Part shown: positions 1-64,000 of the stretch, one piece after another | Layout of the letters: each line of letters opens with the position of its first letter | Numbering within the stretch: position 1 is the first letter of the stretch | Program-made: the position numbers and the translations under genes | Notes under the pieces: generated by a model | The model's database searches: none | What the model saw: only the letters and a program-made list of their open reading frames with translations | Told to the model about the DNA's origin: nothing | Source of the DNA: Jannaschia maritima | GTDB lineage: Bacteria > Pseudomonadota > Alphaproteobacteria > Rhodobacterales > Rhodobacteraceae | Assembly: GCF_030973515.1 (NCBI RefSeq) | Contig: NZ_JARGZA010000016.1 | Coordinates: 1-64,000, forward strand | Direction of reading: 5' to 3' | Length of the DNA: 64,000 bases

Positions 1-7
1 TGCTTCC

Positions 8-125
8 TGGTCAGACCAAAGACAGCCTAACAGACCCCGTGGAGGCCGAAATCCCGTTTTGCGCGAAATTGGTCTTGCCATAATGGGTGCCGCCGGTCGA
101 ATGTCGCCGGATTGGACGGACCAAT
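8..125 (+). promoter_or_regulatory. Three operator-like TGG-N5-CCA sites upstream of the uronate TRAP operon
   Basis: Three short inverted repeats with the same geometry lie upstream of the first gene: TGGTCAGACCA at 8-18, ATTGGTCTTGCCA at 68-80 and ATTGGACGGACCAAT at 111-125. Their centres are near 13, 75 and 118. The half-site resembles the TTGGT/ACCAA half-site bound by GntR/FadR-type hexuronate regulators such as UxuR/ExuR, whose consensus has a slightly different spacer. No regulator gene is present nearby, so it must lie outside the window. The repeats are seen directly; the regulator family is inferred. Confidence 0.5.
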
Positions 126-163
126 TCGCCGCATGGCGACCATGTCCGAACGGGAGGACCACC

Positions 164-1132
164 ATGAAGAGACTGACCCTCGCCGCGGCCCTGCTGGGCG
201 CGACCACGCTGACCGTGCAAGCCCAGGAGATGGCCCTGCGCGGCTGGAACACGCACGTTCCCGACTACCCCGTCTCCATCGCGCTGGACCGCTTCGCGGA
301 GATGGTCGAGGAGCGCACCGAAGGCCGCATCCAGATGGAGAACTTCCACGGCGCCACCCTGGGCGAGGGCGAGTTCGCCACCGAGCAGCTGCAGTTGGGC
401 GCGCTCGATTACGGCGTCTTCTCGACGGCGCCGATGGTCAACACCGTGCCGGAGCTTGGGCTCTTCAGCCTGCCCTACGCGTTCCGGTCGCCCGAGCATC
501 AGTTCCGCGTCCTGGAGGGTCCCATCGGCGACGAGATCGCGGCCGCCATGAACGAGGCCAACATGGAGCCGCTGTCCTGGTACGCGTCGGGCACGCGATC
601 GTTCTATGCCAACACCCCGCTCGACAGCGTGGAGGATCTTCAGGGTCTGAAGTTCCGCGTCCAGAACAGCGACATCAACGTCGCCATGGTCGAGGCGCTG
701 GGCGCCAACGCCACGCCCCTGCCCTTCGGCGAGGTCTATACCGCCATCCAGTCGGGCGTCGTGGACGGGGCGGAGAACAACTGGCCGTCCTACGAGTCGA
801 CGGGGCATTACGAGGTCGCGCCCTACTACATCATCGACAGCCACACGATCATCCCGGAGGGGATCTTCTTCGCCCTGACGACCTGGGACCAGATCAGCCC
901 GGAGGACCAGGAGATCATCCGCGAGGCCGCGCAGGGATCGGCGATCTACCAGCGCGAACTGTGGGCCGAGCGCGAGGCCGAGTCGCGACGGATCGTGGAG
1001 GAGGCGGGCGTCACCATCGTCGAGGACGTGGACAGCGCGTCGTTCTCGGACGCGATGGGGCCGGTCTACGACCGGTTCGTGACCGACGACACCCTGCGCG
1101 ACATGCTGGACCGCATCCAGGCGACGGAGTGA
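164..1132 (+). CDS. TRAP transporter solute-binding protein, DctP family
   Basis: Periplasmic substrate-binding protein (322 aa) of a tripartite ATP-independent transporter. The start at 164 is preceded by GGGAGG at a normal distance and begins a clear Sec signal peptide (positive MKR, hydrophobic core, cleavage probably after Ala20), so longer upstream readings are unlikely. The body shows DctP-family features: an early segment lining up a long periplasmic fold, the G-x-K-x-R-V-Q-N stretch (about residues 164-171) with the conserved carboxylate-binding arginine, and the following PLPFGEVYTA-like block. The two permease genes follow on the same strand. Next to uxaC/uxuB/uxuA genes its ligand is most likely a hexuronate such as glucuronate or galacturonate; this specificity is inferred from context. 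Confidence 0.93.
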   Translation: MKRLTLAAALLGATTLTVQAQEMALRGWNTHVPDYPVSIALDRFAEMVEERTEGRIQMENFHGATLGEGEFATEQLQLGALDYGVFSTAPMVNTVPELGLFSLPYAFRSPEHQFRVLEGPIGDEIAAAMNEANMEPLSWYASGTRSFYANTPLDSVEDLQGLKFRVQNSDINVAMVEALGANATPLPFGEVYTAIQSGVVDGAENNWPSYESTGHYEVAPYYIIDSHTIIPEGIFFALTTWDQISPEDQEIIREAAQGSAIYQRELWAEREAESRRIVEEAGVTIVEDVDSASFSDAMGPVYDRFVTDDTLRDMLDRIQATE

Positions 1133-1186
1133 TCCCGCGGACGGGGGCGGCCGCGCCCCCGTCACCCCATGCCCCGGGAGTCGTCG

Positions 1187-1720
1187 ATGCCTGACCATCG
1201 CTGGACCTTTCTCGACCCGCTGGCCCGCGTGGTGGTGGCGATCAGCGCCGTGTCGCTGGTGGCGCTGGTCGTGCTGACCGGCTGGCAGGTCTGGGGGCGC
1301 TATGTCCTGAACGACACGCCGACCTGGACGGAGAAGGCCGCGCTGCTGCTGATCCTGGTGGTCACGCTGCCCATGGCCGCGGTGGGCCTGCGCGAGAACA
1401 CGCATCTGGGGCTGGATCTTCTGGTGGACGCGCTGCCCCGCCCCGCGCGCCGGGCCGTCCGCATGCTGGGCGCGCTGGCGGTGGGCGTCTTCGGCGTCTG
1501 GATGATCTTCGGTTCCTGGCCGCTGGTCGAACGGACATGGGGGCGCCTGATCCCGCTGCTGCCCTTGCCGCAGGGGGTGCAGTACCTGCCCCTGATGATC
1601 ACCGGCGCCCTGATCGCGATCTTCATGGCGGAGCGGATCTGGATGCTGGCGCGCGGATGGGAGCCGCTGCCCGACCTCGGCCCGCCCGCCGATCCCGGAC
1701 CCGAGGGACGGGTGGACTGA
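1187..1720 (+). CDS. TRAP transporter small permease, DctQ family
   Basis: Inner-membrane small subunit (177 aa) with four predicted transmembrane helices, the DctQ topology. The family signature is visible: W-x-V-W-G-R-Y-V-L near the end of helix 1 and the W-T-E-K stretch that follows it. I chose the ATG at 1187 because CGGGAG precedes it by six bases; an in-frame ATG at 1169 has no such signal. Its stop codon overlaps the start of the large permease by one base (TGATG), indicating translational coupling. It probably forms the QM membrane complex with the next protein and serves the uronate-binding protein encoded upstream. Confidence 0.92.
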   Translation: MPDHRWTFLDPLARVVVAISAVSLVALVVLTGWQVWGRYVLNDTPTWTEKAALLLILVVTLPMAAVGLRENTHLGLDLLVDALPRPARRAVRMLGALAVGVFGVWMIFGSWPLVERTWGRLIPLLPLPQGVQYLPLMITGALIAIFMAERIWMLARGWEPLPDLGPPADPGPEGRVD

Positions 1721-3003
1721 TGGGGCTGGCCGTCCTGCTGGGCGTCTTCGCCCTGGCGGTCCTGGCGGGCGTCCCCATCGCCTTCGCCCTGGGCCTGTCG
1801 GCCTTGGCTGCCGCGCTGCAGTCCGGCGTGCCGGAGTTCGTGGTCTTCCAGCGGATCGTGTCCGGGATCAACGTCTACACGCTGCTGGCCATCCCGTTCT
1901 TCGTCTTCGCCGGCGAGATCATGATGCGCGGCGGCATCGCCCTTCGCCTGGTGCGCGCGGCGGAGGCGGTCGTGGGCCGGGTCCGCGGCGGGCTGGGCGT
2001 GGTCAACGTGCTGACGTCGATGCTGTTCGGCGGGATATCGGGCTCCGCGGTGGCGGACACGTCGGCCCTGGGATCGGTGATGATCCCCATGATGCGCGAG
2101 CGGGGCTACGACGACGACTATGCGGTCAACGTCACCGTCACGTCCTCCATCGCGGGCGTGATGATCCCGCCCAGCCACAACATGATCCTCTATGCGCTGG
2201 CGGCGGGGGGCGGCATGTCGATCACGTCGCTGTTCCTGGCGGGCGTGGTGCCGGGCGTGCTGATGTGCCTGTGCCTGACGGCGGCGGCCTATGCGGTGGC
2301 GGTCAGGCGCGGCTATCCCACCGGGGCCTTTCCGGGGTGGGGCGCGGCCCTGGTGGCCATCGCGGCCGCCCTGCCCGGCTTCCTGACGGCGGTGGTCATC
2401 ATCGGGGGCGTGGTGTCAGGGATCTTCACCGTCACCGAGAGCGCGGCCATCGGCGTCATCTATGCGCTGCTGGTCACGCTGGTCGTGTATCGCAGCCTGG
2501 ACTGGCGGGCCTTCCGCGACAGCGTGCTGGCGGCCATCCGGACGACCGCGATGGTGATGGTGCTGGTCGGCACGGCCAGCGCGTTCAGCTACTTCGTGAC
2601 GCTCAACCGCGTGCCCGAGACGATCCTGGCCACGTTCCAGGGGCTGACCGACAATCCGATCGTCCTGCTGCTGCTGATCAACCTGTCGCTGCTGGTCCTG
2701 GGGATGCTGATGGACATGGGCGCGCTGATCCTGATCTGCACGCCCATCTTCCTGCCCGTGGCGCAGGCGCTGGGCGTCGATCCGATCCAGTTCGGCATGA
2801 TCCTGATGATGAACCTCGGGCTCGGGCTGACGACCCCGCCGGTGGGCAACTGCCTGTTCGTCGGATGCGCCATCGCCAAGGTCCGCATCGAATCCGTCGT
2901 CGGCACGATTTGGCCCTTCTACCTCGCGATCCTGGTCGCGCTGGCGGCGACGACCTACGTGCCGGTGCTGTCGCTGGGGCTGCCGGGCCTTCTGGGATAC
3001 TGA
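1720..3003 (+). CDS. TRAP transporter large permease, DctM family
   Basis: Large membrane subunit (427 aa) carrying the sodium-driven translocation pathway of the TRAP transporter. It is almost entirely hydrophobic, with about twelve helices, and carries DctM landmarks: the LFGGISGSAVADTSALGSVM segment near residue 100, the MIPPSHNMILYA block, and GLGLTTPPVGNCLFVG near the C-terminus. Length and motifs are typical. It starts inside the stop codon of the DctQ gene and ends two bases before the uronate isomerase start, so transporter and catabolic genes form one transcription unit. Confidence 0.95.
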   Translation: MGLAVLLGVFALAVLAGVPIAFALGLSALAAALQSGVPEFVVFQRIVSGINVYTLLAIPFFVFAGEIMMRGGIALRLVRAAEAVVGRVRGGLGVVNVLTSMLFGGISGSAVADTSALGSVMIPMMRERGYDDDYAVNVTVTSSIAGVMIPPSHNMILYALAAGGGMSITSLFLAGVVPGVLMCLCLTAAAYAVAVRRGYPTGAFPGWGAALVAIAAALPGFLTAVVIIGGVVSGIFTVTESAAIGVIYALLVTLVVYRSLDWRAFRDSVLAAIRTTAMVMVLVGTASAFSYFVTLNRVPETILATFQGLTDNPIVLLLLINLSLLVLGMLMDMGALILICTPIFLPVAQALGVDPIQFGMILMMNLGLGLTTPPVGNCLFVGCAIAKVRIESVVGTIWPFYLAILVALAATTYVPVLSLGLPGLLGY

Positions 3004-3005
3004 CC

Positions 3006-4340
3006 ATGCTCTACGACGCCATCGCCGACCTTCCGATCCTGTCGCCGCACGGGCACACGGTGCCCGAATGGTTCGCGCAGGACCGCGCCTTCGCCGACCC
3101 GGCCGCGCTGCTGATCGTGCCGGACCACTACGTGTTCCGGCTGCTCCGTTCGCGCGGCGTGGCGCTGGGGGATCTGGGCGTGGGCGTGGACCCCGCCGAT
3201 CGCGACCCGCGCCGCGCCTTCCGCATCCTGGCCGAGCACTGGCACCTGTTCCTGGGCACCCCGTCCCGCGGGTGGCTGGAGCACACGCTGCGCCACGTCT
3301 TCGGCATCGACGACCCCCTGGGCCCCGACACGGCGGACGCGATCTACGACCGGATCGACGCCGCGCTGGCGACGGACGCGTTCCGGCCCCGCGCGCTGCT
3401 GGAGCGGTTCGGGATCGAGGTGCTGGCCACGACCGACTCCGCGCTCGACGACCTGGCGCCCCATGCGGCCTTCGCGACCCTGGGGCACCGCACGCGGCTG
3501 GTCCCGACCTTCCGCCCCGACGCGGTGCTTGACCCGGCCAAGCCGGACTGGGCCGCGGACATGGAACGGCTGGGCGGGCTGACGGGTGAGGACACGGCCA
3601 CGCTGGCGGGCTGGCGGGCCGCGCTGCGGGCGCGGCGGGCGCATTTCCGCGACCACGGGGCCACGGCCACGGACCACGCGATAGACCACCTGGCGACCGA
3701 ATGGCTGGACGATGGCGAGGCGCAGGCGCTGCTGGACGCCTGCCTGACGGGGCGGGCCGACGCGGGGGCGCGCGCGCGCCTGCACAACCACATGCTGATC
3801 GAGATGGCGCAGATGTCTGCCGACGACGGGCTGACCATGCAGATCCACGCCGGATCGGGCCGCAACACCGACCGCGCCCTGTTCGAGCGCCTGGGCCCCG
3901 ACAAGGGCGCCGACATCCCCCTGCCGCAGGACTGGGTGCGCGGGGCGGACGGACTGCTGAACCGGGTCGGCACCGAACCCGGCCTGACGATCGTCGCCTT
4001 CACCCTGGACGAGAGCGTGTATGCCCGCGAGCTGGCGCCGATGGCGGGGTACTGGCCGGCCCTGAGGCTGGGGCCGCCGTGGTGGTTCCACGACAGCCCC
4101 AACGGCATCGCGCGCTATTTCGACCGGGTGGTCGAGACGGCGGGGTACTGGAACCTGGCGGGGTTCAACGACGACACCCGCGCGCTGATGTCGATCCCCG
4201 CGCGTCACGACATGTGGCGGCGCGCCGTGGCCCGCCACCTGGACGCGCAGGTGGCGCGCGGCCTGTTCGGCCCGGCGGACGCGGAGCGCATCGCCCGGTG
4301 GCTGACCGATGGCGCCGCGCGGGAGGCGTACCGCCTGTGA
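3006..4340 (+). CDS. uxaC: Uronate (glucuronate/galacturonate) isomerase
   Basis: Cytoplasmic isomerase (444 aa) converting D-glucuronate to D-fructuronate and D-galacturonate to D-tagaturonate, the first step of bacterial hexuronate breakdown. It belongs to the amidohydrolase-like UxaC family: an N-terminal H-x-H metal site (His15-Gly-His17), the MQIHAGSGRN block in the middle, and the C-terminal GFNDDTRALMSIPARHD signature are all present. It is slightly shorter than the E. coli enzyme (470 aa), mostly at the termini. It sits two bases after the TRAP permease and overlaps fructuronate reductase by four bases (GTGA), so the pathway order matches the gene order. Confidence 0.95.
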   Translation: MLYDAIADLPILSPHGHTVPEWFAQDRAFADPAALLIVPDHYVFRLLRSRGVALGDLGVGVDPADRDPRRAFRILAEHWHLFLGTPSRGWLEHTLRHVFGIDDPLGPDTADAIYDRIDAALATDAFRPRALLERFGIEVLATTDSALDDLAPHAAFATLGHRTRLVPTFRPDAVLDPAKPDWAADMERLGGLTGEDTATLAGWRAALRARRAHFRDHGATATDHAIDHLATEWLDDGEAQALLDACLTGRADAGARARLHNHMLIEMAQMSADDGLTMQIHAGSGRNTDRALFERLGPDKGADIPLPQDWVRGADGLLNRVGTEPGLTIVAFTLDESVYARELAPMAGYWPALRLGPPWWFHDSPNGIARYFDRVVETAGYWNLAGFNDDTRALMSIPARHDMWRRAVARHLDAQVARGLFGPADAERIARWLTDGAAREAYRL

Positions 4341-5569
4341 ACCGGATCGTGCATCTGGGCTTGGGGGCGTTCCACCGCGCGCACGGGGCGCATTACGTCC
4401 ACCGGGCGAACGCCGCGACGGGGACGGGCTGGCGCATCCACGGCGTTTCGTTCCGATCGGCGGGCGTGCGCGACGCGCTGGCCGCCGATGGCTGGCGCTA
4501 TGTGCTGGAGGTCGCGGATGCCGACGGGCGGCGGCCGGAGGTCGTGGACGTCCTGGACGGCGTCACCGTGCTGCCGGAGAAGCCGGACGCCCTGCGCGGC
4601 CTGTTGGCGGACCCGGCCGTGTCCCTGGTCACCCTGACCGTGACCGAGAAGGGATACCACCTGCGCGGGAACGGCCGGGCGGACCTGGACGCGCTGGCGG
4701 AGGACGTGGCCGCGCTGCGGGACGGGCGGCCGGGGCGCACGGTACCCGGCGCGCTTTTGGACGCCCTGCGCCACCGCGACGCGCCGCTGACGGTCCTGTC
4801 CTGCGACAACCTGCCGGACAACGGGGCGGCGCTGCGCGGCGTGCTGCTGTCGCTGGCGGACGCGGCGGGGGTGGAGCGGGGCGTCGTGACCCGACACGCG
4901 TATCCGTCCTCCATGGTGGACCGCATCACGCCCGCGGCCGACGACGCCCTGCGCGACCGGATGCGCGCGGCGGGCCTGCCCCACGCCGCGCCCGTCGCGA
5001 CGGAGGCGTTCACCGAATGGGTGGTGGAGGATCGCTTCGCGGGCCCGATGCCCGACATCGCCACGGCGGGCGCGCGGATCGTGCCGGACGTCGCCCCCCA
5101 CGAGATGCGCAAGCTGCGGATGCTGAACGGCGCGCATTCCACGCTGGCCTATGCCGGGTTGAACGCGGGCCACGCCTTCGTCCACGAGGCGGTCGCCGAC
5201 CCCGACCTGCGCGCCGTGGCCCGCGCCGTGATGGCCGAGGCCGCGGCCACCCTTCCGCAGGCCGTGCAGGGCGATGCGCCGGCCTATGCCGACGCGCTGA
5301 TCGAGCGGTTCGAGAACCCCCATCTGGCCCACCGGCTGGATCAGATCGCCATCGACGGGTCGCGCAAGCTGCCCATCCGCATCCTGGGCACGCGGCGGGA
5401 CCACGACGGCCCCACGCCCGCCTGCGACCGCGCCCTGCGGGAATGGACCGCCTGGCTGGACGCGACCTTCGCCGCCGGCGGGACCCCCGACGATCCCGCC
5501 GCGGACGTCCTGCGGGCGGGCCGGGCGGCGGGCCACGACGCCGAGCGGCTTCTGGAGGACGCGGCATGA
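4337..5569 (+). CDS. uxuB: Mannitol dehydrogenase family protein, probable fructuronate reductase
   Basis: NAD-dependent polyol dehydrogenase (410 aa) expected to reduce fructuronate to mannonate (or tagaturonate to altronate) between the isomerase before it and the mannonate dehydratase after it. It starts with GTG overlapping the previous stop by four bases. Visible motifs are the N-terminal nucleotide-binding G-L-G-A-F-H-R-A-H (residues 8-16), TVTEKGYHL, SCDNLPDNG and the catalytic K-x3-N-x2-H region in KLRMLNGAHS. The protein is about 70 residues shorter than E. coli UxuB, largely because it begins directly at the Rossmann motif. Mannonate is favoured over altronate because uxuA, not uxaA, follows. 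Confidence 0.9.
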   Translation: MNRIVHLGLGAFHRAHGAHYVHRANAATGTGWRIHGVSFRSAGVRDALAADGWRYVLEVADADGRRPEVVDVLDGVTVLPEKPDALRGLLADPAVSLVTLTVTEKGYHLRGNGRADLDALAEDVAALRDGRPGRTVPGALLDALRHRDAPLTVLSCDNLPDNGAALRGVLLSLADAAGVERGVVTRHAYPSSMVDRITPAADDALRDRMRAAGLPHAAPVATEAFTEWVVEDRFAGPMPDIATAGARIVPDVAPHEMRKLRMLNGAHSTLAYAGLNAGHAFVHEAVADPDLRAVARAVMAEAAATLPQAVQGDAPAYADALIERFENPHLAHRLDQIAIDGSRKLPIRILGTRRDHDGPTPACDRALREWTAWLDATFAAGGTPDDPAADVLRAGRAAGHDAERLLEDAA

Positions 5570-6777
5570 GGGCCACTTGGCGCTGGTTCGGGCCACAGGA
5601 CACGGTTCCCGTGGACTGGATGATGCAGGCGGGCGTCGAGGGCGTCGTCAGCGCGCTGCACCACGTCCCCTATGGCGCGGCGTGGACGCCCGACGAGATC
5701 GCCAAGCGCCAGGCCGAGATCGCGACGATGCGCGACGGCGGCCCGTCCGGCCTGGCCTGGGAGGTGGTGGAGAGCCTGCCGGTGTCAGAGGACGTCAAGA
5801 CGCAGACGGGCGACTGGCGCGCGCATTTGGACGCCTATCGCAGCAGCCTGGAGGCCCTGGCGGCGGCGGGGATCCGGGTCGTGTGTTACAACTTCATGCC
5901 CGTGCTCGACTGGACGCGGACGGATCTGGCCTGGCGCCTGCCCCACGGCGGCACGGCGATGCGGTTCGACGCCGTGGACTTCGCGGCCTTCGACATCCAC
6001 ATCCTGGGCCGCCCCGGCGCGGCGGACGGCCTGCCGGAGGACGTCGTGGAGGCCGCCGGGCGCCGCCACGCCGCCATGGACGACCCCGCGAAGGAGCGCC
6101 TGGCCGCGAACCTGGTCATGGGCCTGCCCGGCGGTCAGGCGGGCCTGACGCTGGACGAGCTGTGCGACCACCTGGCGACCTATGCCGCCATACCGGAGGA
6201 CCGTCTGCGCCGTCATTTGGCCGACTTCCTGGCGGAGGTCGTGCCCACCGCCGAACGACTGGGACTGCGGATGTGTTGCCACCCCGACGACCCGCCCTGG
6301 CCGCTGCTGGGCCTGCCGCGGATCGCGTCGACGGAAGCCGACTACGTGTCCCTTACGGCGGCGGTGGACAGCCCGGCCAATGGCGTGACGCTGTGTTCCG
6401 GCGCGCTGGGGCCGCGAACGGACAACGACCTGCCCGGCATGATGCGGCGGCTGGGGCGCAAGGTGCATTTCCTGCACCTGCGCAACGTCGCGCGCGAGGG
6501 CGATGCCGTGACGGGGGGCTCGTTCCACGAGGCGGATCACCTGGCCGGAGCCACCGACATGGCCGCCCTGGTCGCCGCCGTCCTGGCGGAGGAGGACCGG
6601 CGGAACGCGGAGGGACGCGCGGACGCGGAGATCCCGTTCCGCCCCGACCATGGCCAGGACCTGATGGACGACGCCGCGCGCGGCGGTCAGCCGGGATATC
6701 CTGCGGTGGGGCGCCTGAAGGGGCTGGCGGAACTGCGGGGGGTCGTCGCGGGCCTGCGGCACGGGGCGGGTCGGTAG
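5566..6777 (+). CDS. uxuA: Mannonate dehydratase
   Basis: Metal-dependent dehydratase (403 aa) converting D-mannonate to 2-keto-3-deoxygluconate, the end product of this uronate branch. It shows the UxuA-type opening (WRWFGPQD, then GVVSALHHVPYG), the metal-site stretch MCCHPDDPPWPLLGLPRI near residues 244-261, and the late HFLHLRNV and FRPDHG blocks. Length matches the family. Its ATG overlaps the preceding stop by four bases (ATGA). KDG kinase and aldolase are not in the window and must be encoded elsewhere. The gene converges on the reductive dehalogenase gene with only 37 bases between. Confidence 0.95.
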   Translation: MRATWRWFGPQDTVPVDWMMQAGVEGVVSALHHVPYGAAWTPDEIAKRQAEIATMRDGGPSGLAWEVVESLPVSEDVKTQTGDWRAHLDAYRSSLEALAAAGIRVVCYNFMPVLDWTRTDLAWRLPHGGTAMRFDAVDFAAFDIHILGRPGAADGLPEDVVEAAGRRHAAMDDPAKERLAANLVMGLPGGQAGLTLDELCDHLATYAAIPEDRLRRHLADFLAEVVPTAERLGLRMCCHPDDPPWPLLGLPRIASTEADYVSLTAAVDSPANGVTLCSGALGPRTDNDLPGMMRRLGRKVHFLHLRNVAREGDAVTGGSFHEADHLAGATDMAALVAAVLAEEDRRNAEGRADAEIPFRPDHGQDLMDDAARGGQPGYPAVGRLKGLAELRGVVAGLRHGAGR

Positions 6778-6814
6778 AGGACCGCACGGCCCCGCGCGCG
6801 GCGCGCGCGCACGG

Positions 6815-9800
6815 CTAGAGCGCCACCTCCACCACGCCGCCCGCCTGCGCGGCCCGGCTGCGGCACAGGATCATGGACGTCTCCCGCTCCGCCTGCGACA
6901 GCACGTGGTCTCGGTGGTCGACCGCGCCCGCGACCACCCCGCACCGGCACACGCCGCACAGGCCGTCGCTGCATTTCAGGTCCACGGGCACCCCGGCCTC
7001 CTGCAACGCCTCCGCCGCCGAACGGTCGGCGGGCACCGCGACGTCTCGGCCGGTGCGGGCCAGGCGCAGGACGAAGGGATGCGATTCCCGCTCGGGCTCG
7101 TCCGGCACGGCGAAGAATTCCAGATGGCGCGCGTCCTCCGGATAGCCCTTCGCCTCCGCGGCCCGCATCGCGGCCTCCATGTAGGCCCCGCCCCCGCAGG
7201 CGTAGAGATGCGCGCCGGGGGCATGGGGCGGGATGGCGGCGTCCAGGTCGCAGCGCGTGCCCTCGTCGGTGACGTAGAGGCGGACGTGGTCGGCCCAGGG
7301 AAACGCGGCGAGGTCGTCCAGGAACCCCATGGCCCCCCGCGACCGCCCGGAATAATGCAGCGCGAAGGGCGTGCCGCGCCGGTGCAGGGCGTGGCCCATC
7401 GCGATCAGCGGCGTGATGCCGATGCCCCCGCCCATCAGCGTCACCCGCGTGGCGTCCGGGACCAGGGGGAAGTGGTTCGCGGGCGGGGCGGCGAAGACGC
7501 GGCGGCCCGGCGCGAAGATGCGGTGCAGGAGCGCCGATCCGCCCCGGCCCCCGTCCTCCCGCAGGACGCCGATCTGATAGGTCGTCCGGTCCGCCGGGTC
7601 GCCCGACATCGAATAGGGACGCAGGTATTCGGGGGCCACCACCACGTCCAGATGCGCGCCCGCCTCCCATGGCGGCAGGTCGGATCCGTCGGCAGCCCCG
7701 AGGTCGTACTTCGTGACGCCGTCGGCCATCGGCGTGGCGGCGCGCACCACGAGCGACAGGACGGGGCTGTCCGCGGCGGCCGCATAGAGGTGGTCGGTGG
7801 GCGCCTCGCCCCGATCCAGCCGGGCGCGGTATTCCGCGGCCGACGGCATCGCGCGATGGGCGGCGATCCCGGCCTCCCGGTCCATGGGCGCGGGATAGGG
7901 ATGGGGGTGGGGCGCCAGATGGGCGGGATAGACGGCCATCGTCTGATCCCGTGCATCGAGGGTCAGGTCCGGCCGCAGATCGCGGGCGTTCACGGGGTCC
8001 GGCGTGGGACGGTACGCGCCGCCGTCCTCGGACAGGGCGATGTCCCACCACCACTTCTTCGCGGGATTGAGGCCGCCGTTGCCCGCCGCGTCGTCCAGCT
8101 TCGCCAGGACGGGCGCCAGGCTGGGCGCGTTCATCGCGGCCCAGCGGAAGGGACGTTCCTTGAACACGCCTTCGAGGTTCCAGGGACAGGTCTTCATGCA
8201 GCGTCCGCACATCGCCCCGCCCTTCGTGGTGATGCGGTAGGTCGCGCATTTCTGGCTGTCGGACTTCCAGATCTCGTAGCCGTTGAACATGGTCTTCGGC
8301 CCGGCCGTGATCGCCCCGGATGGGCATTCGCGCGCGCACTTGTTGCACCCCTCGCAGAAGCGCTGGAGCCCGAAGTCGATCGGCCGGTCGTGCGCCACCG
8401 GCATGTCGGTCGTCACGACACCGGACTTCAGGCGCGGCCCCAGGAAGGGGTTCAGGATGACCTCGCCGATGCGCGACACCTCCCCCAGGCCGGACAGCAG
8501 CAGGAGGGGCGGCTGGAGCACCTCCCCGTCCATGACGGTGTGGGCCTTGGCCGAATGGCCCAAACGTCGGATCTGTGCGGCCACCACGCCGCCCAGCAGG
8601 CTGAACCGCAGATAGGCGCGCATGGACTGGGCCACGCTGATCCAGTCGTCGCCCGATGCCCCCTCCATCGTCTCGTAGCCCTGGTCCACCACCATGCTGA
8701 TCGCGTGACCGTGGGGCGGGTCGATCGGGTCGCCCGCGGCGTCGTGGGAATACCACGCCCAGTCCGGGCAGCGGGAGATCCCGACCGCGTCGATCCCCAG
8801 GAAGTAGGACGCGGCCTTGACCAGGTCGGCAGCGTCCCGTGGCCCGGGGGCCGTCCGGTCCGCCGCGGGCGTGCCGTCCTGGAACGGCACGAGCGCGCCC
8901 AGGGCACGCCGCTGGGCCGCCGCCGTGGGGGCCTTGCGGATGTGATGGCCGCCCTTCATCGCGTCCTGCACCCGCTTGCCCATGTCGCCGAACTGCCCGC
9001 GTGCGAACAGGTCGGCGCGCTTGGGCACGCGGGGGACGCGCGGCTCGTCGATATAGGTCGTCGGCGCGTCCACGCGGCGCAGCGTCTCGAACGGGTGGGG
9101 ACCGTCGCGGAAGTCGCGCGCGGCGAACGGGTCCACCGTGCCGGCCCGCACCCCCGTGCCGACGCCCAGCGTCCAACGCCAGTCGAAGGCGGCCCGGGAC
9201 CGGTCGGGCGCCAGGGGGCGGTCGGGCGCCAGCGGGCAGGTCGTGGTGATCGCGGCCAGGGCATAATCGTGCCCAAGATGGGGATGCCGCAGGTCGGCAT
9301 GGACCAGCCCCGCGGCGACGGCCAGGACGTTCAGGTCCACCTCCGCGTCGGACATGGTATGCGCGCGGGCGGGATGCCCCAGGAGGCGCAGGTAGTTGGC
9401 CAGCACGACCGCGTTCTCGGCGGCCAGCAGCGCGGACCGATGCATGCGCGCGCCGCGGATCCAGGCGGCGCCGGGTTCGTCCGCGCGGGGCTCGCGCGGG
9501 TGGTGGACGAGGACGATCAGCGCGTGGTCGTGGTCCGCGATGCCGCCCGGGGGCGCGGCCAGCCCTTCGCGCAGGTCCGCCATGATCGCGTCGATGCCGG
9601 CGGCCAAGGACTTGACCGGACGGTCCCGCAGATCCGCCGCCAGGCGCGCCACGTCCGCGTTGCGGTGGGGCGTGGCGAGGCGCGCGGCGTCGGGCAGGCG
9701 GCAGACGCCCATGCCCGTGGCGTCGTTGAAGTGCCCGAACGCCTTGAGGTGGTTCGCGCGCGCGACCGGGTCGTCCGGGATCTCGGCGGAGGCGGGGTTG

Positions 9801-10003
9801 ACGGGTCCGTCGCGGATGGCGTCCAGCACGGCGGCATGCTCGGCCATCGCGTGGACGATGGAGGCGGGATCGTCCGCCTCGTACCGCAGGGGCGGACGGG
9901 GCGGCACGTCCGCCAGGTCGACCGCGTCCGTGCGGGCCAGACGCTCCACCGGCAGGGGGCCCATGTGGACGGGCCGGTCCGCGTTCGACAGAAGGCGTCG
10001 CAT
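6815..10003 (-). CDS. Self-sufficient cobalamin-dependent reductive dehalogenase (RdhA fused to PDR-type reductase)
   Basis: A 1062-aa soluble protein with no Tat or other signal peptide. The RdhA part spans about 1-660 and carries two [4Fe-4S] motifs: C550/C553/C556/C560 and C586/C599/C602/C606. A phthalate-dioxygenase-reductase-like module follows (about 745-1062): flavin motif R795-x-Y797-S798, NAD(P)-binding GGGIGIT at 858-864, and a plant-type [2Fe-2S] site C1011/C1016/C1019/C1047. This is the layout of the catabolic, oxygen-tolerant enzymes BhbA and NpRdhA, which remove halogen from halogenated phenols using NAD(P)H. Residues 181-268 and 454-545 look like an internal duplication; Lys486 and Tyr418 are candidates for the catalytic pair. 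QueG is excluded by the size and reductase module. The start lies five bases after the metal-permease stop, suggesting cotranscription. Substrate unknown. Confidence 0.88.
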   Translation of the reverse strand: MRRLLSNADRPVHMGPLPVERLARTDAVDLADVPPRPPLRYEADDPASIVHAMAEHAAVLDAIRDGPVNPASAEIPDDPVARANHLKAFGHFNDATGMGVCRLPDAARLATPHRNADVARLAADLRDRPVKSLAAGIDAIMADLREGLAAPPGGIADHDHALIVLVHHPREPRADEPGAAWIRGARMHRSALLAAENAVVLANYLRLLGHPARAHTMSDAEVDLNVLAVAAGLVHADLRHPHLGHDYALAAITTTCPLAPDRPLAPDRSRAAFDWRWTLGVGTGVRAGTVDPFAARDFRDGPHPFETLRRVDAPTTYIDEPRVPRVPKRADLFARGQFGDMGKRVQDAMKGGHHIRKAPTAAAQRRALGALVPFQDGTPAADRTAPGPRDAADLVKAASYFLGIDAVGISRCPDWAWYSHDAAGDPIDPPHGHAISMVVDQGYETMEGASGDDWISVAQSMRAYLRFSLLGGVVAAQIRRLGHSAKAHTVMDGEVLQPPLLLLSGLGEVSRIGEVILNPFLGPRLKSGVVTTDMPVAHDRPIDFGLQRFCEGCNKCARECPSGAITAGPKTMFNGYEIWKSDSQKCATYRITTKGGAMCGRCMKTCPWNLEGVFKERPFRWAAMNAPSLAPVLAKLDDAAGNGGLNPAKKWWWDIALSEDGGAYRPTPDPVNARDLRPDLTLDARDQTMAVYPAHLAPHPHPYPAPMDREAGIAAHRAMPSAAEYRARLDRGEAPTDHLYAAAADSPVLSLVVRAATPMADGVTKYDLGAADGSDLPPWEAGAHLDVVVAPEYLRPYSMSGDPADRTTYQIGVLREDGGRGGSALLHRIFAPGRRVFAAPPANHFPLVPDATRVTLMGGGIGITPLIAMGHALHRRGTPFALHYSGRSRGAMGFLDDLAAFPWADHVRLYVTDEGTRCDLDAAIPPHAPGAHLYACGGGAYMEAAMRAAEAKGYPEDARHLEFFAVPDEPERESHPFVLRLARTGRDVAVPADRSAAEALQEAGVPVDLKCSDGLCGVCRCGVVAGAVDHRDHVLSQAERETSMILCRSRAAQAGGVVEVAL

Positions 10004-10008
10004 GCGCG

Positions 10009-10839
10009 TCAGGCGGTGCGGCGCGATGCGGCCCGCGTCAGGCGCATCCGGCGCAGGAAGGCCAGGACGAACAGGGCGGTCAGGATCAGCACGACGGTGG
10101 GCGCGGGCGCCGCGTCGATGAAGAAGCTGAGATACACGCCCGCCAGCAGGGACGCGGTGCAGACCGCGACCGACACGGCCAGCATCCGACCGAAGGACCG
10201 AACCACCAGGAACGCGACGGCCCCCGGCGTGACCAGCAGCGCCACCGCCAGGATCAGCCCCGTCGCCGTCAGGGTGGCCACGATGCACAGCGACAGGACC
10301 GACAGCAGCCCGTAATGCAGCCAGGCCACGGCCAGGCCGGAGGCGCGGGCCTGCGCGGGATCGAAGGCGTGCAGCAGCAGGTCCCTCCATTGCAGCAGCA
10401 GGAACAGGCAGACGATGGCCGAGATGACGCCCGCGGTCCACAGATCCCCCGGCCCCACGCCCAGCATGTTGCCGAACAGGATGTGGTCCAGATGCGCCTC
10501 CGTCGGGATCGCGGTGTAGAGCACGATGCCCACCGCGAACATGCCGCTGAAGACGACCCCCATCACCGTGTCGGACTTCACCCGGCTGTTCTGCGACAGA
10601 TAGCCGGTCGCGAGCGCGCAGGTCATGCCCGCCGCGAAGGCGCCCACCACGAGGGGCAGGCCCGTGATCCAGGCCAGCACCACGCCCGGCAGGACGGCAT
10701 GGCTGACCGCGTCGCCCATGAGGGCCCAGCCCTTCAGCACCAGGAAGCAGGACAGGAGCGCGGCGGGCGGACCCACCAGCAGGGCCACGTAGAAGGCGTT
10801 GCGCATGAACGGGAACGCGAACGGCAGCAGCGGGTCCAT
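10009..10839 (-). CDS. Manganese/iron ABC transporter permease (SitD-like)
   Basis: Integral membrane permease (276 aa) of the metal-chelate ABC-3 family, with about eight helices. Family signatures are visible: the LVLKGWALMGDAVSHAVLPGVVLAW block near residue 35 and LILAVALLVTPGAVAFLV near residue 195. It overlaps the preceding permease by one base (TGATG), and its stop lies five bases before the dehalogenase start. The two permeases probably form a heterodimer. Metal identity (Mn/Fe rather than Zn) is inferred from the ligand set of the binding protein of the same operon. Confidence 0.92.
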   Translation of the reverse strand: MDPLLPFAFPFMRNAFYVALLVGPPAALLSCFLVLKGWALMGDAVSHAVLPGVVLAWITGLPLVVGAFAAGMTCALATGYLSQNSRVKSDTVMGVVFSGMFAVGIVLYTAIPTEAHLDHILFGNMLGVGPGDLWTAGVISAIVCLFLLLQWRDLLLHAFDPAQARASGLAVAWLHYGLLSVLSLCIVATLTATGLILAVALLVTPGAVAFLVVRSFGRMLAVSVAVCTASLLAGVYLSFFIDAAPAPTVVLILTALFVLAFLRRMRLTRAASRRTA

Positions 10840-11687
10840 CAAGCCACCGCCGCCCGCGCGCGGCGCCGGGCCGCAAGCAGCCCGTGCCGGGGCGCCAGCA
10901 CGAAAGCCGCCAGGAACACGGTCGTCTGCAGCGCGACGATGATCCCGCCCGTCGCCCCGTTCAGGAAATAGGACAGGTAGGCGCCCGCGAAGGACGTCGC
11001 CGCCCCGATCGCCACCGACGTGGCCAGAAGGCGCGGAAAGCGGTCGCAGAGCAGATAGGCCGTGGCCCCCGGCGTCACGACCAGGGCGATGACCAGGAAG
11101 GCCCCCACCGTCATCATCGCCGCCACCACCGCCGCCGAGAGCAGGGTGAAGAACACGACGCGCAGGAGGTCGGGGTTCAGGCCGATGGCGCGCGCGTGGC
11201 TCTCGTCGAAGAAGACGACCATCAGGTCCTTCCACTTCAGCCCCAGCACCGTCAGCGCGACGAGACCGATGACCGCCAATTGCGCCGTGTCGCCGGGCGA
11301 GATCGCCAGGATGTTGCCCATCACGATGGTCTGGACGTCCACCGAGGTCGGCGACACGGAGATCATGAACAGGCCCAGCCCGAAGAACGACGTGAAGATG
11401 ATCCCGATCACGACGTCCACCTTCAGGCCCGACCGCCCCGACAGGAACAGCATCGCCCCCGCCGCCAGCCCGCCCGCGAAGAACGCCCCCACCGCGAAGG
11501 GCAGGCCGATCAGGTAGGCCCCCGCGACGCCGGGCACGACCGAATGGGCCAGGGCGTCGCCGATCAGCGACCAGCCCTTCAGCATCAGGTAGGCCGACAG
11601 GAACGCGCAGACCGCGCCCACCAGCGCGGACACCCACATCGCGTTGAACATGTAGCCGTAGGCGAAGGGCTCGAGGAGGGTGGTCAT
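10839..11687 (-). CDS. Manganese/iron ABC transporter permease (SitC-like)
   Basis: Second ABC-3 family permease (282 aa), paralogous to its downstream neighbour: both carry L-K-G-W-x-L-x-G-D-A-x-x-H followed by a helical bundle, and a late LVVTPGATAYLL/LLVTPGAVAFLV block. It begins at an ATG about 40 bases after the ATPase stop; that short gap contains a palindromic repeat of the CATTCCCGGA...TCCGGGG type. Together with the ATPase and binding protein it forms a four-gene SitABCD/MntABC-type importer. Confidence 0.93.
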   Translation of the reverse strand: MTTLLEPFAYGYMFNAMWVSALVGAVCAFLSAYLMLKGWSLIGDALAHSVVPGVAGAYLIGLPFAVGAFFAGGLAAGAMLFLSGRSGLKVDVVIGIIFTSFFGLGLFMISVSPTSVDVQTIVMGNILAISPGDTAQLAVIGLVALTVLGLKWKDLMVVFFDESHARAIGLNPDLLRVVFFTLLSAAVVAAMMTVGAFLVIALVVTPGATAYLLCDRFPRLLATSVAIGAATSFAGAYLSYFLNGATGGIIVALQTTVFLAAFVLAPRHGLLAARRRARAAVA

Positions 11688-11698
11688 GTCATCGCGCC

Positions 11699-11725
11699 GT
11701 CATTCCCGGACTCGATCCGGGGAGG
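11699..11725. repeat. REP-like palindromic extragenic element
   Basis: The gap between the ATPase and first permease genes contains GTCATTCCCGGA, a short loop, then TCCGGGGAGG. The CCCGGA/TCCGGG arms form a stem, and the opening GTCATTCCCGGA resembles widespread extragenic palindromes of alphaproteobacterial genomes. Lying inside an operon, it could act as an mRNA processing or stability element. Only one copy was noticed in this window, so the repeat assignment rests on resemblance. Confidence 0.4.
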
Positions 11726-11727
11726 AC

Positions 11728-12633
11728 CTATCGCTTCGCATCCGCGTCGGGCGACGGCTTCGCCCGCTCCCCGTAATGGACGAACGGCCGCTCGTCGTCG
11801 GTGATGATCCGCACGATGCGGTCGTCGTCGTCGTCGTGCAGCTCGTCGCCCCCCAACGTGAAGTGGCGCAAGACGCCGCCGAAGGCACGCTCCAGGTTGG
11901 CGCGCGTGAAGATCTCGGCCGTGGGGCCGTGGGCCAGCACGGTGCGCTTGACCAGGATGGTGCGGTCGCAGAACTCCGGCACGGAGCCTAGGTTGTGCGT
12001 GCTGACCAGCATCACGCGCCCCTCGTCGCGCAGGGCGCGCAGGAGTGCTATGATCTGATCCTCCGTCTTCACGTCGACGCCGGTGAAGGGTTCGTCCAGC
12101 AGGATGACCTGCCCGTCCTGCGCCAGCGCGCGGGCCAGGAACACCCGCTTGCGCTGTCCGCCCGACAACTCGCCGATCTGACGGTCGGCGAAGTCGGTCA
12201 TGCCCACGCGGTCCAGGGCGCCGGCCACCGCGTCCCGGTCGGCGCGCGACGGGATGCGCAGGAACCCCATCCGTCCATAGCGGCCCATCATCACGACATC
12301 GCGGACCAGGACGGGGAAGTCCCAGTCCACCTCCTCCGCCTGGGGGACGTAGGCCACCAGGTTCGCGCGCAGCGCGTCGCGCACGGGGCGGCCCAGCAGC
12401 GTGATGGCGCCCGCGGCGACGGGAACGAAGCCCATGATCGCCTTGAACAGCGTCGACTTGCCCGCGCCGTTCACGCCCACGAGCGCGGTGATCGTCCCGC
12501 GCGGCACGGCGAAGCTGGCATCGTGCAGCGCGGTGTGGCCGTTGCGATAGGTGACAGTCACGCCGCGCGCGACGATGCCCGCCCCGTCCGAATTCCCCGC
12601 CGCGAAGCCGGACGCGCGCGGTTCGGCGTTCAT
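11728..12633 (-). CDS. Manganese/iron ABC transporter ATP-binding protein (SitB-like)
   Basis: Cytoplasmic ATPase (301 aa) of the metal importer. Walker A (GVNGAGKST), signature ([15 protein letters not shown]), Walker B ([12 protein letters not shown]) and the switch histidine (STHNLG) are all present. The protein is longer than many family members: after the ABC domain it has a C-terminal tail with a run of five aspartates preceded by histidine (HDDDDDR) and a further acidic stretch. This tail might bind metal, which is speculation from composition. It starts inside the end of the binding-protein gene with a four-base ATGA overlap. Confidence 0.94.
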
Positions 12634-13526
12634 CCCGCTCCGCCTTCCAGCCCGTCGGCGATCGTCTCGGACGTGACGCGCAGCAGATCCAGGAAGGTCG
12701 GCACCGGTCCGTCCGCCTCCGACAGGGAATCGACGTAGAGGACGCCGCCGTAACCCGCCCCCGTTTCGCGGGCGACCTGCTCGGCGGGGGCGGTGTTGAC
12801 GGTGGATTCGCAGAACACGACCGGGACGTCGTTGTCGCGCACGCCGTCGATCACCGCACGCACCTGCCGCGGCGTGCCCACGCGATCGGCGTTCATGGGC
12901 CATAGGTACAGCTCGCGCATGCCGAAGTCGCGGGCGAGATAGCTGAACGCCCCCTCGCACGTCACCAGCCAGCGGCGGTCCTCGGGGATGACTTGGATGC
13001 GCGCGCGCAGGGGCTCGATCACGCTTTCCAGTTGGAGCTTGTAGGCTTCGGCGTTGGCCCGATAGATGTCCGCGTTCTCCGGATCGACCCGTGCGAAGGC
13101 GGCGGCGATGTTGTCGACATAGGTCCGGGCGGTGTCCAGCCCCATCCAGGCATGGGGGTTCGTCTGCCCCTCGTACGCCCCTTCGGCGATGGGGATGGGG
13201 TCGATCCCTTCCGTGACGGTGACGTACGGGATGTCGCCGAGGTTCACGAGGAACTGCTCGAACCACCGCTCCAGGTTCAGGCCGTTCCACAACAGGAGGT
13301 CGGCGTCGCTCGCCCGCACGATGTCCTGTGGCGTCGGCTCGTAGCCGTGGATCTCGGCCCCCGGCTTCGTGATGGACACGACGTCCGCGGCATCGCCGGC
13401 CACGTTCCGCGCGATGTCGGCCAGGACGGTGAAGGTGGTGGCGACCTTCATGCGGTCGGCCGTGGCCGCCGTCGCGGTCAGCAGAACGGCCGCGAGGGCG
13501 GTGGCAATGGTCTTCGCACGGATCAT
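12630..13526 (-). CDS. Metal ABC transporter substrate-binding protein, cluster A-I (SitA/MntC-like)
   Basis: Periplasmic binding protein (298 aa) with a Sec signal peptide (cleavage probably after the TATAATA region, near residue 23). The four metal ligands of the family can be placed: His60, His125, Glu191 and Asp266. An His-His-Glu-Asp set is the pattern of manganese/iron binders such as SitA, MntC and PsaA, whereas zinc-specific ZnuA proteins use three histidines and usually carry a His-rich loop, which is absent here. It is the first gene of the operon that runs through the ATPase and two permeases to the dehalogenase. Confidence 0.93.
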
Positions 13527-14530
13527 GGTCGCACCTTTCCCGCAGGGTGTCGTTCCCTAGATGCGATCCGTTCGCAATAGTCAACCCTGTTGCGAACGAT
13601 TCCTAACTGCATGCCTCGTACGTCAACGGGTCGTACCGGATTGGCCCCGCAGATCAGCACCGCGACGCGTTCGCCCGGCCCCGGTCGATAGGCCCCCGAC
13701 AGGAGCGCCGCCACCCCCGCGGCCCCCGCGGGCTCGACCAGGCATCGCAGTTCGCGCCACAGCAGGTCGCGCGCGGCCAGGATCGCGTCGTCGTCCACCA
13801 GGACGGCGTCGATCCCCCGCGCGAGTTCGAAGCCGAGCGCACCGATGCGCCTGGCCCCCAGGGCGTTCGCCGCGATCCCGCCCACGTCGACGTCCACCGG
13901 GCGCCCCGCGTCCAGGGCGGCACGCAACGTCGCGGTCCCCGTGGATTCCACGGCCACCACCTTGCGCCGGCCGTCAAGCCACGCCAGCGCGCCGCCGATC
14001 AGCCCGCCGCCGCCCACGGCGATCAACACGGTGTCCGCGTCCAGTCCCTGCGCCTCCCATTCGCGCATGACGGTGCCCTGGCCCGCCAGCGTCGGCACCG
14101 CGTCATAGGCGTGGACCTGCATCGCCCCCGTGGCCGCCTCGTGCGCCCGCGCCGCCGCCAGCGCGTCGGCATAGAGGCCGGGCACCACGTGGCACGCGGC
14201 GCCCGTGCGTTCGACCAGGGCGATCTTCGACGGTCCCGCGACCTCCGGGACGAAGACGTGCGCCGGATGTCCCAGCGCCGCCGCCGCGAAACCCACCGCG
14301 GCCCCGTGGTTGCCCCCGGACGCCGCCACCACGCCGCCCGCGGGCACGTCCGCCGCGAGCAGCGTGTTGAACGCGCCCCGCGCCTTGAAGCTGCCGGTGT
14401 GCTGCATGTGCTCCAGCTTGCACGTCAGGTCGAACCCCCCAAGCGTGACGTCGATCACGGGGGTCACGCGGACGTGGCCCGCGATGCGCCCCGCCGCGGC
14501 CTCGATTTCCGCCTGCCAATCCCCCGCCAT
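13523..14530 (-). CDS. PLP-dependent threonine/serine dehydratase family protein
   Basis: Fold-type II PLP enzyme (335 aa) resembling threonine dehydratase or threo-3-hydroxyaspartate ammonia-lyase. The Schiff-base lysine is Lys49 in GSFKARGA, the phosphate/substrate loop is SGGNHGAA, and the PLP-phosphate clamp is the GGGGLIGG stretch. There is no C-terminal ACT regulatory domain, so it is a catabolic-type single-domain enzyme. The last about 30 residues run past the usual end (after VLICGAN) and are encoded by the palindrome-containing region upstream of the metal-binding-protein gene; its stop overlaps that gene's start. The exact substrate cannot be told from sequence. Confidence 0.88.
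13562..13598. promoter_or_regulatory. Overlapping palindromes upstream of the SitABCD-like operon (putative Mur/Fur-family box)
   Basis: About 36 bases upstream of the metal-binding-protein ATG there is a perfect inverted repeat, CGTTCGCAA (13569-13577) and TTGCGAACG (13590-13598), separated by 12 bases. The left arm is also half of a second palindrome, TGCGATCCGTTCGCA (13562-13576). The TGC-N-A...T-N-GCA geometry resembles the manganese-responsive Mur/Fur boxes of alphaproteobacteria, which would fit a Mn/Fe importer. It lies within the 3' end of the upstream dehydratase gene. Confidence 0.5.
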
Positions 14531-14573
14531 CCTGCTAGGTCCCCCCCTTCGACACCGCTTCGGGGAACGCCGC

Positions 14574-15434
14574 ATGAAGGACGACCACCGCCACCACCCC
14601 ATGCGCGACTCGCGCGAGGATATCCACACCGCCGCAGTCGTCCCGGACACGCCGCAGACCCGCGACCCGGCCTATCGCCTGGCCTTCGCGGACGACGACT
14701 TCCTGTGCCGGGAGGAGCTGCGCCCCGTCCGCCTGCAGTTGGAGCTGATGAAGCCCACGATGGGCCTGGACGAGGCGGGGGTGGAGTCCACGGTCGTCCT
14801 GTTCGGCGGTGCCCGCATCCCGCGGCCGGAGAACCGCGACCGGGCGCGGACCTCCACCCTGCGGGATCTGTCGGACCAGTACGATCAGGCCCGCCGCTTC
14901 GCCCGCCTGATGACCGAACGCAGCATCGCGCGCAGCGGCGGGCGCGAGGACGTGATCGTCACGGGCGGCGGCCCCGGCGTGATGGAGGCGGGCAACCGCG
15001 GCGCCGCGGATGCGGGCGGGCGCAGCGTTGGGCTGAACATCGTGCTGCCCCACGAGCAGGCCCCCAACGAGTACGTCACGCCGGAGCTGTCGTTCAACTT
15101 CCACTACTTCGCGATCCGCAAGATGCACTTCCTGATGCGGGCGTCGGCGATCTGCGTCTTCCCCGGCGGGTTCGGCACCCTGGACGAGTTGTTCGAGGCG
15201 CTGACCCTGATCCAAACGGGCCGCATGGCGCGGGTGCCGTTCCTGCTGTTCGGCGAAGGGTTCTGGCGCCGCATCGTCGACTGGGAGGCGCTGCGCGACG
15301 CGGGCACGATCGGGGTCGACGACCTAGATCTGTTCCGCTTCGTCGAGACCGCGGAGGAGGCGATCGCCCTCATCGACGACTGGCCCCTGCCCCGTGGTCG
15401 CCGACAGGAGATCCCGAACCGGGTGGAAGGTTAG
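14574..15434 (+). CDS. LOG family protein (cytokinin-type nucleotide phosphoribohydrolase family)
   Basis: A 286-aa cytoplasmic protein with the LOG/lysine-decarboxylase-like Rossmann fold. The nucleotide-binding GGGPGVMEAGNRGA (131-144) and the diagnostic PGGFGTLDE (197-205, the PGGxGTxxE motif) are both present. Characterised members cleave nucleotide 5'-monophosphates at the base-ribose bond. The N-terminal about 70 residues form the extension seen in longer alphaproteobacterial homologues. The ATG at 14574 is used; a second in-frame ATG at 14601 is possible. It diverges from the dehydratase gene with a 43-base gap. Confidence 0.88.
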   Translation: MKDDHRHHPMRDSREDIHTAAVVPDTPQTRDPAYRLAFADDDFLCREELRPVRLQLELMKPTMGLDEAGVESTVVLFGGARIPRPENRDRARTSTLRDLSDQYDQARRFARLMTERSIARSGGREDVIVTGGGPGVMEAGNRGAADAGGRSVGLNIVLPHEQAPNEYVTPELSFNFHYFAIRKMHFLMRASAICVFPGGFGTLDELFEALTLIQTGRMARVPFLLFGEGFWRRIVDWEALRDAGTIGVDDLDLFRFVETAEEAIALIDDWPLPRGRRQEIPNRVEG

Positions 15435-15580
15435 GGCGGGTTCGACCGGGGTGGACGGGCCCGGCACCGGAGTGCCGAAGGTGGTCACGACACGGTCGCC
15501 CCGATCCTGTTTCGAGTCGGCCCGCCCGCGAACCCCGGTGAACGGCCACGGATCGATCGTCAACCCATCGTGCGCCTGGA

Positions 15581-16435
15581 TCAGTCCGCATCGCCCAGCG
15601 CGTAGTCCACGAACTCCGTGCGCTGCACCGCGCGGAAGTTGTCGTCCGAGATCATCGTCGCGCGCAGCCGCCCCGCGTCGTCGCGCCAGATCGCCAGCCC
15701 TTCCAGGTTGTCGTGGCTGCCCAGCGCGCTGACCATCTCCTCCCGCTCGTCGCCGCCCGACGGGTCGAAGCTGCGGATGCGGCTGCGGAACCCGATCAGG
15801 GCGAAGTCGCGTTCCAGCACGTAGAGGCGTCCGTCGGGACCGATATCGGCGCCCACAACCAGGAAGCCGCCCCGCCGGGAGACGTGGAAGGCCCGCGTCC
15901 AGACCCCGCCCTCCCCCACGAAGACGGGAAACCCCTGCGGCTCCGCCGTTTCGGTGATCGCGAACAGGCGGCCCGCGGCATCGACGGCCAGCGCTTCCAA
16001 CCCGTTGTTGGGCCGTGGCGGCGCCAACCCTTCGATGTCGGGCAAGCGTTCCCCGGGGGCCGCGGGGTCCGCGAAGCGCATGACCCTGTGGTCCTGCTCG
16101 AACGACACGAAGACCGTTCCGTCCCGCACGGCCAACCCTTCGGCGTCCGCCGACAGGCCCCGCAGGGGGCCTCCCCGTCCCAGGAAGGCGCCGCGCTCCG
16201 CCCCCTCGACGCCGGCGACCGCCCCGCGCGCGTCGCGGACCAGGCGTCCGCGCACCCAGCCGCCGCGGTCGGACACGGTCAGGAAGTCCCGTCCGTCCGG
16301 CGATACCCACAGGCCCGAATAGCCGCCCGACCCGTGCCAGCCCCCGACCCACGTCTGCGCACCCAGGAACTGGGCGGCGCAGGCGGGCGGGGCGAGCAGG
16401 GTCAGCGCGAGGGCGAGGCCAGGACCGCGGCGCAT
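15581..16435 (-). CDS. Esterase-like activity of phytase family protein
   Basis: Secreted or periplasmic beta-propeller-like protein (284 aa) with a signal peptide ending around the PPACAA segment (about residue 21). It matches the phytase-like esterase family: a run of strand-turn repeats with GLWVSPDGRDFLTVSDRGG near residue 40, NNGLEALAVDAAGRLF in the middle, and NLEGLAIWRDDAGRLRATMISDDNF near the end. Family function is poorly defined. Its start overlaps the end of the murein endopeptidase gene by 34 bases, making it the last gene of a four-gene overlapping set. Confidence 0.83.
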   Translation of the reverse strand: MRRGPGLALALTLLAPPACAAQFLGAQTWVGGWHGSGGYSGLWVSPDGRDFLTVSDRGGWVRGRLVRDARGAVAGVEGAERGAFLGRGGPLRGLSADAEGLAVRDGTVFVSFEQDHRVMRFADPAAPGERLPDIEGLAPPRPNNGLEALAVDAAGRLFAITETAEPQGFPVFVGEGGVWTRAFHVSRRGGFLVVGADIGPDGRLYVLERDFALIGFRSRIRSFDPSGGDEREEMVSALGSHDNLEGLAIWRDDAGRLRATMISDDNFRAVQRTEFVDYALGDAD

Positions 16436-17310
16436 TGTCCGGGCAGATCCGCCATCGTCAGGTCCCGGCGGGGCCTGGGCGCAGGCGCGTTCGGATCGGG
16501 GGGCGGCGGGTTCAGGATGTTGGCCTGCCACTGCCGCGCCTCCGCGCAGCCGTCGCCGGGCGGCGGCGGATCCTGGTCGACGCAGCCCCGCGCGCCCCGG
16601 GGACAGGCGATGCGGATATGCATGTGGTAATGGTGGCCGTACCAGGGCCGGACCTTGCGCAGCCAGGACCGGTCCCCCGTTTCGGCGTCGCACATCGCAA
16701 CCTTGGCGCCGGGGAAGATGAAGATCCGCGTCGTGCGGGGATCGCTGGCCGCAGCCTTCACGACCTGCATGTGCGCCTGGGTCCAGCGGTCGTTGACGTA
16801 CGCGCCGCTCGCCCGTCGCATGGAGACCGCGGACAGACTTTCCCGCTCGGCCCGGGTCAGGTTCAGACGTTCGACGGGGTACAGCCAGACGTCGGCGTCC
16901 AGTCCGATCTGGTGGCTGGCATGGCCGGAGACCGGTCCCCCGCGCGGCAGCGACAAGTCGCCGACATAAAGACCCGCCCATCCGGCGCGCACCGCGGCGC
17001 GCGACAGATCCTGCACCATGTCCACCATCTGCGGATGGCCCCAGAACCGGTTGCGCGACAGGCGCATCGCCTGCCAGGTCGGCCCCGTCTCCGCCAGCGG
17101 CACGCTTCCCGCAGCGCATCCGCGCGAATGACCGCCGAAGGCGGCGGGCCCGCCCTCGGTCGGGCGGGTCACGGCCTCGAACAGGGGTTTGGCCACGCGG
17201 TCGTCGCGCGTGGCCTGAACGGTCTGCGCCGCGTCGAACCGGACGACGGGGTCGTCGGCGACGCAGCCGGCCAGAAGGGCGCAGGCGGTCAGAAGGGCGG
17301 CGAGGCGCAT
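16402..17310 (-). CDS. mepA: Penicillin-insensitive murein endopeptidase (lipoprotein)
   Basis: Zinc-dependent LAS/M74 endopeptidase (302 aa) that cuts peptide cross-links in peptidoglycan. The N-terminus ends in a lipobox (LLAGC, Cys16), so it is probably anchored to a periplasmic membrane leaflet. The metal site is clear: SHQIGLDAD with His133 and Asp140, and HHYHMH with His231 as third ligand, matching H113/D120/H211 of E. coli MepA. The C-terminal proline-rich tail is longer than core MepA. It overlaps the MFS gene by one base and the phytase-like gene by 34 bases. Confidence 0.93.
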   Translation of the reverse strand: MRLAALLTACALLAGCVADDPVVRFDAAQTVQATRDDRVAKPLFEAVTRPTEGGPAAFGGHSRGCAAGSVPLAETGPTWQAMRLSRNRFWGHPQMVDMVQDLSRAAVRAGWAGLYVGDLSLPRGGPVSGHASHQIGLDADVWLYPVERLNLTRAERESLSAVSMRRASGAYVNDRWTQAHMQVVKAAASDPRTTRIFIFPGAKVAMCDAETGDRSWLRKVRPWYGHHYHMHIRIACPRGARGCVDQDPPPPGDGCAEARQWQANILNPPPPDPNAPAPRPRRDLTMADLPGQCAAVLASPSR

Positions 17311-18686
17311 CAACGGTCTCCGTCGGGGTCGACCCAGCGTAGCAGCGCCAGCCCGGAAAGGAACAGCAAAGCGACGGGAAGGATGCCCAACCTCGCGGAA
17401 CCCGTGGCCCAGGTGGCCAGCCCGATCAGGAGCGGCGCCAGGAACGCGGTCGCCTTGCCCGACAGTGCATAGAGGCCGAAGGCTTCCGTCGCCCGGTCCG
17501 GGTCGGCGTGGCGCACCATCATCGTCCGACTGGCCGCCTGGAGGACGCCGCCCGCCCCCCCGATCACCGCCCCCACGGCATAGAACAGGACGTCCGGCGC
17601 CGGGCTGCCCGGCGCCAGCGGGACGCCCAGCACCGCATCGCGCGAGGTCATGGCCAGGACGACCACCACACCCGTCAGGATCAGGACGGCGCCCACTATC
17701 ACCGGCTTCGGCCCGTGCCGTCCATCCAGGCGTCCGCCGATCCAGGACGCGACCGCCGCCGTGACCGCGCCCAGGATGCCGAAGACGCCGATCTGCGTCG
17801 TTTCCCAATCCAGAACGAGCACCGCATAAACGCCTCCGAAGCTGTAGAGCGAGGCCAGCGCGTCGCGGTACAGCATCGAGCCGCCGAGCCACGCCATGAG
17901 GCTCCGCCGCCCCGGCACGGCGCGCAGCAGCGCCACGACGTCGGCCCAGGCCAGGCGCAGCGACACGGGCTGGGGCGCACGGGCGGGTTCGCGCACCCAA
18001 ACGAAGAAGGGGATCATGAAGACGACGAACCACAGGGCCGTGAACGGACCCACAGCGCGCGTGCCTTCCCGCGTCGCGCCGTCCAGGCCCAGCGCGGGCG
18101 CGCCGCCCAGGATCGTGGTGCCGTCCCCGTCGTCCGCGAAGAGAAGCAGGAACGTCAACAGCGCCAGCACACCCCCCGCATAGCCCAACGCATAGCCCGT
18201 GCCGGAGATGCGCCCGATCTCCGCCCGGGGGGCCAGGCTGGGCAGCATGGCGTTCGTGAAGATGGTGGTGTATTCGGCCCCGATCATCGCGACCGCGAAC
18301 GCCAGCAGCGTCACCGTCACCGCGGACGCGTCCGGCGTCATCGCCCACAGCCCGGCTGTCCCCAGCGCGTAGAACGCCCCGAAGGTCGCGATCCACCGCA
18401 TCCGCGACCCCGACCGGTCCGCCATCGCCCCGAGCAGCGGCGCCGTCAGCGCGATGGCCAGCCCGATCCCCGTCAGCGCCCAGGACCAGACCTGCTGCGC
18501 GCGGGCGTCGGCCGCGACCTCCGGCAGGCCATCGGCCAGAAGGGACTGCGCGACGGTCGCGGTGAAGTAGGGACCGAACACGAAGGTCAGGCACAGCGTG
18601 TAGAAGGGCTGGCTCGCCCAGTCGAACGCGATCCAGCCCCGGATGCGGCGGCGGGACGGGAGGACCGCCGCGACGGCGTCCGTCAC
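17310..18686 (-). CDS. MFS transporter, UMF1/Atg22-like family
   Basis: Twelve-helix membrane transporter (458 aa). The N-terminal stretch (RGWIAFDWASQPFYTLCLTF) is the hallmark of the UMF1/YxiO branch of the major facilitator superfamily, related to fungal Atg22 amino-acid effluxers. The next helices carry an MFS-type A-D-R-S-G-S-R motif in the first cytoplasmic loop. I use the GTG at 18686 because it overlaps the stop of the FAH-family gene by four bases (GTGA); upstream in-frame starts lie inside that gene. The transported substrate is unknown. Confidence 0.85.
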   Translation of the reverse strand: MTDAVAAVLPSRRRIRGWIAFDWASQPFYTLCLTFVFGPYFTATVAQSLLADGLPEVAADARAQQVWSWALTGIGLAIALTAPLLGAMADRSGSRMRWIATFGAFYALGTAGLWAMTPDASAVTVTLLAFAVAMIGAEYTTIFTNAMLPSLAPRAEIGRISGTGYALGYAGGVLALLTFLLLFADDGDGTTILGGAPALGLDGATREGTRAVGPFTALWFVVFMIPFFVWVREPARAPQPVSLRLAWADVVALLRAVPGRRSLMAWLGGSMLYRDALASLYSFGGVYAVLVLDWETTQIGVFGILGAVTAAVASWIGGRLDGRHGPKPVIVGAVLILTGVVVVLAMTSRDAVLGVPLAPGSPAPDVLFYAVGAVIGGAGGVLQAASRTMMVRHADPDRATEAFGLYALSGKATAFLAPLLIGLATWATGSARLGILPVALLFLSGLALLRWVDPDGDR

Positions 18687-19807
18687 AGAAGGCCCCGCCC
18701 GGCCAGGTTCCGCATGAGGGCCGCGGTGCCGAAGGTCCAGGGCGGGCATTCGGTGCAGGGCATCACGACGTTGCGGAGCGTTCCCAGCTCGGCGCAGGAC
18801 AGCGTGACGGCGTCGCCCGCCTTGTGCGTGAACCCCTGCCCGGGCGCGTCGCGGTCCTGCGTGGGCGCGAACAGCGTGCCCAGGAACAGCATGAACCCGT
18901 CCGGGTACTGGTGATGCCGCCCGATCGTCTGCGCCACGATGTCAGCCGGATCCCGGCTGATCGCGGCCATGGCGCTGGACCCGTCCAGCACGAACCCGTC
19001 CTGCGCCCCCTCGACCCTCAGACGGACCGTAAGGCCCTTTACCGTGTCCAGGTCGAAGTCGTCGTCGAACAGGCGGATCATGGGTCCGATGGCGCAGGAT
19101 GCGTTGTTGTCCTTCGCCTTGGACAGCAGCAGCGCGGACCGTCCCTCCACGTCGCGCAGGTTGACGTCGTTGCCCAGGGCGGCCCCCCGGATCGCGCCCC
19201 GCGAGTCCACGGCCAGCACGACCTCCGGCTCCGGGTTGTTCCAGTTCGACATGGGGTGCACGCCGACCGCCGCGCCGTGGCCCACCGCGGCCAGGGCCTG
19301 CGCCTTGCTGAATACCTCGGCGTCGGGGCCGATGCCGACCTCCAGGTATTGCGACCACAGCCCCTCGTCCTGCAGGGCGGCCTTGACCCGCATCGCGTGG
19401 TCCGAGCCGGGCACGATGCCCGACAGGCTGTCGCCGATGCGCGCCCCGATGCGGGCGCGGATCTCGGCGGCCCGGCCCGCGTCGCCCGCCGCCTGCTCCT
19501 CGATGACGCGCTCGACCATGGATCCCGCGAAGGTCACGCCCGACGCCTTCACCGGCTGCAGGTCGCAGGGTGCCAGCCAGGACCATCCGTCGGGCGCGTC
19601 GGGCGGGCCGATGGCCTCCCCCCGGGCGCCCGCGACGTGGGACACGGGGTCGTCGGCCTCCAGGACGTCGCGGACCGTGGGCGCGGCCCGCCCGGTGATG
19701 TCGTGCAGTTGCCCGTCCCGCAGGGTGACGAGGCAGGGGCCGATGCCGGGCCGGTCGACCCGCCCGATCCAGGTGCCGCGCGGGTCCAGTGCGGGATCGT
19801 CGGTCAT
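18683..19807 (-). CDS. Fumarylacetoacetate hydrolase (FAH) family protein
   Basis: A 374-aa cytoplasmic protein of the FAH superfamily, whose members hydrolyse C-C bonds or dehydrate or hydrate 2-keto acids. The metal-binding core is visible as the PEPEVVLAVDSRG stretch followed by GNDVNLRDVEGRSALLLSKAKDNNASCAIGP. The N-terminal about 90 residues form the separate domain typical of the longer FAH proteins associated with sugar-acid or arabinonate-type pathways. It heads a minus-strand operon in which the MFS gene overlaps it, so the MFS protein could move its substrate. A precise reaction cannot be assigned. Confidence 0.85.
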   Translation of the reverse strand: MTDDPALDPRGTWIGRVDRPGIGPCLVTLRDGQLHDITGRAAPTVRDVLEADDPVSHVAGARGEAIGPPDAPDGWSWLAPCDLQPVKASGVTFAGSMVERVIEEQAAGDAGRAAEIRARIGARIGDSLSGIVPGSDHAMRVKAALQDEGLWSQYLEVGIGPDAEVFSKAQALAAVGHGAAVGVHPMSNWNNPEPEVVLAVDSRGAIRGAALGNDVNLRDVEGRSALLLSKAKDNNASCAIGPMIRLFDDDFDLDTVKGLTVRLRVEGAQDGFVLDGSSAMAAISRDPADIVAQTIGRHHQYPDGFMLFLGTLFAPTQDRDAPGQGFTHKAGDAVTLSCAELGTLRNVVMPCTECPPWTFGTAALMRNLAGRGLL

Positions 19808-19914
19808 CGCTCGTGGCCTTTCGCTGGATTCGTCGGTCCGACCTTAGTGGCAAGGCGGGGCGTCCGGCCAGCGGTCGATTGACCCCGCGGCCCGCGCGGG
19901 CGCAGGATGCGGCC

Positions 19915-20202
19915 ATGGACCCGACCCGTCACGCGACGCTGCGGATCGCCGGCGCGGTGGGCGATCCCGCCTTTCCACCCTGGATCCGCATGCAGGCCAC
20001 GCGCCGCGGCCTGACCGGCGTCGCGGTGGAGGCGGCCAACGACGGACTGACCGTGCGCGCGGCGGGAGCGGCGGCGATGCTGGAATCCCTGGCGCTGGTC
20101 TGCGCCCTGGGCCCGAGGGAGGTCGCCGTGGACGACGTGGACTTGCAATTCGATAGGGTCGGTGCTTCGGGCGCCGACGGCGCCGAGATGCCCGAAGATT
20201 AG
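19915..20202 (+). CDS. Acylphosphatase-like small protein, catalytic residues apparently lost
   Basis: A 95-aa protein with the length and overall pattern of acylphosphatase (an R-I-x-G opening strand, W-I-R-x-x-A helix, L-T-G, then a strand and helix ending in G-P). In acylphosphatases the first loop reads G-x-V-Q-G-V-G-F-R, with the arginine holding the phosphate; here it is replaced by GAVGDPAFPPWIR, and the catalytic asparagine after the LTG turn is not in its usual place. Enzymatic activity is therefore doubtful. It diverges from the FAH gene across a 107-base gap and precedes the Rieske operon on the same strand. Confidence 0.6.
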   Translation: MDPTRHATLRIAGAVGDPAFPPWIRMQATRRGLTGVAVEAANDGLTVRAAGAAAMLESLALVCALGPREVAVDDVDLQFDRVGASGADGAEMPED

Positions 20203-20234
20203 GCAGACGCCCGATTTCCGATCTGCCATCGCCG

Positions 20235-20255
20235 ATGCATGTTGAATCCATGCAT
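20235..20255. promoter_or_regulatory. Perfect inverted repeat upstream of the Rieske/purine operon
   Basis: ATGCATG (20235-20241), a seven-base spacer and CATGCAT (20249-20255) form a perfect inverted repeat 49 bases upstream of the Rieske protein start. Its size and position fit an operator for a dimeric repressor. No regulator gene is adjacent, so the cognate factor is unknown. Confidence 0.5.
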
Positions 20256-20304
20256 TCTCGTGGTGTGATGACGCGGGCACGCCGCCCCGGGGGAAGACGC
20301 GACG

Positions 20305-20898
20305 ATGAGATGGACCGCCGTCATGCTGGCCGCCGATCTGCCCCCCGGGGCGGCCGCGGGCACGACGGTCGACGGCACCGATTTGGCGGTCTGGCGCAGC
20401 GCATCCGGTGCGGTGCATGCCTGGACGGACCGCTGCCCCCATCGCGGGATGCGCCTGTCTCACGGCTTCGTGCGCGGCGAAACCCTGGCCTGCATCTATC
20501 ACGGATGGCGCTATGGCACCGACGGGGCGTGCCGGCACATCCCCGCGCATCCGTCGCTGACCCCGCCGAAGACCATCGCCGCCACGGACCACGCCTGCCG
20601 GGAGGCGGGCGGTCTGATCTGGGTCGGCGGCACGGGCGAGCCGCCCGTGATTGAGCACCCTCATCCCGTCCGAAGCCTGGAAGTCGCGGCCCCGCCCGAG
20701 GCGGTGGCCCGGGCCTTCGGCGCGGCGGAGGGGGTGCGCGTCCTCGACCTCGACGGACGCGCCGCCACGCTGGCCTTGCAACCGGTCGCGAGCGCCGCGA
20801 CCCGCATCCACGCCCTGTGCGCCCGGCCTGACGACCGCCTCGCCCTGTCCCGCGCGCTCGATGCCCGCCGGGCCCGCGCCGAAGGAGACGCCGCATGA
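20305..20898 (+). CDS. Stand-alone Rieske [2Fe-2S] protein with unusual C-terminal extension
   Basis: A 197-aa soluble protein. Residues 1-115 are a complete oxygenase-type Rieske domain with C44-P-H46 and C63-x-x-H66 ligands. The remaining about 80 residues do not form a full oxygenase catalytic domain: there is no non-haem iron motif, only a short segment (LALQPVASAATRIHAL) reminiscent of the end of such a domain. The next gene encodes a catalytic domain without Rieske ligands and overlaps by four bases (ATGA), so the two products probably form one split oxygenase in which this protein delivers electrons. No reductase is encoded in the operon. Confidence 0.85.
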   Translation: MRWTAVMLAADLPPGAAAGTTVDGTDLAVWRSASGAVHAWTDRCPHRGMRLSHGFVRGETLACIYHGWRYGTDGACRHIPAHPSLTPPKTIAATDHACREAGGLIWVGGTGEPPVIEHPHPVRSLEVAAPPEAVARAFGAAEGVRVLDLDGRAATLALQPVASAATRIHALCARPDDRLALSRALDARRARAEGDAA

Positions 20899-21743
20899 CG
20901 ATCGCCCCCGCCGACCGCGCCGCCTGGTACCCCGCCGCCCCCTCGTCCGCCGTGACGGAAGGACACGCGACCCCGACCGTCCTTCTGGGCGAGGGCGTCG
21001 CCCTGTTCCGCACGGACGGCGTCGCCGCGGCGACCGGCGCGGACAGGCGCGCGCTGGCCGTGACCGAACGCTACGACCATGTCTGGGTGTGTCCCGGCAC
21101 GCCGGACCGCGCGCTGTTCGCGATTCCCGAGGCCGCCATGCCGGGCCGCCGGGCGGTGCCGTGCGGGTCGATCCACGTTCGCTGCTCGCCGCTTCGGGCG
21201 GTCGAGAACTTCCTCGATATCGCGCATTTTCCGTTCATCCACACCGGCATCCTGGGCGAGGAGCCGCATACGGAGGTGAACCGCTACGACGTGAGGATCG
21301 ACGACGACCTGGACGAGGTCTGGGCGCGGAACATCACCTTCCACCAGCCGCAGGCCTCCGTTTCCGCCGAAGGGGCGCTGGACGTGCGCTACGAGTACCG
21401 GGTGCCCGCGCCGACGACCGCGATCCTGTACAAGACCTGCCCCGCGCGGCCCGCGGAATGGGACGTCATCGCGATCTTCGTCCAGCCCGTGTCGGAGGAG
21501 ACGTGCATCGCCCATCCCTGGATGACGATGTTCGACGACGCGACCCCCCACGCCGACATGGTCGCCTTCCAGCAGACGATCTTCCTGCAGGACCGGTCGA
21601 TCCTGGAGAACCAGATCCCCGCCCGTCTGCCGCTGGACCCGGGCATGGAGGTGCCGACCCAGGCCGATCTGACCTCCATCGCGTATCGCCGCTGGCTGAA
21701 GCGGCGGGGGCACGCCCACGGCGCGCAACTGGTGGCGGCGTGA
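20895..21743 (+). CDS. Rieske-type oxygenase catalytic subunit lacking the Rieske cluster
   Basis: A 282-aa protein with the mononuclear iron site of Rieske oxygenases: N105-F-L-D108-I-A-H111-F-P-F-I-H116, with Asp233 in QDRSILENQ as likely third ligand; Asp108 is the residue that normally links to a Rieske histidine. The N-terminus still has strands of a Rieske fold (WYPAAPSS, then VALFRTDG, then YDHVWVCPG), but the CxH and CxxH loops are gone. This is how NdmC, the catalytic subunit of caffeine/7-methylxanthine N7-demethylase, is built; NdmC takes electrons from a Rieske domain on another polypeptide. The neighbouring Rieske, GST and deaminase genes reinforce the parallel. Hydroxylation or N/O-demethylation of a purine-like compound is inferred. 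Confidence 0.8.
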   Translation: MTIAPADRAAWYPAAPSSAVTEGHATPTVLLGEGVALFRTDGVAAATGADRRALAVTERYDHVWVCPGTPDRALFAIPEAAMPGRRAVPCGSIHVRCSPLRAVENFLDIAHFPFIHTGILGEEPHTEVNRYDVRIDDDLDEVWARNITFHQPQASVSAEGALDVRYEYRVPAPTTAILYKTCPARPAEWDVIAIFVQPVSEETCIAHPWMTMFDDATPHADMVAFQQTIFLQDRSILENQIPARLPLDPGMEVPTQADLTSIAYRRWLKRRGHAHGAQLVAA

Positions 21744-22432
21744 CGCCGGTCCTGCACGACTGGGTGCTGGACGCGGGCTGCTACCGCGTGCGGCTGCTGG
21801 CGTCGCTGCTGGGCGCGGATCTGGACCTGCGGTCGGTCGACGTCCACCCGGGCGATGCGCTGCGGAGCGAGGCGTTCCTGCTGCTGAACCCGGCGGGCAC
21901 CTTGCCGGTGATGGAGGTGGACGGGTCGGTCCTGACGGATGGGCCCGCCTGCCTGACTTGGCTGGCCGCGACGCACGACGCCGGGTGGCTGGGCGATCCC
22001 TCGCCCGGTGGACGGGCCGCGCTGCAGCACTGGCTGGGCGTGTCGCACGAGCTGGCCGCGACCCTGGGCGCCGCGCGCCCGATGGACATGCTGGGCGCCT
22101 CCGGCGATCCCCGACCGCTGCGTCTGGCGGGTCGGGGCCATCTGCGCCGCCTGGATGCCGCGCTGGCCCGAGGGCGGTGGGACGGGCGCGCCTTCCTGCT
22201 GGGCGACCGGCCCACGATCGCCGACGTGGCCTGCTTTCCGGACGTGGCCCTGGCGGGCGATTGCGGCATGTCGCTGGACCCCTACCCTTCGATCCGGTTG
22301 TGGATGCGGGCGGTCCGCGGCCTGCCCGGCTTCGTCCCCATGCCGGGCATCCATCCCCTGCACGAGGCGAGCCCATTCCCGGAGGACGCCCGCGGGTCGG
22401 GTGCGGACGCGGCCCGGGGGACGGCGGCGTGA
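21740..22432 (+). CDS. Glutathione S-transferase-fold protein
   Basis: A 230-aa GST-fold protein starting with GTG (GTGA overlap with the oxygenase stop). The thioredoxin-like N-terminal domain is recognisable (DAGCYRVRLLASLLG, then NPAGTLPVMEVDG and LTDGPACLTWLA), and the helical C-terminal domain ends with the GDRPTIADVACFPDVALAG block containing the N-capping box aspartate. The position of the usual catalytic Ser/Cys is held by the Asp-Ala-Gly-Cys14 segment. In the NdmCDE demethylase a GST-like protein (NdmE) bridges the catalytic and Rieske subunits; its place directly after the split oxygenase suggests the same role. A conventional detoxifying role cannot be excluded. Confidence 0.85.
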   Translation: MTPVLHDWVLDAGCYRVRLLASLLGADLDLRSVDVHPGDALRSEAFLLLNPAGTLPVMEVDGSVLTDGPACLTWLAATHDAGWLGDPSPGGRAALQHWLGVSHELAATLGAARPMDMLGASGDPRPLRLAGRGHLRRLDAALARGRWDGRAFLLGDRPTIADVACFPDVALAGDCGMSLDPYPSIRLWMRAVRGLPGFVPMPGIHPLHEASPFPEDARGSGADAARGTAA

Positions 22433-23817
22433 CCGCGTTCCTGCTGAAGGGCTGCGCGGCCATCGTGACGGCCCACGACGCGCCCGTCCTGCGCGACCAC
22501 GACCTGCTGACCGACGGCCCCGCGGTCGCGGCCATAGGCCCCGACCTGTCCGGCCCGGACCTTCCCCAGGACGCGCAGGTGATCGACGCGTCGGGGTGGT
22601 TCGTCTATCCGGGGCTGGTCAACACGCATCACCACTTCTTCCAGTGCTTCGTGCGCAACAGGGCCGAACTGGACTGGACCAAGCTGACCGTCCTGGAATG
22701 GCTGGACCGCATCTATCCGGTCTTCGGCCGCCTGACCGAGGACGCGTTCCACCATGCCAGCCTGTCCGCGATCGCGGAGCTTCTGAAGCACGGCTGCACC
22801 ACGGCCTTCGACCACCAGTACTGCTTCCCCCGGCATGCGGGCACCCGCATCGTCGACCGTCAGATCGAGGCGGCGGAGCGGTTCGGAATACGGATCCACA
22901 TAGGCCGCGGCGGCAACACCCTTCCCAAGTCGAAGGGCAGCACCATCCCCGACGCGATATTGGAGACGACGGACGCCTTCCTGTCCGACTGCGCCCGCCT
23001 GATCGACGCCTACCACGACCCCCACCCCTTCGCGATGCGCCAGATCGCGGTGGCACCCTGCCAGCCGGTGAACTGCTGGCGCGATACGTTTGTGGAATCC
23101 GTGGCGCTGGCCCGCGACCGCGGCGTGCGCCTGCACAGCCACGTGGGCGAGGGCGAATCGGAGGTGATGCGCCAGCGGACGGGCATGCGGACGGTGGAAT
23201 GGTGCGAGGACGTGGGCTTCGCCGGACCGGACACCTTCTATGCCCATTGTTGGGAGCTTTCGCGCGACGAGCTGGCGGCGATGGCCCGCACCGGCACGGG
23301 CGTGTCGCACTGCCCCGAACCCGTCTATCTGGTCGGCGCGGAGGTGACGGACATTCCCGCCATGCACGCGCTCGGCCTGACGGTGGGGCTGGGCGCGGAC
23401 GGGGCGGCGTCGAACGACAACTCCGACCTGATGCACTGCATCCATTCGGCGTACATGCTGCAATGCCTGGCCGCGGGACGCCGCGACGACCCGGTGCCGC
23501 ACCCGTCCGCCTTCCTGGGCCACGCCACGGCGGGCGGCGCCGCGCTGCTGGGCCGCGACGACATCGGGCGGCTGGGCCCCGGCCTGGCGGCCGACCTGTT
23601 CGCCCTGGACACCCGGCGGCTGGAATTCGCGGGCACGCGCCACGATCCCGTCAGCCTGATCCCCAAGGTCGGCGTCGGCCGCCCCGTCGACCTGACGATG
23701 GTCAACGGCCGGATCGTCTGGGACGGGACGCAGTTCCCCGGCCTGGACGAGGCCGCCATGCTGGCCGAGGCCGAGACCGTCCTCGACACGATCATCCCCC
23801 CCGGCACCACCATTTGA
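22429..23817 (+). CDS. Amidohydrolase, 8-oxoguanine/guanine deaminase-like
   Basis: Metal-dependent amidohydrolase (462 aa) of the TrzN/AtzA/8-oxoguanine-deaminase branch. It shows PGLVNTHHHFFQ with the H-x-H metal pair (His67, His69), HGCTTAFDHQYCF, the later HSHVGEGESE histidine, FYAHCWELS, and GLGADGAASNDNSDL with the metal-ligand aspartate. These fit 8-oxoguanine deaminase and related purine/triazine deaminases. GTG start with a GTGA overlap to the GST-like gene. With a purine-type ABC transporter immediately after it, its substrate is most likely an aminopurine such as guanine, 8-oxoguanine or a methylated derivative, acting before or after the oxygenase. Confidence 0.87.
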   Translation: MTAFLLKGCAAIVTAHDAPVLRDHDLLTDGPAVAAIGPDLSGPDLPQDAQVIDASGWFVYPGLVNTHHHFFQCFVRNRAELDWTKLTVLEWLDRIYPVFGRLTEDAFHHASLSAIAELLKHGCTTAFDHQYCFPRHAGTRIVDRQIEAAERFGIRIHIGRGGNTLPKSKGSTIPDAILETTDAFLSDCARLIDAYHDPHPFAMRQIAVAPCQPVNCWRDTFVESVALARDRGVRLHSHVGEGESEVMRQRTGMRTVEWCEDVGFAGPDTFYAHCWELSRDELAAMARTGTGVSHCPEPVYLVGAEVTDIPAMHALGLTVGLGADGAASNDNSDLMHCIHSAYMLQCLAAGRRDDPVPHPSAFLGHATAGGAALLGRDDIGRLGPGLAADLFALDTRRLEFAGTRHDPVSLIPKVGVGRPVDLTMVNGRIVWDGTQFPGLDEAAMLAEAETVLDTIIPPGTTI

Positions 23818-23828
23818 AGGAGAGACTC

Positions 23829-24905
23829 ATGAGGACCTTGAAGACGCTGGCCACCCTGGCCCTGTCGGCCGCGCTCGCGCTGCCCGCCGCCGCGCAGGAC
23901 GATACGCTGAAGGCCATGGTCATGCTGCCGTCGCCCGAAGGCGACGTCGGCTGGTCGTTCACGATGATCGAAAGCCTGCGCCGCGTGCAGGCCGAGTACG
24001 GCGACGCGATGGACCTGACCGTCATCACGCCGATCCCCGAAGGTCCGGACGCCGACCGGATCATGAACAACGCGGTCGCGGACGGGAACGAGTTCCTGGT
24101 CCTGGGCTCGTTCGGCTACATGAACGGCGGGATCCAACTGGCGAAGCGCAACCCCGACATCGATATCCTGCATGCGTCCGGCTATCTGACCGAGGACAAC
24201 TTCGCCCCCTTCGCTGCGAAGTACTGGCAGGGCACGTATCTGATGGGCATGGCCGCCGCATCGCTGACCGAATCGAAGAAGCTCGGCGTCGTCGGCGCCT
24301 TCGCCATCCCCGAGCTCATCACCTCGATCAACGCCTTCGCCCTGGGCGCGCGCGAGGTCGACCCCGAGATCGAGGTCTCGGTCGTCTGGGTGAACTCCTG
24401 GTTCGACCCCGCGGCCGAGCAGGACGCCGCCCGCGCGCTGCTGTCGCAGGGCGTCGATGTCCTGTTCTCGAACGCCCAGGACACGCCGTCGGTGGTGTCC
24501 CTGGCGGAGGAGGAGGGCGCGTACGTGTTCAACCTCAACTCCTCCATGAAGGCCTATGCGCCGTCGCGCTATCTGGGCGTGGTCGGCACGGACTGGTCCC
24601 CCTGGTTCGCCGAGAAGATCGCCGGGCACCTGGACGGCACCTTCGAGGGCGAGTTCGCCTGGCTGGGCTTCGGCGACGACGTCCTGTTCATGGCGGATTA
24701 CAGCGCGGACATCCCGGACGACGTCGCGGCCCTGATCGCCGAGCGGGAGGCCGCGATCCGATCGGGCGACTTCGACGTCTTCGGCGGGCCCCTGGTCGAT
24801 CAGTCGGGAACCGAACGGGTCGCTTCGGGCGCGTCCATGTCGGACCCCGAGATCCTGGGCATGGACTGGCACGTCGAGGGCGTGACCACGCCCCTGCCGA
24901 ACTGA
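23829..24905 (+). CDS. BMP-family ABC transporter substrate-binding protein
   Basis: Periplasmic binding protein (358 aa) of the BMP/PnrA/Med family, which bind nucleosides and purines. It starts 11 bases after the deaminase stop, behind AAGGAGAG, with a signal peptide ending at AAA-Q (about residue 22); there is no lipobox. The family pattern is visible: GDVGWSFTM near residue 38, the repeated strand-helix units, KKLGVVGAFAIPE around residue 155 and the YLGVVGTDWSPW segment near residue 258. Together with the double ATPase and two permeases it is a complete importer, and it ties the oxygenase/deaminase genes to purine-like substrates. Confidence 0.92.
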   Translation: MRTLKTLATLALSAALALPAAAQDDTLKAMVMLPSPEGDVGWSFTMIESLRRVQAEYGDAMDLTVITPIPEGPDADRIMNNAVADGNEFLVLGSFGYMNGGIQLAKRNPDIDILHASGYLTEDNFAPFAAKYWQGTYLMGMAAASLTESKKLGVVGAFAIPELITSINAFALGAREVDPEIEVSVVWVNSWFDPAAEQDAARALLSQGVDVLFSNAQDTPSVVSLAEEEGAYVFNLNSSMKAYAPSRYLGVVGTDWSPWFAEKIAGHLDGTFEGEFAWLGFGDDVLFMADYSADIPDDVAALIAEREAAIRSGDFDVFGGPLVDQSGTERVASGASMSDPEILGMDWHVEGVTTPLPN

Positions 24906-24913
24906 CCGGGGCC

Positions 24914-26407
24914 GTGCCCGCCCCCCTGCTCTCGCTGCACGGCGTGACCAAGCGGTACGGCCCGGTCCTGGCGAACGACGCCGTGGATCTCGACGTGGCC
25001 GCCGGGTCGATCCACGCCGTGCTGGGGGAGAACGGGGCGGGCAAGTCCACCCTGATGAAGCTGATCGCGGGGGTGGAGCGCCCCGATGCGGGTCGCATCG
25101 AATGGGACGGGGCACCGGTCGCCCCGTCCTCCCCGGCTCAGGCGCAGAGGATGGGCGTGGGCATCGTGTTCCAGCACTTCGCCCTCTTCGAGACGCTCAG
25201 CGTCGTGCAGAACGTGGCCTTGGTCATTCCGGGACGGCAGGCCGACCTGGCCCGCCGCATCCGGGACACCGGCGATCGCTTCGGCCTGCCCGTGAACCCC
25301 GACGCGATGGTCCACCGCCTGTCGGTGGGCGAACGCCAGCGGGTCGAGATCATCCGCTGCCTGATGCTGGACCCCCGCCTGCTGATCCTGGACGAGCCGA
25401 CATCGGTGCTGCCGCCCCAGGCGATCCCGCCGCTCTTCGACACGCTTCGCGGCATGCGGGACCGGGGGATGGCGCTGCTATTCATATCCCACAAGCTGGG
25501 CGAGATCCGCGACCTGTGCGACACCGCGACCATCCTGCGCGGCGGGCGGGTGGTGGACAGGGTCGATCCCCGGGACCGGACGCCCACCGAACTGGCGCAG
25601 GCCATGATCGGACGCGACATGCCGCCCCGCGTCCGGGCCGTGCCCCGCATGCCCGGAACCGTCCGCCTTTCGCTGGAGGGCGTGACCTGGGACAACCCCG
25701 ACCCGTTCGGCACGTCGCTGTCCGACGTCTCGCTCGGCGTGCGGTCGGGCGAGGTCGTGGGCATCGCGGGCATATCCGGCAACGGCCAGGCGGAGATGGC
25801 CGCGATCCTGTCGGGCGAGGTCACGCTGGATCGCGCGGACGCCGTGACGCTGATGGGCCGCCCCGCGGGCCGGACCGGGGCCGCGGACCGCCGCCGCGCG
25901 GGCCTGGCCTTCGTGCCGGAGGATCGGCTGGGTCGCGGTGCGGTCCCGGACATGTCGCTGTCGGACAACACGCTGCTGACGGCGCACGGCCACGGCCTGA
26001 CCTGGCGGGGCTTCCTGCGGCACGCGCGCGAACGGGCCATGACGTCCGCCATCATCGCCAACAACGACGTCCGCACCCCGTCGGCGGCGACGGAAGCGGG
26101 CGCGCTGTCGGGCGGCAACCTCCAGAAGTTCGTAATGGGGCGCGAGATCGCGCTGGCCCCCGACGTCCTGGTGGTGGCTCAGCCCACCTGGGGCGTGGAT
26201 GTCGCCGCCGCCGCCGCCATCCGCGCGCGCCTGATCGCGCTGCGCGACGCGGGCTGCGCCGTCCTGGTCATATCGGAGGAGATCGAGGAGCTGTTCGAGA
26301 TCTGCGACCGGATGCACGTCCTGCACCACGGGCGGCTGTCGCCGTCGCTGACCACCGCCGACGTGACGCCGACCGACGTGGGCCGCCACATGATCGGGGC
26401 GGCGTGA
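24914..26407 (+). CDS. Purine/nucleoside-type ABC transporter ATP-binding protein (two ABC domains)
   Basis: Tandem-ABC ATPase (497 aa), the form used by BMP-type nucleoside and by sugar importers. The first domain has a full Walker A (GENGAGKST), a signature-like SVGERQRVEIIRCL and Walker B LLILDEPTSVL. The second has the degenerate Walker A (GISGNGQAE) usual for this family, then LSGGNLQKFVMGREIA. It starts with GTG nine bases after the binding-protein stop and overlaps the first permease by one base (TGATG). Confidence 0.94.
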   Translation: MPAPLLSLHGVTKRYGPVLANDAVDLDVAAGSIHAVLGENGAGKSTLMKLIAGVERPDAGRIEWDGAPVAPSSPAQAQRMGVGIVFQHFALFETLSVVQNVALVIPGRQADLARRIRDTGDRFGLPVNPDAMVHRLSVGERQRVEIIRCLMLDPRLLILDEPTSVLPPQAIPPLFDTLRGMRDRGMALLFISHKLGEIRDLCDTATILRGGRVVDRVDPRDRTPTELAQAMIGRDMPPRVRAVPRMPGTVRLSLEGVTWDNPDPFGTSLSDVSLGVRSGEVVGIAGISGNGQAEMAAILSGEVTLDRADAVTLMGRPAGRTGAADRRRAGLAFVPEDRLGRGAVPDMSLSDNTLLTAHGHGLTWRGFLRHARERAMTSAIIANNDVRTPSAATEAGALSGGNLQKFVMGREIALAPDVLVVAQPTWGVDVAAAAAIRARLIALRDAGCAVLVISEEIEELFEICDRMHVLHHGRLSPSLTTADVTPTDVGRHMIGAA

Positions 26408-27552
26408 TGGTCCGGCTGATGCGGCGCGACCGCGCATCCCGCTCGGCCATGGTGGCCGCCCCGCTGCTGGCGCTGGGGGCCGCCGTCCTGGTCAGCCTGA
26501 TCCTGTTCGCCGCCCTGGGAAAGCCCGCGGGCGTGGCGCTGCACGCGTTGCTGATCCGACCCTTCGCGTCCTGGTATTCCTTCTCCGAGGTGCTGTTGAA
26601 GGCCGCGCCCCTGATGCTGATCGCGCAGGGTCTGGCCATCGGCTTCCGCGCCAACGTGTTCAACATCGGGGCCGAGGGGCAGTTCGTCATGGGCGCGGTG
26701 GCCGCCTCCGCGCTGCCGGTGCTGGGGGGCGATCCGTCGGGTCCGTGGGTGATGCCCCTGATGCTGGGGGCGGGCATGGCGGGGGGGCTGGCCTGGGCCG
26801 GGCTCGCGGCCTTCGCGCGGGACCGGTTCGGCGCGAGCGAGATCCTGGTCACCCTGATGCAGTCGCTGATCGCCGTGCAGGTCCTGAACTACCTGCTGCT
26901 GGGGCCATGGAAGGATCCGCGCGGCTTCAACTTCCCCGTCAGCGTGATGTTTCCCGACGCGGCCCTGCTGCCGATCCTGCTGCCCGGAACGCGGACAAAC
27001 GTGCTGCTGGTCTTCGCGCTGCTGGCCAGCGTGCTGGCCTGGGTCCTGATGCGGCATCGCCTGACCGGGTTCCAGTTGCTGGTGGGCGGCCTGGCGCCGG
27101 GGGCCGCGCGGTACGCGGGCATCGCGCCCCGGCGCGCCGTCTGGCTGTCGCTGGGGCTGGGCGGGCTGGCGGCGGGGCTGGCCGGCGCGGGCGAGGTGAT
27201 GGGCCCCCTGGGCCAGCTGCAGCGATCGGTGGCGGCCGGCTATGGCTATGCGGCGATCGTGGTGGCCTATGTCGGCGGGCTGAACCCCCTGGGCATCGTG
27301 GTCGCCGCGGTCGCCATATCGGCCGTCTACATCGGCGGCGACGCCGCGACCGTCAGCGCGGGCCTGCCCGTCCCGGCGGTGGAGGTGTTCCAGGGTCTGC
27401 TGCTGGCCTTCTACCTGGTCGCCTTCGTCCTGGTCCGCTACCGCATCGCCCGGATGCCCGGCCCCGCGACCCGCGCCGCGACGCCGCGTCGCGGGGGCCG
27501 TCCGCGGACGTTCGACGGTCCGGTGCCGTCGGCGGCGGATGGCGGTCCGTGA
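26407..27552 (+). CDS. Purine/nucleoside-type ABC transporter permease 1
   Basis: Membrane permease (381 aa) of the branched-chain/nucleoside class with about nine helices and the typical GFRANVFNIGAEGQFVMGA segment near residue 85. The G-L-N-P-L-G-I-V stretch late in the protein is also characteristic. The C-terminal about 40 residues are hydrophilic and Arg/Pro-rich, longer than usual. It pairs with the next permease, which starts inside its stop codon (GTGA overlap). Confidence 0.92.
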   Translation: MVRLMRRDRASRSAMVAAPLLALGAAVLVSLILFAALGKPAGVALHALLIRPFASWYSFSEVLLKAAPLMLIAQGLAIGFRANVFNIGAEGQFVMGAVAASALPVLGGDPSGPWVMPLMLGAGMAGGLAWAGLAAFARDRFGASEILVTLMQSLIAVQVLNYLLLGPWKDPRGFNFPVSVMFPDAALLPILLPGTRTNVLLVFALLASVLAWVLMRHRLTGFQLLVGGLAPGAARYAGIAPRRAVWLSLGLGGLAAGLAGAGEVMGPLGQLQRSVAAGYGYAAIVVAYVGGLNPLGIVVAAVAISAVYIGGDAATVSAGLPVPAVEVFQGLLLAFYLVAFVLVRYRIARMPGPATRAATPRRGGRPRTFDGPVPSAADGGP

Positions 27553-28418
27553 CCATCCTGGCCTTCGTTTTCGCGGGCATCCTGGCCGCGTCGCTGCCGC
27601 TGCTGCTGGCCGCCCTGGGCGAGATGGTGGTGGAGAAGACGGGCCTTCTGAACCTGGGCATTGAGGGAATGATGGCCCTGGGCGCCGCGGTGGGCTTCGT
27701 CGCGGTCTATCTGACCGGCAGCCACGTCCTGGGCCTGGCGGGGGGCGCCCTGGCGGCGGCGCTGCTGTCGCTGGCCTTCGCGGGCATGGTCCTGGGGGCC
27801 CGCGCGAACCAGGTCGCGGCGGGGCTGGCCGTGGGCGTGCTGGGCCTGGGGCTGTCCGCGCTGTTCGGGGCATCCTACGAATCGTTCACGGTATCGGGCC
27901 TGCCGAAGCTGGCCGTGCCCGCCCTGTCGGATCTGCCCGTCCTCGGCGGGCTCTTCCGGCAGGACGTCCTGGTCTGGGCCGCGATCCCGGGCGTCGTCGT
28001 GCTGTGGTGGGTCCTGGAGCGCACGAAGGCGGGCTTGGTGATCCGCGCGGTGGGCGAGAACGCGGACGCCGCGCGGGCCATCGGATACGACGTGGTCCTG
28101 ATCCGCGCGGGCGCGGTGGCCTTCGGCGGCGCCATGGCGGGCCTGGGCGGCGCCTATGCCTCGACCGTCCTCACCCCGCTCTGGGCGGAAGGGATGATCG
28201 CGGGGCGGGGCTGGATCGCGCTGGCCCTGGTCGTGTTCGGGACCTGGCGGACGGGGCGCGTGACGCTGGGCGCGCTGCTGTTCGGGACGCTGGTGCTGGG
28301 CGGACTGGCCGCGCAGGCGGCCGGCGCGCGGGTGCCGTCGCAGCTCCTGGCCAGCTTGCCCTATCTCGTGACGATCGTCATGCTATGCATCCTGTCGGCG
28401 GGTCGCCGACGAGCCTGA
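27549..28418 (+). CDS. Purine/nucleoside-type ABC transporter permease 2
   Basis: Second permease (289 aa), shorter than its partner as is usual for this family, with eight or nine helices. It carries EKTGLLNLGIEGMMALGA near residue 30, the counterpart of the signature in permease 1, and LRERTKAG-like and VGENADAARAIGYDV segments forming the coupling helix region. GTG start overlapping the previous stop by four bases. It completes the BMP importer and probably the operon, though a membrane-protein gene overlaps its 3' end. Confidence 0.92.
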   Translation: MTILAFVFAGILAASLPLLLAALGEMVVEKTGLLNLGIEGMMALGAAVGFVAVYLTGSHVLGLAGGALAAALLSLAFAGMVLGARANQVAAGLAVGVLGLGLSALFGASYESFTVSGLPKLAVPALSDLPVLGGLFRQDVLVWAAIPGVVVLWWVLERTKAGLVIRAVGENADAARAIGYDVVLIRAGAVAFGGAMAGLGGAYASTVLTPLWAEGMIAGRGWIALALVVFGTWRTGRVTLGALLFGTLVLGGLAAQAAGARVPSQLLASLPYLVTIVMLCILSAGRRRA

Positions 28419-29500
28419 CGGAACGGCCGGCCCGCCCCGCGGGTTTGCCGCTTGCACCACGGAAGGGGACCGGACCGCTGCCAGACGCCGACGCCATATC
28501 GAACGCCGCCGCCGGGGCCGACCGGTTCGCCCCGCTCGAGGCGGGACACGACGCGCCCTCGCCCGACGCGATCCCGATCGCGGGCTGGAAGCGAATCGGC
28601 AAGCGCGTGATCCAGGCCCTGATGAGCGACAAGCTTTGGACCAACTGCGCCTGCGTGGGGTTCTTCGGCTTCCTTTCGGTCTTCCCGATCCTGGCCATCT
28701 TCGTGCTCCTCTATGGTCTGGCCTTCGACCTGGACGCCGTGAACGCGCAGATCGCGGTGCTGGAGCCGTTGGTGCCGGAGATGGTCTTCGGCCTTCTGGC
28801 CGATCGTTTGACGTCGCTCGCCACGAACTCCAACAGCGATCTGACCCTCGGGCTGCTGATCTCGACCGGCGTGGCGCTGTGGACCGGGTCGCGTGGGACG
28901 AACGCGATGATCGACCTGCTGAACCTGGCCTATCACGAGGAAGCGTCGCGCAGCTTCGTGCGCCGGCTGATGACGGCGATCGCGCTGACCATCGGGGGTC
29001 TGATCGGCCTGATCGTCGTGCTGCTGACGGTGGCGGCCATCCCCATCGTCGTCGGCAACATCCCGTTCGACCGCACGGCCGAGCTGATCGCGCTCTACGC
29101 CCGCTGGCCCGTCCTGGCGACGTTGATCTTCGCGGGCCTCACGCTGCTCTATCGCTTCGCGCCGAACCGCCGCGACGCCCGTTGGCGCTGGCTGATGCCG
29201 GGCGCCATCACCGGGTCCGTCCTGTGGATGGCCCTGTCGGTCGCGTTCTCGATCTACGTGGAACGGTTCAACGACTACGGCGCGATGTTCGGCACGCTGT
29301 CGGTCGCGGTGGTGATGATGCTGTGGGTCTATTACTCCGCGCTGGTGATCGCCATCGGCGCGATCCTGAACGCCGAGATCGAGCTTCAGACCCGCCGCGA
29401 CAGCACCGTGGGCCCGCCGAAGCCGCGGGGGCAGCGCGGCGCCGTGGTCGCCGACGCCCTGCCCCCGCCCGAAGCGAAGCAGGAGCCGAAGGAGGCCTAG
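28385..29500 (+). CDS. YihY/BrkB family inner-membrane protein
   Basis: A 371-aa membrane protein of the YihY/virulence-factor-BrkB family (function not firmly established). About six transmembrane helices are visible, starting with the cytoplasmic WKRIGKRVIQALMSDKLW segment and the FFGFLSVFPILAIFVLLYGL helix near residues 90-115, and a C-terminal hydrophilic Pro/Lys tail. The ATG at 28385 lies inside the permease gene and has no obvious ribosome-binding site; the first about 60 residues are low-complexity, so a downstream alternative start (for example TTG at 28445) is possible. Unlike the preceding genes it has no evident link to purine uptake. Confidence 0.8.
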   Translation: MHPVGGSPTSLTERPARPAGLPLAPRKGTGPLPDADAISNAAAGADRFAPLEAGHDAPSPDAIPIAGWKRIGKRVIQALMSDKLWTNCACVGFFGFLSVFPILAIFVLLYGLAFDLDAVNAQIAVLEPLVPEMVFGLLADRLTSLATNSNSDLTLGLLISTGVALWTGSRGTNAMIDLLNLAYHEEASRSFVRRLMTAIALTIGGLIGLIVVLLTVAAIPIVVGNIPFDRTAELIALYARWPVLATLIFAGLTLLYRFAPNRRDARWRWLMPGAITGSVLWMALSVAFSIYVERFNDYGAMFGTLSVAVVMMLWVYYSALVIAIGAILNAEIELQTRRDSTVGPPKPRGQRGAVVADALPPPEAKQEPKEA

Positions 29501-29796
29501 CACGCGCGGGACCGATCGGGCCTTCATGCTGCACTGCGGCGAAAGTGATCGGGCCTGGGGCGCGGGGCGGCCGTTCCGATGCGAACAGTCTGCCCGGGAG
29601 CGGGACGCGGTGCAACCGGAGCTACGATCAAGGAAACAGGGGGTCTGGCGGGTCCCCGGGGGACGGCCGGCGCGGGGGGACGGGCGGCATGGTCGTATCC
29701 GGCCCGTGTCTGCCTTCCGTCTGCGTTCCGTCTGCTCCGCGTCGGACGAAATCGGTGCGCGGGCCGGGATCGTCTGGTCGGGGCGGCGCCGAAGGA
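29501..29796. other. Intergenic region, no gene recognised
   Basis: This 296-base stretch lies between two convergent genes (the YihY-family gene on plus and the patatin gene on minus). Reading frames in it are short and composition-driven. I see no terminator with a T-run, no repeat and no RNA gene. Confidence 0.5.
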
Positions 29797-31611
29797 TCAG
29801 TCCGCTTCGGTCCTGAACCGGGCCAGCACCTCGGGCGGCAGCGCGTCCAGCTGGGCCTTGCAGCTCTCGTAGCCCGCGTCGATCGCGGCCTCGAACCGGT
29901 TCCAGTCCAGAAGGCCGATGCGGGGCAGCACGGGACGCAGGCACAGGTCGGCCCGATCGCGCATCCGTCGCTGTCGTTCCAGCGATCCCAGCACGGTGGA
30001 GGTCAGGATCGTCGACAGGATCCCCGGCACGCGGTAGCGACGCCGCTTGCGGCCCCGGAACCGGTCCAGCAGCATCTGCCAGCCGGTGGGCATCGCGTCC
30101 AGCTGCACGGGGCGGGACGGATTGCCCAGCAGGTCGACCCCGATGGTCCTGGCCACGCCCATGTCCTCCAGCACGTCGACGGGCAGGTTGTTCACCACGC
30201 CCCCGTCCACGTGCAGCGCGCCGTCGATCAGCACGGGCGGCAGCACGCCGGGGATGGCATAGGTGGCCGCGAGGGCCCGCCACAGCGGCCCGCGGGTCAT
30301 CACGACCTGCTTCTGGTTCGTGAAGTCGGCGGCCACCGCGAAATAGGGCGACCACGTGTCCTCGACGTCGGCATCGTGTCCCGTGGCCCGGTGGACGGCA
30401 TCGCGGCCCAGCCTGCGCGTCTTCTCGCCCTTCACCATGCTGATCAGCGGAAAGATCGTCCAATCGCTGGTGGGCGAGCCGTGGGCGACGAAGACCTCCT
30501 TCGTCGCGGACTCCAACGCGTCGCCCCGCAGGCCCATCGCGTGCCAGGCGGCCATGGCCGCGCCGATGCTGGTCCCGCCGATGACGTCCGGCACGATCCC
30601 GTGCTCGGCCAGGGCCCGGATCGCGCCCAGATGCGCCGCCCCGCGCGCGCCCCCGCCCGCCAGCGCCAAGCCCACGGCGCGGCCGAACAGCATCCGGGCC
30701 ATGCGGCGCATGTCGCCCGCGTTGCCCCGGCGCAGGTGGAAGTGGCGGTCCACCCGCCGTCCGTCCAGCCAGGCCGCCGTCCGGGTGGGGGCCTTCGCGT
30801 CCGCGTCCTGCAGCAGCACCAGGGTGCGACGCGGCAGCGGGCCCCCCGGCAACGCATCCCCCAGGATCGCGTCCACGGCACCGGGCGACGGGTCCGCGGA
30901 TGCGGCGGCCAGCATCACGACCTCGTCGGCATGGGCCAAAAGCGCGGGCAGGCCGGACCGGTCGCCCGCGGGGACGATCACGAACGCGCCCGTCCCTTCC
31001 GCCGCCGCGAAGTCGGCATCCGATGCGTCCGAAGGCAGGTTCACCGCATCGGCGATGCCGGCACCGGCCAACGCCCGCACGAAGGCGGCGGCATCCACGT
31101 CGTCCGACAGGGGCACGCAGCAGACCACGCCCGGCACGTGGGCCGGATGCCGGGGCCGGGCGGCGCGCTGTTCGCGCGCGATCATCGTGCGCCCGACCGC
31201 CAGCCCCAGCCGGGGGTGGCGTTCCACCAGGGCGTCGAAGGCGGCGGCCTCGATGCGGGCCACGACGGACCGGCGCGCGGCGCGGACGGTGGCGTTGCGT
31301 GGGGCACCCGACACGACGCCCACCTCGCCCACCGTTTCGCCGGGCCGAACCTCGCCGAAGATGGCGTCGCCCCGTCCGGCCCAAAGACGCCCGGACAACA
31401 GGATGAACAGGGCGTCCGGGGGGGACCCCTCCTCCATCAGGACCTCGCCCGGGCCGAGGGTCAGCAGCGCGGAGATGGCGACGTCGTCTAGTGGATCGCC
31501 CCCGTCCGGTGCATCGTCCAGCCCGAAGACCCGCCGCAGGGCACGGGCGGCGAAGGCGGCCGCATCCTCCTGGGGCGATATCGGCTCGGGCGCGGAGGGA
31601 TCGGCGGTCAT
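29797..31611 (-). CDS. Cyclic-nucleotide-binding domain + patatin-like phospholipase
   Basis: A 604-aa cytoplasmic protein resembling NTE-type esterases. Residues about 40-150 form a cyclic-nucleotide-binding fold (GEVLMEEGSPPDALFILLSGRL, then PGETVGEVGVVSGAPRNATVRA). The patatin hydrolase domain begins around residue 312 with the oxyanion loop GGGARG (319-324), nucleophile Ser348 in GTSIG, and the catalytic aspartate Asp469 in DGG. The ATG at 31611 is chosen; an in-frame TTG 36 bases upstream is less likely. Probable role: lysophospholipid or fatty ester hydrolysis gated by the N-terminal domain. It diverges from the betaine transporter operon. Confidence 0.9.
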   Translation of the reverse strand: MTADPSAPEPISPQEDAAAFAARALRRVFGLDDAPDGGDPLDDVAISALLTLGPGEVLMEEGSPPDALFILLSGRLWAGRGDAIFGEVRPGETVGEVGVVSGAPRNATVRAARRSVVARIEAAAFDALVERHPRLGLAVGRTMIAREQRAARPRHPAHVPGVVCCVPLSDDVDAAAFVRALAGAGIADAVNLPSDASDADFAAAEGTGAFVIVPAGDRSGLPALLAHADEVVMLAAASADPSPGAVDAILGDALPGGPLPRRTLVLLQDADAKAPTRTAAWLDGRRVDRHFHLRRGNAGDMRRMARMLFGRAVGLALAGGGARGAAHLGAIRALAEHGIVPDVIGGTSIGAAMAAWHAMGLRGDALESATKEVFVAHGSPTSDWTIFPLISMVKGEKTRRLGRDAVHRATGHDADVEDTWSPYFAVAADFTNQKQVVMTRGPLWRALAATYAIPGVLPPVLIDGALHVDGGVVNNLPVDVLEDMGVARTIGVDLLGNPSRPVQLDAMPTGWQMLLDRFRGRKRRRYRVPGILSTILTSTVLGSLERQRRMRDRADLCLRPVLPRIGLLDWNRFEAAIDAGYESCKAQLDALPPEVLARFRTEAD

Positions 31612-31716
31612 CCCGCGATCAATGGACGCATGGAACGGTCGAATCAATCCACCCTAGCTGCGGATGCATCCTGGACCGGCGGTGACGTCACGGCGCGAAA
31701 CCGTTCGAAAACGTCG

Positions 31717-31732
31717 GAAACATGTCGGTTTC
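31717..31732. promoter_or_regulatory. Short inverted repeat in the promoter region of the betaine/choline transporter
   Basis: GAAAC (31717-31721) and GTTTC (31728-31732) flank a six-base spacer, 75 bases upstream of the binding-protein start in the divergent promoter region. The arms are short, so this is only a candidate operator. Confidence 0.25.
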
Positions 31733-31806
31733 AGTCCCCGAACGGATATGATTAGCTACGCCGCAAGACCGCGCCAACAGCGGTCCGGGTACAGGGAGAA
31801 GATGGA

Positions 31807-32796
31807 ATGCGTATCACTGCAATGCTGCTTGGCACCGCGATGGCGCTGCCGATGGCGACGTTGGGCACCGCAGCACTGGCCGACGGCCATTCGTCGTGCG
31901 GCGAGGTGTCGATCACCGAGATGAACTGGGCGTCCTCCGCGGTCGTGACGTCGGTCGCCACGTTCCTGATGGAACAGGGCTATGGCTGCTCCGTGACGAA
32001 GGTGCCGTCCTCGACGACGCCGTCGCTGGTATCGGTGGCCGAGAACGGCACCCCCGACATCGTGACCGAGCTGTGGATCAACGGCACGCCGGCCTATGGC
32101 GAGCTGTCGGATGCGGGCACGATCGTGACGCTGACCGACGTCCTGTCCGATGGCGGCGTCGAAGGCTGGTGGATGCCGAAGTACATCGCCGACGAGCATC
32201 CCGAGCTGACCACCATCGAGGGCATGCTGGCCAACCCCGACCTCCTGGGCGGACGCCTGCACCAGTGTCCGGAAGGCTGGGGCTGCAAGAACTCCAACGC
32301 CGCGCTGGCGCGCGCGCTGGACATGGAAGGCGCAGGCTACGAGATCTTCCAGCACGGGTCCGGCGAGACGATGGCGACCGCCATCGCCGCGGCCTTCGAG
32401 AACGAGGAGCCGATCCTGACCTATTACTGGGCGCCGACCAGCGTCCTGGGCAAGTACGAGATGGTGAAGGTCGACTTCGGCGAGTACGACGAGGAAGGCT
32501 TCATGTGCAACGCCGACCCCGCCTGCGAGACGGACACGGTCACCCCCTATCCGGTGGGGCCCGTGAAGACGATCGTGACGACCGACTTCCAGGAGCGGCA
32601 GCCGGCCATCGCGGACCTGATGACCAACGTGCAGTTCACCAACGCCCAGATGGGCGACATCCTCGCCTGGCAGGATGCGAACAACGCGTCGGCCGACGAG
32701 GCCGCGGTGTACTTCCTGACCAGCTATCCGGACGTGTGGTCCGGCTGGATCTCGGACGACGCGCGGGCGAACCTGTCGGCGCTGCTGTCGAACTGA
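31807..32796 (+). CDS. Glycine betaine/choline-type ABC transporter substrate-binding protein (ProX/OpuAC family)
   Basis: Periplasmic binding protein (329 aa) with a signal peptide ending near ALA-D (about residue 25) and a start preceded by AGGGAGAAG. The OpuAC-type fold is recognisable: ITEMNWASSAVVTSVATFLMEQGYGC, the G-T-P-D-I-V-T-E-L-W segment with conserved tryptophan, the GWGCKNSN segment after a CPEGW turn, and the ILTYYWAPTSVLGKYEMVKVDFGEYD region. Aromatic residues (several Trp/Tyr) fit a quaternary-ammonium binding cage. Exact ligand (betaine, choline, DMSP-like compounds) is not determined. Confidence 0.92.
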   Translation: MRITAMLLGTAMALPMATLGTAALADGHSSCGEVSITEMNWASSAVVTSVATFLMEQGYGCSVTKVPSSTTPSLVSVAENGTPDIVTELWINGTPAYGELSDAGTIVTLTDVLSDGGVEGWWMPKYIADEHPELTTIEGMLANPDLLGGRLHQCPEGWGCKNSNAALARALDMEGAGYEIFQHGSGETMATAIAAAFENEEPILTYYWAPTSVLGKYEMVKVDFGEYDEEGFMCNADPACETDTVTPYPVGPVKTIVTTDFQERQPAIADLMTNVQFTNAQMGDILAWQDANNASADEAAVYFLTSYPDVWSGWISDDARANLSALLSN

Positions 32797-32886
32797 TCGA
32801 ACGGCGGGGCGGGCCTTCGGGTCCGCCCTTCCTTCTTCCGACCGGCCGGACAGACAGGCACGGCGGACCACATGGGGGTGGGACGA

Positions 32887-33927
32887 ATGGCGACCTATGA
32901 CGGCCTCTTCGAGGCGACGGGATTGCAGGGCTGGTGCGGCGAGACGACCGACGGTCCGCTGACGATGGCCGAGCTGATGGCGCGCGCGCGGGGCGAGGAT
33001 GCCGCCGACGTGGCCACGCCGCTGATGAACACGCCGTTCCCGTCGCTCGACGTGCTGCACGAGAGCTGCGCCACGATCCCCCGGTCCCGCGACATGACCG
33101 AAGCGGTGGAACAGGGCTTCCTGGCGATCAAGGATCCCCTGAAGGTCGTGCTCGACCCGATCACGCAGCCCCTGTCCTGGGCGCTCGACGCGTCGCTCGA
33201 ACTGTTCCAGGCGGTGCCCTGGTTCATCATGATCCCGCTGCTGGTGATCCTGACCTGGTTCTCGACGAAGCGCATCGGCGTGACGGTCTTCGTGGCCGCC
33301 GCCTTCCTGTTCATGTCGTTCATCAACTTCTACGACGACGCGATGCAGACGCTGTCGATCATCTTCGTCTGCACGCTGATCTCCATCGCGCTGGGCGTGC
33401 CCATCGGCATCGCCATGTCGCGGTCGAACGCGTTGCAGCGCGGCACGATCCCCATCCTCGACATGCTGCAGACCCTGCCGACCTTCGTGTACCTCGTGCC
33501 GCTGATCTACCTGTTCTCCGTCACGGAATCTAAGCTCTACGGCATCGCCATCATCCTCTATGCGATCGTGCCGGTCGTGCGGCTGACCGACCTGGGCATC
33601 CGCCTGGTCGACAAGGAGGTGATCGAGGCCGCGGACGCCTTCGGCATGACCGCGCGCCAGAAGCTGTGGAAGGTGGAGGTGCCGCTGGCGCTGCCCAACA
33701 TCATGGCGGGCGTGAACCAGACGATCATGATGTCGCTGGCGATGGTGGTCATCGCCTCGCTCGTCTCGGCCCCCGGCCTGGGCGTCAAGGTCCTGGCGGG
33801 CATCCGCAACCTGGAACTGGGCGTGGGCCTGGTGGCCGGCTTCTGCATCGTGCTGCTGGCGGTCCTTCTGGACCGGTCCACCAAGGCCGCGCTGGCCCGG
33901 GTCGACGTGTCGGGGACGGCGCGATGA
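32887..33927 (+). CDS. Glycine betaine/choline-type ABC transporter permease (ProW-like)
   Basis: Membrane permease (346 aa from the ATG at 32887, which is preceded by GGGTGGGA; an in-frame ATG at 32872 is also possible). The first about 100 residues are hydrophilic, as in ProW-type proteins, followed by six or more helices. The binding-protein-dependent permease motif EAADAFGMTARQKLWKVEVPLALPNIMAG (EAA loop) is present around residue 245. The stop overlaps the ATPase start by four bases (ATGA). Confidence 0.92.
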   Translation: MATYDGLFEATGLQGWCGETTDGPLTMAELMARARGEDAADVATPLMNTPFPSLDVLHESCATIPRSRDMTEAVEQGFLAIKDPLKVVLDPITQPLSWALDASLELFQAVPWFIMIPLLVILTWFSTKRIGVTVFVAAAFLFMSFINFYDDAMQTLSIIFVCTLISIALGVPIGIAMSRSNALQRGTIPILDMLQTLPTFVYLVPLIYLFSVTESKLYGIAIILYAIVPVVRLTDLGIRLVDKEVIEAADAFGMTARQKLWKVEVPLALPNIMAGVNQTIMMSLAMVVIASLVSAPGLGVKVLAGIRNLELGVGLVAGFCIVLLAVLLDRSTKAALARVDVSGTAR

Positions 33928-34997
33928 AGGACACCGCGACCACCGCCCGCACGGCCGCCCCGCAGGTCCGCATCAAGGGGCTGTACAAGATCTTCGGGCC
34001 CCGATCGAAGCAGATGATGGCCCATGTCGACGCGGGCATGGGCAAGGCCGAGCTGCTGGAGAAGCATCAGCACGTGCTGGGCCTGCAGGACATCGACGTC
34101 GACATGCACGCGGGCCAGATCACGGTCGTGATGGGCCTGTCGGGTTCGGGCAAGTCGACCCTGATCCGCCACCTGAACCTGTTGATCGAGCCGACGGCGG
34201 GCGTGGTGGAGGTGGACGGCGTCGACGTCACCAGCCTGAACGAATCCGCCCTGCGGGAGATGCGGCGCAAGAAGATGTCGATGGTGTTCCAGAAGTTCGC
34301 GCTGCTGCCGCACCGGACGGTCCTGGACAACGCCGCCATGCCCCTGGAGGTGCAGGGCATCGACGCGGCCACCCGCGAGGCGGAGGGGCGCAAGTGGCTG
34401 GAGCGCGTGGGCCTGGGCGGCTACGAAGGCCGTTATCCCCACCAGCTGTCGGGCGGCATGCAGCAGCGCGTCGGCATCGCCCGCGCGCTGACGTCCAACA
34501 GCGACATCATGCTGATGGACGAGGCGTTCAGCGCGCTGGACCCCCTGATCCGCACCGACATGCAGGACCTGCTGCTGGAGCTGCAGAAGGAGCTGCACAA
34601 GACCATCGTCTTCATTACGCACGATCTGGACGAGGCGCTGAAGCTGGCCGACCACCTGGTCATCCTGAACGACGGCGCCGTGGTGCAGCAGGGCGAGCCG
34701 CAGCACATCCTGCTGAACCCCGCGGACCCCTACATCGAGGACTTCGTCAGCGACATCAACCGCGCCCGCGTCCTGCGCGTCCGGTCCGTGATGCACGACG
34801 AGCCGAAGGGCCGCCCGGTCGCGGGCGATGTCGACGCGAACGCCACGCTGGAATCGCTGATCGCCATGTCGGGGGGCGAGACCAACCTCGCCTATCGCGT
34901 GATGCAGGACGGGCAGATCGTGGGCGAGATCGACATGGCCGACCTAGTGCGCGCCCTCGTTCCCCGCGTTTCCGAAGGCACGGCCCGGACGACCTGA
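33924..34997 (+). CDS. Glycine betaine/choline-type ABC transporter ATP-binding protein (ProV-like)
   Basis: ATPase (357 aa) with the ProV-type N-terminal extension before the ABC domain (KIFGPRSKQMMAHVDAGMGK...), Walker A GLSGSGKST, signature LSGGMQQRVGIARAL, Walker B IMLMDEAFSALD, and a C-terminal region after residue 280 in the position of a CBS-type sensor, though shorter. It is the last gene of the three-gene importer. A 132-base gap with alternating CG-rich runs follows before the convergent pirin gene. Confidence 0.93.
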   Translation: MKDTATTARTAAPQVRIKGLYKIFGPRSKQMMAHVDAGMGKAELLEKHQHVLGLQDIDVDMHAGQITVVMGLSGSGKSTLIRHLNLLIEPTAGVVEVDGVDVTSLNESALREMRRKKMSMVFQKFALLPHRTVLDNAAMPLEVQGIDAATREAEGRKWLERVGLGGYEGRYPHQLSGGMQQRVGIARALTSNSDIMLMDEAFSALDPLIRTDMQDLLLELQKELHKTIVFITHDLDEALKLADHLVILNDGAVVQQGEPQHILLNPADPYIEDFVSDINRARVLRVRSVMHDEPKGRPVAGDVDANATLESLIAMSGGETNLAYRVMQDGQIVGEIDMADLVRALVPRVSEGTARTT

Positions 34998-35129
34998 AGC
35001 CCGCCCCATCGGGGATGCGGGCGTCGCACGCCCCCCATGCGCCGGGGGTCGGACGGCGTCCGACCACGCGGGCGAGGGGTGAACGCGGGACGTCGCGGAC
35101 GCGCGCGCGGGGGACGCGCGCGCCGGCGC

Positions 35130-36098
35130 CTATGGGTAGTGCACGCCCCCTTCGGCGCGGACGACGCTGCGCCCCTTCTCGGGCAGGGGAATGAACTCCG
35201 CCTCGTCGCCAGGCACCGTGTCGAACCGGCCTCGGGCCCATTCCTCCTTCGCCATCTCGATCCGCTCCCGCCGGGAGGACACGAAGTTCCACCAGATGTA
35301 GCGCGGGCCGCCCATCGGCTCGCCGCCGAACACCATGTACCGGGCCGGTCCCGCCCCCACGGCGCGGACCGCGTGGGGGTCGCCGGGGCGCAGGACCAGC
35401 AGCTGACCCGGTTCGAACCGGTCGCCCGCGACCTCGATCTCGCCCGCTATCGTATAGATCGCGCGCTCGGTGTACTCGGCCTCGATCGGGGCCCGCGCCC
35501 CGGGTTGCAGCGTCACGTCGGCATAGAGCGAGGGCGACGCCACGGCCAGCGGGCTTTCCGCCCCCATCGCGCGCCCCGCGATCAGGCGCGCCTGGATCCC
35601 TTCGGCGTCGACGACCGGAAGATCGTCCGCGCCGTGATGGACGAAGGCGGGGTCCGATTCCTCCCGATCCTCCGGCAGGGCGATCCAGGTCTGCAGGCCG
35701 AACAGCCGCTGCCCGGAGGCCTTGCGTTCGTCGGATGTCCGTTCCGAGTGGACGATGCCCTTCCCGGCCTGCATCCAGTTCACCGCGCCGGGACGGATGG
35801 CCATGTCCGTTCCCAGCGAGTCGCGGTGCCGGATCTCGCCGTCGAGCAGATAGGTCAGCGTCGCCAGGTTGATGTGCGGATGGGGCCGGACGTCGATCCC
35901 CTCGTCGGTCAGGAACTCCGCCGGACCCATCTGGTCGAAGAAGATGAACGGTCCCACCATCTGGCGCTTGGAGGACGGCAGGGCGCGCCGGACCGTCATC
36001 TCGCCCAGATCGACGGCGCGCGGAACGATCAGGGTCTCGATCACGTCGCAGGCGGCGCGGTCGCCCAGGTTGGGGTCGGGGGCCGGGGCGAAGGACAT
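35130..36098 (-). CDS. Pirin family protein (bicupin)
   Basis: Two-cupin protein (322 aa). The N-terminal metal site is visible in PHPHINLATLTYLLDGEIRHRDS (two His before and one after the strand), and the C-terminal cupin ends with GGEPMGGPRYIWWNFVSSRRERI, a pirin hallmark. Bacterial pirins such as YhhW can act as quercetin dioxygenases, but most have unknown roles. ATG at 36098 preceded by GGGAGACG on the minus strand. It diverges from no gene directly; the Crp/Fnr gene follows upstream on the same strand with 109 bases between. Confidence 0.9.
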   Translation of the reverse strand: MSFAPAPDPNLGDRAACDVIETLIVPRAVDLGEMTVRRALPSSKRQMVGPFIFFDQMGPAEFLTDEGIDVRPHPHINLATLTYLLDGEIRHRDSLGTDMAIRPGAVNWMQAGKGIVHSERTSDERKASGQRLFGLQTWIALPEDREESDPAFVHHGADDLPVVDAEGIQARLIAGRAMGAESPLAVASPSLYADVTLQPGARAPIEAEYTERAIYTIAGEIEVAGDRFEPGQLLVLRPGDPHAVRAVGAGPARYMVFGGEPMGGPRYIWWNFVSSRRERIEMAKEEWARGRFDTVPGDEAEFIPLPEKGRSVVRAEGGVHYP

Positions 36099-36207
36099 GG
36101 TTCGTCTCCCACTATGGTGACGCCGCGGCTGCGGCATGACCGGCAACTTGGGTCGTGGGTCCCCCATCGGCAACGTCCGCCCGCGCACGCGCCCTGTGCG
36201 GGCGTCC

Positions 36208-36996
36208 TCAGCCGGTGCCGCCCCGCCAGATATCGAGGAAGTCGGCCTCGTACTGGCCCACCGCCACGAGCTTCGGGTGGTTCACGATCGTCACGCGGCC
36301 GTCGCGGACGGTGCAGCATTCGGCTTCGCGCAGCTCGCGGATGACGCGGTTCACATGGACGGGCGACATGCCGCAGGCTTCCCCGAGGTCGGTCTGCGTC
36401 AGGGGCAGGTCGAAGCCGTCCGCGTCGGCGAGCCCCGCCAGGGTCAGGCGGGAGTGGAGCTCGCACACGAAGTTCGCCACCCGCGCGGAGGCGCGCAGCG
36501 CGCCGACCCGGAACGACCAGTAGCGGTGGATCGCGGCGTCCACCACCGTCTGGGCCCACAGCGTCAGCGCGACGTCGGGGTGCTCGCGCAGGAGGGCGCG
36601 CAGGTTCGCGTGGGGGAAGACGGCCAGCTCGACATCCGTCATCGCGGTGACGTCGTGGTCCAGGACGCCCACCGGAAAGCTGTGGAGGTCCACGAAGTCG
36701 CCGGGCACCTCCAACGCCACCATCTCGCGCAGGTCGCGGTGGGGGCCCGGGACGTGGCGGCCCACGATGCCGTTCATCAGGTACAGCGACCGGTCCAGCG
36801 CCTCGCCCTTGCGGCTGATCAACGTCTTCGCCGGCACCTTCGCGACATAGGCGCAGGCGTCCCGGATGACCCGCCACTCCGCGTCCGTTATGCGCAACGC
36901 CAGGCCCCGGCGGTCCGGCTTGCCCGGACCGGCGCCGGGATGCGCCGCCGCGGTCAAGGGGATCGCGTCGCTGGTCAGTTCCGTCCGCCTGGGCAT
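36208..36996 (-). CDS. Crp/Fnr family transcriptional regulator
   Basis: A 262-aa regulator with an N-terminal cyclic-nucleotide-binding-like jelly roll (about 45-150) and a C-terminal winged helix (LTQTDLGEACGMSPVHVNRVIRELREAE, about 200-228). The N-terminal sensor has no four-cysteine Fnr cluster, so direct oxygen sensing is unlikely; the effector is unknown. Its ATG overlaps the last glycosyltransferase stop by one base (TGATG), so it is the fourth gene of the glycosyltransferase operon and may regulate it. Confidence 0.9.
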   Translation of the reverse strand: MPRRTELTSDAIPLTAAAHPGAGPGKPDRRGLALRITDAEWRVIRDACAYVAKVPAKTLISRKGEALDRSLYLMNGIVGRHVPGPHRDLREMVALEVPGDFVDLHSFPVGVLDHDVTAMTDVELAVFPHANLRALLREHPDVALTLWAQTVVDAAIHRYWSFRVGALRASARVANFVCELHSRLTLAGLADADGFDLPLTQTDLGEACGMSPVHVNRVIRELREAECCTVRDGRVTIVNHPKLVAVGQYEADFLDIWRGGTG

Positions 36997-38141
36997 CAGG
37001 CGACCCGACGATCCGGCACGGCGACGTCCAGCTCGATCCGGGGGAAGGATGGCGGTGCGAACGCGTCCCATCTGGCCGCCACGGCCTCGCGGTACGACTG
37101 TTCCAACCGATCGGTCATGCGATCCAGCGTGAAGCGGTCCATCACGCGGGCACGGCAGGCCCTGCGCGGCAGGTCCATCGCGGCCCGCAACGCCCGGGCC
37201 AACGCGGGCGCGTCGTGCGCCGGGGCATAGGTGCCGCAGGACCCGATCACCTCGCGCACGGCGCCGTTCTCGATGCTCGCGACCGGCAGGCCGGTGGCCA
37301 TGGCCTCGATGGCGACGAGGCCGAACGGCTCGTCCCACAACGGGGTGAACAGCATCGCGGAGGCTCGCCCGATCTCCCGCGCGAGGTCCGCGCCGCGCAG
37401 ATGGCCGCCATAGCGGATGTCGGCGGTCAGGTGCGGCTTCACCTCGTCCTGGAAGTAGTCGCGATGCTCGATGGTCCCGAACAGCGTCAGGGGCACGCCC
37501 GCGATGGCGGCGGCCCGCACCGCCAGGTGAGTGCCCTTGTTCGGCGTGATGCGCCCCGACCAGACCGCGGTTCCGTCGCCCTGCGGCACGAAGGGCCAGG
37601 CGTCGGGATCGATGCCGTTCCACACGACCGACGCCTGCGCGGGCGGCGTGGCGGGCCACCACCGCCGGGCCTGCACGCGCGACGTCACCGTGAAGCGGGT
37701 CCAGGGCGTCGCGCTCTCGTGGACGGCGCGGCGCAGGGCGTCGAAGGGGGGCACGTGCAGGGAGGTCACGGTGGGCATCCGCATCGCCGCCCCCAGACGG
37801 GGTGGATAGCGATGCAGGCTGTTGTTGTGGATTACGTCGAAGCCCCCCGACAGGAGGTCGCGCGCCGCGCCGGCGAAGGCGAGGTCCTGGTGCGCGTTCA
37901 ATTCCGGCGTGTCGTGGTAGCGATGCCATGGGTGGGTGTGGTCGTAATGCGACCCGACCACCGGATGGACCGTGACGCCCCGGGGGGCGCCGTCCGCGCT
38001 GTCGCCGCTGGCGAACAGGGTCACGTCGTGCCCTCGTGCGGCCAGGCGTTCCGCCAGGTGCCAGGTATGCGCCTCCATGCCACCCGCGAAGGGGGGCGCG
38101 ATGGGATGGCGGATGTGGCCGACCAGCGCGATCCGCATCAT
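36996..38141 (-). CDS. Glycosyltransferase family 4
   Basis: GT-B fold glycosyltransferase (381 aa). The acceptor-domain opening MRIALVGHIRHPIAPPFAGGMEAHTWHLAERLAARGHDVTLF is typical of GT4 enzymes, and the donor domain carries SGRITPNKGTHLAVRAA and the E-x7-E region in DEPFGLVAIEAMATGLPV. No membrane segment is seen. It starts with ATG at 38141 in a four-base overlap with the preceding fused glycosyltransferase. The sugar donor and acceptor are unknown. Confidence 0.9.
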   Translation of the reverse strand: MMRIALVGHIRHPIAPPFAGGMEAHTWHLAERLAARGHDVTLFASGDSADGAPRGVTVHPVVGSHYDHTHPWHRYHDTPELNAHQDLAFAGAARDLLSGGFDVIHNNSLHRYPPRLGAAMRMPTVTSLHVPPFDALRRAVHESATPWTRFTVTSRVQARRWWPATPPAQASVVWNGIDPDAWPFVPQGDGTAVWSGRITPNKGTHLAVRAAAIAGVPLTLFGTIEHRDYFQDEVKPHLTADIRYGGHLRGADLAREIGRASAMLFTPLWDEPFGLVAIEAMATGLPVASIENGAVREVIGSCGTYAPAHDAPALARALRAAMDLPRRACRARVMDRFTLDRMTDRLEQSYREAVAARWDAFAPPSFPRIELDVAVPDRRVA

Positions 38142-40288
38142 TCGGCCGCCAAACGGGGGGCGGGCTCCAGCAGGCGTTCCTGTTCGGCGACCATCGCGGC
38201 ATGGCGTTCGTCCGCGGAGGCATAGGTCCGGCGAACGCCGTCCGCCGCGGCGCGCGCGTCCTCCAGCCGGCGGATCACCGGGCCGGTCGCGGCATAGGGC
38301 ATGTCGGGCCGTTGGGCGCAGAGGGCATAGTCCGCCTCGTTCGGTTCGCGCAGGATGCGCAGGCCGCTCCGCGTGTTCTCGATCAGGCCCATCATCGCGA
38401 ACCCGTGCAGCCAATGCTCCATTGTGCGATGACCCCATTTTTCGGCGAAGATCTCGGTGTTGCGCAGGATCGACGCGACGTGATGGATCGGCGGCATGCA
38501 ATGCGTGTGGTGCTGATGGAACGACCGCGCCCCGCGCAGCCACCAGATCGGAATGCCCTTGGCGTCCAGCGACTTGCCGAAGTCCGTGTCCTCGCCGCCA
38601 TAGCCCACGAACCGCTCGTCGAAGCCGCCCGTCGCGGCCCAGTCGTCGCGATGCATGGCGAAGGTCAGCGACCAGAAGCAGCGGTAGTCCTCGCATCGCT
38701 TGCGCGCCGTCGCCGGCGGGCCCTGGCGGTCGGAATGGCGCACGGCGACCTTCTCAAAATGGTCGTAGGTCCAACCGTCCCTCGCGGCGCCGGCGGGCAG
38801 GTACAGGACCTCGCCCATGGTCAGGCCGTCCCCCTTCCGCGTCCCCTTGACGTAGTCGCCGACCAGGTCCGGATGCGGGATGCAGTCGACGTCCAGGAAG
38901 ATGAGCACGTCGCCCTCGGCCGCGTTCGCGACCGTGTTCCGGGCACGGGCCAGGGGCAGTTCGTGGTCGGTGACGTGGATCTGCCGGATCGGGAAGGAGG
39001 TCTCCGGCAGGTCCTCGTAGGGCTCGTCCTGCATGACGCCGATCACCAACTCCTTCGGTCGATGATGCTGCCGCATCAGTCCGAGGATCACGTTGCGCAG
39101 ATGTGCCTCCCGTCCGCGGGCGAGCGTGAGCACGGATGCGGGGGTCGGGGGAAGGCGGTCGGTCATTGCAGGCTCCGGTCTCTGGGGGGTGGGGGCATCC
39201 AGGCGTTCGGCCAGTTCCTCGAGCCACCCGGCCACGTGGGCGGCGGCATCCGGGCGGACCATGGACGTCTGGAGGATCGGGTCGTGCGTCGCGCGAGCGG
39301 CGTCCAGCGCGGCCCGCCACGCATGGGCGGATGACGGCAGGTGCGGCACGTGATGCACCGCGCCGGCGGCCTGCAGGGCGCGGGCCTTCTCGACCTGTTC
39401 GTCGAAGTAGCGCCATTCCGGCACGGCCAGCCAGGGCACGCCCGCGGCGAGGATCTGCTGGCAGGTTGTGTTCCCGGTCGAAGCGACGACCAGGTCCGCG
39501 GCGGCCAGCCAGCGGGGGACGTCGTCGACCCAGCCGCGGTGTTCCAGATTGGCGGGTTCGGTCGCGTGCCAATCGCGCGCGACCTGGCCCAGGGTGATCC
39601 AGCGCGCCCGCGGCGTCGCGCGCGCGCCGACGCCCAGGGGTGCGCCCGCAAAGCCGCCGCCGCCGCCGCCCGACAGGACGACCACGATCTCCTCGGACGG
39701 GTCCAGGCCCAAGGCGCGGCGCGCGTCGGCACGGGCGGGCATGGCGGTATCGACGCCGAGCCCGCCCGCGAAGACGGACTTGGCGCGCATCGCGGGTGTC
39801 CAGTCCGCTTGCGCCAGACGTTCGTCGCAGGGCACGATCAGGCCCGCCGCCCCGTCATAGGCCGCGCGGTGACCCGCATCGCCGCGATCGCCATGTTGCA
39901 GCACCTTCACGTGCGGGACCGAGCAGATCCGCGCCAGTTGCGCCACTTCGGCGGACACGTCGCAGACGATCAGCGCCGGGTCGGCCTCCGCGAACCAGCC
40001 CGCCAGGGTGCCCATCGCAGCGCGGATGCCCGGCCAGCCGACCGGCGCGCAGTGGAGGGTGTCGGGCGTGGCGATCCAATCGGCGGGACGCTCGTCGCCC
40101 CTAGGCTCGAACAGCGACGGGATGGGGACGATCCGCGCGCGGTCAGGCAACAGGCCGTCCAGCATCTCGGGGCGTGCGCAGAACACGGTCGCGGGGCGCG
40201 ACGCGGGAAGCGCGTGCAGGATGGCGGCGCACCGCTCGGCATGCCCGCGCCCCTGGTGGTGCAGGAAGTATCCGAAGGGACGGGTCAC
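38138..40288 (-). CDS. Fused glycosyltransferase: MurG-like GT-B domain + GT2-type GT-A domain
   Basis: One uninterrupted 716-aa reading frame. Residues 1-370 form a GT-B, MGT/MurG-like transferase (FGYFLHHQGRGHAERC start; GGGGGGF turn; ASTGNTTCQQILAAGVPWLAVPE donor region). Residues 375-716 form a GT-A family 2 transferase with ILGLMRQHHRPKELVIGV, the D-x-D metal site in FLDVDCIP, GGFDERFVGYGGEDTDF and a histidine-rich SFHQHHTH segment. GTG start overlaps the sucrose-type synthase stop by four bases. An internal ATG at codon 375 (39166) has CCGGAG upstream, so the GT-A half might also be made separately; no stop separates the domains. Confidence 0.82.
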   Translation of the reverse strand: MTRPFGYFLHHQGRGHAERCAAILHALPASRPATVFCARPEMLDGLLPDRARIVPIPSLFEPRGDERPADWIATPDTLHCAPVGWPGIRAAMGTLAGWFAEADPALIVCDVSAEVAQLARICSVPHVKVLQHGDRGDAGHRAAYDGAAGLIVPCDERLAQADWTPAMRAKSVFAGGLGVDTAMPARADARRALGLDPSEEIVVVLSGGGGGGFAGAPLGVGARATPRARWITLGQVARDWHATEPANLEHRGWVDDVPRWLAAADLVVASTGNTTCQQILAAGVPWLAVPEWRYFDEQVEKARALQAAGAVHHVPHLPSSAHAWRAALDAARATHDPILQTSMVRPDAAAHVAGWLEELAERLDAPTPQRPEPAMTDRLPPTPASVLTLARGREAHLRNVILGLMRQHHRPKELVIGVMQDEPYEDLPETSFPIRQIHVTDHELPLARARNTVANAAEGDVLIFLDVDCIPHPDLVGDYVKGTRKGDGLTMGEVLYLPAGAARDGWTYDHFEKVAVRHSDRQGPPATARKRCEDYRCFWSLTFAMHRDDWAATGGFDERFVGYGGEDTDFGKSLDAKGIPIWWLRGARSFHQHHTHCMPPIHHVASILRNTEIFAEKWGHRTMEHWLHGFAMMGLIENTRSGLRILREPNEADYALCAQRPDMPYAATGPVIRRLEDARAAADGVRRTYASADERHAAMVAEQERLLEPAPRLAAE

Positions 40289-42330
40289 GCCGACACCGCC
40301 ACCGGCACGGCCGTCCTGGCCAGCCCCAGGCGGACCAGCCCTTCCATCACGCCATCGGCGTTGTGCGCCGCCGTGCGATGCAGCCGGTCGGACGCGGGCA
40401 GGCGGTCCAGTTCCGGCAGGGCGTTGCCCACGACGATGGCCCGGCCGCAGGCGCGCAGCATGTCCAGGTCGTTGCCGCTGTCGCCCGCCGCGATGCAGTC
40501 GTCCAGCCCCAGCCCCAGCCGCGACGCGGCCGCCTCGACCGCCGCGGCCTTGCCGCCCTGGGGGGCCAGCACGTCGATCAGCCGACCGTGGGACGGCACC
40601 ACGCGGGCCGACAGGCCGGCCCGGCGCAGGACGGCGCGCAGTCGGACCGCCTCGGCCGCGTCGCCGAAGCAGGCCAGCTTCCACCGGCGCTGCTCCACCT
40701 CGGGCTGCATCGCGGCCCCGGCGTCCCGCAGGGCCGCCAGCACGGCATCGCGGTCCCAGTCCCGGGACAGGCGCGCAGCATAGTCGGGGCACAAGTGCAG
40801 GCGTCCGTCCGTGCCGCGGACGTGGAGTTCCGTGCCCACCGCGCTGATGAACGCGTCGGGCTGCGGCAGGTGCCAGTCGTCCAGCACGCGCCGCGCCTCG
40901 CTGATGCAGCGGCCCGTCGCCACGACGTAGGACACGGTCCGCCGCGCGGCCCAGTCGCGGAACGCGTCCGCGCCCGCGGGCGAGCCCGTCAGCGTTCCGT
41001 CGATGTCGCAGGCCAGCAGCGCAACGGCATGCGACGCGGGCCGCGCCGGGGTCGCGATCCTGCGATAGACCATCTGCGCCCGATCGGCCCAGCGGTCCCA
41101 GTCGAACCGTCCGATCCGATGAAGGCCCGCCCCAGACGCGGCGTTCCACCCGGCCGGGTCGTCGAGGAGGGATCGGATGGCGGCGGCGATGGCGTCGTCG
41201 TCGGTGGGATCCACAAGGCGGCCGTTGCCCAGCGTCGCGACGATGTCGGAGGGTCCGCCCGCCCGCGTGGCGACGACGGGGAGGCCGGCGATCGCGGCTT
41301 CCAGAAGGGTCAGGCCGAAGGGTTCATGCAGGGCGGGGTTCACGAACACGCCGCGCCGTTCGGCGGCCAGGCGGTACATCTGCGCCACGGTGCCCATCGC
41401 GTGGCGGGGGGGCAGCGCGATGCGGCCCGGGTGCCGGGCGGCGATGCGCTCCAACTCGGCGATGACGGCGGCCGTTTCGCGGGTGGTCGCGATGCCGGGG
41501 CCCCGCTGCCCGGCCAGGATCACCAGGTTCGCCCTTTCATGGAGCGCGGGGTCGGCGGCGTAGGCGCGGGCCAGCGCGACGAGGTTCTTCTTCCGCACGG
41601 GCCGCGCGATGGCCAGGATCATCGGACGCGACGGATCGTCCAGCATCCCGTCCACCAGGGGGCGCGCGTCGCCCGTGCCGTCCGGCCCGGTCGCGTCCTC
41701 GACGCCCGGAGGGATGCGATGGACACGGCCGGCGACGTCGACGTCGTAGCCTTCGACCTGACGCTCCGCCTCGTCGCGCGACGACACGACGACGGCCGCG
41801 GAGCGGCGCAGCGCGTCGCGCTCCGACTCGATCCGGGCCGCGAGCGCGGCGCCCATCGGGGCCCCCATCGCGCCGCGCTTGTCGACGCCCAGCGAATGGG
41901 GAGTATAGACGACCGGTATGCCGAACCGACGGGCGGCCTCCCGCACCACGGCCGCGGCATCGGCGAAGTGGGCGTGGATCACGTCCGGGCGGGCGTCCAT
42001 CGACGCCAGCAGATCTTCGAACGCATCCGCCAGCGCCGGACGTTCGGCGACGAGTTCTTCCTTGGCGAGATAGTCGGTGCGGGGGGTCGGAAGCCGCAGG
42101 ATCCGCATCTTCGCGCCGATCGGCTGTTCGGTGCGGCGATGGTCCGACCCGAGCGCGGGGTCGTCGAAGGCCCGCGTGACGATGTCCACGCGATCGACGT
42201 CGCAACGGCGCGCCTGCGCCCGCGCGGCGCCCAGGATGTACGCGATGTGCCCGCCGGTGTCCTCGGTGATCCCGTAGGGCGTGTCGGGATAGGTCAGGCA
42301 ACCGCCAAGGGCGATGTGCAGGATGTTCAT
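40285..42330 (-). CDS. Sucrose-phosphate synthase/phosphatase-like bifunctional protein (GT4 + HAD)
   Basis: A 681-aa protein: an N-terminal GT4 synthase (1-435) with the SPS-type E-D-T-G-G-H-I-A-Y opening (residues 23-31) and the E-x7-E donor motif in LHEPFGLTLLEAA, fused to a HAD-superfamily sucrose-phosphatase domain starting at DIDGT (442-446) and ending with GDSGND (626-631). Such fusions make sucrose from UDP-glucose and fructose-6-phosphate; the related mannosylfructose-phosphate pair MfpsA/MfppB is an alternative. A compatible-solute or carbohydrate-acceptor role is likely. ATG at 42330 follows GGGAG and heads a four-gene overlapping operon. Confidence 0.87.
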   Translation of the reverse strand: MNILHIALGGCLTYPDTPYGITEDTGGHIAYILGAARAQARRCDVDRVDIVTRAFDDPALGSDHRRTEQPIGAKMRILRLPTPRTDYLAKEELVAERPALADAFEDLLASMDARPDVIHAHFADAAAVVREAARRFGIPVVYTPHSLGVDKRGAMGAPMGAALAARIESERDALRRSAAVVVSSRDEAERQVEGYDVDVAGRVHRIPPGVEDATGPDGTGDARPLVDGMLDDPSRPMILAIARPVRKKNLVALARAYAADPALHERANLVILAGQRGPGIATTRETAAVIAELERIAARHPGRIALPPRHAMGTVAQMYRLAAERRGVFVNPALHEPFGLTLLEAAIAGLPVVATRAGGPSDIVATLGNGRLVDPTDDDAIAAAIRSLLDDPAGWNAASGAGLHRIGRFDWDRWADRAQMVYRRIATPARPASHAVALLACDIDGTLTGSPAGADAFRDWAARRTVSYVVATGRCISEARRVLDDWHLPQPDAFISAVGTELHVRGTDGRLHLCPDYAARLSRDWDRDAVLAALRDAGAAMQPEVEQRRWKLACFGDAAEAVRLRAVLRRAGLSARVVPSHGRLIDVLAPQGGKAAAVEAAASRLGLGLDDCIAAGDSGNDLDMLRACGRAIVVGNALPELDRLPASDRLHRTAAHNADGVMEGLVRLGLARTAVPVAVSA

Positions 42331-42419
42331 CGTGCGCTCCCACTCGCTGCGGGGAAAAGCGCATGGGAGGGGGAGGGGTTCCCGGGGGGAGGGGATTGTT
42401 TTTCCTTGTTCCTATAGCG

Positions 42420-42445
42420 CCTTGTGCGAAACCAACGAAACAAGG
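42420..42445. terminator. Stem-loop in the divergent promoter region of the glycosyltransferase operon and sulfotransferase gene
   Basis: CCTTGT (42420-42425) and ACAAGG (42440-42445) are perfect complements separated by 14 bases, in the AT-richer 166-base gap between the divergent sucrose-type synthase and sulfotransferase genes. It could be an operator or a weak RNA hairpin; terminator is the nearest available class, not a firm call. Confidence 0.25.
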
Positions 42446-42496
42446 TGATTCGCGGCTAAAGCGTTTGAGGGTGTTAATTGTTAGGATGGCACGGCG

Positions 42497-43300
42497 TTGA
42501 CGATCCCCCACCGTTACCTATTCGTCGGCGGCCTGCATCGCTCCGGAACCAGCCTGACGGCACGGCTGGCCGCAACCGTTCCGGGCGTCGCGGGGATCGA
42601 GGACGCCCCCGTTCCGGAGAACGAGGGCGTGTACCTGCAGGGCGCGATCCCGCACGACGCCCTGGCGGGGCGGCCGATGCACTTCGCCACCGATCCCGAC
42701 CAGCACCTGACCGAGGCCCATCCGCTGAACCGGCTGGACACGCGCGACCGCCTGGCCGCCGACTGGGACCCCTGGTTCGCCCCCGCGCCGTGGCGGGTCG
42801 AGAAGTCCCCCGTCAACCTGACCCGGATGCGGCTGCTGCAGCAACTGTTCCCGCTGTCCCAGTTCGTCGTCGTCCTGCGCCATCCGGAGGCCGTCGCCGC
42901 CGCCGTCGCGAAGTGGGTCGACGCGACCGCGACCGCGTCGATCGACCATTGGCTGGAGGCGCACGAGCGCGTGCAGGCCGATCTGCGCCATCTGCACAGC
43001 GCGATGGTCCTGCGATACGAGGACGTGGTCGCGGATCCCGCCCGGGCCCGCGCCGCGCTGGCGGCCTTCCTGTCGTCGCCGCCCGCGGACGCCCCGCTGG
43101 GGGAGGCCGTGCGCGACGGCAACGCGGATTACGACGGCGCCCACGTCATGGACCCGCTTCAGTCGCGCCGCGCGGGCGCCTGGGGCTATGGCCCCGGGCT
43201 GGCCGTGGACGAAGCTTGGCGCCCTCCCGTGCGGCATCCCCTGCGCGCCGTCCGCGAGCGCGTGACGGCGGCATGGGGCGGCCCCGCTCGACAGGTCTAG
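42497..43300 (+). CDS. Sulfotransferase family protein
   Basis: A 267-aa soluble protein with the PAPS-binding P-loop-like motif near its N-terminus (GGLHRSGTSLTARL) and the 3'-phosphate-binding stretch VVVLRHPEAVAAAVAKW around residue 130, both typical of bacterial sulfotransferases. It begins with TTG at 42497, with AGGA ten bases upstream; no better start exists because an in-frame stop lies just upstream. Next to three glycosyltransferase genes, it may sulfate a glycan or glycolipid made by them, which is an inference from position. Confidence 0.82.
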   Translation: MTIPHRYLFVGGLHRSGTSLTARLAATVPGVAGIEDAPVPENEGVYLQGAIPHDALAGRPMHFATDPDQHLTEAHPLNRLDTRDRLAADWDPWFAPAPWRVEKSPVNLTRMRLLQQLFPLSQFVVVLRHPEAVAAAVAKWVDATATASIDHWLEAHERVQADLRHLHSAMVLRYEDVVADPARARAALAAFLSSPPADAPLGEAVRDGNADYDGAHVMDPLQSRRAGAWGYGPGLAVDEAWRPPVRHPLRAVRERVTAAWGGPARQV

Positions 43301-43321
43301 GATCGGATGGCGCCGTCCGGG

Positions 43322-43507
43322 TCAGCCGCGGTCCTTCCGGTCGCACCGACGGGCACCGGCGGGACCGTCCAGGACGTCCAGGACGCGTCGGAGGATGCGC
43401 GGTCCCGCCCCGCCGTGGCGGGCATAGAACGCATCCTCCGCGCTCTGGACGGCACGGGGATGCGCGCGGTGGCGGGCCTTGGGGACTGGGATGACGGGGA
43501 TGGCCAT
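43322..43507 (-). CDS. Small hypothetical protein
   Basis: A possible 61-aa basic protein starting with MAIPVIPVPKARHRAHP and ending in a run of Arg/Lys/Asp. GAGAAGGA is placed seven to eight bases before its ATG, and it diverges from the LysR gene with 85 bases between, which are arguments for a real gene. It has no recognised domain, and its amino-acid makeup could be dictated by the high GC content. Confidence 0.35.
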   Translation of the reverse strand: MAIPVIPVPKARHRAHPRAVQSAEDAFYARHGGAGPRILRRVLDVLDGPAGARRCDRKDRG

Positions 43508-43592
43508 GGGGCATTCCTTCTCGTTGGGTCTTGCCATCACGATACCCGTCCGGAAGCCTGACCGCTACGACACGAGATGAAGGGGTCGTTTC

Positions 43593-44432
43593 ATGGTTGG
43601 AACGAAAGGAGACGGCTCGACCGATGCGTCCCGCATCGCCTGGGGGGACCTGGCCGCCTTCCTGGCCATCGCGCGGCATGGCGGACTTACCGCCGCCGCC
43701 CGCGAGACGGGGTCGAGCGCCCCCACGCTGGGACGCCGCATGCGGGCGATGGAACGAACCCTCGGGCGAGACCTGTTCGTGCGGCGGACCCATGGCTATG
43801 ACCTCACGGAAGCGGGGACGCGCCTGCGCGACGACCTGCGCCCGGCGGAGGCGACCATCCTGCGCGCCACCGCGCCGGCCGGCGACGACGTCCTGCCCCT
43901 GGTGCGGATCACGGCCGGAACGTGGACGATGCTGGCCCTGACGGGATTGGCGGGGCGGATCACGGGCACGCCCCCCGACCTGCGCGTGCGGCTGTTGCAG
44001 GGGGAGGACATCCTGTCGATCCCCCGGCGCGAGGCTTCTATCGGGTTCCGCCGCGACCGGCCCACCGAAGCGGGACTGGCCGGGCGGCGCCTGCGGCCCG
44101 TGGCGTTCGCCCCCTATGCCGTCGCCGGCGCCCCCGATCGATGGATCGCGGTGCGCGCGCGGACGCCGTCGGCGCGCTGGGTGGCCGAACGCTGCGGCGA
44201 CGCGGCCGCGGCGGAGGTCGACATGCCGCGACTGGCGCTGGATCTGGCGCTCGCCGGCCTGGGCCGTGTGCTGCTGCCGACCTTCGTCGGCGAGGCGCAG
44301 GCCGATCTCGATCGTGTCGGACCGGAGATAACCGAGCTGGCGCACGATCAGTGGCTGGTCACCCACGACGCGGATCGGGCGCTGCCGGAGATCCGCCGCG
44401 CCCTGGATCGCATCGCCGATCTCATGGCCTGA
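43593..44432 (+). CDS. LysR family transcriptional regulator
   Basis: A 279-aa regulator. The N-terminal winged helix is clear (WGDLAAFLAIARHGGLTAAARETGSSAPTLGRRMRAMERTLGRDLFVRRTHGYDLTEAG, about residues 17-75). The effector domain is shorter than the standard LysR form and its first half is compressed. ATG at 43593. It is transcribed away from a possible small gene and its regulon cannot be told from the window. Confidence 0.87.
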   Translation: MVGTKGDGSTDASRIAWGDLAAFLAIARHGGLTAAARETGSSAPTLGRRMRAMERTLGRDLFVRRTHGYDLTEAGTRLRDDLRPAEATILRATAPAGDDVLPLVRITAGTWTMLALTGLAGRITGTPPDLRVRLLQGEDILSIPRREASIGFRRDRPTEAGLAGRRLRPVAFAPYAVAGAPDRWIAVRARTPSARWVAERCGDAAAAEVDMPRLALDLALAGLGRVLLPTFVGEAQADLDRVGPEITELAHDQWLVTHDADRALPEIRRALDRIADLMA

Positions 44433-44857
44433 CGGAGGTCCCGCTCGCGACGACCAGACGATAGCCGACGTTCAGCGACACCCGTTCGCGTGAGCGCCGT
44501 ACCGCGCGTCCCATTCCCCGTCGTCCCGGTGTGCCATCAGACGCGTCGATCCGCCGGACACGTCGGGGAGGGCCTGAGGGGACGACATCGCGGCCCGCAT
44601 CCTCGGCATGGGCGCGGGCATGGCGGCGAGGGCTGTCGTCGCGGCAGCGGATCCCGCCGCAGGTCAGGCGCTGTCGCGGATGCATCCGGTCGGTGCGTTC
44701 GGCCACGCGATCCTCACAGGCGAGATCCGCCTTCCGTGCCTTTGTCAGGCGTTCGACGGCGATGGTGTCGGTATGGGTGCGGGCGACCATGATCGATTCC
44801 ACCGTTGGTCGAAGGTCATCCCGGGGGTCTGCGTCCAACACGCAACGGGAGAGCGCG
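44433..44857. other. Intergenic region, no convincing gene
   Basis: This 425-base stretch separates the LysR gene from the small barrel-protein gene. On the minus strand a 122-codon open frame could start at 44790 (GGTGGA upstream), but its predicted product is Arg-rich, lacks any recognisable domain and overlaps the LysR 3' end. No RNA gene, repeat or terminator is evident. Confidence 0.45.
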
Positions 44858-45139
44858 ATGTCCGACCAACCCATCCAACCCGGCTTCGGGTTGTTCGCCG
44901 CCGAGGGCGCCACCGCGATCGGAGCCGTGCGCGCCATGCAGGGAAACGAGATGCTGGTCCATGTCGAGAACTACGGCGAGGCGACGCTGGACCGGTCCCA
45001 CGTCGCGTCCGTGCACGACGGCAAGGTGCTCCTGGCGCTGGACCGCCTGCCCGACGACCTGCGCGATGCCGTTCGCCATGCCCATGACGCGGAGGATCGG
45101 CGCTTTCGCGATCACAGCGGGGATGCGCCCGGGACGTGA
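44858..45139 (+). CDS. Small PRC-barrel/DUF2171-like protein
   Basis: A 93-aa cytoplasmic protein with a compact beta pattern (AIGAVRAMQGNEMLVHVENYGEATLDRSHVASVHDGKVLLALDRL) followed by a charged helix containing HAHDAEDR. This pattern resembles the DUF2171/PRC-barrel-like proteins common in alphaproteobacteria, which often respond to stress. ATG at 44858 preceded by GGGAGAG. Function unknown. Confidence 0.65.
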   Translation: MSDQPIQPGFGLFAAEGATAIGAVRAMQGNEMLVHVENYGEATLDRSHVASVHDGKVLLALDRLPDDLRDAVRHAHDAEDRRFRDHSGDAPGT

Positions 45140-45167
45140 CCCGCGCGCCCGCCCCCGTGCGCGGGCT

Positions 45168-46091
45168 TCAGGGGACCGGGCCCGCATGGGACCCCGTCCA
45201 GCCGCTTCGCATCAGCCCGATGAAGGCCGCCGCCGCGGGAGGCAGGGTCCGGCCCGATCGCTTCACGAGGCCCACGCGGCGCATGGCGCCGAACCCTTCG
45301 ATCTCGCGCCGCACGAGCACGGTCATGTTCAGCACGGGAAGCGTCAGGGTGGGCAGGGCCGTGACGCCGAGATCGGCCGCGACGAGCGCGCCCGCCGTCG
45401 CCAGGTGCGAGGCCTCGAAGCGGGGGGAGAGTTCCACGCCGATCCGCAGGCACGCGCCGTCGACGAGCTCCCGGACGCTCGTGCCCTTCGCCATGGCGAT
45501 GAACGGCATCGCGGCGATCTCGGCCCAGTCGTAGCGGCGATCCTCGGCCAACGGCCCGTCGGGCGTGCCCACCGCCACGAAGGGATCGTTCATCAGGGGC
45601 TGGAAATCGAGCCGCCGCCTGGTGGAGACCGTTCCCGCCGCGAAGCCCAGATCGGCCACCCCGCCCTCCACCGCTTCGAGGACGCCGTCGGACAGACCGT
45701 CCATGATCCGCAGATCGACATCGGGATGACGTGCCGCGAAGCGCCGCAGGACGGCGGGCAACAGGCCCGCCGTCACCGACGGAAGACCCGCGATCGTGAG
45801 CCGCCCGTTGCGCGCGGCCAGGAAGTCCTCGAAGTCCCGCATCCCATCCTCAGTCGCGCCGATCGCCCGTTCGGCGGCCCGCAGGAAGGCGAGGCCCGAC
45901 GCCGTCGGCGCGACGTTGCGCGTGTCGCGGTCGAAAAGCCGGGTGCCTTGCCTTCGTTCGAGCGCCGTCACCTGTCGGGACAGTGCGGAGGCGGACAGGC
46001 CGAGCGCCTCGGCCGCGGCCCGAAAGGTTCCGGTTTCGGCGATGGCGACGATGGCGCGAAAATCGGACAGCGTCACATTGATGCGCTTCAT
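45168..46091 (-). CDS. LysR family transcriptional regulator of the TAXI-TRAP/AtuA operon
   Basis: A full-length LysR protein (307 aa): winged helix in residues 5-62 (DFRAIVAIAETGTFRAAAEALGLSASALSRQVTALERRQGTRLF) and a complete two-lobe effector domain. It is divergent from the TAXI-family binding-protein gene with 98 bases between, the classic arrangement of a LysR regulator and its target operon. The coinducer is probably the substrate of that transporter. Confidence 0.93.
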   Translation of the reverse strand: MKRINVTLSDFRAIVAIAETGTFRAAAEALGLSASALSRQVTALERRQGTRLFDRDTRNVAPTASGLAFLRAAERAIGATEDGMRDFEDFLAARNGRLTIAGLPSVTAGLLPAVLRRFAARHPDVDLRIMDGLSDGVLEAVEGGVADLGFAAGTVSTRRRLDFQPLMNDPFVAVGTPDGPLAEDRRYDWAEIAAMPFIAMAKGTSVRELVDGACLRIGVELSPRFEASHLATAGALVAADLGVTALPTLTLPVLNMTVLVRREIEGFGAMRRVGLVKRSGRTLPPAAAAFIGLMRSGWTGSHAGPVP

Positions 46092-46100
46092 GCACCTATA

Positions 46101-46115
46101 ATGCGCATGATCGCA
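46101..46115. promoter_or_regulatory. Candidate LysR operator in the divergent promoter
   Basis: ATGCGCAT (46101-46108), overlapping TGCG (46102-46105) and CGCA (46112-46115), forms small dyads ten bases upstream of the LysR start. It is in the expected place for autoregulation and activation of the divergent TAXI operon, but LysR sites are degenerate and the exact box is uncertain. Confidence 0.35.
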
Positions 46116-46189
46116 CTTCCCGCAATGGTGTCGGGGGGCGATCTGTTTGCCGCGGACGTGACGTCCGACGCGATCCCGGGAGGAAGACC

Positions 46190-47152
46190 ATGAAGTCCAC
46201 GTTCATCGCATTGGCGGGCGCCGTCGCGCTGGCCGGTCCGGCCCACGCTCAGGAACAGGATCTGCTGATCGGTTCCACCTCCGCGTCGTCCAGCCATTAC
46301 GGCTACTTCGTGGCCGTCGGCCAACTCATCAACGAGAACGCGGACGGCGTCTCCGCCTCCGTGGTCGAGACCGGCGCCACGCTCGACAACATCCGCCGCA
46401 TGGCGCGCGGTCAGGTCGATCTGGGCCTCGTGACGACCAACACCGTCCAGCATGCCGCCGCCGGGACGAACGACTTCGAAGGCAACGCCCAGGACCTGAC
46501 GCTTTTGTGGGTCTATACGAACGCCCCGCAGAACGTCATCGTCCGATCCGATTCCGGCGTCGAGGCGCTCGACGGCCTGGAGGGCGTGCGCTTCAACCCG
46601 GGGATACGGGGGTCGTCGACGGAGGCCACCACGGAGGCGGTGTTCGAAACCCTCGACCTTTCCGCCGATTTCGCCCGCGGATCGACCACCGACGTCGTGG
46701 GCGCGATCAAGGACAACCGGATGGCGGGCTACGTGAAGTCCGGTTCGGGCCTGAAGCTCGACGGATCCACCATGGACATCGCGACCTCCACCGATATCCG
46801 CGTCCTGGGACTGGACGACGCGCAGGCCGCGACGTTGGCCGAGGCGATGCCCGACATCTCGATCGTCGACATCCCCGCGGGCGCGGCCGACGGCATTCCG
46901 GCCTACCGGACCTGGAGCTTCGGCGTCGGCGTGGCCGCGCCGTCCTCGTTGGACGAGGAAACGGCCTACAAGATCGTATCCGCCGTGATGGCAGGCCAGG
47001 ACGCGCAGGCCAACGCGATGGCGAGCATCGCCGATACGGACCTGGCGGACCTCACGCTGGAGTTCGGGACCATTCCGCTCCATCCAGGGGCGGCCCGCTG
47101 GTTCGAGGAGAACGGCCACGAGATCCCCGAGAAGCTGCAGCCCGAAGGCTGA
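46190..47152 (+). CDS. TAXI-family TRAP transporter solute-binding protein
   Basis: Periplasmic binding protein (320 aa) with a signal peptide ending at AHA-Q (about residue 20) and GGAGGAAG before the ATG. The TAXI fold is seen in the opening LLIGSTSASSSHYGYFVAVGQLINE and the VSASVVETGATLDNIRRMARGQVDLGLVTTNT block. TAXI proteins deliver substrate to a fused permease, which is the next gene. The ligand is unknown but probably a carboxylate; the AtuA-type genes downstream hint at an acyclic acid. Confidence 0.92.
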   Translation: MKSTFIALAGAVALAGPAHAQEQDLLIGSTSASSSHYGYFVAVGQLINENADGVSASVVETGATLDNIRRMARGQVDLGLVTTNTVQHAAAGTNDFEGNAQDLTLLWVYTNAPQNVIVRSDSGVEALDGLEGVRFNPGIRGSSTEATTEAVFETLDLSADFARGSTTDVVGAIKDNRMAGYVKSGSGLKLDGSTMDIATSTDIRVLGLDDAQAATLAEAMPDISIVDIPAGAADGIPAYRTWSFGVGVAAPSSLDEETAYKIVSAVMAGQDAQANAMASIADTDLADLTLEFGTIPLHPGAARWFEENGHEIPEKLQPEG

Positions 47153-47156
47153 GGTC

Positions 47157-49034
47157 GTGGCCGATGGGACGTCCCCTGCCCTGGCCGGGGTTCAGCGAAC
47201 CCTGGCCGTCGCGGTCGGCGCCTTCGTCTTCTATACCGCAGCGACGGGTCCGTTCGAGGGGCTGATCCAGCGCGCGGTCTTCCTCGCCCTCGTGACCTGC
47301 CTGGGATTCGCGTTGTTTCCCCTCGGTGGGGGCAGGCCGTGGCGCCCGGTGGGCCTTGCGGTCGACCTCGCCCTGGCGGGGATCGCGGTGGCGGCCTGCG
47401 GCTACGTGGTCTGGAACTTCGAGACGATCATGGGCTCCCTGCCCTGGGCCACGACGCTCGACACCGTTCTGACCATCGGGCTGGTCGCAGCGGTCCTGGA
47501 ACTCGGGCGGCGGACGGTCGGCTTGATCTTCCCCGTTCTGGTGATCGCGGGACTGGCCTATGCGCTCTTCGGCGACGTCCTGCCCGGCGCGCTGCACCAT
47601 CGCGGCTTCGACGCGGCCTTCGTGACCGAAACGGTGTTCCTGGGGGATCTGGGCATCTGGGGAATGCTGACGGGCGTGGCCGCGACGATCATCGCGGCCT
47701 TCGTCCTGTTCGGCGCGCTGCTGCTGCATACGGGCGGCGGGCAGACCTTCATGGACTTCGCCATGCGGATCGGGGGGCGCCAGCCCGGCGGCGCGGCCAA
47801 GATCGCGACGATCGCCAGCGGCCTGTTCGGGATGATCTCCGGGTCGGCGGTCGCCAACGTGGCCACGACCGGCAACTTCACGATTCCGATGATGGTGCGC
47901 CTGGGCTATCCCCGCCCCTTCGCCGCGGCCGTCGAGGCGGTCGCCTCCACCGGGGGGCAGATCGCGCCGCCGATCATGGGCGCCGCCGCCTTCGTCATGG
48001 CCGAGATCCTCGGCATGTCCTATTGGACGATCATCCTGGGCGCGATCCTGCCCGCGCTTCTGTTCTACGTCTCGGTGTTCATGACGGTCCATTTCGTCGC
48101 GATCCGACGCGACCTCGCGCTGGTCCCGGAGGCGGACCTGCCGGCTTGGTCGGTCATCCGGGCGCCGCGCCGGGTGCTGCCGATCCTGTGCGCCCTGGGG
48201 GGCCTGGGGATCGGCATCTATCTGGGGCGGTCCATCGCGACGTCGGCTTTCTACGGCATCGTGGGCCTGCTGGTCGCATTCGTGGCCACGCGGGCCGGAC
48301 GCATGGCCCCCCGCGAGATGGGCGGCCGCGTCCTGTCGGGGGTGGAGGACGCGGGCAAGGGCATGGTCATCATCGGCGTCCTGCTGGCCGGCGCGCAGGT
48401 CCTGGTGTCGATGATCAACCTGACCGGCATCGGCGTCACGCTGTCCTCCCTGATCGTCGCGTGGGCGGGGGACGTCCCGGTCCTCGTCGCGCTGATCGTC
48501 GGCCTGGTCTGCCTGGTGATGGGGATGGGGCTGCCCACGACCGCGGCCTACGTGCTGGTCGCAGCCGTGCTGGCGCCGGCCCTAACGGCGGTCGGGGTCG
48601 ACCCGCTCGCCGCGCATCTCTTCGTCTTCTACTTCGCGACGATATCGGTCATCACGCCGCCCGTCTGCGTCGCGGTCTTCGTCGGGTCGGGCATCGCAGA
48701 TACGAACTGGCTGCCCGCGGCGGGAGAGGCGGTGCGTCTGGCCGCCGTGACCTATGTGGTGCCGTTCCTCCTGCTGCTCTATCCGGGCATGACGATGCAG
48801 GGCGGGACGTTCGACCTGATCGAAGCGGTCGCGGCGGGGCTGGCGCTCGTGATCGCCATACCGGCCCTTCTGGCGGGGGCCGACCTGACGGGGCACCGCA
48901 TGCGGGACGCCGCCGCCTTGCTGGCGGTCGTCGTCCTGGCGATCTGGCCGCAGCCGGCGACCCCGTTCCTGGCGCTGGGCATCCTGGCCGCGCTCCATGC
49001 GTTCGGACGCATGCGGCGGGGGATCGCCGCTTGA
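47157..49034 (+). CDS. TRAP transporter fused 4TM/12TM permease
   Basis: Membrane protein (625 aa) in which the small and large TRAP permease subunits are fused, the standard partner of TAXI proteins. The first about 130 residues hold the four DctQ-like helices; the rest is DctM-like with GLFGMISGSAVANVATTGNFTIPMM, the ASTGGQIAPPIMGAAAFVMAE block and a late VITPPVCVAVFVGS motif. The GTG at 47157 has GAGG only a few bases upstream. Its stop overlaps the AtuA-type gene start by four bases (TTGA). Confidence 0.93.
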   Translation: MADGTSPALAGVQRTLAVAVGAFVFYTAATGPFEGLIQRAVFLALVTCLGFALFPLGGGRPWRPVGLAVDLALAGIAVAACGYVVWNFETIMGSLPWATTLDTVLTIGLVAAVLELGRRTVGLIFPVLVIAGLAYALFGDVLPGALHHRGFDAAFVTETVFLGDLGIWGMLTGVAATIIAAFVLFGALLLHTGGGQTFMDFAMRIGGRQPGGAAKIATIASGLFGMISGSAVANVATTGNFTIPMMVRLGYPRPFAAAVEAVASTGGQIAPPIMGAAAFVMAEILGMSYWTIILGAILPALLFYVSVFMTVHFVAIRRDLALVPEADLPAWSVIRAPRRVLPILCALGGLGIGIYLGRSIATSAFYGIVGLLVAFVATRAGRMAPREMGGRVLSGVEDAGKGMVIIGVLLAGAQVLVSMINLTGIGVTLSSLIVAWAGDVPVLVALIVGLVCLVMGMGLPTTAAYVLVAAVLAPALTAVGVDPLAAHLFVFYFATISVITPPVCVAVFVGSGIADTNWLPAAGEAVRLAAVTYVVPFLLLLYPGMTMQGGTFDLIEAVAAGLALVIAIPALLAGADLTGHRMRDAAALLAVVVLAIWPQPATPFLALGILAALHAFGRMRRGIAA

Positions 49035-50371
49035 GCGAGGTTCGGACCGTCCGGATCGGGACCGGCGCGGGTTTCGCGGGCGACCGGATCGCCCCGGCCG
49101 TGGACCTGGCCAAGCGCGGGGCGCTGGACTTCCTGGTGTTCGAATGCCTGGCGGAGCGGACCATCGCGCTGGCGCAGCAGGCGCGTCTGCACGATCCCTC
49201 CGGCGGGTTCGACCGCCTGTTGGAGCGGCGGTTGCGGGCGGTCCTGCCGGCCTGCCACGCGAACGGGACGCGCATCGTCACCAACATGGGGGCTGCCAAT
49301 CCCCGTGCCGCGGCGCGCAGGGCAGCGGACGTGGCGCGGGACCTGGGGCTCAGGGGGCTGCGCGTGGCGGCCGTGCTGGGCGACGACGTGCTTGACCGAA
49401 CCGGCGACATCGCCCTGGACGAACTGGGCGCGACGGTGCGGGAACTAGGCGACCGCGTGATCTCGGCCAACGCCTATACCGGCATCCGCGGCATCGTCGC
49501 GGCGCTGGACGCAGGCGCCGACGTGGTGGTCTGCGGCCGCGTCGCGGATCCCGCGCTGTTCGTGGCGCCGCTGGTGCAGACCCATCGGTGGGCGATGGAC
49601 GACTGGGATCGTCTGGGCAAGGGCACGCTGATCGGCCACCTGCTGGAATGCGCGGCGCAGGTCACGGGCGGCTACTTCGCCGATCCCGGACGGAAGGACG
49701 TGCCCAACTTGGCCGAGATCGGGTTCCCGATCGCGGAGGTCGGAGCGGACGGGAATGCCGTCGTCTCGAAGTTGGAGGGGACGGGCGGCCAGGTCACCCG
49801 GGCTACCTGCATCGAGCAACTCCTCTACGAGGTCCACGATCCGGCGGCCTACATGCAACCTGACGTGATCGCGGATTTCTCGCAGGTCCAGTTCGAGCGG
49901 ATCGGCCCGGATCGGGTCCGGGTCACCGGTGGGACAGGCCGTCGCGCGCCGGCTATGCTGAAGGTCTCCGTCGGCTATCGGGACGGCTGGATCGGCGAGG
50001 GGCAGATCTCCTATGCCGGGTCGGGTTGCGTCGCGCGGGGCCGCCTCGCGGCCGACCTCGTGACGGCGCGCCTCGGACCGCTGGGCGATGACGTCCTCGA
50101 ACGGCGCAGCGATCTGATCGGATACGATGCCGTTTCGCGCGCGGTCCGCGATCCCCGCCCGGACCCCCCCGAGATACGCATGAGATTCGCGGCACGGTGC
50201 CGGACGCGGGCCGGTGCGCATCGCGTCGCCGAGGAGGTCGAAGGCCTCTATCTCTGCGGACCCTCGGGCGGCGGCGGCTTCACGGGCCGGACCCAGGAGG
50301 TCGTGGCGATCGCGTCCGGCTACATCGCGGCCCCGGACGTTTGCCAGACCCACGAGATGACGGAGACCTGA
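49031..50371 (+). CDS. AtuA/DUF1446 family protein
   Basis: A 446-aa cytoplasmic protein matching the main domain of AtuA, required for acyclic terpene (citronellol/geraniol) use in Pseudomonas, whose biochemical role is unclear. Typical segments are IGTGAGFAGDRIAPAVDLA, GTRIVTNMGAANP, DVVVCGRVADPALFVAPL, LLECAAQVTGGYFADPG and the C-terminal PSGGGGFTGRT. In many proteins this domain is followed by an about 100-aa C-terminal domain; here that is a separate gene one base downstream. TTG start with a four-base overlap to the permease stop. Confidence 0.85.
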   Translation: MSEVRTVRIGTGAGFAGDRIAPAVDLAKRGALDFLVFECLAERTIALAQQARLHDPSGGFDRLLERRLRAVLPACHANGTRIVTNMGAANPRAAARRAADVARDLGLRGLRVAAVLGDDVLDRTGDIALDELGATVRELGDRVISANAYTGIRGIVAALDAGADVVVCGRVADPALFVAPLVQTHRWAMDDWDRLGKGTLIGHLLECAAQVTGGYFADPGRKDVPNLAEIGFPIAEVGADGNAVVSKLEGTGGQVTRATCIEQLLYEVHDPAAYMQPDVIADFSQVQFERIGPDRVRVTGGTGRRAPAMLKVSVGYRDGWIGEGQISYAGSGCVARGRLAADLVTARLGPLGDDVLERRSDLIGYDAVSRAVRDPRPDPPEIRMRFAARCRTRAGAHRVAEEVEGLYLCGPSGGGGFTGRTQEVVAIASGYIAAPDVCQTHEMTET

Positions 50372-50372
50372 G

Positions 50373-50702
50373 ATGCGACTGCGCGACATCGCCCATGCGC
50401 GGACGGGCGACAAGGGCGACACGTCCAACATCTCGGTCATCGCCTATCGGGCGCGGGACTGGCCCCTGATCGAGCGGACGATGACCGCCGAACGCGTGGC
50501 GCGGCATTTCGGTATCGAACGCGCCGATGCGGTCTCGCGCTACGCGCTGCCGCAGCTCCACGCCCTGAACTTCGTCCTGCGCGGATTCCTGACGGGCGGC
50601 GTCACCCGGTCGCTGGCGATCGATGCCCATGGCAAGTGCCTGGGCGCCACCCTCCTGGACATCGAGATGGAGGCGGGGGGCGAAAGCCTCCCCCGACCCT
50701 AG
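50373..50702 (+). CDS. AtuA-associated small protein (split C-terminal domain)
   Basis: A 109-aa protein that begins with LRDIAHARTGDKGDTSNISVIAY, the signature of the domain normally fused to the C-terminus of AtuA proteins. It also contains the LPQLHALNFVLRGFLTGGVTRSLAIDAHGK segment of that domain. The two gene products probably assemble. It starts two bases after the AtuA-type gene stop, the last gene of the TAXI operon. Confidence 0.83.
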   Translation: MRLRDIAHARTGDKGDTSNISVIAYRARDWPLIERTMTAERVARHFGIERADAVSRYALPQLHALNFVLRGFLTGGVTRSLAIDAHGKCLGATLLDIEMEAGGESLPRP

Positions 50703-50781
50703 GGCGTCGAGGCGTTCGCTGCCGCGGCATGATCGAGGATGCCGGACGGTCGTTTCCGCAGACCCCGTCGGCCGCCGTCCA

Positions 50782-51792
50782 TCAGGCCCCGTGCCGCGTG
50801 GTGGATCGGAGCACCAGCGTCGGCTCGATGCGGACCGGTTCGGGGATGACGGCATGTTCCGCGATCGCGTCCATCAACAGGTTGATGCTTCGGCCGACCA
50901 TCGTTTCCACGGGTTGCCGGACGGATGTCAGATCGAAGCTGGGCCAGGCGGATTGCGGCACGTCGTCGTAGCCCACGACCGCGAGATCCCGGGGCACGCG
51001 CAGCCCGAACTCGTGCCGTGCGACGTCGAGGGCCGCGAACGCCATCTGGTCGTCGCCGCAGAACAGGGCGTCCGGCCGGTCGGATCGCGCCAACAGCGTC
51101 CGCGCCGCGTCGCGAGCGACGTCGTAGCGGTAGTTCCCCACCGCACGGCTGTGGAGCGTATGCCCCGCCTCGGACAGGGCGGCGCGAAACCCCGCTTCCC
51201 GGTCGATCTGGGTCGACGCCCCCTCGAACCCGGCGAGATGCGCGATGCGCCGGGGCCTGCCGCGCAGCAATGCGCGGGCCGCCAGCCGTCCGCCGGCGAC
51301 GTTGTCGGTCGTCACCGCGAGCATGTCGGCCCCGGGTTGATCGCGGTTGAACAGCAGCACCGGAATGTCCAGCGCGGCGCACCGCCGCGCAAGCGTGGAG
51401 CCGAGCGAGATCGAGACCATGACGATCGCGTCGACCTGGTAGTCCAGGATGCGTTGGAGGACGGGTTCCACGTCGCCCAGCGTCGGCGAGGCGGTGAACA
51501 GCAGCACGTGATAGCCTTCGGCCTGCAACGCGATCGACAACCGTTCGACCACGTCGGGATAGAACGGGTTGTCGAGATAGTAGACGACGAGGCCCACGAT
51601 CCGGCTGCGTCCGGTGATGAGCGTCCGTGCCGTCGCGTTCGGGCGATAGCCCAGTTCCTCCGCCGCGCGCCGGACCTTCGCGGCCATGCGGGGCGACACG
51701 GACGTTCCCGGCGTGAAGGCCCGCGAAACCGCCGACTGGCTGACGCCCGCATGGCGCGCCACGTCCTGAGCGGTGATCCTGCGGTTGCCCAT
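50782..51792 (-). CDS. LacI family transcriptional regulator
   Basis: A 336-aa regulator with an N-terminal LacI helix-turn-helix and hinge (ITAQDVARHAGVSQSAVSRAF, then RPNATARTLITGRS) and a periplasmic-binding-protein-like effector domain. It is the last gene of the ABC transporter operon and is presumably the sensor for its substrate. A near-perfect LacI-type operator, TTGCATACGAATGCAA, lies at 56388-56403 at the far end of the same module, between the SnoaL-type and HisD-type genes. Confidence 0.93.
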   Translation of the reverse strand: MGNRRITAQDVARHAGVSQSAVSRAFTPGTSVSPRMAAKVRRAAEELGYRPNATARTLITGRSRIVGLVVYYLDNPFYPDVVERLSIALQAEGYHVLLFTASPTLGDVEPVLQRILDYQVDAIVMVSISLGSTLARRCAALDIPVLLFNRDQPGADMLAVTTDNVAGGRLAARALLRGRPRRIAHLAGFEGASTQIDREAGFRAALSEAGHTLHSRAVGNYRYDVARDAARTLLARSDRPDALFCGDDQMAFAALDVARHEFGLRVPRDLAVVGYDDVPQSAWPSFDLTSVRQPVETMVGRSINLLMDAIAEHAVIPEPVRIEPTLVLRSTTRHGA

Positions 51793-51854
51793 GGCGCGCC
51801 CCCATCTGCCGACCGCCATATGGCGCAGCGGCGCGGCACTTGCGAGGGCCGGTC

Positions 51855-52742
51855 CTACCCCTTCACGGCACCGGCCGTCAGGCCGCCCACGATCTGACGC
51901 TGAAAGAACAGGACCAAGACGAACAGGGGCACCGTCGCGGACACGACCGCGGCCACGGCGTACATGATCGCCCCCTCGGTCTGCACCGTTCCCAGGAAGG
52001 ACGCGATCTTCGGGACCATGGTCTGGTTGTCCTGGTTCAAAAGCAGGGCCGTCACCACGAAGTCGTTGTAGGCCAGAAGGAAGCTGAACAGCCCCGTGGT
52101 GATGACGCCGGGCCACATCACCGGGATGATGACCAGCCGGAACGCCTGGAACTGGCTGCACCCGTCCACCATCGCGCTCTCGTCCAGGTCGCGTGGCACG
52201 GACAGGAAGAAGCTGTGCAGCATCCAGATGGTGAAGGGCTGATTGATCGCGACGAGCACGACGATCGCGGTCGGCAGGACGCCCCAGACGTTCAGCTCGA
52301 AGAAGGGCAGCAGGTAGCCCGACACCAGCGTGATGTGCGGCATCGCCCGGAAGATCAGCGCCCCGATCAGCAGCCAGAACGCGTATTGGCGCGACGACCG
52401 CGACAGGGCGTAGCCCGCCAGCGTGCCGACCATCAGCGAGACGGAGGTGACGCAGAGCACCACGAGCCCGGTGTTCAAGGCCGCGCGCCAGAACTCCCGC
52501 TCGATCCACGCACCGGCATAGCCGTCGCCCGTGAAGGCGTCCCCCGTCTGCTGGATCGTGTTCACCCCGAAGATCGCGTTGCGCCAATCCTCGCGGCTGA
52601 AGAAGTCCGCCTGGACCTTGAACGACCCCCAGAGCGTCCACAGGAACGGCACGGTCGCCGCGATCAGCCAGACCGTCAGGAAGATCAGGGCGACCGTGCG
52701 CGCGCGGGACCGGCGCCCCAGGACCGATACGGGTCCGCTCAC
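51855..52742 (-). CDS. Carbohydrate ABC transporter permease (MalG-like)
   Basis: Membrane permease (295 aa) with six predicted helices. The EAA loop typical of binding-protein-dependent permeases is visible (DESAMVDGCSQFQAFRLVIIPVMWPGV, about residues 190-216). The GTG at 52742 overlaps the stop of the MalF-like gene by four bases. It is the second permease of a sugar-type importer; the ATPase that should energise it is not encoded in this cluster. Confidence 0.92.
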   Translation of the reverse strand: MSGPVSVLGRRSRARTVALIFLTVWLIAATVPFLWTLWGSFKVQADFFSREDWRNAIFGVNTIQQTGDAFTGDGYAGAWIEREFWRAALNTGLVVLCVTSVSLMVGTLAGYALSRSSRQYAFWLLIGALIFRAMPHITLVSGYLLPFFELNVWGVLPTAIVVLVAINQPFTIWMLHSFFLSVPRDLDESAMVDGCSQFQAFRLVIIPVMWPGVITTGLFSFLLAYNDFVVTALLLNQDNQTMVPKIASFLGTVQTEGAIMYAVAAVVSATVPLFVLVLFFQRQIVGGLTAGAVKG

Positions 52743-53779
52743 GACCGGGCGCCCCGTTCCCGGAACGACCGCCACGTCCGCAGGAGCGACGGCATCAGCA
52801 GGACCGCGACGCCGATCGTCGTCAGGACGGAGGTCGCCGCCGCGGATGCGAAAAGCTGGTCGGCCTGGCCGTAGAGGTCGTTGTAGATGGCCCAGGACAG
52901 CGACGTGGCGTGCGCCTCCGCCTGGAAGCTGACGATGGGTTCCAGCACCCGGAAGTTGTCCATGAGCAGGATCAGCGCGATGAACGTGACCAGCGGCGCG
53001 AGGTGCGGGATCACGACGTAGCGGATCTGCTCCCACCGGTTGGCACCGTCGATCATCGCCGATTCCAGGGTGTCGGACGGCACCGTCTGGAGCCCTGCAT
53101 AGAAGACCACGAAGGCGAAGGGGGTCATGTGCCAGATGCCGTAGACGATGAGCGTGATCCACGTCAGCACGGGCGAAGCGCGCAGGTGGAGGCCGGGATC
53201 GTCGAACAGGACCTGCAACGTGGCGCCGATGATGCCGTCCGACCCCGTCATCCAATAGATGATCAGCGCGCCGATCAGGGGCGTCACGATGTAGGGCAGC
53301 AGCGACATGAAGATGACCGGGCCGCGCAGCCCCTTGGTCACGCCGGTCACCCCGAGCGCCACGAAGAAGCCCGCGACGATGGCGATCGGCGTGACGAGGA
53401 ACGTATAGGCGAGCGTGAAGGCCAGCGCCTTGTAGAACGGAAGGTCGTAGATGCGCGCGACCACGTCCGCAGGGCCGTCGTTGTCGCGCAGGATGGCCCC
53501 GATCTCGGCGCTGGCGAGGTGGTTGCGGTTGAGGTACGTCTCCAACCCCGCGAACCGCCCGAGCGGTTCGGCTTCCCGCAACGAGTCGGTCGCGGTGGTG
53601 TCCACGCGCAGTTCCGTCGTGCAGCCCCCGAAGGGGGAACACGTCTCGACCTCCTCCAGGACGCGGGGATGTTCCACGTGGAGGGACTGGACGACGATGG
53701 ACGCGATGGGCAGCGCGATGAACAGGACCATCAGCGCGACCGACGGCGCGACGAAGCCCAGGAACACCTTTGTACGCAT
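52739..53779 (-). CDS. Carbohydrate ABC transporter permease (MalF-like)
   Basis: Membrane permease (346 aa) with a first helix, an about 80-residue periplasmic loop containing a Cys-x8-Cys pair (CSPFGGCTT region), then five more helices. The EAA loop LESAMIDGANRWEQIRYVVIPHLAPLV lies near residue 245. The ATG at 53779 is preceded by GGAGG; an upstream in-frame TTG is less likely. It forms the channel with the MalG-like protein. Confidence 0.92.
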   Translation of the reverse strand: MRTKVFLGFVAPSVALMVLFIALPIASIVVQSLHVEHPRVLEEVETCSPFGGCTTELRVDTTATDSLREAEPLGRFAGLETYLNRNHLASAEIGAILRDNDGPADVVARIYDLPFYKALAFTLAYTFLVTPIAIVAGFFVALGVTGVTKGLRGPVIFMSLLPYIVTPLIGALIIYWMTGSDGIIGATLQVLFDDPGLHLRASPVLTWITLIVYGIWHMTPFAFVVFYAGLQTVPSDTLESAMIDGANRWEQIRYVVIPHLAPLVTFIALILLMDNFRVLEPIVSFQAEAHATSLSWAIYNDLYGQADQLFASAAATSVLTTIGVAVLLMPSLLRTWRSFRERGARS

Positions 53780-53840
53780 CGGCAACTGCCTCCGACAGGC
53801 GTCCGCGCGGGCGTGGCGCGCCCGCGCGGCGCGGCGGTTC

Positions 53841-55073
53841 CTATTGCAGGAAGCCCGCCTCGCGCGCCGACACGCGGTAGGAGGCGGCGACGTCGGCCAG
53901 GGCCTCCTCAGCGGTCTCGTTGCCCTGCATGAAGTCGGTCAGCTCGGCGCCGAGCGCGGTGTGGAGCAGGCCCATCTGCGGCGTCATCGGATAGGCCAAC
54001 GCACCGGCCCGCGCGGTCGCCAGCACGGCCTGCGACGTCTCCGTCGGCTCGAAGCCGGGGATCAGCCACGTGGCGGCGTTCGGGTTCGCCGCCGCCACCT
54101 CGGGCCGCGTGGCGTGCAGCATCGCCTGGAAGGACGCGGCGGCGTCCTCGTCCGAGACGTTCGCCGCGATGGCGAAGCCGTCCCACCACAGCGCGGCCGC
54201 CGGGATCGAGCCGCCGCCCACGGTGGGAGCGGCGGCCAGTACCGTGGCTTCGGACACGTCGGCGTTGCCGCTGGTCTCGCCGTCGATATGGGCCCCCGCC
54301 ATCGAACCCCACTGGTTCATGATGGCCACGTCGCCCGCGAGGTACAGAGCCTTCATCTCGTCGGCCGTGTAGTTCAGGAAGTCGGGGCCCATGTATTCCG
54401 ACAGGGCCTTCATCATCTCGAGCGTCGCGACGCCCGCTTCGTTCTCGATCGCGGGTTCCGCCGTTCCGGCCTCGAAGAAGTCCCCGCCCATGCCCAGATG
54501 CATGTTCACGAACTCGGCGGCCAGGTACCATCCAGCCGCGTTCGTCGCGGCCAGCGGATGCTCCTGTATGCCCGCGGCGCGGATCGCCTCGGCGGCGGCC
54601 AGCACGTCCTCGTAGGTTTCCGGCGGCTCGACGCCCGCCTCCTCCAGGACGTCGGACCGGAAGTACAGATGCTGCGCGTTGCCCATGAAGGCGATGGCGA
54701 CCGTCTCGCCGCCCACGCGGATCATCTGCTGCGGCGACAGATCCTCGCCGTACCGCGCGATGAGGTCGTCGAGCGGTCGGATCAACCCGTCGTTCAAGAG
54801 CGGGACGATCGAGTTGTTGGCGACGATGGCCACCGTGTACTCCGCGGGATCGATGCTGAGCGCGGGCACCTGGATGTTCTTGTGCTCGGTCGTCAGGTTC
54901 ACCGTCACCTCGACGTCGTCGGACGCGCAGGTCCGCGCCTCGTCCGTGACGATGGAGATGGCGTCGAAGTCGTTGCCGAGGATGCGGACCGAACCGGCTT
55001 CGATGCCGCATTCGGCCGAAGCGATCGTGGCGAAGGCCATGCCGACCGCTGCGGTGATGGTGAAGGTCTTCAT
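53841..55073 (-). CDS. Extracellular solute-binding protein, family 1
   Basis: Periplasmic binding protein (410 aa) of the sugar/polyol ABC class, with a signal peptide cleaved after ASA (about residue 20). Body features include IRPLDDLIARYGEDLSP near residue 100, FRSDVLEEAGVEPPETYEDVLAAAEAI near residue 145 and a VLAAAPTVGGGSI segment late. The ATG at 55073 is preceded by GGAG. Lying between permease and SnoaL genes, it is the specificity component of the LacI-controlled importer. Ligand unknown. Confidence 0.91.
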   Translation of the reverse strand: MKTFTITAAVGMAFATIASAECGIEAGSVRILGNDFDAISIVTDEARTCASDDVEVTVNLTTEHKNIQVPALSIDPAEYTVAIVANNSIVPLLNDGLIRPLDDLIARYGEDLSPQQMIRVGGETVAIAFMGNAQHLYFRSDVLEEAGVEPPETYEDVLAAAEAIRAAGIQEHPLAATNAAGWYLAAEFVNMHLGMGGDFFEAGTAEPAIENEAGVATLEMMKALSEYMGPDFLNYTADEMKALYLAGDVAIMNQWGSMAGAHIDGETSGNADVSEATVLAAAPTVGGGSIPAAALWWDGFAIAANVSDEDAAASFQAMLHATRPEVAAANPNAATWLIPGFEPTETSQAVLATARAGALAYPMTPQMGLLHTALGAELTDFMQGNETAEEALADVAASYRVSAREAGFLQ

Positions 55074-55113
55074 CGATATGCTCCGTGGAAGGGGAAGGGG
55101 GCGTGCATCCGTG

Positions 55114-56304
55114 TCACTGGACTGCGGGCGCGGCGTCACCGGACGCGATCCGCGCCGCCGGGGCGGCCGCAGCCCGGTCCGCCATCTGCGCCATGCGAAC
55201 CTGCACCAGCATCGAAAGCTCGTCGTAGAGCGTCCAGTCGTCGACGATCCGCCCGTCCTTGTAGTGAAGATGCGTCATGCCCATCACGCGAAGGTGCTTT
55301 CCGGTGGGATCGCCCAGGCTTTCCAGGATGCCGTAGCCCAGATGATGCCCTTCCAGCGTCCAGCGGACCGCGACCTTCGTCCCCCCCTCGACGCAGGGCT
55401 GCGAGCAGACGTGATGGGCGGTGAACCGGGCATCCGGCAACGTCCCGCAAAGGCCCAGCGACTGGTGTATCACGGCGCTTGTGCCCGAAAGCTCCTTCAT
55501 CAGGGGGCCGTGCCACTGCGCGTTGGGGGCGTACACGTCGCGGATGCGTCCGAACATCTTGCGGTTCCAGACGTCGTGCATCCAGCCCAGCGTCAGCCGC
55601 TCCAGGTCGTTCGACGCGATCGAAAGGTCGGGTGCGGCGTCGGGCGGGTACTGGCCCAGCGACACCCCCGTCTCCCCGATGTCGACGCCCGTCAGGCCCT
55701 GATCCAGCTTGGCGCGCGCCAGACGGTCGGCATAGGCACGGACGTCCAGGCCCAGTTGCCGGATCATCGCCATCTGGTCCGTGACCAGATATTCACGGTA
55801 GATCATGTTGCGCAGGATCATGCAGTCCGCGATCGTGCGCGTCGTGAACGGTCGGAACGTCGGCGGTCCGTAATGGCCGTTCTGCGAATGGCGTCCGGAC
55901 CCCGTCACCAGATGCGACGTATAGAAGCCGCTCACGTCGTCGCCACCCCAGATCACCTGGGTCGCCTGTCCGCGGCGTTCGGGCAGGGACACGAGGCGCT
56001 GGATCGTGTCGCGGACCACGTCGTCCCGGTTATAGATCGTACCCATGGGCGTGTAGAGAACGCAGTTGTGGGTGTAGTGCGTGTAGATCAGGCCGATGTC
56101 ACGCTCGTCCCAGATCCTGTGGGTGCACCGGACGATGTAGTCCACGATGTCGGCATAGCCGTCGTCGAACCCGTCCATCGGCTGGGTACGGGATCGGTCG
56201 GGGGCCATCACCTCAACGAAATCGTGCGTCTCGACCTGCATCGCCTCGTCCCGTTTCCGCGAGTCGTCGGCGACCGCGTCGCCGATTGCGGGATTTCCGT
56301 CCAT
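55114..56304 (-). CDS. Double SnoaL/NTF2-fold protein
   Basis: A 396-aa cytoplasmic protein containing two NTF2/SnoaL-like alpha+beta domains: the first around residues 45-180 (RIWDERDIGLIYTHYTHNCVLYTPMG), the second from about 225 on (MHDVWNRKMFGRIRDVYAPNAQWHGPL), ending with YKDGRIVDDWTLYDELSMLVQ. Single SnoaL domains catalyse polyketide cyclisation or isomerisation; the duplicated form has no assigned reaction. The ATG at 56304 is favoured because GGAGG lies six bases before it; an in-frame ATG two codons upstream abuts the GGAGG. It diverges from the HisD-like gene. Confidence 0.78.
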   Translation of the reverse strand: MDGNPAIGDAVADDSRKRDEAMQVETHDFVEVMAPDRSRTQPMDGFDDGYADIVDYIVRCTHRIWDERDIGLIYTHYTHNCVLYTPMGTIYNRDDVVRDTIQRLVSLPERRGQATQVIWGGDDVSGFYTSHLVTGSGRHSQNGHYGPPTFRPFTTRTIADCMILRNMIYREYLVTDQMAMIRQLGLDVRAYADRLARAKLDQGLTGVDIGETGVSLGQYPPDAAPDLSIASNDLERLTLGWMHDVWNRKMFGRIRDVYAPNAQWHGPLMKELSGTSAVIHQSLGLCGTLPDARFTAHHVCSQPCVEGGTKVAVRWTLEGHHLGYGILESLGDPTGKHLRVMGMTHLHYKDGRIVDDWTLYDELSMLVQVRMAQMADRAAAAPAARIASGDAAPAVQ

Positions 56305-56387
56305 GTCCATCCTCCGCCGTGGCGTTCCGATGTCGCGCCGTCGCCCGGCCCGCGTTCCGCTCCACGCATGATGCCACGCTACTGTGT

Positions 56388-56403
56388 TTGCATACGAATG
56401 CAA
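56388..56403. promoter_or_regulatory. LacI-type operator in the divergent SnoaL/HisD promoter
   Basis: TTGCATACGAATGCAA is a 16-base palindrome with one mismatched pair and a central CG, the hallmark of LacI-family operators. It lies 84 bases upstream of the SnoaL-type gene and 48 bases upstream of the HisD-like gene, so one repressor dimer could silence both directions. The likely binder is the LacI regulator of the same module. Confidence 0.6.
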
Positions 56404-56450
56404 TACATCCTAGCGATCGCGTGGTCGTGGCAGACATGAGGAACACCGGA

Positions 56451-57725
56451 ATGAACGACGGGGTGGGGATAGAATACATCAAGGCACCCGCGCGCGATGC
56501 GGCATTGGACGGACGGACGGTGTCGGAAACGGTGCATGGCATTCTGGCCGCCGTCGCGGCGGAGGGCGATGCGGCGGTCCGGCGCTACGCGGATCGCTTC
56601 GACGGCGGCTGCCCCGATCGCCTGGAGGTGACGATGAACGACAGGCAGGCGGCCGTCGATCGCCTCGACCCCCAGACCCGTGCCGATACGGAGTTCGCCA
56701 TCGCGAACGTCCGGGCCTTCGCCGAGGCGCAGCGCGCGACGCTGTCCGATCTCGAGGTGGAGATCCTGCCCGGCGTGCATCTCGGGCACCGGCACATCCC
56801 CCTGGCCCGCGTCGGATGCTACGTGCCGGGTGGCCGCTATCCGCTGCTGTCCGCCCCCGTCATGACCGTCGTGCCGGCCAAGGTCGCGGGCGTGGGCGAG
56901 ATCGTGGCCTGCCTGCCGCCGAGCGCCCACGAGGCGATGATCGCGGGCTGTCACCTGTCCGGGGCCGACCGCATTTTCCGCATCGGGGGCGCTCAGGCGG
57001 TCGCGGCGATGGCCCATGGCACCCAGACCGTGCCGAAGGTCGACAAGATCGTCGGGCCCGGCAACGCCTTCGTGAACGAGGCGAAGCGGCAGGTCTTCGG
57101 TCCTGTCGGCATCGACCAGCTGGCGGGCCCATCGGAGATCTTCGTTCTGGCCGACGAGACGGGGGATGCGGCGACCATCGCGACCGACCTCCTCGCGCAG
57201 GCCGAGCACGACGTGCGCACGCGCGTCGGGCTCGTGACGACGCACCGCCCCCTGGCCTTGGCCGTGTTGGCGGAAGTGGAGGCGCAGTTGGCGACGCTGT
57301 CGACGGCGGAGACGGCGGGCCAGGCTTGGCGCGACTTCGGGGAGATCGCGCTCGTCTCCGACGAGGACGCGATGCGACGCTATTCCGACGCGGTGGCGGC
57401 GGAGCACCTGCAGGTCCACACCGCGGACGCCGAAACCTTCGCCCGCACGCTGACGGGCTATGGGTCGCTCTTCGTGGGGGAACTCGCCAGCGTCGTCTAT
57501 TCCGACAAGTGCTGCGGCACGAACCATACGCTGCCGACGATGAGAGCGGGCCGGTACACGGGCGGGCTTTGGGTAGGGTCCTACCTCAAGACCGTGACGC
57601 ATCAGAGCATGACGCCGGAGGGGGTCCGCGCCGTCGCGCCGCCGGCGGTGCGGCAGAGCCGCAGCGAGGGGCTGGAGGGGCATCGCCGCGCCGCGCAGTT
57701 GCGGCTGGACCGGCTGAACGGCTGA
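56451..57725 (+). CDS. Histidinol dehydrogenase-family NAD-dependent dehydrogenase (HpsN-like)
   Basis: A 424-aa zinc- and NAD-dependent dehydrogenase of the HisD family. Ligands corresponding to those of E. coli HisD are in place: Gln250, His253, Asp352 and His411; the catalytic Glu318-His319 pair is also conserved. The CYVPGG loop (123-128) and GTNHTLPT (356-363) are typical. It lies in a catabolic setting away from histidine genes and begins IEYIKAP, as do non-histidine homologues such as HpsN, which oxidises dihydroxypropanesulfonate. It probably oxidises a diol or polyol brought in by the ABC transporter. ATG at 56451 with GAGG nine bases upstream. Confidence 0.85.
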   Translation: MNDGVGIEYIKAPARDAALDGRTVSETVHGILAAVAAEGDAAVRRYADRFDGGCPDRLEVTMNDRQAAVDRLDPQTRADTEFAIANVRAFAEAQRATLSDLEVEILPGVHLGHRHIPLARVGCYVPGGRYPLLSAPVMTVVPAKVAGVGEIVACLPPSAHEAMIAGCHLSGADRIFRIGGAQAVAAMAHGTQTVPKVDKIVGPGNAFVNEAKRQVFGPVGIDQLAGPSEIFVLADETGDAATIATDLLAQAEHDVRTRVGLVTTHRPLALAVLAEVEAQLATLSTAETAGQAWRDFGEIALVSDEDAMRRYSDAVAAEHLQVHTADAETFARTLTGYGSLFVGELASVVYSDKCCGTNHTLPTMRAGRYTGGLWVGSYLKTVTHQSMTPEGVRAVAPPAVRQSRSEGLEGHRRAAQLRLDRLNG

Positions 57726-57731
57726 TCGCGC

Positions 57732-59066
57732 CTACGATCGTCGGACCGCATGACCCGCCGCGGCCTCGTATGCCGCGGCCACCGCGCAGATCGCGGCCTC
57801 GGATCCGGTCCGGCCGGCGATTTGCAACCCGACGGGCAAACCGTCCACCGTCCCGCACGGCACGTTGATCGCCGGCAATCCTGCGACGTTGAACGGGATC
57901 GTGCGCATCGCGGTCCAGCGCGGTCCATCGCGGAAGTCGGCCAGCGGCGGCGCCGGCGTCAGCGTCGTCGGAAGCAGCAGGACGGACACATCCGCCATCG
58001 CCGAGCGCAGGTGGCCCGACAGGGCATCGGCGGTGCGGCGGGCGTCGGCTAGGTCAGTCTCGGTTAGGTCCGAGCCCGATAGGAGATCTTCCCGCGCTGC
58101 CGCGCCGTAGGACCTACCGTTCCGCGCGATGGCGTCGCGGTGGACGGACCACGCCTCCGCCCGCAGGATCGTGGCGCCGGTCGTCTCGAACGGGGCGTAA
58201 TCAGGGAGATCGACGATCTCGACCGGGAACCCCAGTGCCGCGAACACGTCCGCCGTCTCGTCGAGCCGCCGCACCAGTTCCGGCGCCGTCCGCGGGTCGA
58301 ACGACCACGACCGGCCGTATCCGATCCGGATGCCTTCGAGCGAAGGAACGTGCGGCGGCCGCGCGGCCATGATGTTCGAGGCCACCGCAGCCTCCGCCAC
58401 GGTCACACCGATCGCGTCGACGTTGTCCAGACTGGGCGATAGGGGATGCACGCCATCGAGCGGGATCGCCCCACGCCCCGACTTCAGTCCGACCACCCCG
58501 CAATAGGCCGCGGGCGCCCGGATCGATCCGCCGGTATCCGTTCCGACCGCGACCCGCACCAGGCCTGCCGCCACCGCGGCCGCCGATCCCGACGAAGACC
58601 CACCGGTGATGCGGGTGGGGTCGCGCGGATTGCGCGGTGGAGGCACCGGTCCATCGAAAGTCGGTCCACTCAGGGCGTACTCGTAGGTCGCGAGCCGCCC
58701 GATCGGGATCGCGCCCGCGACACGCAGCCGGGCGACGGCCGTGGCATCGACCCGCGCCGGCCGCGGCGACGCGGCGAACGACCCGCATCCCGTGGGCCAC
58801 CCCGCGACGGCGACGACGTCCTTGATGCCGATCGGAATGCCGTGCATCGGCCCACGGTCGTCACCGCGCGAGAGTTCCGCATCCAGAACCGCCGCCCGTC
58901 GCAAGGCCGCGTCGCCATCCACGGACACGAACGCCCCGATCTGCGGATCCCGCACCGCGATCCGATCGAGCGTCGCGCCGATCAGGTCCACGACGGTCGC
59001 CTGACCCCCACGCAACGCCCGTGCGATCTCGGCGATGGTGAGATCGGGCAGTTCGATCATCGTCAT
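57732..59066 (-). CDS. Amidase signature family protein
   Basis: A 444-aa amidase with the Ser-cisSer-Lys triad: Lys82 in GIKDVV, Ser158 in GGSSSGSA, and nucleophile Ser181 in GTDTGGSIR. Length is typical of bacterial amidases and GatA-like enzymes, but there are no gatB or gatC genes and the sequence lies in a catabolic cluster, so it probably hydrolyses a small amide or carbamate substrate. It is convergent with the HisD-like gene (six-base gap). ATG at 59066; a second in-frame ATG follows two codons later. Confidence 0.9.
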
Positions 59067-59153
59067 GTCGTGTTCTCATCGCCCCGATCACGGTGCGTCC
59101 TTCCCGCCCGATCGATGCGCGAGCCCTGCGCTATGGGGCACGGAAGCCGCAGG

Positions 59154-59531
59154 TCATCCGGCATCCATCGGGCCGCCAGCGTCCTTCCAATCCCCGATGC
59201 CGCCGATATTCGTGACGTGGGCGAACCCCATCGCCTTCAGGGTCGCGCCAGAGAGCGCCGCCTGGCCACCCTTTCCGCAGACGAGGAAGATCTCCGCCTC
59301 GGGGTCGAGTGCCGGATCGTGGGAGCCGAGATCCTTGTCGGCCGCGAACTCGAGGAAACCGCGCGGGATGCGATGGGCCCCCGCGATGGTCCCGGTCTGG
59401 GCGATGGCAGCGCTGTCGCGAACGTCGATGAACGTTCCGCGCCCCTCCGAATGGATCGCGATGGCCTCCGATGCCGGGATGCGCGGTACGATGGCGTTCG
59501 CCGCGTCGAGATAGTCTTGAGCCGTCTTCAT
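59154..59531 (-). CDS. Rhodanese-like domain protein
   Basis: A single rhodanese domain (125 aa) with the active-site loop VCGKGGQAA, whose cysteine would carry a persulfide, and the CH2A-like FIDVRD segment near residue 50. No signal peptide. GGGAG precedes the ATG at 59531. It could transfer sulfur or act as a redox-sensitive accessory factor; the gene lies between an amidase and an AraC regulator with gaps on both sides, so context is not informative. Confidence 0.88.
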   Translation of the reverse strand: MKTAQDYLDAANAIVPRIPASEAIAIHSEGRGTFIDVRDSAAIAQTGTIAGAHRIPRGFLEFAADKDLGSHDPALDPEAEIFLVCGKGGQAALSGATLKAMGFAHVTNIGGIGDWKDAGGPMDAG

Positions 59532-59581
59532 TGCCGTGTCTCCCAAGGACGTGCGTCGTGCTCCGACCGAAGGCGGCCGAT

Positions 59582-59677
59582 CTACAGGAACGCAGACACC
59601 CATGTATACGCGATCGTCGCGACGACGAGCATGATCGACATGTTTGACGGCGCTGCGGTCGGCGCACGGACCGTCAT
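59582..59677 (-). CDS. Possible small single-pass membrane peptide
   Basis: A 31-codon open frame whose second half is one hydrophobic helix (MSIMLVVATIAYTWVSAFL), unusual in a region where random frames are Arg/Pro-rich. The ATG at 59677 has AGGG a few bases upstream. It lies on the same strand between the AraC and rhodanese genes. Without comparative data it is only a candidate small membrane protein. Confidence 0.25.
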   Translation of the reverse strand: MTVRAPTAAPSNMSIMLVVATIAYTWVSAFL

Positions 59678-59794
59678 GGCACCCTGGGCCAGCCCCCCTT
59701 TCGCACCCCCGAACCCATTCCGGATGGTGCGAGCCGATGGTGCTGCGCATTTCGATCGGTCCGCCCGGCGATACGGCGGCACGACGGTTCACCT

Positions 59795-60703
59795 TCATTC
59801 CGCCGAGCTTCGGGCATGGCGTCGTGGTGTCGTTCCCATCGTCCGGCGGAAGGCCACCGAGAACGCACTCTCGGAGGCATAACCCAGATCGGCCGCGATT
59901 CCGGCGATCGGGTCGCCGGTCCGGCGGAGGCGTTCCGCCGCCAGCAGCATGCGCCAGTCCGTCAAGTACGCGATCGGCGTCTGCCCCGTCACCCTCCTGA
60001 ACCGGACGGTGAGCGATGTGCGCGACAGTCCGGCCCGTCGGGCCAGGTCCTCCACGGTCCACGCATGTCCGGGATCGGCATGCATGGCGGCGACCGCGCG
60101 GACGATCTGCGGATCGGACAGGGCCGCGAGCCATCCGCCCGTCATGAGGTGGCCGGAGTCGAGATATCGTCGCATCGCCTGGACGAGGAGGAAGTGGGAC
60201 AGATGCTCGATCGACAGCGCGGTCCCTGGGCGCGGCTCCCGAAGTTCCGCCGCGATGTGATCGAGCGCCCAGGCGACGGCCGCGCTTTCCGCACCCGGCG
60301 TCACGATCAGGACCGGCGGGAGGGGCGCCAGCAGGACCTCCGCCGTCTTGCCCCCGAGCAGGAACCGGCTTCCGGTCATGTAGAACTCTCCGCCATCGCC
60401 GTGGACGACGGTTCCGCCATGCGGGACCGGGGCATAGATCGTTTCCGCGGCCATCCCGTTTCGTTGGCCGGACGACGAGATCAGGAACGGCCTGCCATGG
60501 GGCAGGATGAAGCACGTGCCGGCTTCGAGCCGCGTCGGACGTCCGCCGTCGACCGAAAGCCAGCAGCCACCCCTCACGATCGCGTTGCATTTCATGCCGG
60601 CATGCCGCTCGAAACGGATCGCCCAGTCGCCGGACGCATCCAGGCCGGCGGCCATGCATCCATGAGGACGCAGCAAGGCGATGATGTTCGACAGGGGATC
60701 CAT
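59795..60703 (-). CDS. AraC family transcriptional regulator with cupin domain
   Basis: A 302-aa regulator with an N-terminal cupin-type sensor of the AraC-binding/Cupin_6 class (GMKCNAIVRGGCWLSVDGG...LEAGTCFILPHGRPF) and a C-terminal double helix-turn-helix (WTVEDLARRAGLSRTSLTVRFRRVTGQTPIAYLTDWRM, then IAGIAADLGYASESAFSVAFRRTMGTTPRRH). It is divergent from the NmrA-like gene, which it probably controls, as is common for this AraC subgroup and neighbouring oxidoreductases. Confidence 0.92.
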   Translation of the reverse strand: MDPLSNIIALLRPHGCMAAGLDASGDWAIRFERHAGMKCNAIVRGGCWLSVDGGRPTRLEAGTCFILPHGRPFLISSSGQRNGMAAETIYAPVPHGGTVVHGDGGEFYMTGSRFLLGGKTAEVLLAPLPPVLIVTPGAESAAVAWALDHIAAELREPRPGTALSIEHLSHFLLVQAMRRYLDSGHLMTGGWLAALSDPQIVRAVAAMHADPGHAWTVEDLARRAGLSRTSLTVRFRRVTGQTPIAYLTDWRMLLAAERLRRTGDPIAGIAADLGYASESAFSVAFRRTMGTTPRRHARSSAE

Positions 60704-61134
60704 CGTCGTACGCTCGCGCTAGAAAACCGTCCTCTCGGACATAACACGTTCCCGATGACGGGGTATCCGCGTGCCGATACCGAAAGGATCCGGATGCCCA
60801 TCGCGAAGCACGGCTGTGACGTCTGGATGCCTTCGCGGATGGCGACCCCAGACGCCGGGGCGTCGAACGGATCACGCCCACCCCGAGGGACGTTGGACGG
60901 CCCGATGACATGGTGGCGGTCCCGTCCGGACAGGATCTCGTGGGTCCTCCCCGGGCGGGCCCTTCCGACGCATGCGTCGGGTCTGTTCCCCCGGGACGAT
61001 CGAGGGCGGGCCGACCGCAATCATCGGAGATCCGCCGATCCGGCGATGCCATGACACGTTCTAATGTGCGGCGCCCGGACGACCGGTCGCCGCGAATGGC
61101 CCGGCCGGGCGCAGTAAGAACAGGAGTTTTTCCC
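60704..61134. other. Divergent intergenic region between AraC and NmrA-like genes
   Basis: This 431-base region separates the divergent regulator and oxidoreductase. It should hold both promoters and the AraC binding site. I see no gene on either strand that is better than chance, and no obvious long repeat; CAGGAG at 61121-61126 is the ribosome-binding site of the downstream gene. Confidence 0.5.
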
Positions 61135-62028
61135 ATGATCCTCGTCACCACGCCCACGGGCGACATCGGCACCCGCGTCCTGAAGGGGTTGCTCGAAGGC
61201 GGCGAACCGATCCGCGTCGTCCTGCGCGATCCTTCGAACCTCGACAGCGATGTGCGCGGCCAGATCGACGTCGTGCAGGGATCTCATGCCGACGCGACCG
61301 TCATCGGCCCCGCGCTCGACGGGATCGATGCGGTCTTCTGGCTTCCGCCGGGCCCACCCACCGCCGAGAGCTCCGAAGCGGCATATGTCGATTTCTCCCG
61401 CGCCTTCCGCGATGCGTTGCGGACGTCCTCCGTCAGTCATGTCGTCGGCGTCTCGGCGCTCGGGCGCGGTTGGGGGATGCCGGCCGGGCACGCGACCGCG
61501 AGCATCGCGATGGACGACATGATCGGGGCGACCGGCGTCGCCTATCGTGCGCTGGCCTGCGCTTCGCTGATGGACAACGTCGCGCGCCAGGCGGAGCCGA
61601 TCCGCGAGGCGGGCCTCTTCTTCCAGCCCAGCCCAGGCCATTTGAAACTGCCGCACGTGGCGAAGGCGGACGTCGCCGCGAGGGCCGTGGACCTCCTGCG
61701 GGACCGCTCCTGGACGGGGGTCGAGGACGTGCCGCTTCTGGGTCCGGAGGAGCTGACCTTCGACGAGATGGCCGCGATCGTCACGGACGTCGTCGGCCGG
61801 GAGGTCCGGTTCCGGGAGATCGCGATGGCGGATTTCGCCGACATGATGCGCGGGATGGGCGCGACGGAGGGCATGGTGAAGGGCTATGTCGAGATGCTGA
61901 CCGCGAAGAACGAAGGGATGGATCTGGCCTTCGTGCCACCGGACCGGCGCGATACGCCCACGACATTCCGGGAATGGTGCCACCGGGAACTGGTCGCGGC
62001 CCTTTCCGGTGGAGATGCCCGATCATAG
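61135..62028 (+). CDS. NmrA-like NAD(P)-binding oxidoreductase
   Basis: A 297-aa atypical short-chain dehydrogenase with an N-terminal nucleotide-binding motif (TTPTGDIGTRVLKGLLEGG), VRVVLRD-like second strand with an arginine that suggests NADP preference, and the VSHVVGVSALGRG segment where NmrA-type proteins lack a catalytic Tyr-x3-Lys. It may be a quinone oxidoreductase, a redox sensor or an NADP-binding regulator. The ATG at 61135 follows CAGGAG by eight bases. Divergent AraC gene is the likely regulator. Confidence 0.85.
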   Translation: MILVTTPTGDIGTRVLKGLLEGGEPIRVVLRDPSNLDSDVRGQIDVVQGSHADATVIGPALDGIDAVFWLPPGPPTAESSEAAYVDFSRAFRDALRTSSVSHVVGVSALGRGWGMPAGHATASIAMDDMIGATGVAYRALACASLMDNVARQAEPIREAGLFFQPSPGHLKLPHVAKADVAARAVDLLRDRSWTGVEDVPLLGPEELTFDEMAAIVTDVVGREVRFREIAMADFADMMRGMGATEGMVKGYVEMLTAKNEGMDLAFVPPDRRDTPTTFREWCHRELVAALSGGDARS

Positions 62029-62490
62029 GACCGTCGCCGGTATCCGGGTAACGACCTTCGGCCCCGATGTGCCGCCGACGCCCCCCGGCGTCGCCGCCTA
62101 GGCCGATCCCGGGGATCCATCGTCACGAACGAACGCTTCGCCGATGCATGACCCTCCCTGGCGAAGCGTGGGGGAGCCGTCCTTCGATACATGCGCGGCC
62201 CCATGGCCTTTGGGTTGGGCGCGCGTCCAGAGCTGGCCGCGATGACCCAAAGGACGATCGCACATCCTCCGTGACCACAGCTGCGTTCGTGCAGCGGATC
62301 GCCCTGGGGCATGAACGGTTTGCGGAGCGGACGGCATCCTCCCCAGGTCCCGCACGCGTCGGGCGATGCAGCGAAGGCTGCCGCCTCCGCACCCGGGCGC
62401 TCGACGGCATCGTGGGCCGCCATCCGTCGAGGAACGTCGATCACCACGTCCGAAGCTCCATCCGTGGTGAAGCTCCGGACGCGGAACGGG
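62029..62490. other. Intergenic region between NmrA-like gene and infB
   Basis: A 462-base gap between two convergent genes. Open frames here are short and compositionally random. The only recognisable structure is the hairpin at 62448-62480 next to the infB stop. Confidence 0.5.
62448..62480 (-). terminator. Stem-loop downstream of infB
   Basis: GTCCGAAGCT (62448-62457) pairs with AGCTCCGGAC (62471-62480), nine of ten bases matching, around a 13-base loop, 11 bases past the infB stop on the minus strand. There is no following T-run, so it may be a weak terminator or an mRNA 3'-end stabiliser. Confidence 0.4.
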
Positions 62491-64000
62491 TCAGGCGAGC
62501 GTGCGCTCGACCTCCTCCCGTTCGAAGATCTCGATGACGTCGCCCACGCGGATGTCGTCGTAACGCTCGAACGCCATGCCGCATTCCTGGCCGGACTGGA
62601 CTTCCTTGACCTCGTCCTTGAAGCGCTTGAGCGTCTTGAGCGTGCCTTCGTGGACCACGACGTCGTCGCGCAGGAGGCGGACGCCGGCGGACCGGCGCGC
62701 CACCCCTTCGGTGACCAGGCAGCCCGCGACGTTGCCGACGCCGGTGACGCGGAAGACTTCCTTGATCTCGGCGTAGCCGATGAAGTTCTCCTTGATCTCC
62801 GCGGACAGGAGGCCGCTGGCCGCCTGCTTCACGTCGTCCACCAGGTCGTAGATCACCGAGTAGTACCGGATCTCCACGCCCTTCTGGTTGGCCGCCGCGC
62901 GTGCGGGTGCGTTGGCGCGGACGTTGAAGCCGATCACGGGCGTCTTCGACGCTTCGGCCAGGGTGATGTCGGATTCGGTGATCGCGCCGACCCCGCTGTG
63001 CAGGACGCGGACGCGGACCTCCTCGTTGCCGACCTTCTCCAACGCCTGGGCGATGGCCTCCGCCGAACCCTGCACGTCGGCCTTCACGACCAGCGACAAC
63101 TCCGACACACTCTCGTCGGCCTTGGCCTTCGCCAGAAGCTGATCCAGCGTCGTGGCCGCGCCGAGCGCCGCGCGCTTGTCCTTGGACTGCTGCTCGCGGA
63201 AGGCCGCGATCTCGCGGGCCTGGGCCTCGGACCGGACGACGTTCAGGACGTCGCCCGCCTGGGGCGTGCCGTTGATGCCGAGCACCTCGACCGGAACGGA
63301 GGGGCCGGCGGCCTTCACCCGCTTGCCCTGGTCGTTCTCCATGGCGCGGACCTTGCCCCACTGCTCGCCGACGACGAAGATGTCGCCGGTGTTCAGGGTG
63401 CCGTTCTGGACCAGCACGGTCGCCACGGGACCGCGTCCCACGTCCAGCTTCGCCTCGATTACGGCGCCGAGGGCGGCACGGCCGGGGTTGGCCTTCAGCT
63501 CCAGGATCTCGGCCTGCAGGGCGATGGCTTCCAGCAACTGGTCCAGGCCGTCGCCCTTCAACGCGGAGACCTCGACGTCCTGCACGTCGCCGGACATCTT
63601 CTCGACGATGACCTCCTGGCGCAGGAGGTCGGCGCGGACCTTGTCGGGATCGGCGCCCGGCGCGTCGATCTTGTTGATCGCCACGATCATGGGGACGCCC
63701 GCCGCCTTGGCGTGATTGATCGCCTCGATCGTCTGGGGCATCACGGCGTCGTCCGCCGCCACCACCAGGATCACGATGTCGGTGACCTGCGCGCCCCGCG
63801 CCCGCATGGACGTGAACGCGGCGTGGCCCGGCGTGTCCAGGAACGTCAGGGCGGTGTCGCCCTGCTTCACCTGATAGGCGCCGATGTGCTGCGTGATGCC
63901 GCCCGCCTCGCCCGCTTGGACGCGGGCGTTGCGGATCGCGTCCAGAAGCGACGTCTTGCCGTGGTCGACATGGCCCATGATCGTGATGACGGGGGGCCGG
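62491..64000 (-). CDS. infB: Translation initiation factor IF-2 (partial, 5' end beyond window)
   Basis: The C-terminal about 503 residues of IF-2, the GTPase that places initiator tRNA on the ribosome. The window begins just before the G domain: GHVDHGKTS (G1), then DTPGHAAF (G3) and [13 protein letters not shown] (G4). The domain II and C-terminal EF-Tu-like barrels follow, including [31 protein letters not shown] and a final [18 protein letters not shown]. The N-terminal region continues past the right edge. As a core gene it anchors the segment to the main chromosome; the usual rbfA/truB neighbours are not found on its 3' side. Confidence 0.97.

Follow-up and report, generated by a model that had tools for sequence, protein, structure and literature searches.

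A conserved operon joining a split Rieske oxygenase to a predicted N2,N2-dimethylguanine hydrolase and a purine importer in Jannaschia maritima

Gene content of the operon

The window analyzed here is a stretch of 64,000 nucleotides from Jannaschia maritima (assembly GCF_030973515.1, contig NZ_JARGZA010000016.1, positions 1-64,000 of the forward strand). On its + strand lies a series of intact genes that includes a stand-alone Rieske [2Fe-2S] protein of 197 aa that has a small domain at its C-terminus (20305..20898; Pfam Rieske, PF00355, 82.9 bits), followed by a Rieske-less, NdmC-like oxygenase catalytic subunit of 282 aa (20895..21743; VanA_C, PF19112, 83.1 bits) and a GST-fold protein of 230 aa in an NdmE-like position (21740..22432; GST_N_2, 37.1 bits, and GST_C_2, 34.6 bits, both above cut-off). 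Next is an amidohydrolase of 462 aa, predicted to be an NdmH-type N2,N2-dimethylguanine hydrolase (22429..23817; Amidohydro_1, 165.4 bits). The importer genes encode a BMP-type substrate-binding protein of 358 aa with a predicted AtzT-like guanine pocket (23829..24905; Bmp, 123.8 bits), an ABC transporter ATPase of 497 aa (24914..26407; ABC_tran, 150.5 bits) and two permeases of 381 and 289 aa (26407..27552 and 27549..28418; BPD_transp_2, 112.3 and 99.7 bits, respectively). From the Rieske gene onward, the spacings are -4, -4, -4, +11, +8, -1 and -4 nt. These data bear out the tight operon of eight genes that had been proposed from the DNA letters. Scanning the operon for promoters and terminators gave no site.

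The original prediction had placed the start at position 20235 and listed eight genes. Position 20235 belongs to an open reading frame in a different frame, the Rieske gene itself beginning at 20305, and a ninth gene, 102 nt upstream of the Rieske gene, had been overlooked. This gene (19915..20202, + strand) encodes a 95-aa protein that scores 24.3 bits against the acylphosphatase Pfam model (cut-off 22.5). Its predicted structure (pLDDT 84.9) has the order b-a-b-b-a-b, and its top Foldseek matches are acylphosphatases (E 3.2e-5, TM 0.75). The two catalytic columns, which in acylphosphatases are presumably occupied by Arg and Asn, contain neither residue in any of 80 aligned rows. The gene was present in 98 of the 108 loci searched and in none of the six loci with a fused Rieske protein, and this dead acylphosphatase-fold protein is a small conserved component that goes with the stand-alone Rieske form. 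In the open-licence literature we found no paper that joins an acylphosphatase with a Rieske oxygenase; other print may contain one.

A split oxygenase

The oxygenase is divided between one chain of 197 aa and another of 282 aa, and there is no full-length Rieske oxygenase chain. When the window proteins were aligned with those of 80 named loci, the Rieske ligands (C44, H46, C63 and H66) and the iron-site residues of the catalytic subunit (N105, D108, H111, H116 and D233) were identical in all 81 rows, and the C-x-H...C-x2-H motif occurred in 0 of the 81 catalytic subunits. A cluster-free catalytic subunit, a separate Rieske protein and a GST partner are all there, in support of the predicted NdmCDE-like split with no reductase fused to it. 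The system had also been called undescribed. This must be qualified: NdmH is already in the literature, as are NdmCDE-like clusters of unknown function, given in the available text of PMC4408171 (citing Summers 2013) for 18 organisms, mostly Sinorhizobium and Mesorhizobium.

No reductase is encoded in the operon. A VanB-like query had no match in three of nine operon genomes, and its matches in the genome of the window were limited to a DmmC-type reductase and one reductive-dehalogenase fusion; no dedicated reductase was identified in the genomes queried.

NdmC-like plasmid genes that adjoin Rieske-reductase fusions, and lie near purine genes, are 43-52% identical to the window subunit, depending on the span. 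A tree of catalytic subunits was built after reducing 117 hits to 58 and removing three near-duplicates, two of them from L045 and one from L058. A branch (94/67) has six fusion-type rows together on one side and the window row on the other, with deep support weak; the window clade stands apart from the fusion-type clade (81/34, likewise weak at depth). The tree does not support orthology of the window subunit with the fusion-type subunits, although its deep support is weak and some rows have long branches.

The hydrolase is probably of the NdmH type

The original prediction of a guanine/8-oxoguanine-deaminase-like enzyme stands insofar as the protein is a purine amidohydrolase. The 8-oxoguanine type was rejected: the best named NCBIfam model, 8-oxoguanine deaminase (NF006055), gives 384.9 bits, below its curated cut-off of 532, and the active-site residues differ. 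They match instead those of NdmH, an N2,N2-dimethylguanine hydrolase (ACS Catal 2026; PMC13054789). The residues listed there for poNdmH are Q74, W85, W93, Y98, Y133, N165, C213, Q214, N217, E243, H275, P300 and D326, and all 13 are present in the window hydrolase at a constant offset of -2. Counting that of the window, 81 of 82 operon hydrolases have the full set. For the Pleomorphomonas hydrolase, encoded in the same operon (L122), one ATG reproduces the published poNdmH numbering. At the C-Q-N-N positions (C211, Q212, N215 and N163 in the window protein; C213, Q214, N217 and N165 in NdmH), the window residues are unlike those of a homologue that passes the 8-oxoguanine deaminase cut-off and unlike those of aligned 8-oxoguanine deaminases.

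Genomic position agrees with this signature. Homologues of the hydrolase at E<=1e-60 were found in 90 of 398 genomes of a phylum sample, and 30 of their loci were fetched. All five loci with the signature have the hydrolase between the catalytic subunit/GST and BMP/ABC genes; none of the 25 loci without it does, and one of these (L177) has an adjacent catalytic subunit. Residues and numbering together argue strongly for an NdmH-type enzyme, a predicted N2,N2-dimethylguanine hydrolase.

The main text of PMC13054789 gives the physiological context of NdmH as "under investigation" and mentions no Rieske protein, operon or transporter. Within the open-licence literature, a dimethylguanine hydrolase was met in one paper only, and no paper was found that joins a Rieske protein with 8-oxoguanine deaminase or with dimethylguanine, other print being possible in both cases. 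Methylated guanine is a breakdown product of RNA. For NdmH, described in 2026, the operon offers a genomic setting that can be put to the test.

The importer has a probable guanine-type pocket

The nearest solved proteins of the binding protein are 3s99, in which a purine is modelled, and the guanine-binding AtzT. AtzT contacts guanine through Y45, S97, F98, E165, W194, N218 and N220. Five of these (S97, F98, E165, W194 and N218) are identical in all 81 binding proteins that adjoin an NdmH, and the other two are replaced in every row (Y45W and N220D), so that the ligand may differ from guanine. The pocket suggests that the importer takes up a guanine-type purine. The original view of a split oxygenase tied to a BMP-type importer and a purine amidohydrolase is supported, as is the modified purine at which it pointed.

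Conservation, variants and genomic partners

The 80 named loci are the best-scoring of at least 540 confirmed relatives, a sample biased to near relatives. Within it, 67 loci have the eight genes in the same order on one strand, and all 80 have the Rieske-catalytic-GST trio; the eight-gene order is also retained in each of the eight closest genomes of the window's order. Co-occurrence of the eight genes exceeds chance, and the expectation that they would be conserved together in relatives held. Many rhizobia and aquatic Rhodobacteraceae carry the nine genes in the same order. Over broader samples the catalytic subunit is sporadic. In the order it was found in 21 of 292 genomes (own genome counted, three of the 21 only at E ~1e-11) and in none of the eight other genomes of the genus listed in this sample. 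In the class, at E<=1e-40, it was found in 8 of 385 genomes, own included.

Some loci depart from this arrangement. Three that have the oxygenase and transporter but lack NdmH (L119, L126 and L137) carry, after the transporter genes, a guanine deaminase whose score exceeds the curated cut-off. Two others (L114 and L127) keep oxygenase and transporter but have no gene between GST and BMP, and a further two (L047 and L049), also with oxygenase and transporter, have no deaminase within the fetched stretch, the L049 genome having a guanine deaminase on another contig. These four loci contradict a deaminase in every transporter operon. In L109, L125, L131 and L134, the oxygenase genes are followed by unrelated genes.

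Xanthine dehydrogenase was above cut-off in 9/9 operon genomes and 8/8 control genomes. A dimethylamine monooxygenase operon is present in the genome of the window; with the DmmA family in three of the nine operon genomes (0/8 controls), a universal partnership with this enzyme is not supported.

Discussion

We think it probable that this operon imports methylated guanines and degrades them to xanthine, with the split oxygenase removing a methyl group from the ring. The BMP-type transporter would take up the methylated base, and the hydrolase would put oxygen at C2 in exchange for a dimethylamino group, which leaves as dimethylamine, or for an amino group, which leaves as ammonia. The oxygenase would demethylate one of the ring nitrogens, most likely N7 by analogy with NdmCDE, with the methyl group leaving as formaldehyde, and the resulting xanthine would be handled by xanthine dehydrogenase in the usual way. 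Within the oxygenase, the Rieske protein, a chain of its own, would hand electrons, coming from a reductase encoded elsewhere, to the cluster-free catalytic subunit, and the GST-fold and dead acylphosphatase-fold proteins may serve as assembly or bridging subunits. NdmH alone converts N2,N2-dimethylguanine to xanthine, so the operon itself gives no purpose for the oxygenase. A more specific version, which we offer only tentatively, is that a four-part oxygenase (Rieske protein, cluster-free catalytic subunit, GST and dead acylphosphatase fold) N-demethylates multiply methylated guanines, e.g., the 2,2,7-trimethylguanine of eukaryotic RNA caps, together with NdmH. The operon might then be a bacterial pathway for hypermethylated guanine derived from RNA and the physiological home of NdmH enzymes.

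Other readings appear less likely. The oxygenase might itself strip an N2-methyl group, converting N2-methylguanine to guanine, with the hydrolase deaminating the remainder, both enzymes then acting on the exocyclic nitrogen. The operons with guanine deaminase in place of NdmH would be consistent with an oxygenase that yields guanine. However, according to the available text of PMC13054789, NdmH releases dimethylamine directly and at a high rate, and related enzymes cleave -NHR too; in NdmH operons, an oxygenase that acts on this bond as well would therefore be redundant, and we regard this reading as unlikely. Somewhat less probable still is the original suggestion of purine uptake combined with an NdmCDE-like enzyme that demethylates caffeine-type methylxanthines at N7. 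The same split architecture with a GST partner speaks for it, as do the purine genes next to fusion-type relatives, but the 2-amino position, at which a hydrolase with NdmH residues acts, is absent from methylxanthines, the binding pocket resembles that of a guanine binder, and in the tree the catalytic subunit is not part of the fusion-type clade.

We give equally little weight to a molybdenum-independent ring hydroxylase of the HpxDE kind, which would convert, e.g., xanthine to urate after the hydrolase. HpxD, annotated as a subunit of a molybdenum cofactor-independent xanthine hydroxylase, is a distant relative of the catalytic subunit at ~33% identity, far below the identity to NdmC-like genes, and xanthine dehydrogenase is above cut-off in all 17 genomes, nine of which have the operon. 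Salvage or detoxification of 8-oxoguanine would account for the best named model of the hydrolase, but is very improbable: the protein falls short of the cut-off, while the L044 homologue reaches 583.3 bits, and its C-Q-N-N positions set it apart.

Relation to known systems

NdmCDE, the 7-methylxanthine N7-demethylase complex of Pseudomonas putida CBB5, shares with the window operon a cluster-free catalytic subunit, a Rieske domain on another chain and a GST-like partner (available text of PMC4408171). It differs in that its Rieske domain is fused to a reductase (NdmD). In the window operon the Rieske protein stands alone and no reductase is encoded, an acylphosphatase-fold gene is present, and the oxygenase is linked with NdmH and with a probable guanine-type importer. 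The CBB5 system is compared here by its published description. The N-demethylase architecture of caffeine breakdown is widespread among aquatic and plant-associated bacteria, where its surroundings point to guanine. SxtT and GxtA (SxtDIOX) are the nearest solved proteins for both oxygenase chains, and also for the Rieske-protein structure model (rmsd 6-7 A), but they are single full-length chains with an unrelated natural substrate. HpxD is, by annotation, likewise a Rieske oxygenase of purine catabolism, but is a full-length chain.

Among hydrolases, the Pleomorphomonas NdmH copy sits in the same type of operon as that of the window, whose hydrolase is a predicted NdmH. The atrazine plasmid pADP-1 encodes an AtzB-type protein 53% identical to the window hydrolase and an AtzT 35% identical to the window binding protein, both being unnamed in the sequence record and assigned by residues and numbering. 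AtzB has S-S-I-I where the window hydrolase has C-Q-N-N, and is thought to derive from NdmH enzymes. Since AtzB and AtzT both have relatives in the operon, it bears on the origin of the degradation pathway for the herbicide atrazine.

Gene content, order and distribution of the operon

All eight genes of the original prediction are present and undamaged on the + strand (20305-28418); neighbours overlap by 1-4 bases or are separated by no more than 11, and domain searches agreed with the gene types it proposed. A domain search added a ninth gene 102 nt upstream of the eight (19915-20202, + strand), whose small product matches acylphosphatase weakly, though above the cut-off.

The expectation that these genes would be conserved together in relatives was borne out. 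A pattern scan of named bacterial genomes yielded at least 587 stretches and at least 540 relatives; in the best 80 of 540, a sample skewed to near relatives, Rieske-catalytic subunit-GST was present throughout (80/80), and all eight genes occurred in order on one strand in 67, some of the other 13 ending at contig ends. These loci came chiefly from Rhizobium, Mesorhizobium and Rhodobacteraceae; a small number are from gammaproteobacterial bins. Among 292 sampled genomes of the order, the catalytic subunit was detected in 21 (own genome counted; three only at E about 1e-11) and in none of the eight other genomes of the same genus listed in that sample. The order Rieske-catalytic subunit-GST-hydrolase-BMP-ABC-permease-permease, on one strand, was seen by tblastn in 8/8 genomes with 59-63% identity matches. 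Relatives of the catalytic subunit also occurred in 261 plasmid records (Rhizobium 128, Sinorhizobium 65), 125 of them at 60-80% identity. In public annotation, the nine-gene order is present in R. etli CFN 42 p42c, an Agrobacterium plasmid and Sinorhizobium sp. B11, the first gene being annotated as acylphosphatase in two and as a hypothetical protein in one. Such a patchy distribution, together with a strongly kept gene order, would be expected of a catabolic operon moving between lineages. At the Agrobacterium plasmid locus L051 (2293-9497), the operon is immediately preceded by another BMP-type transporter, accompanied by amidase and amidohydrolase genes.

A predicted NdmH-type hydrolase

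The guanine/8-oxoguanine-deaminase-like identity first suggested for the hydrolase was not supported: its best NCBIfam match, 8-oxoguanine deaminase, reaches 384.9 bits where the cut-off is 532, and a homologue at locus L044 that passes this model (583.3 bits) differs from it at key positions. NdmH enzymes are described in a 2026 paper as converting N2,N2-dimethylguanine to xanthine and dimethylamine, with 13 residues named in the Pleomorphomonas oryzae enzyme (PMC13054789). All 13 are identical in the window hydrolase at a constant offset of exactly 2, and in the same operon of Pleomorphomonas sp. (L122) the hydrolase ATG gives the published numbering. The full set occurs in 81 of 82 operon-linked hydrolases, window counted; the L132 hydrolase, a shorter frame, deviates at one position.

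As a control, the hydrolase was searched against 398 genomes of the phylum. In 90 of these, homologues reached E<=1e-60, with identities of 71-100% in five genomes and 35-42% in the other 85. Thirty loci were checked residue by residue: five (own genome counted) carry the signature, all flanked by catalytic subunit, GST, BMP and ABC genes, and 25 lack it, 23 of these having M-C-S-S at the N-C-Q-N positions. Among the 25, the two-oxygenase cluster L177 has an adjoining catalytic subunit, and L157 and L180 have an ABC match.

Binding protein

Among solved structures, the binding protein is closest to 3s99, with a purine modelled, and to AtzT, which was found with bound guanine (KD about 110 nM; PMC6834077). 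We compared the seven AtzT residues contacting or sandwiching guanine with 81 binding proteins adjoining an NdmH. All 81 have S97, F98 (a backbone contact), E165, W194 and N218, and Y45W and N220D are likewise fixed; five of the seven residues are thus kept, so that by sequence comparison the ligand is likely guanine-like, with a possible shift in specificity.

Deaminases and proposed pathway

Three named loci with oxygenase and transporter genes and no NdmH (L119, L126 and L137) have a guanine deaminase after the transporter genes, assigned by coordinate conversion, that scores above the curated cut-off (416, 433.5 and 385.3 bits). At L041, L042, L044, L046 and L057, a guanine-deaminase-like gene adjoins a catalytic subunit; the two scored, those of L041 and L044, fall just below the cut-off (372.6 and 356.6 vs 375.4). 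What unites the loci that have a deaminase is conversion of a guanine-type base to xanthine. Xanthine dehydrogenase exceeds its cut-off in 17/17 genomes (nine with the operon, eight without), and therefore a xanthine hydroxylase is not needed. Since NdmH alone handles N2 methyl groups, the most economical assumption is that the oxygenase acts on a ring N-methyl; N7 would be favoured as the demethylated position only by analogy with NdmCDE. 7-Methylguanine and 2,2,7-trimethylguanine are RNA-derived and plausible natural substrates.

We weigh two readings. That the operon imports methylated guanines and degrades them to xanthine seems to us probable. That a four-part split oxygenase acts with NdmH on hypermethylated, RNA-derived guanine is a bolder and rather doubtful proposal. 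Confidence in both is slightly lowered because several oxygenase operons have no deaminase: none was found in the oxygenase operons of L114 and L127, or seen near the oxygenase in the L047, L049 and S. meliloti stretches.

Degradation of methylated guanines would be expected to release dimethylamine, and the window's genome has a dimethylamine monooxygenase operon that would serve it (contig C12, about 3800-7500), made up of a GcvT-like gene, a member of the DmmA family scoring over cut-off, a reductase and a PF11927 haem subunit. The DmmA family occurs in only 3/9 operon genomes and in 0/8 same-genus genomes without the operon. For candidate electron donors, a VanB-like reductase query matches 6/9 operon genomes, three of the six only as long frames that resemble a dehalogenase fusion frame of the window. 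The product of the latter (6815-10003, - strand; 1062 aa) matches a reductive-dehalogenase model (TIGR02486, 174.6 bits vs cut-off 160.35) and combines 4Fe-4S domains with a 2Fe-2S reductase region at its C-terminus, so that it appears to be a reductive dehalogenase complete in itself. In five other operon genomes, reductase matches fall in frames of comparable length, the match covering the reductase part.

Split oxygenase and small protein

The Rieske protein aligns to SxtT residues 11-119 and the catalytic subunit to residues 101-332 of GxtA and SxtT, which are related to each other; therefore one stretch is common to both chains. In the Rieske protein as modelled by AlphaFold (pLDDT 94.6), a C-terminal b-a-b-b-b-a domain follows the Rieske domain, and the model as a whole loosely resembles full-length Rieske oxygenases (rmsd 6-7 A). 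Cluster ligands are invariant in 81/81 Rieske proteins, and iron-site residues in 81/81 catalytic subunits, none of which has the Rieske cluster motif. We infer that both chains descend from a single ancestral oxygenase as diverged copies, the cluster being kept in one and the iron site in the other.

In the window GST (21740-22432), residues common in relatives are lost at positions typical of glutathione binding: position 11 is D (S in 80/81 rows), and positions 67 and 68 are D and G (E67 and S68, each in 69/81). L044, L046 and also L045 have two catalytic subunits with a single gene each for the Rieske, GST and acylphosphatase-fold proteins, in larger clusters with a guanine-deaminase-like gene and further amidohydrolases. 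L057 is partly alike; there, annotation shows a GMC oxidoreductase and two genes for thiamine-pyrophosphate enzymes, and the second catalytic subunit lies outside the fetched stretch.

A profile built from 12 seeds detected the small protein in 98 of 108 loci (78/80 named ones). In 97 of them its gene precedes the Rieske gene on the same strand, at a distance of about 0-298 nt, and in L049 it is at the opposite end of the operon. The profile did not find it in the six fusion loci (L048, L053-L056 and L058) or in L037, L059, L082 and L103. Its predicted structure matches acylphosphatases; at the columns that we take to be those of the catalytic Arg and Asn, neither residue occurs in any of 80 rows. 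On the simplest reading, its role in the form with a stand-alone Rieske protein would be structural or in assembly.

Comparison with known systems

In the fusion form, found in P. putida, K. pneumoniae, S. meliloti and Mesorhizobium plasmids, the Rieske domain lies on a chain of ~585 aa, read, from one aligned example, as a putative reductase fusion. These modules lie near purine genes, e.g., hpxO, guaD, and nucleobase symporters or BMP transporters; such clusters, without assigned function, had already been noted in 2013, as recounted in PMC4408171. In a catalytic-subunit tree of 55 rows, six fusion-linked subunits form one group (94/67) and guanine-deaminase-linked subunits a separate one (94/82); NdmH-operon subunits lie outside both, in a group with weak deep support (81/34).

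On the atrazine plasmid pADP-1 (L192, 42490-48737), a gene of the amidohydrolase family adjoins the AtzT transporter genes, an arrangement similar to that of the operon's transporter and hydrolase genes. The pADP-1 binding protein has the AtzT residues at the published numbers. A pADP-1 amidohydrolase, 53% identical to the window hydrolase, is taken for AtzB on the grounds of S, S, I and I at the four positions that read C-Q-N-N in the window hydrolase; AtzB is described as derived from an NdmH ancestor (PMC13054789).
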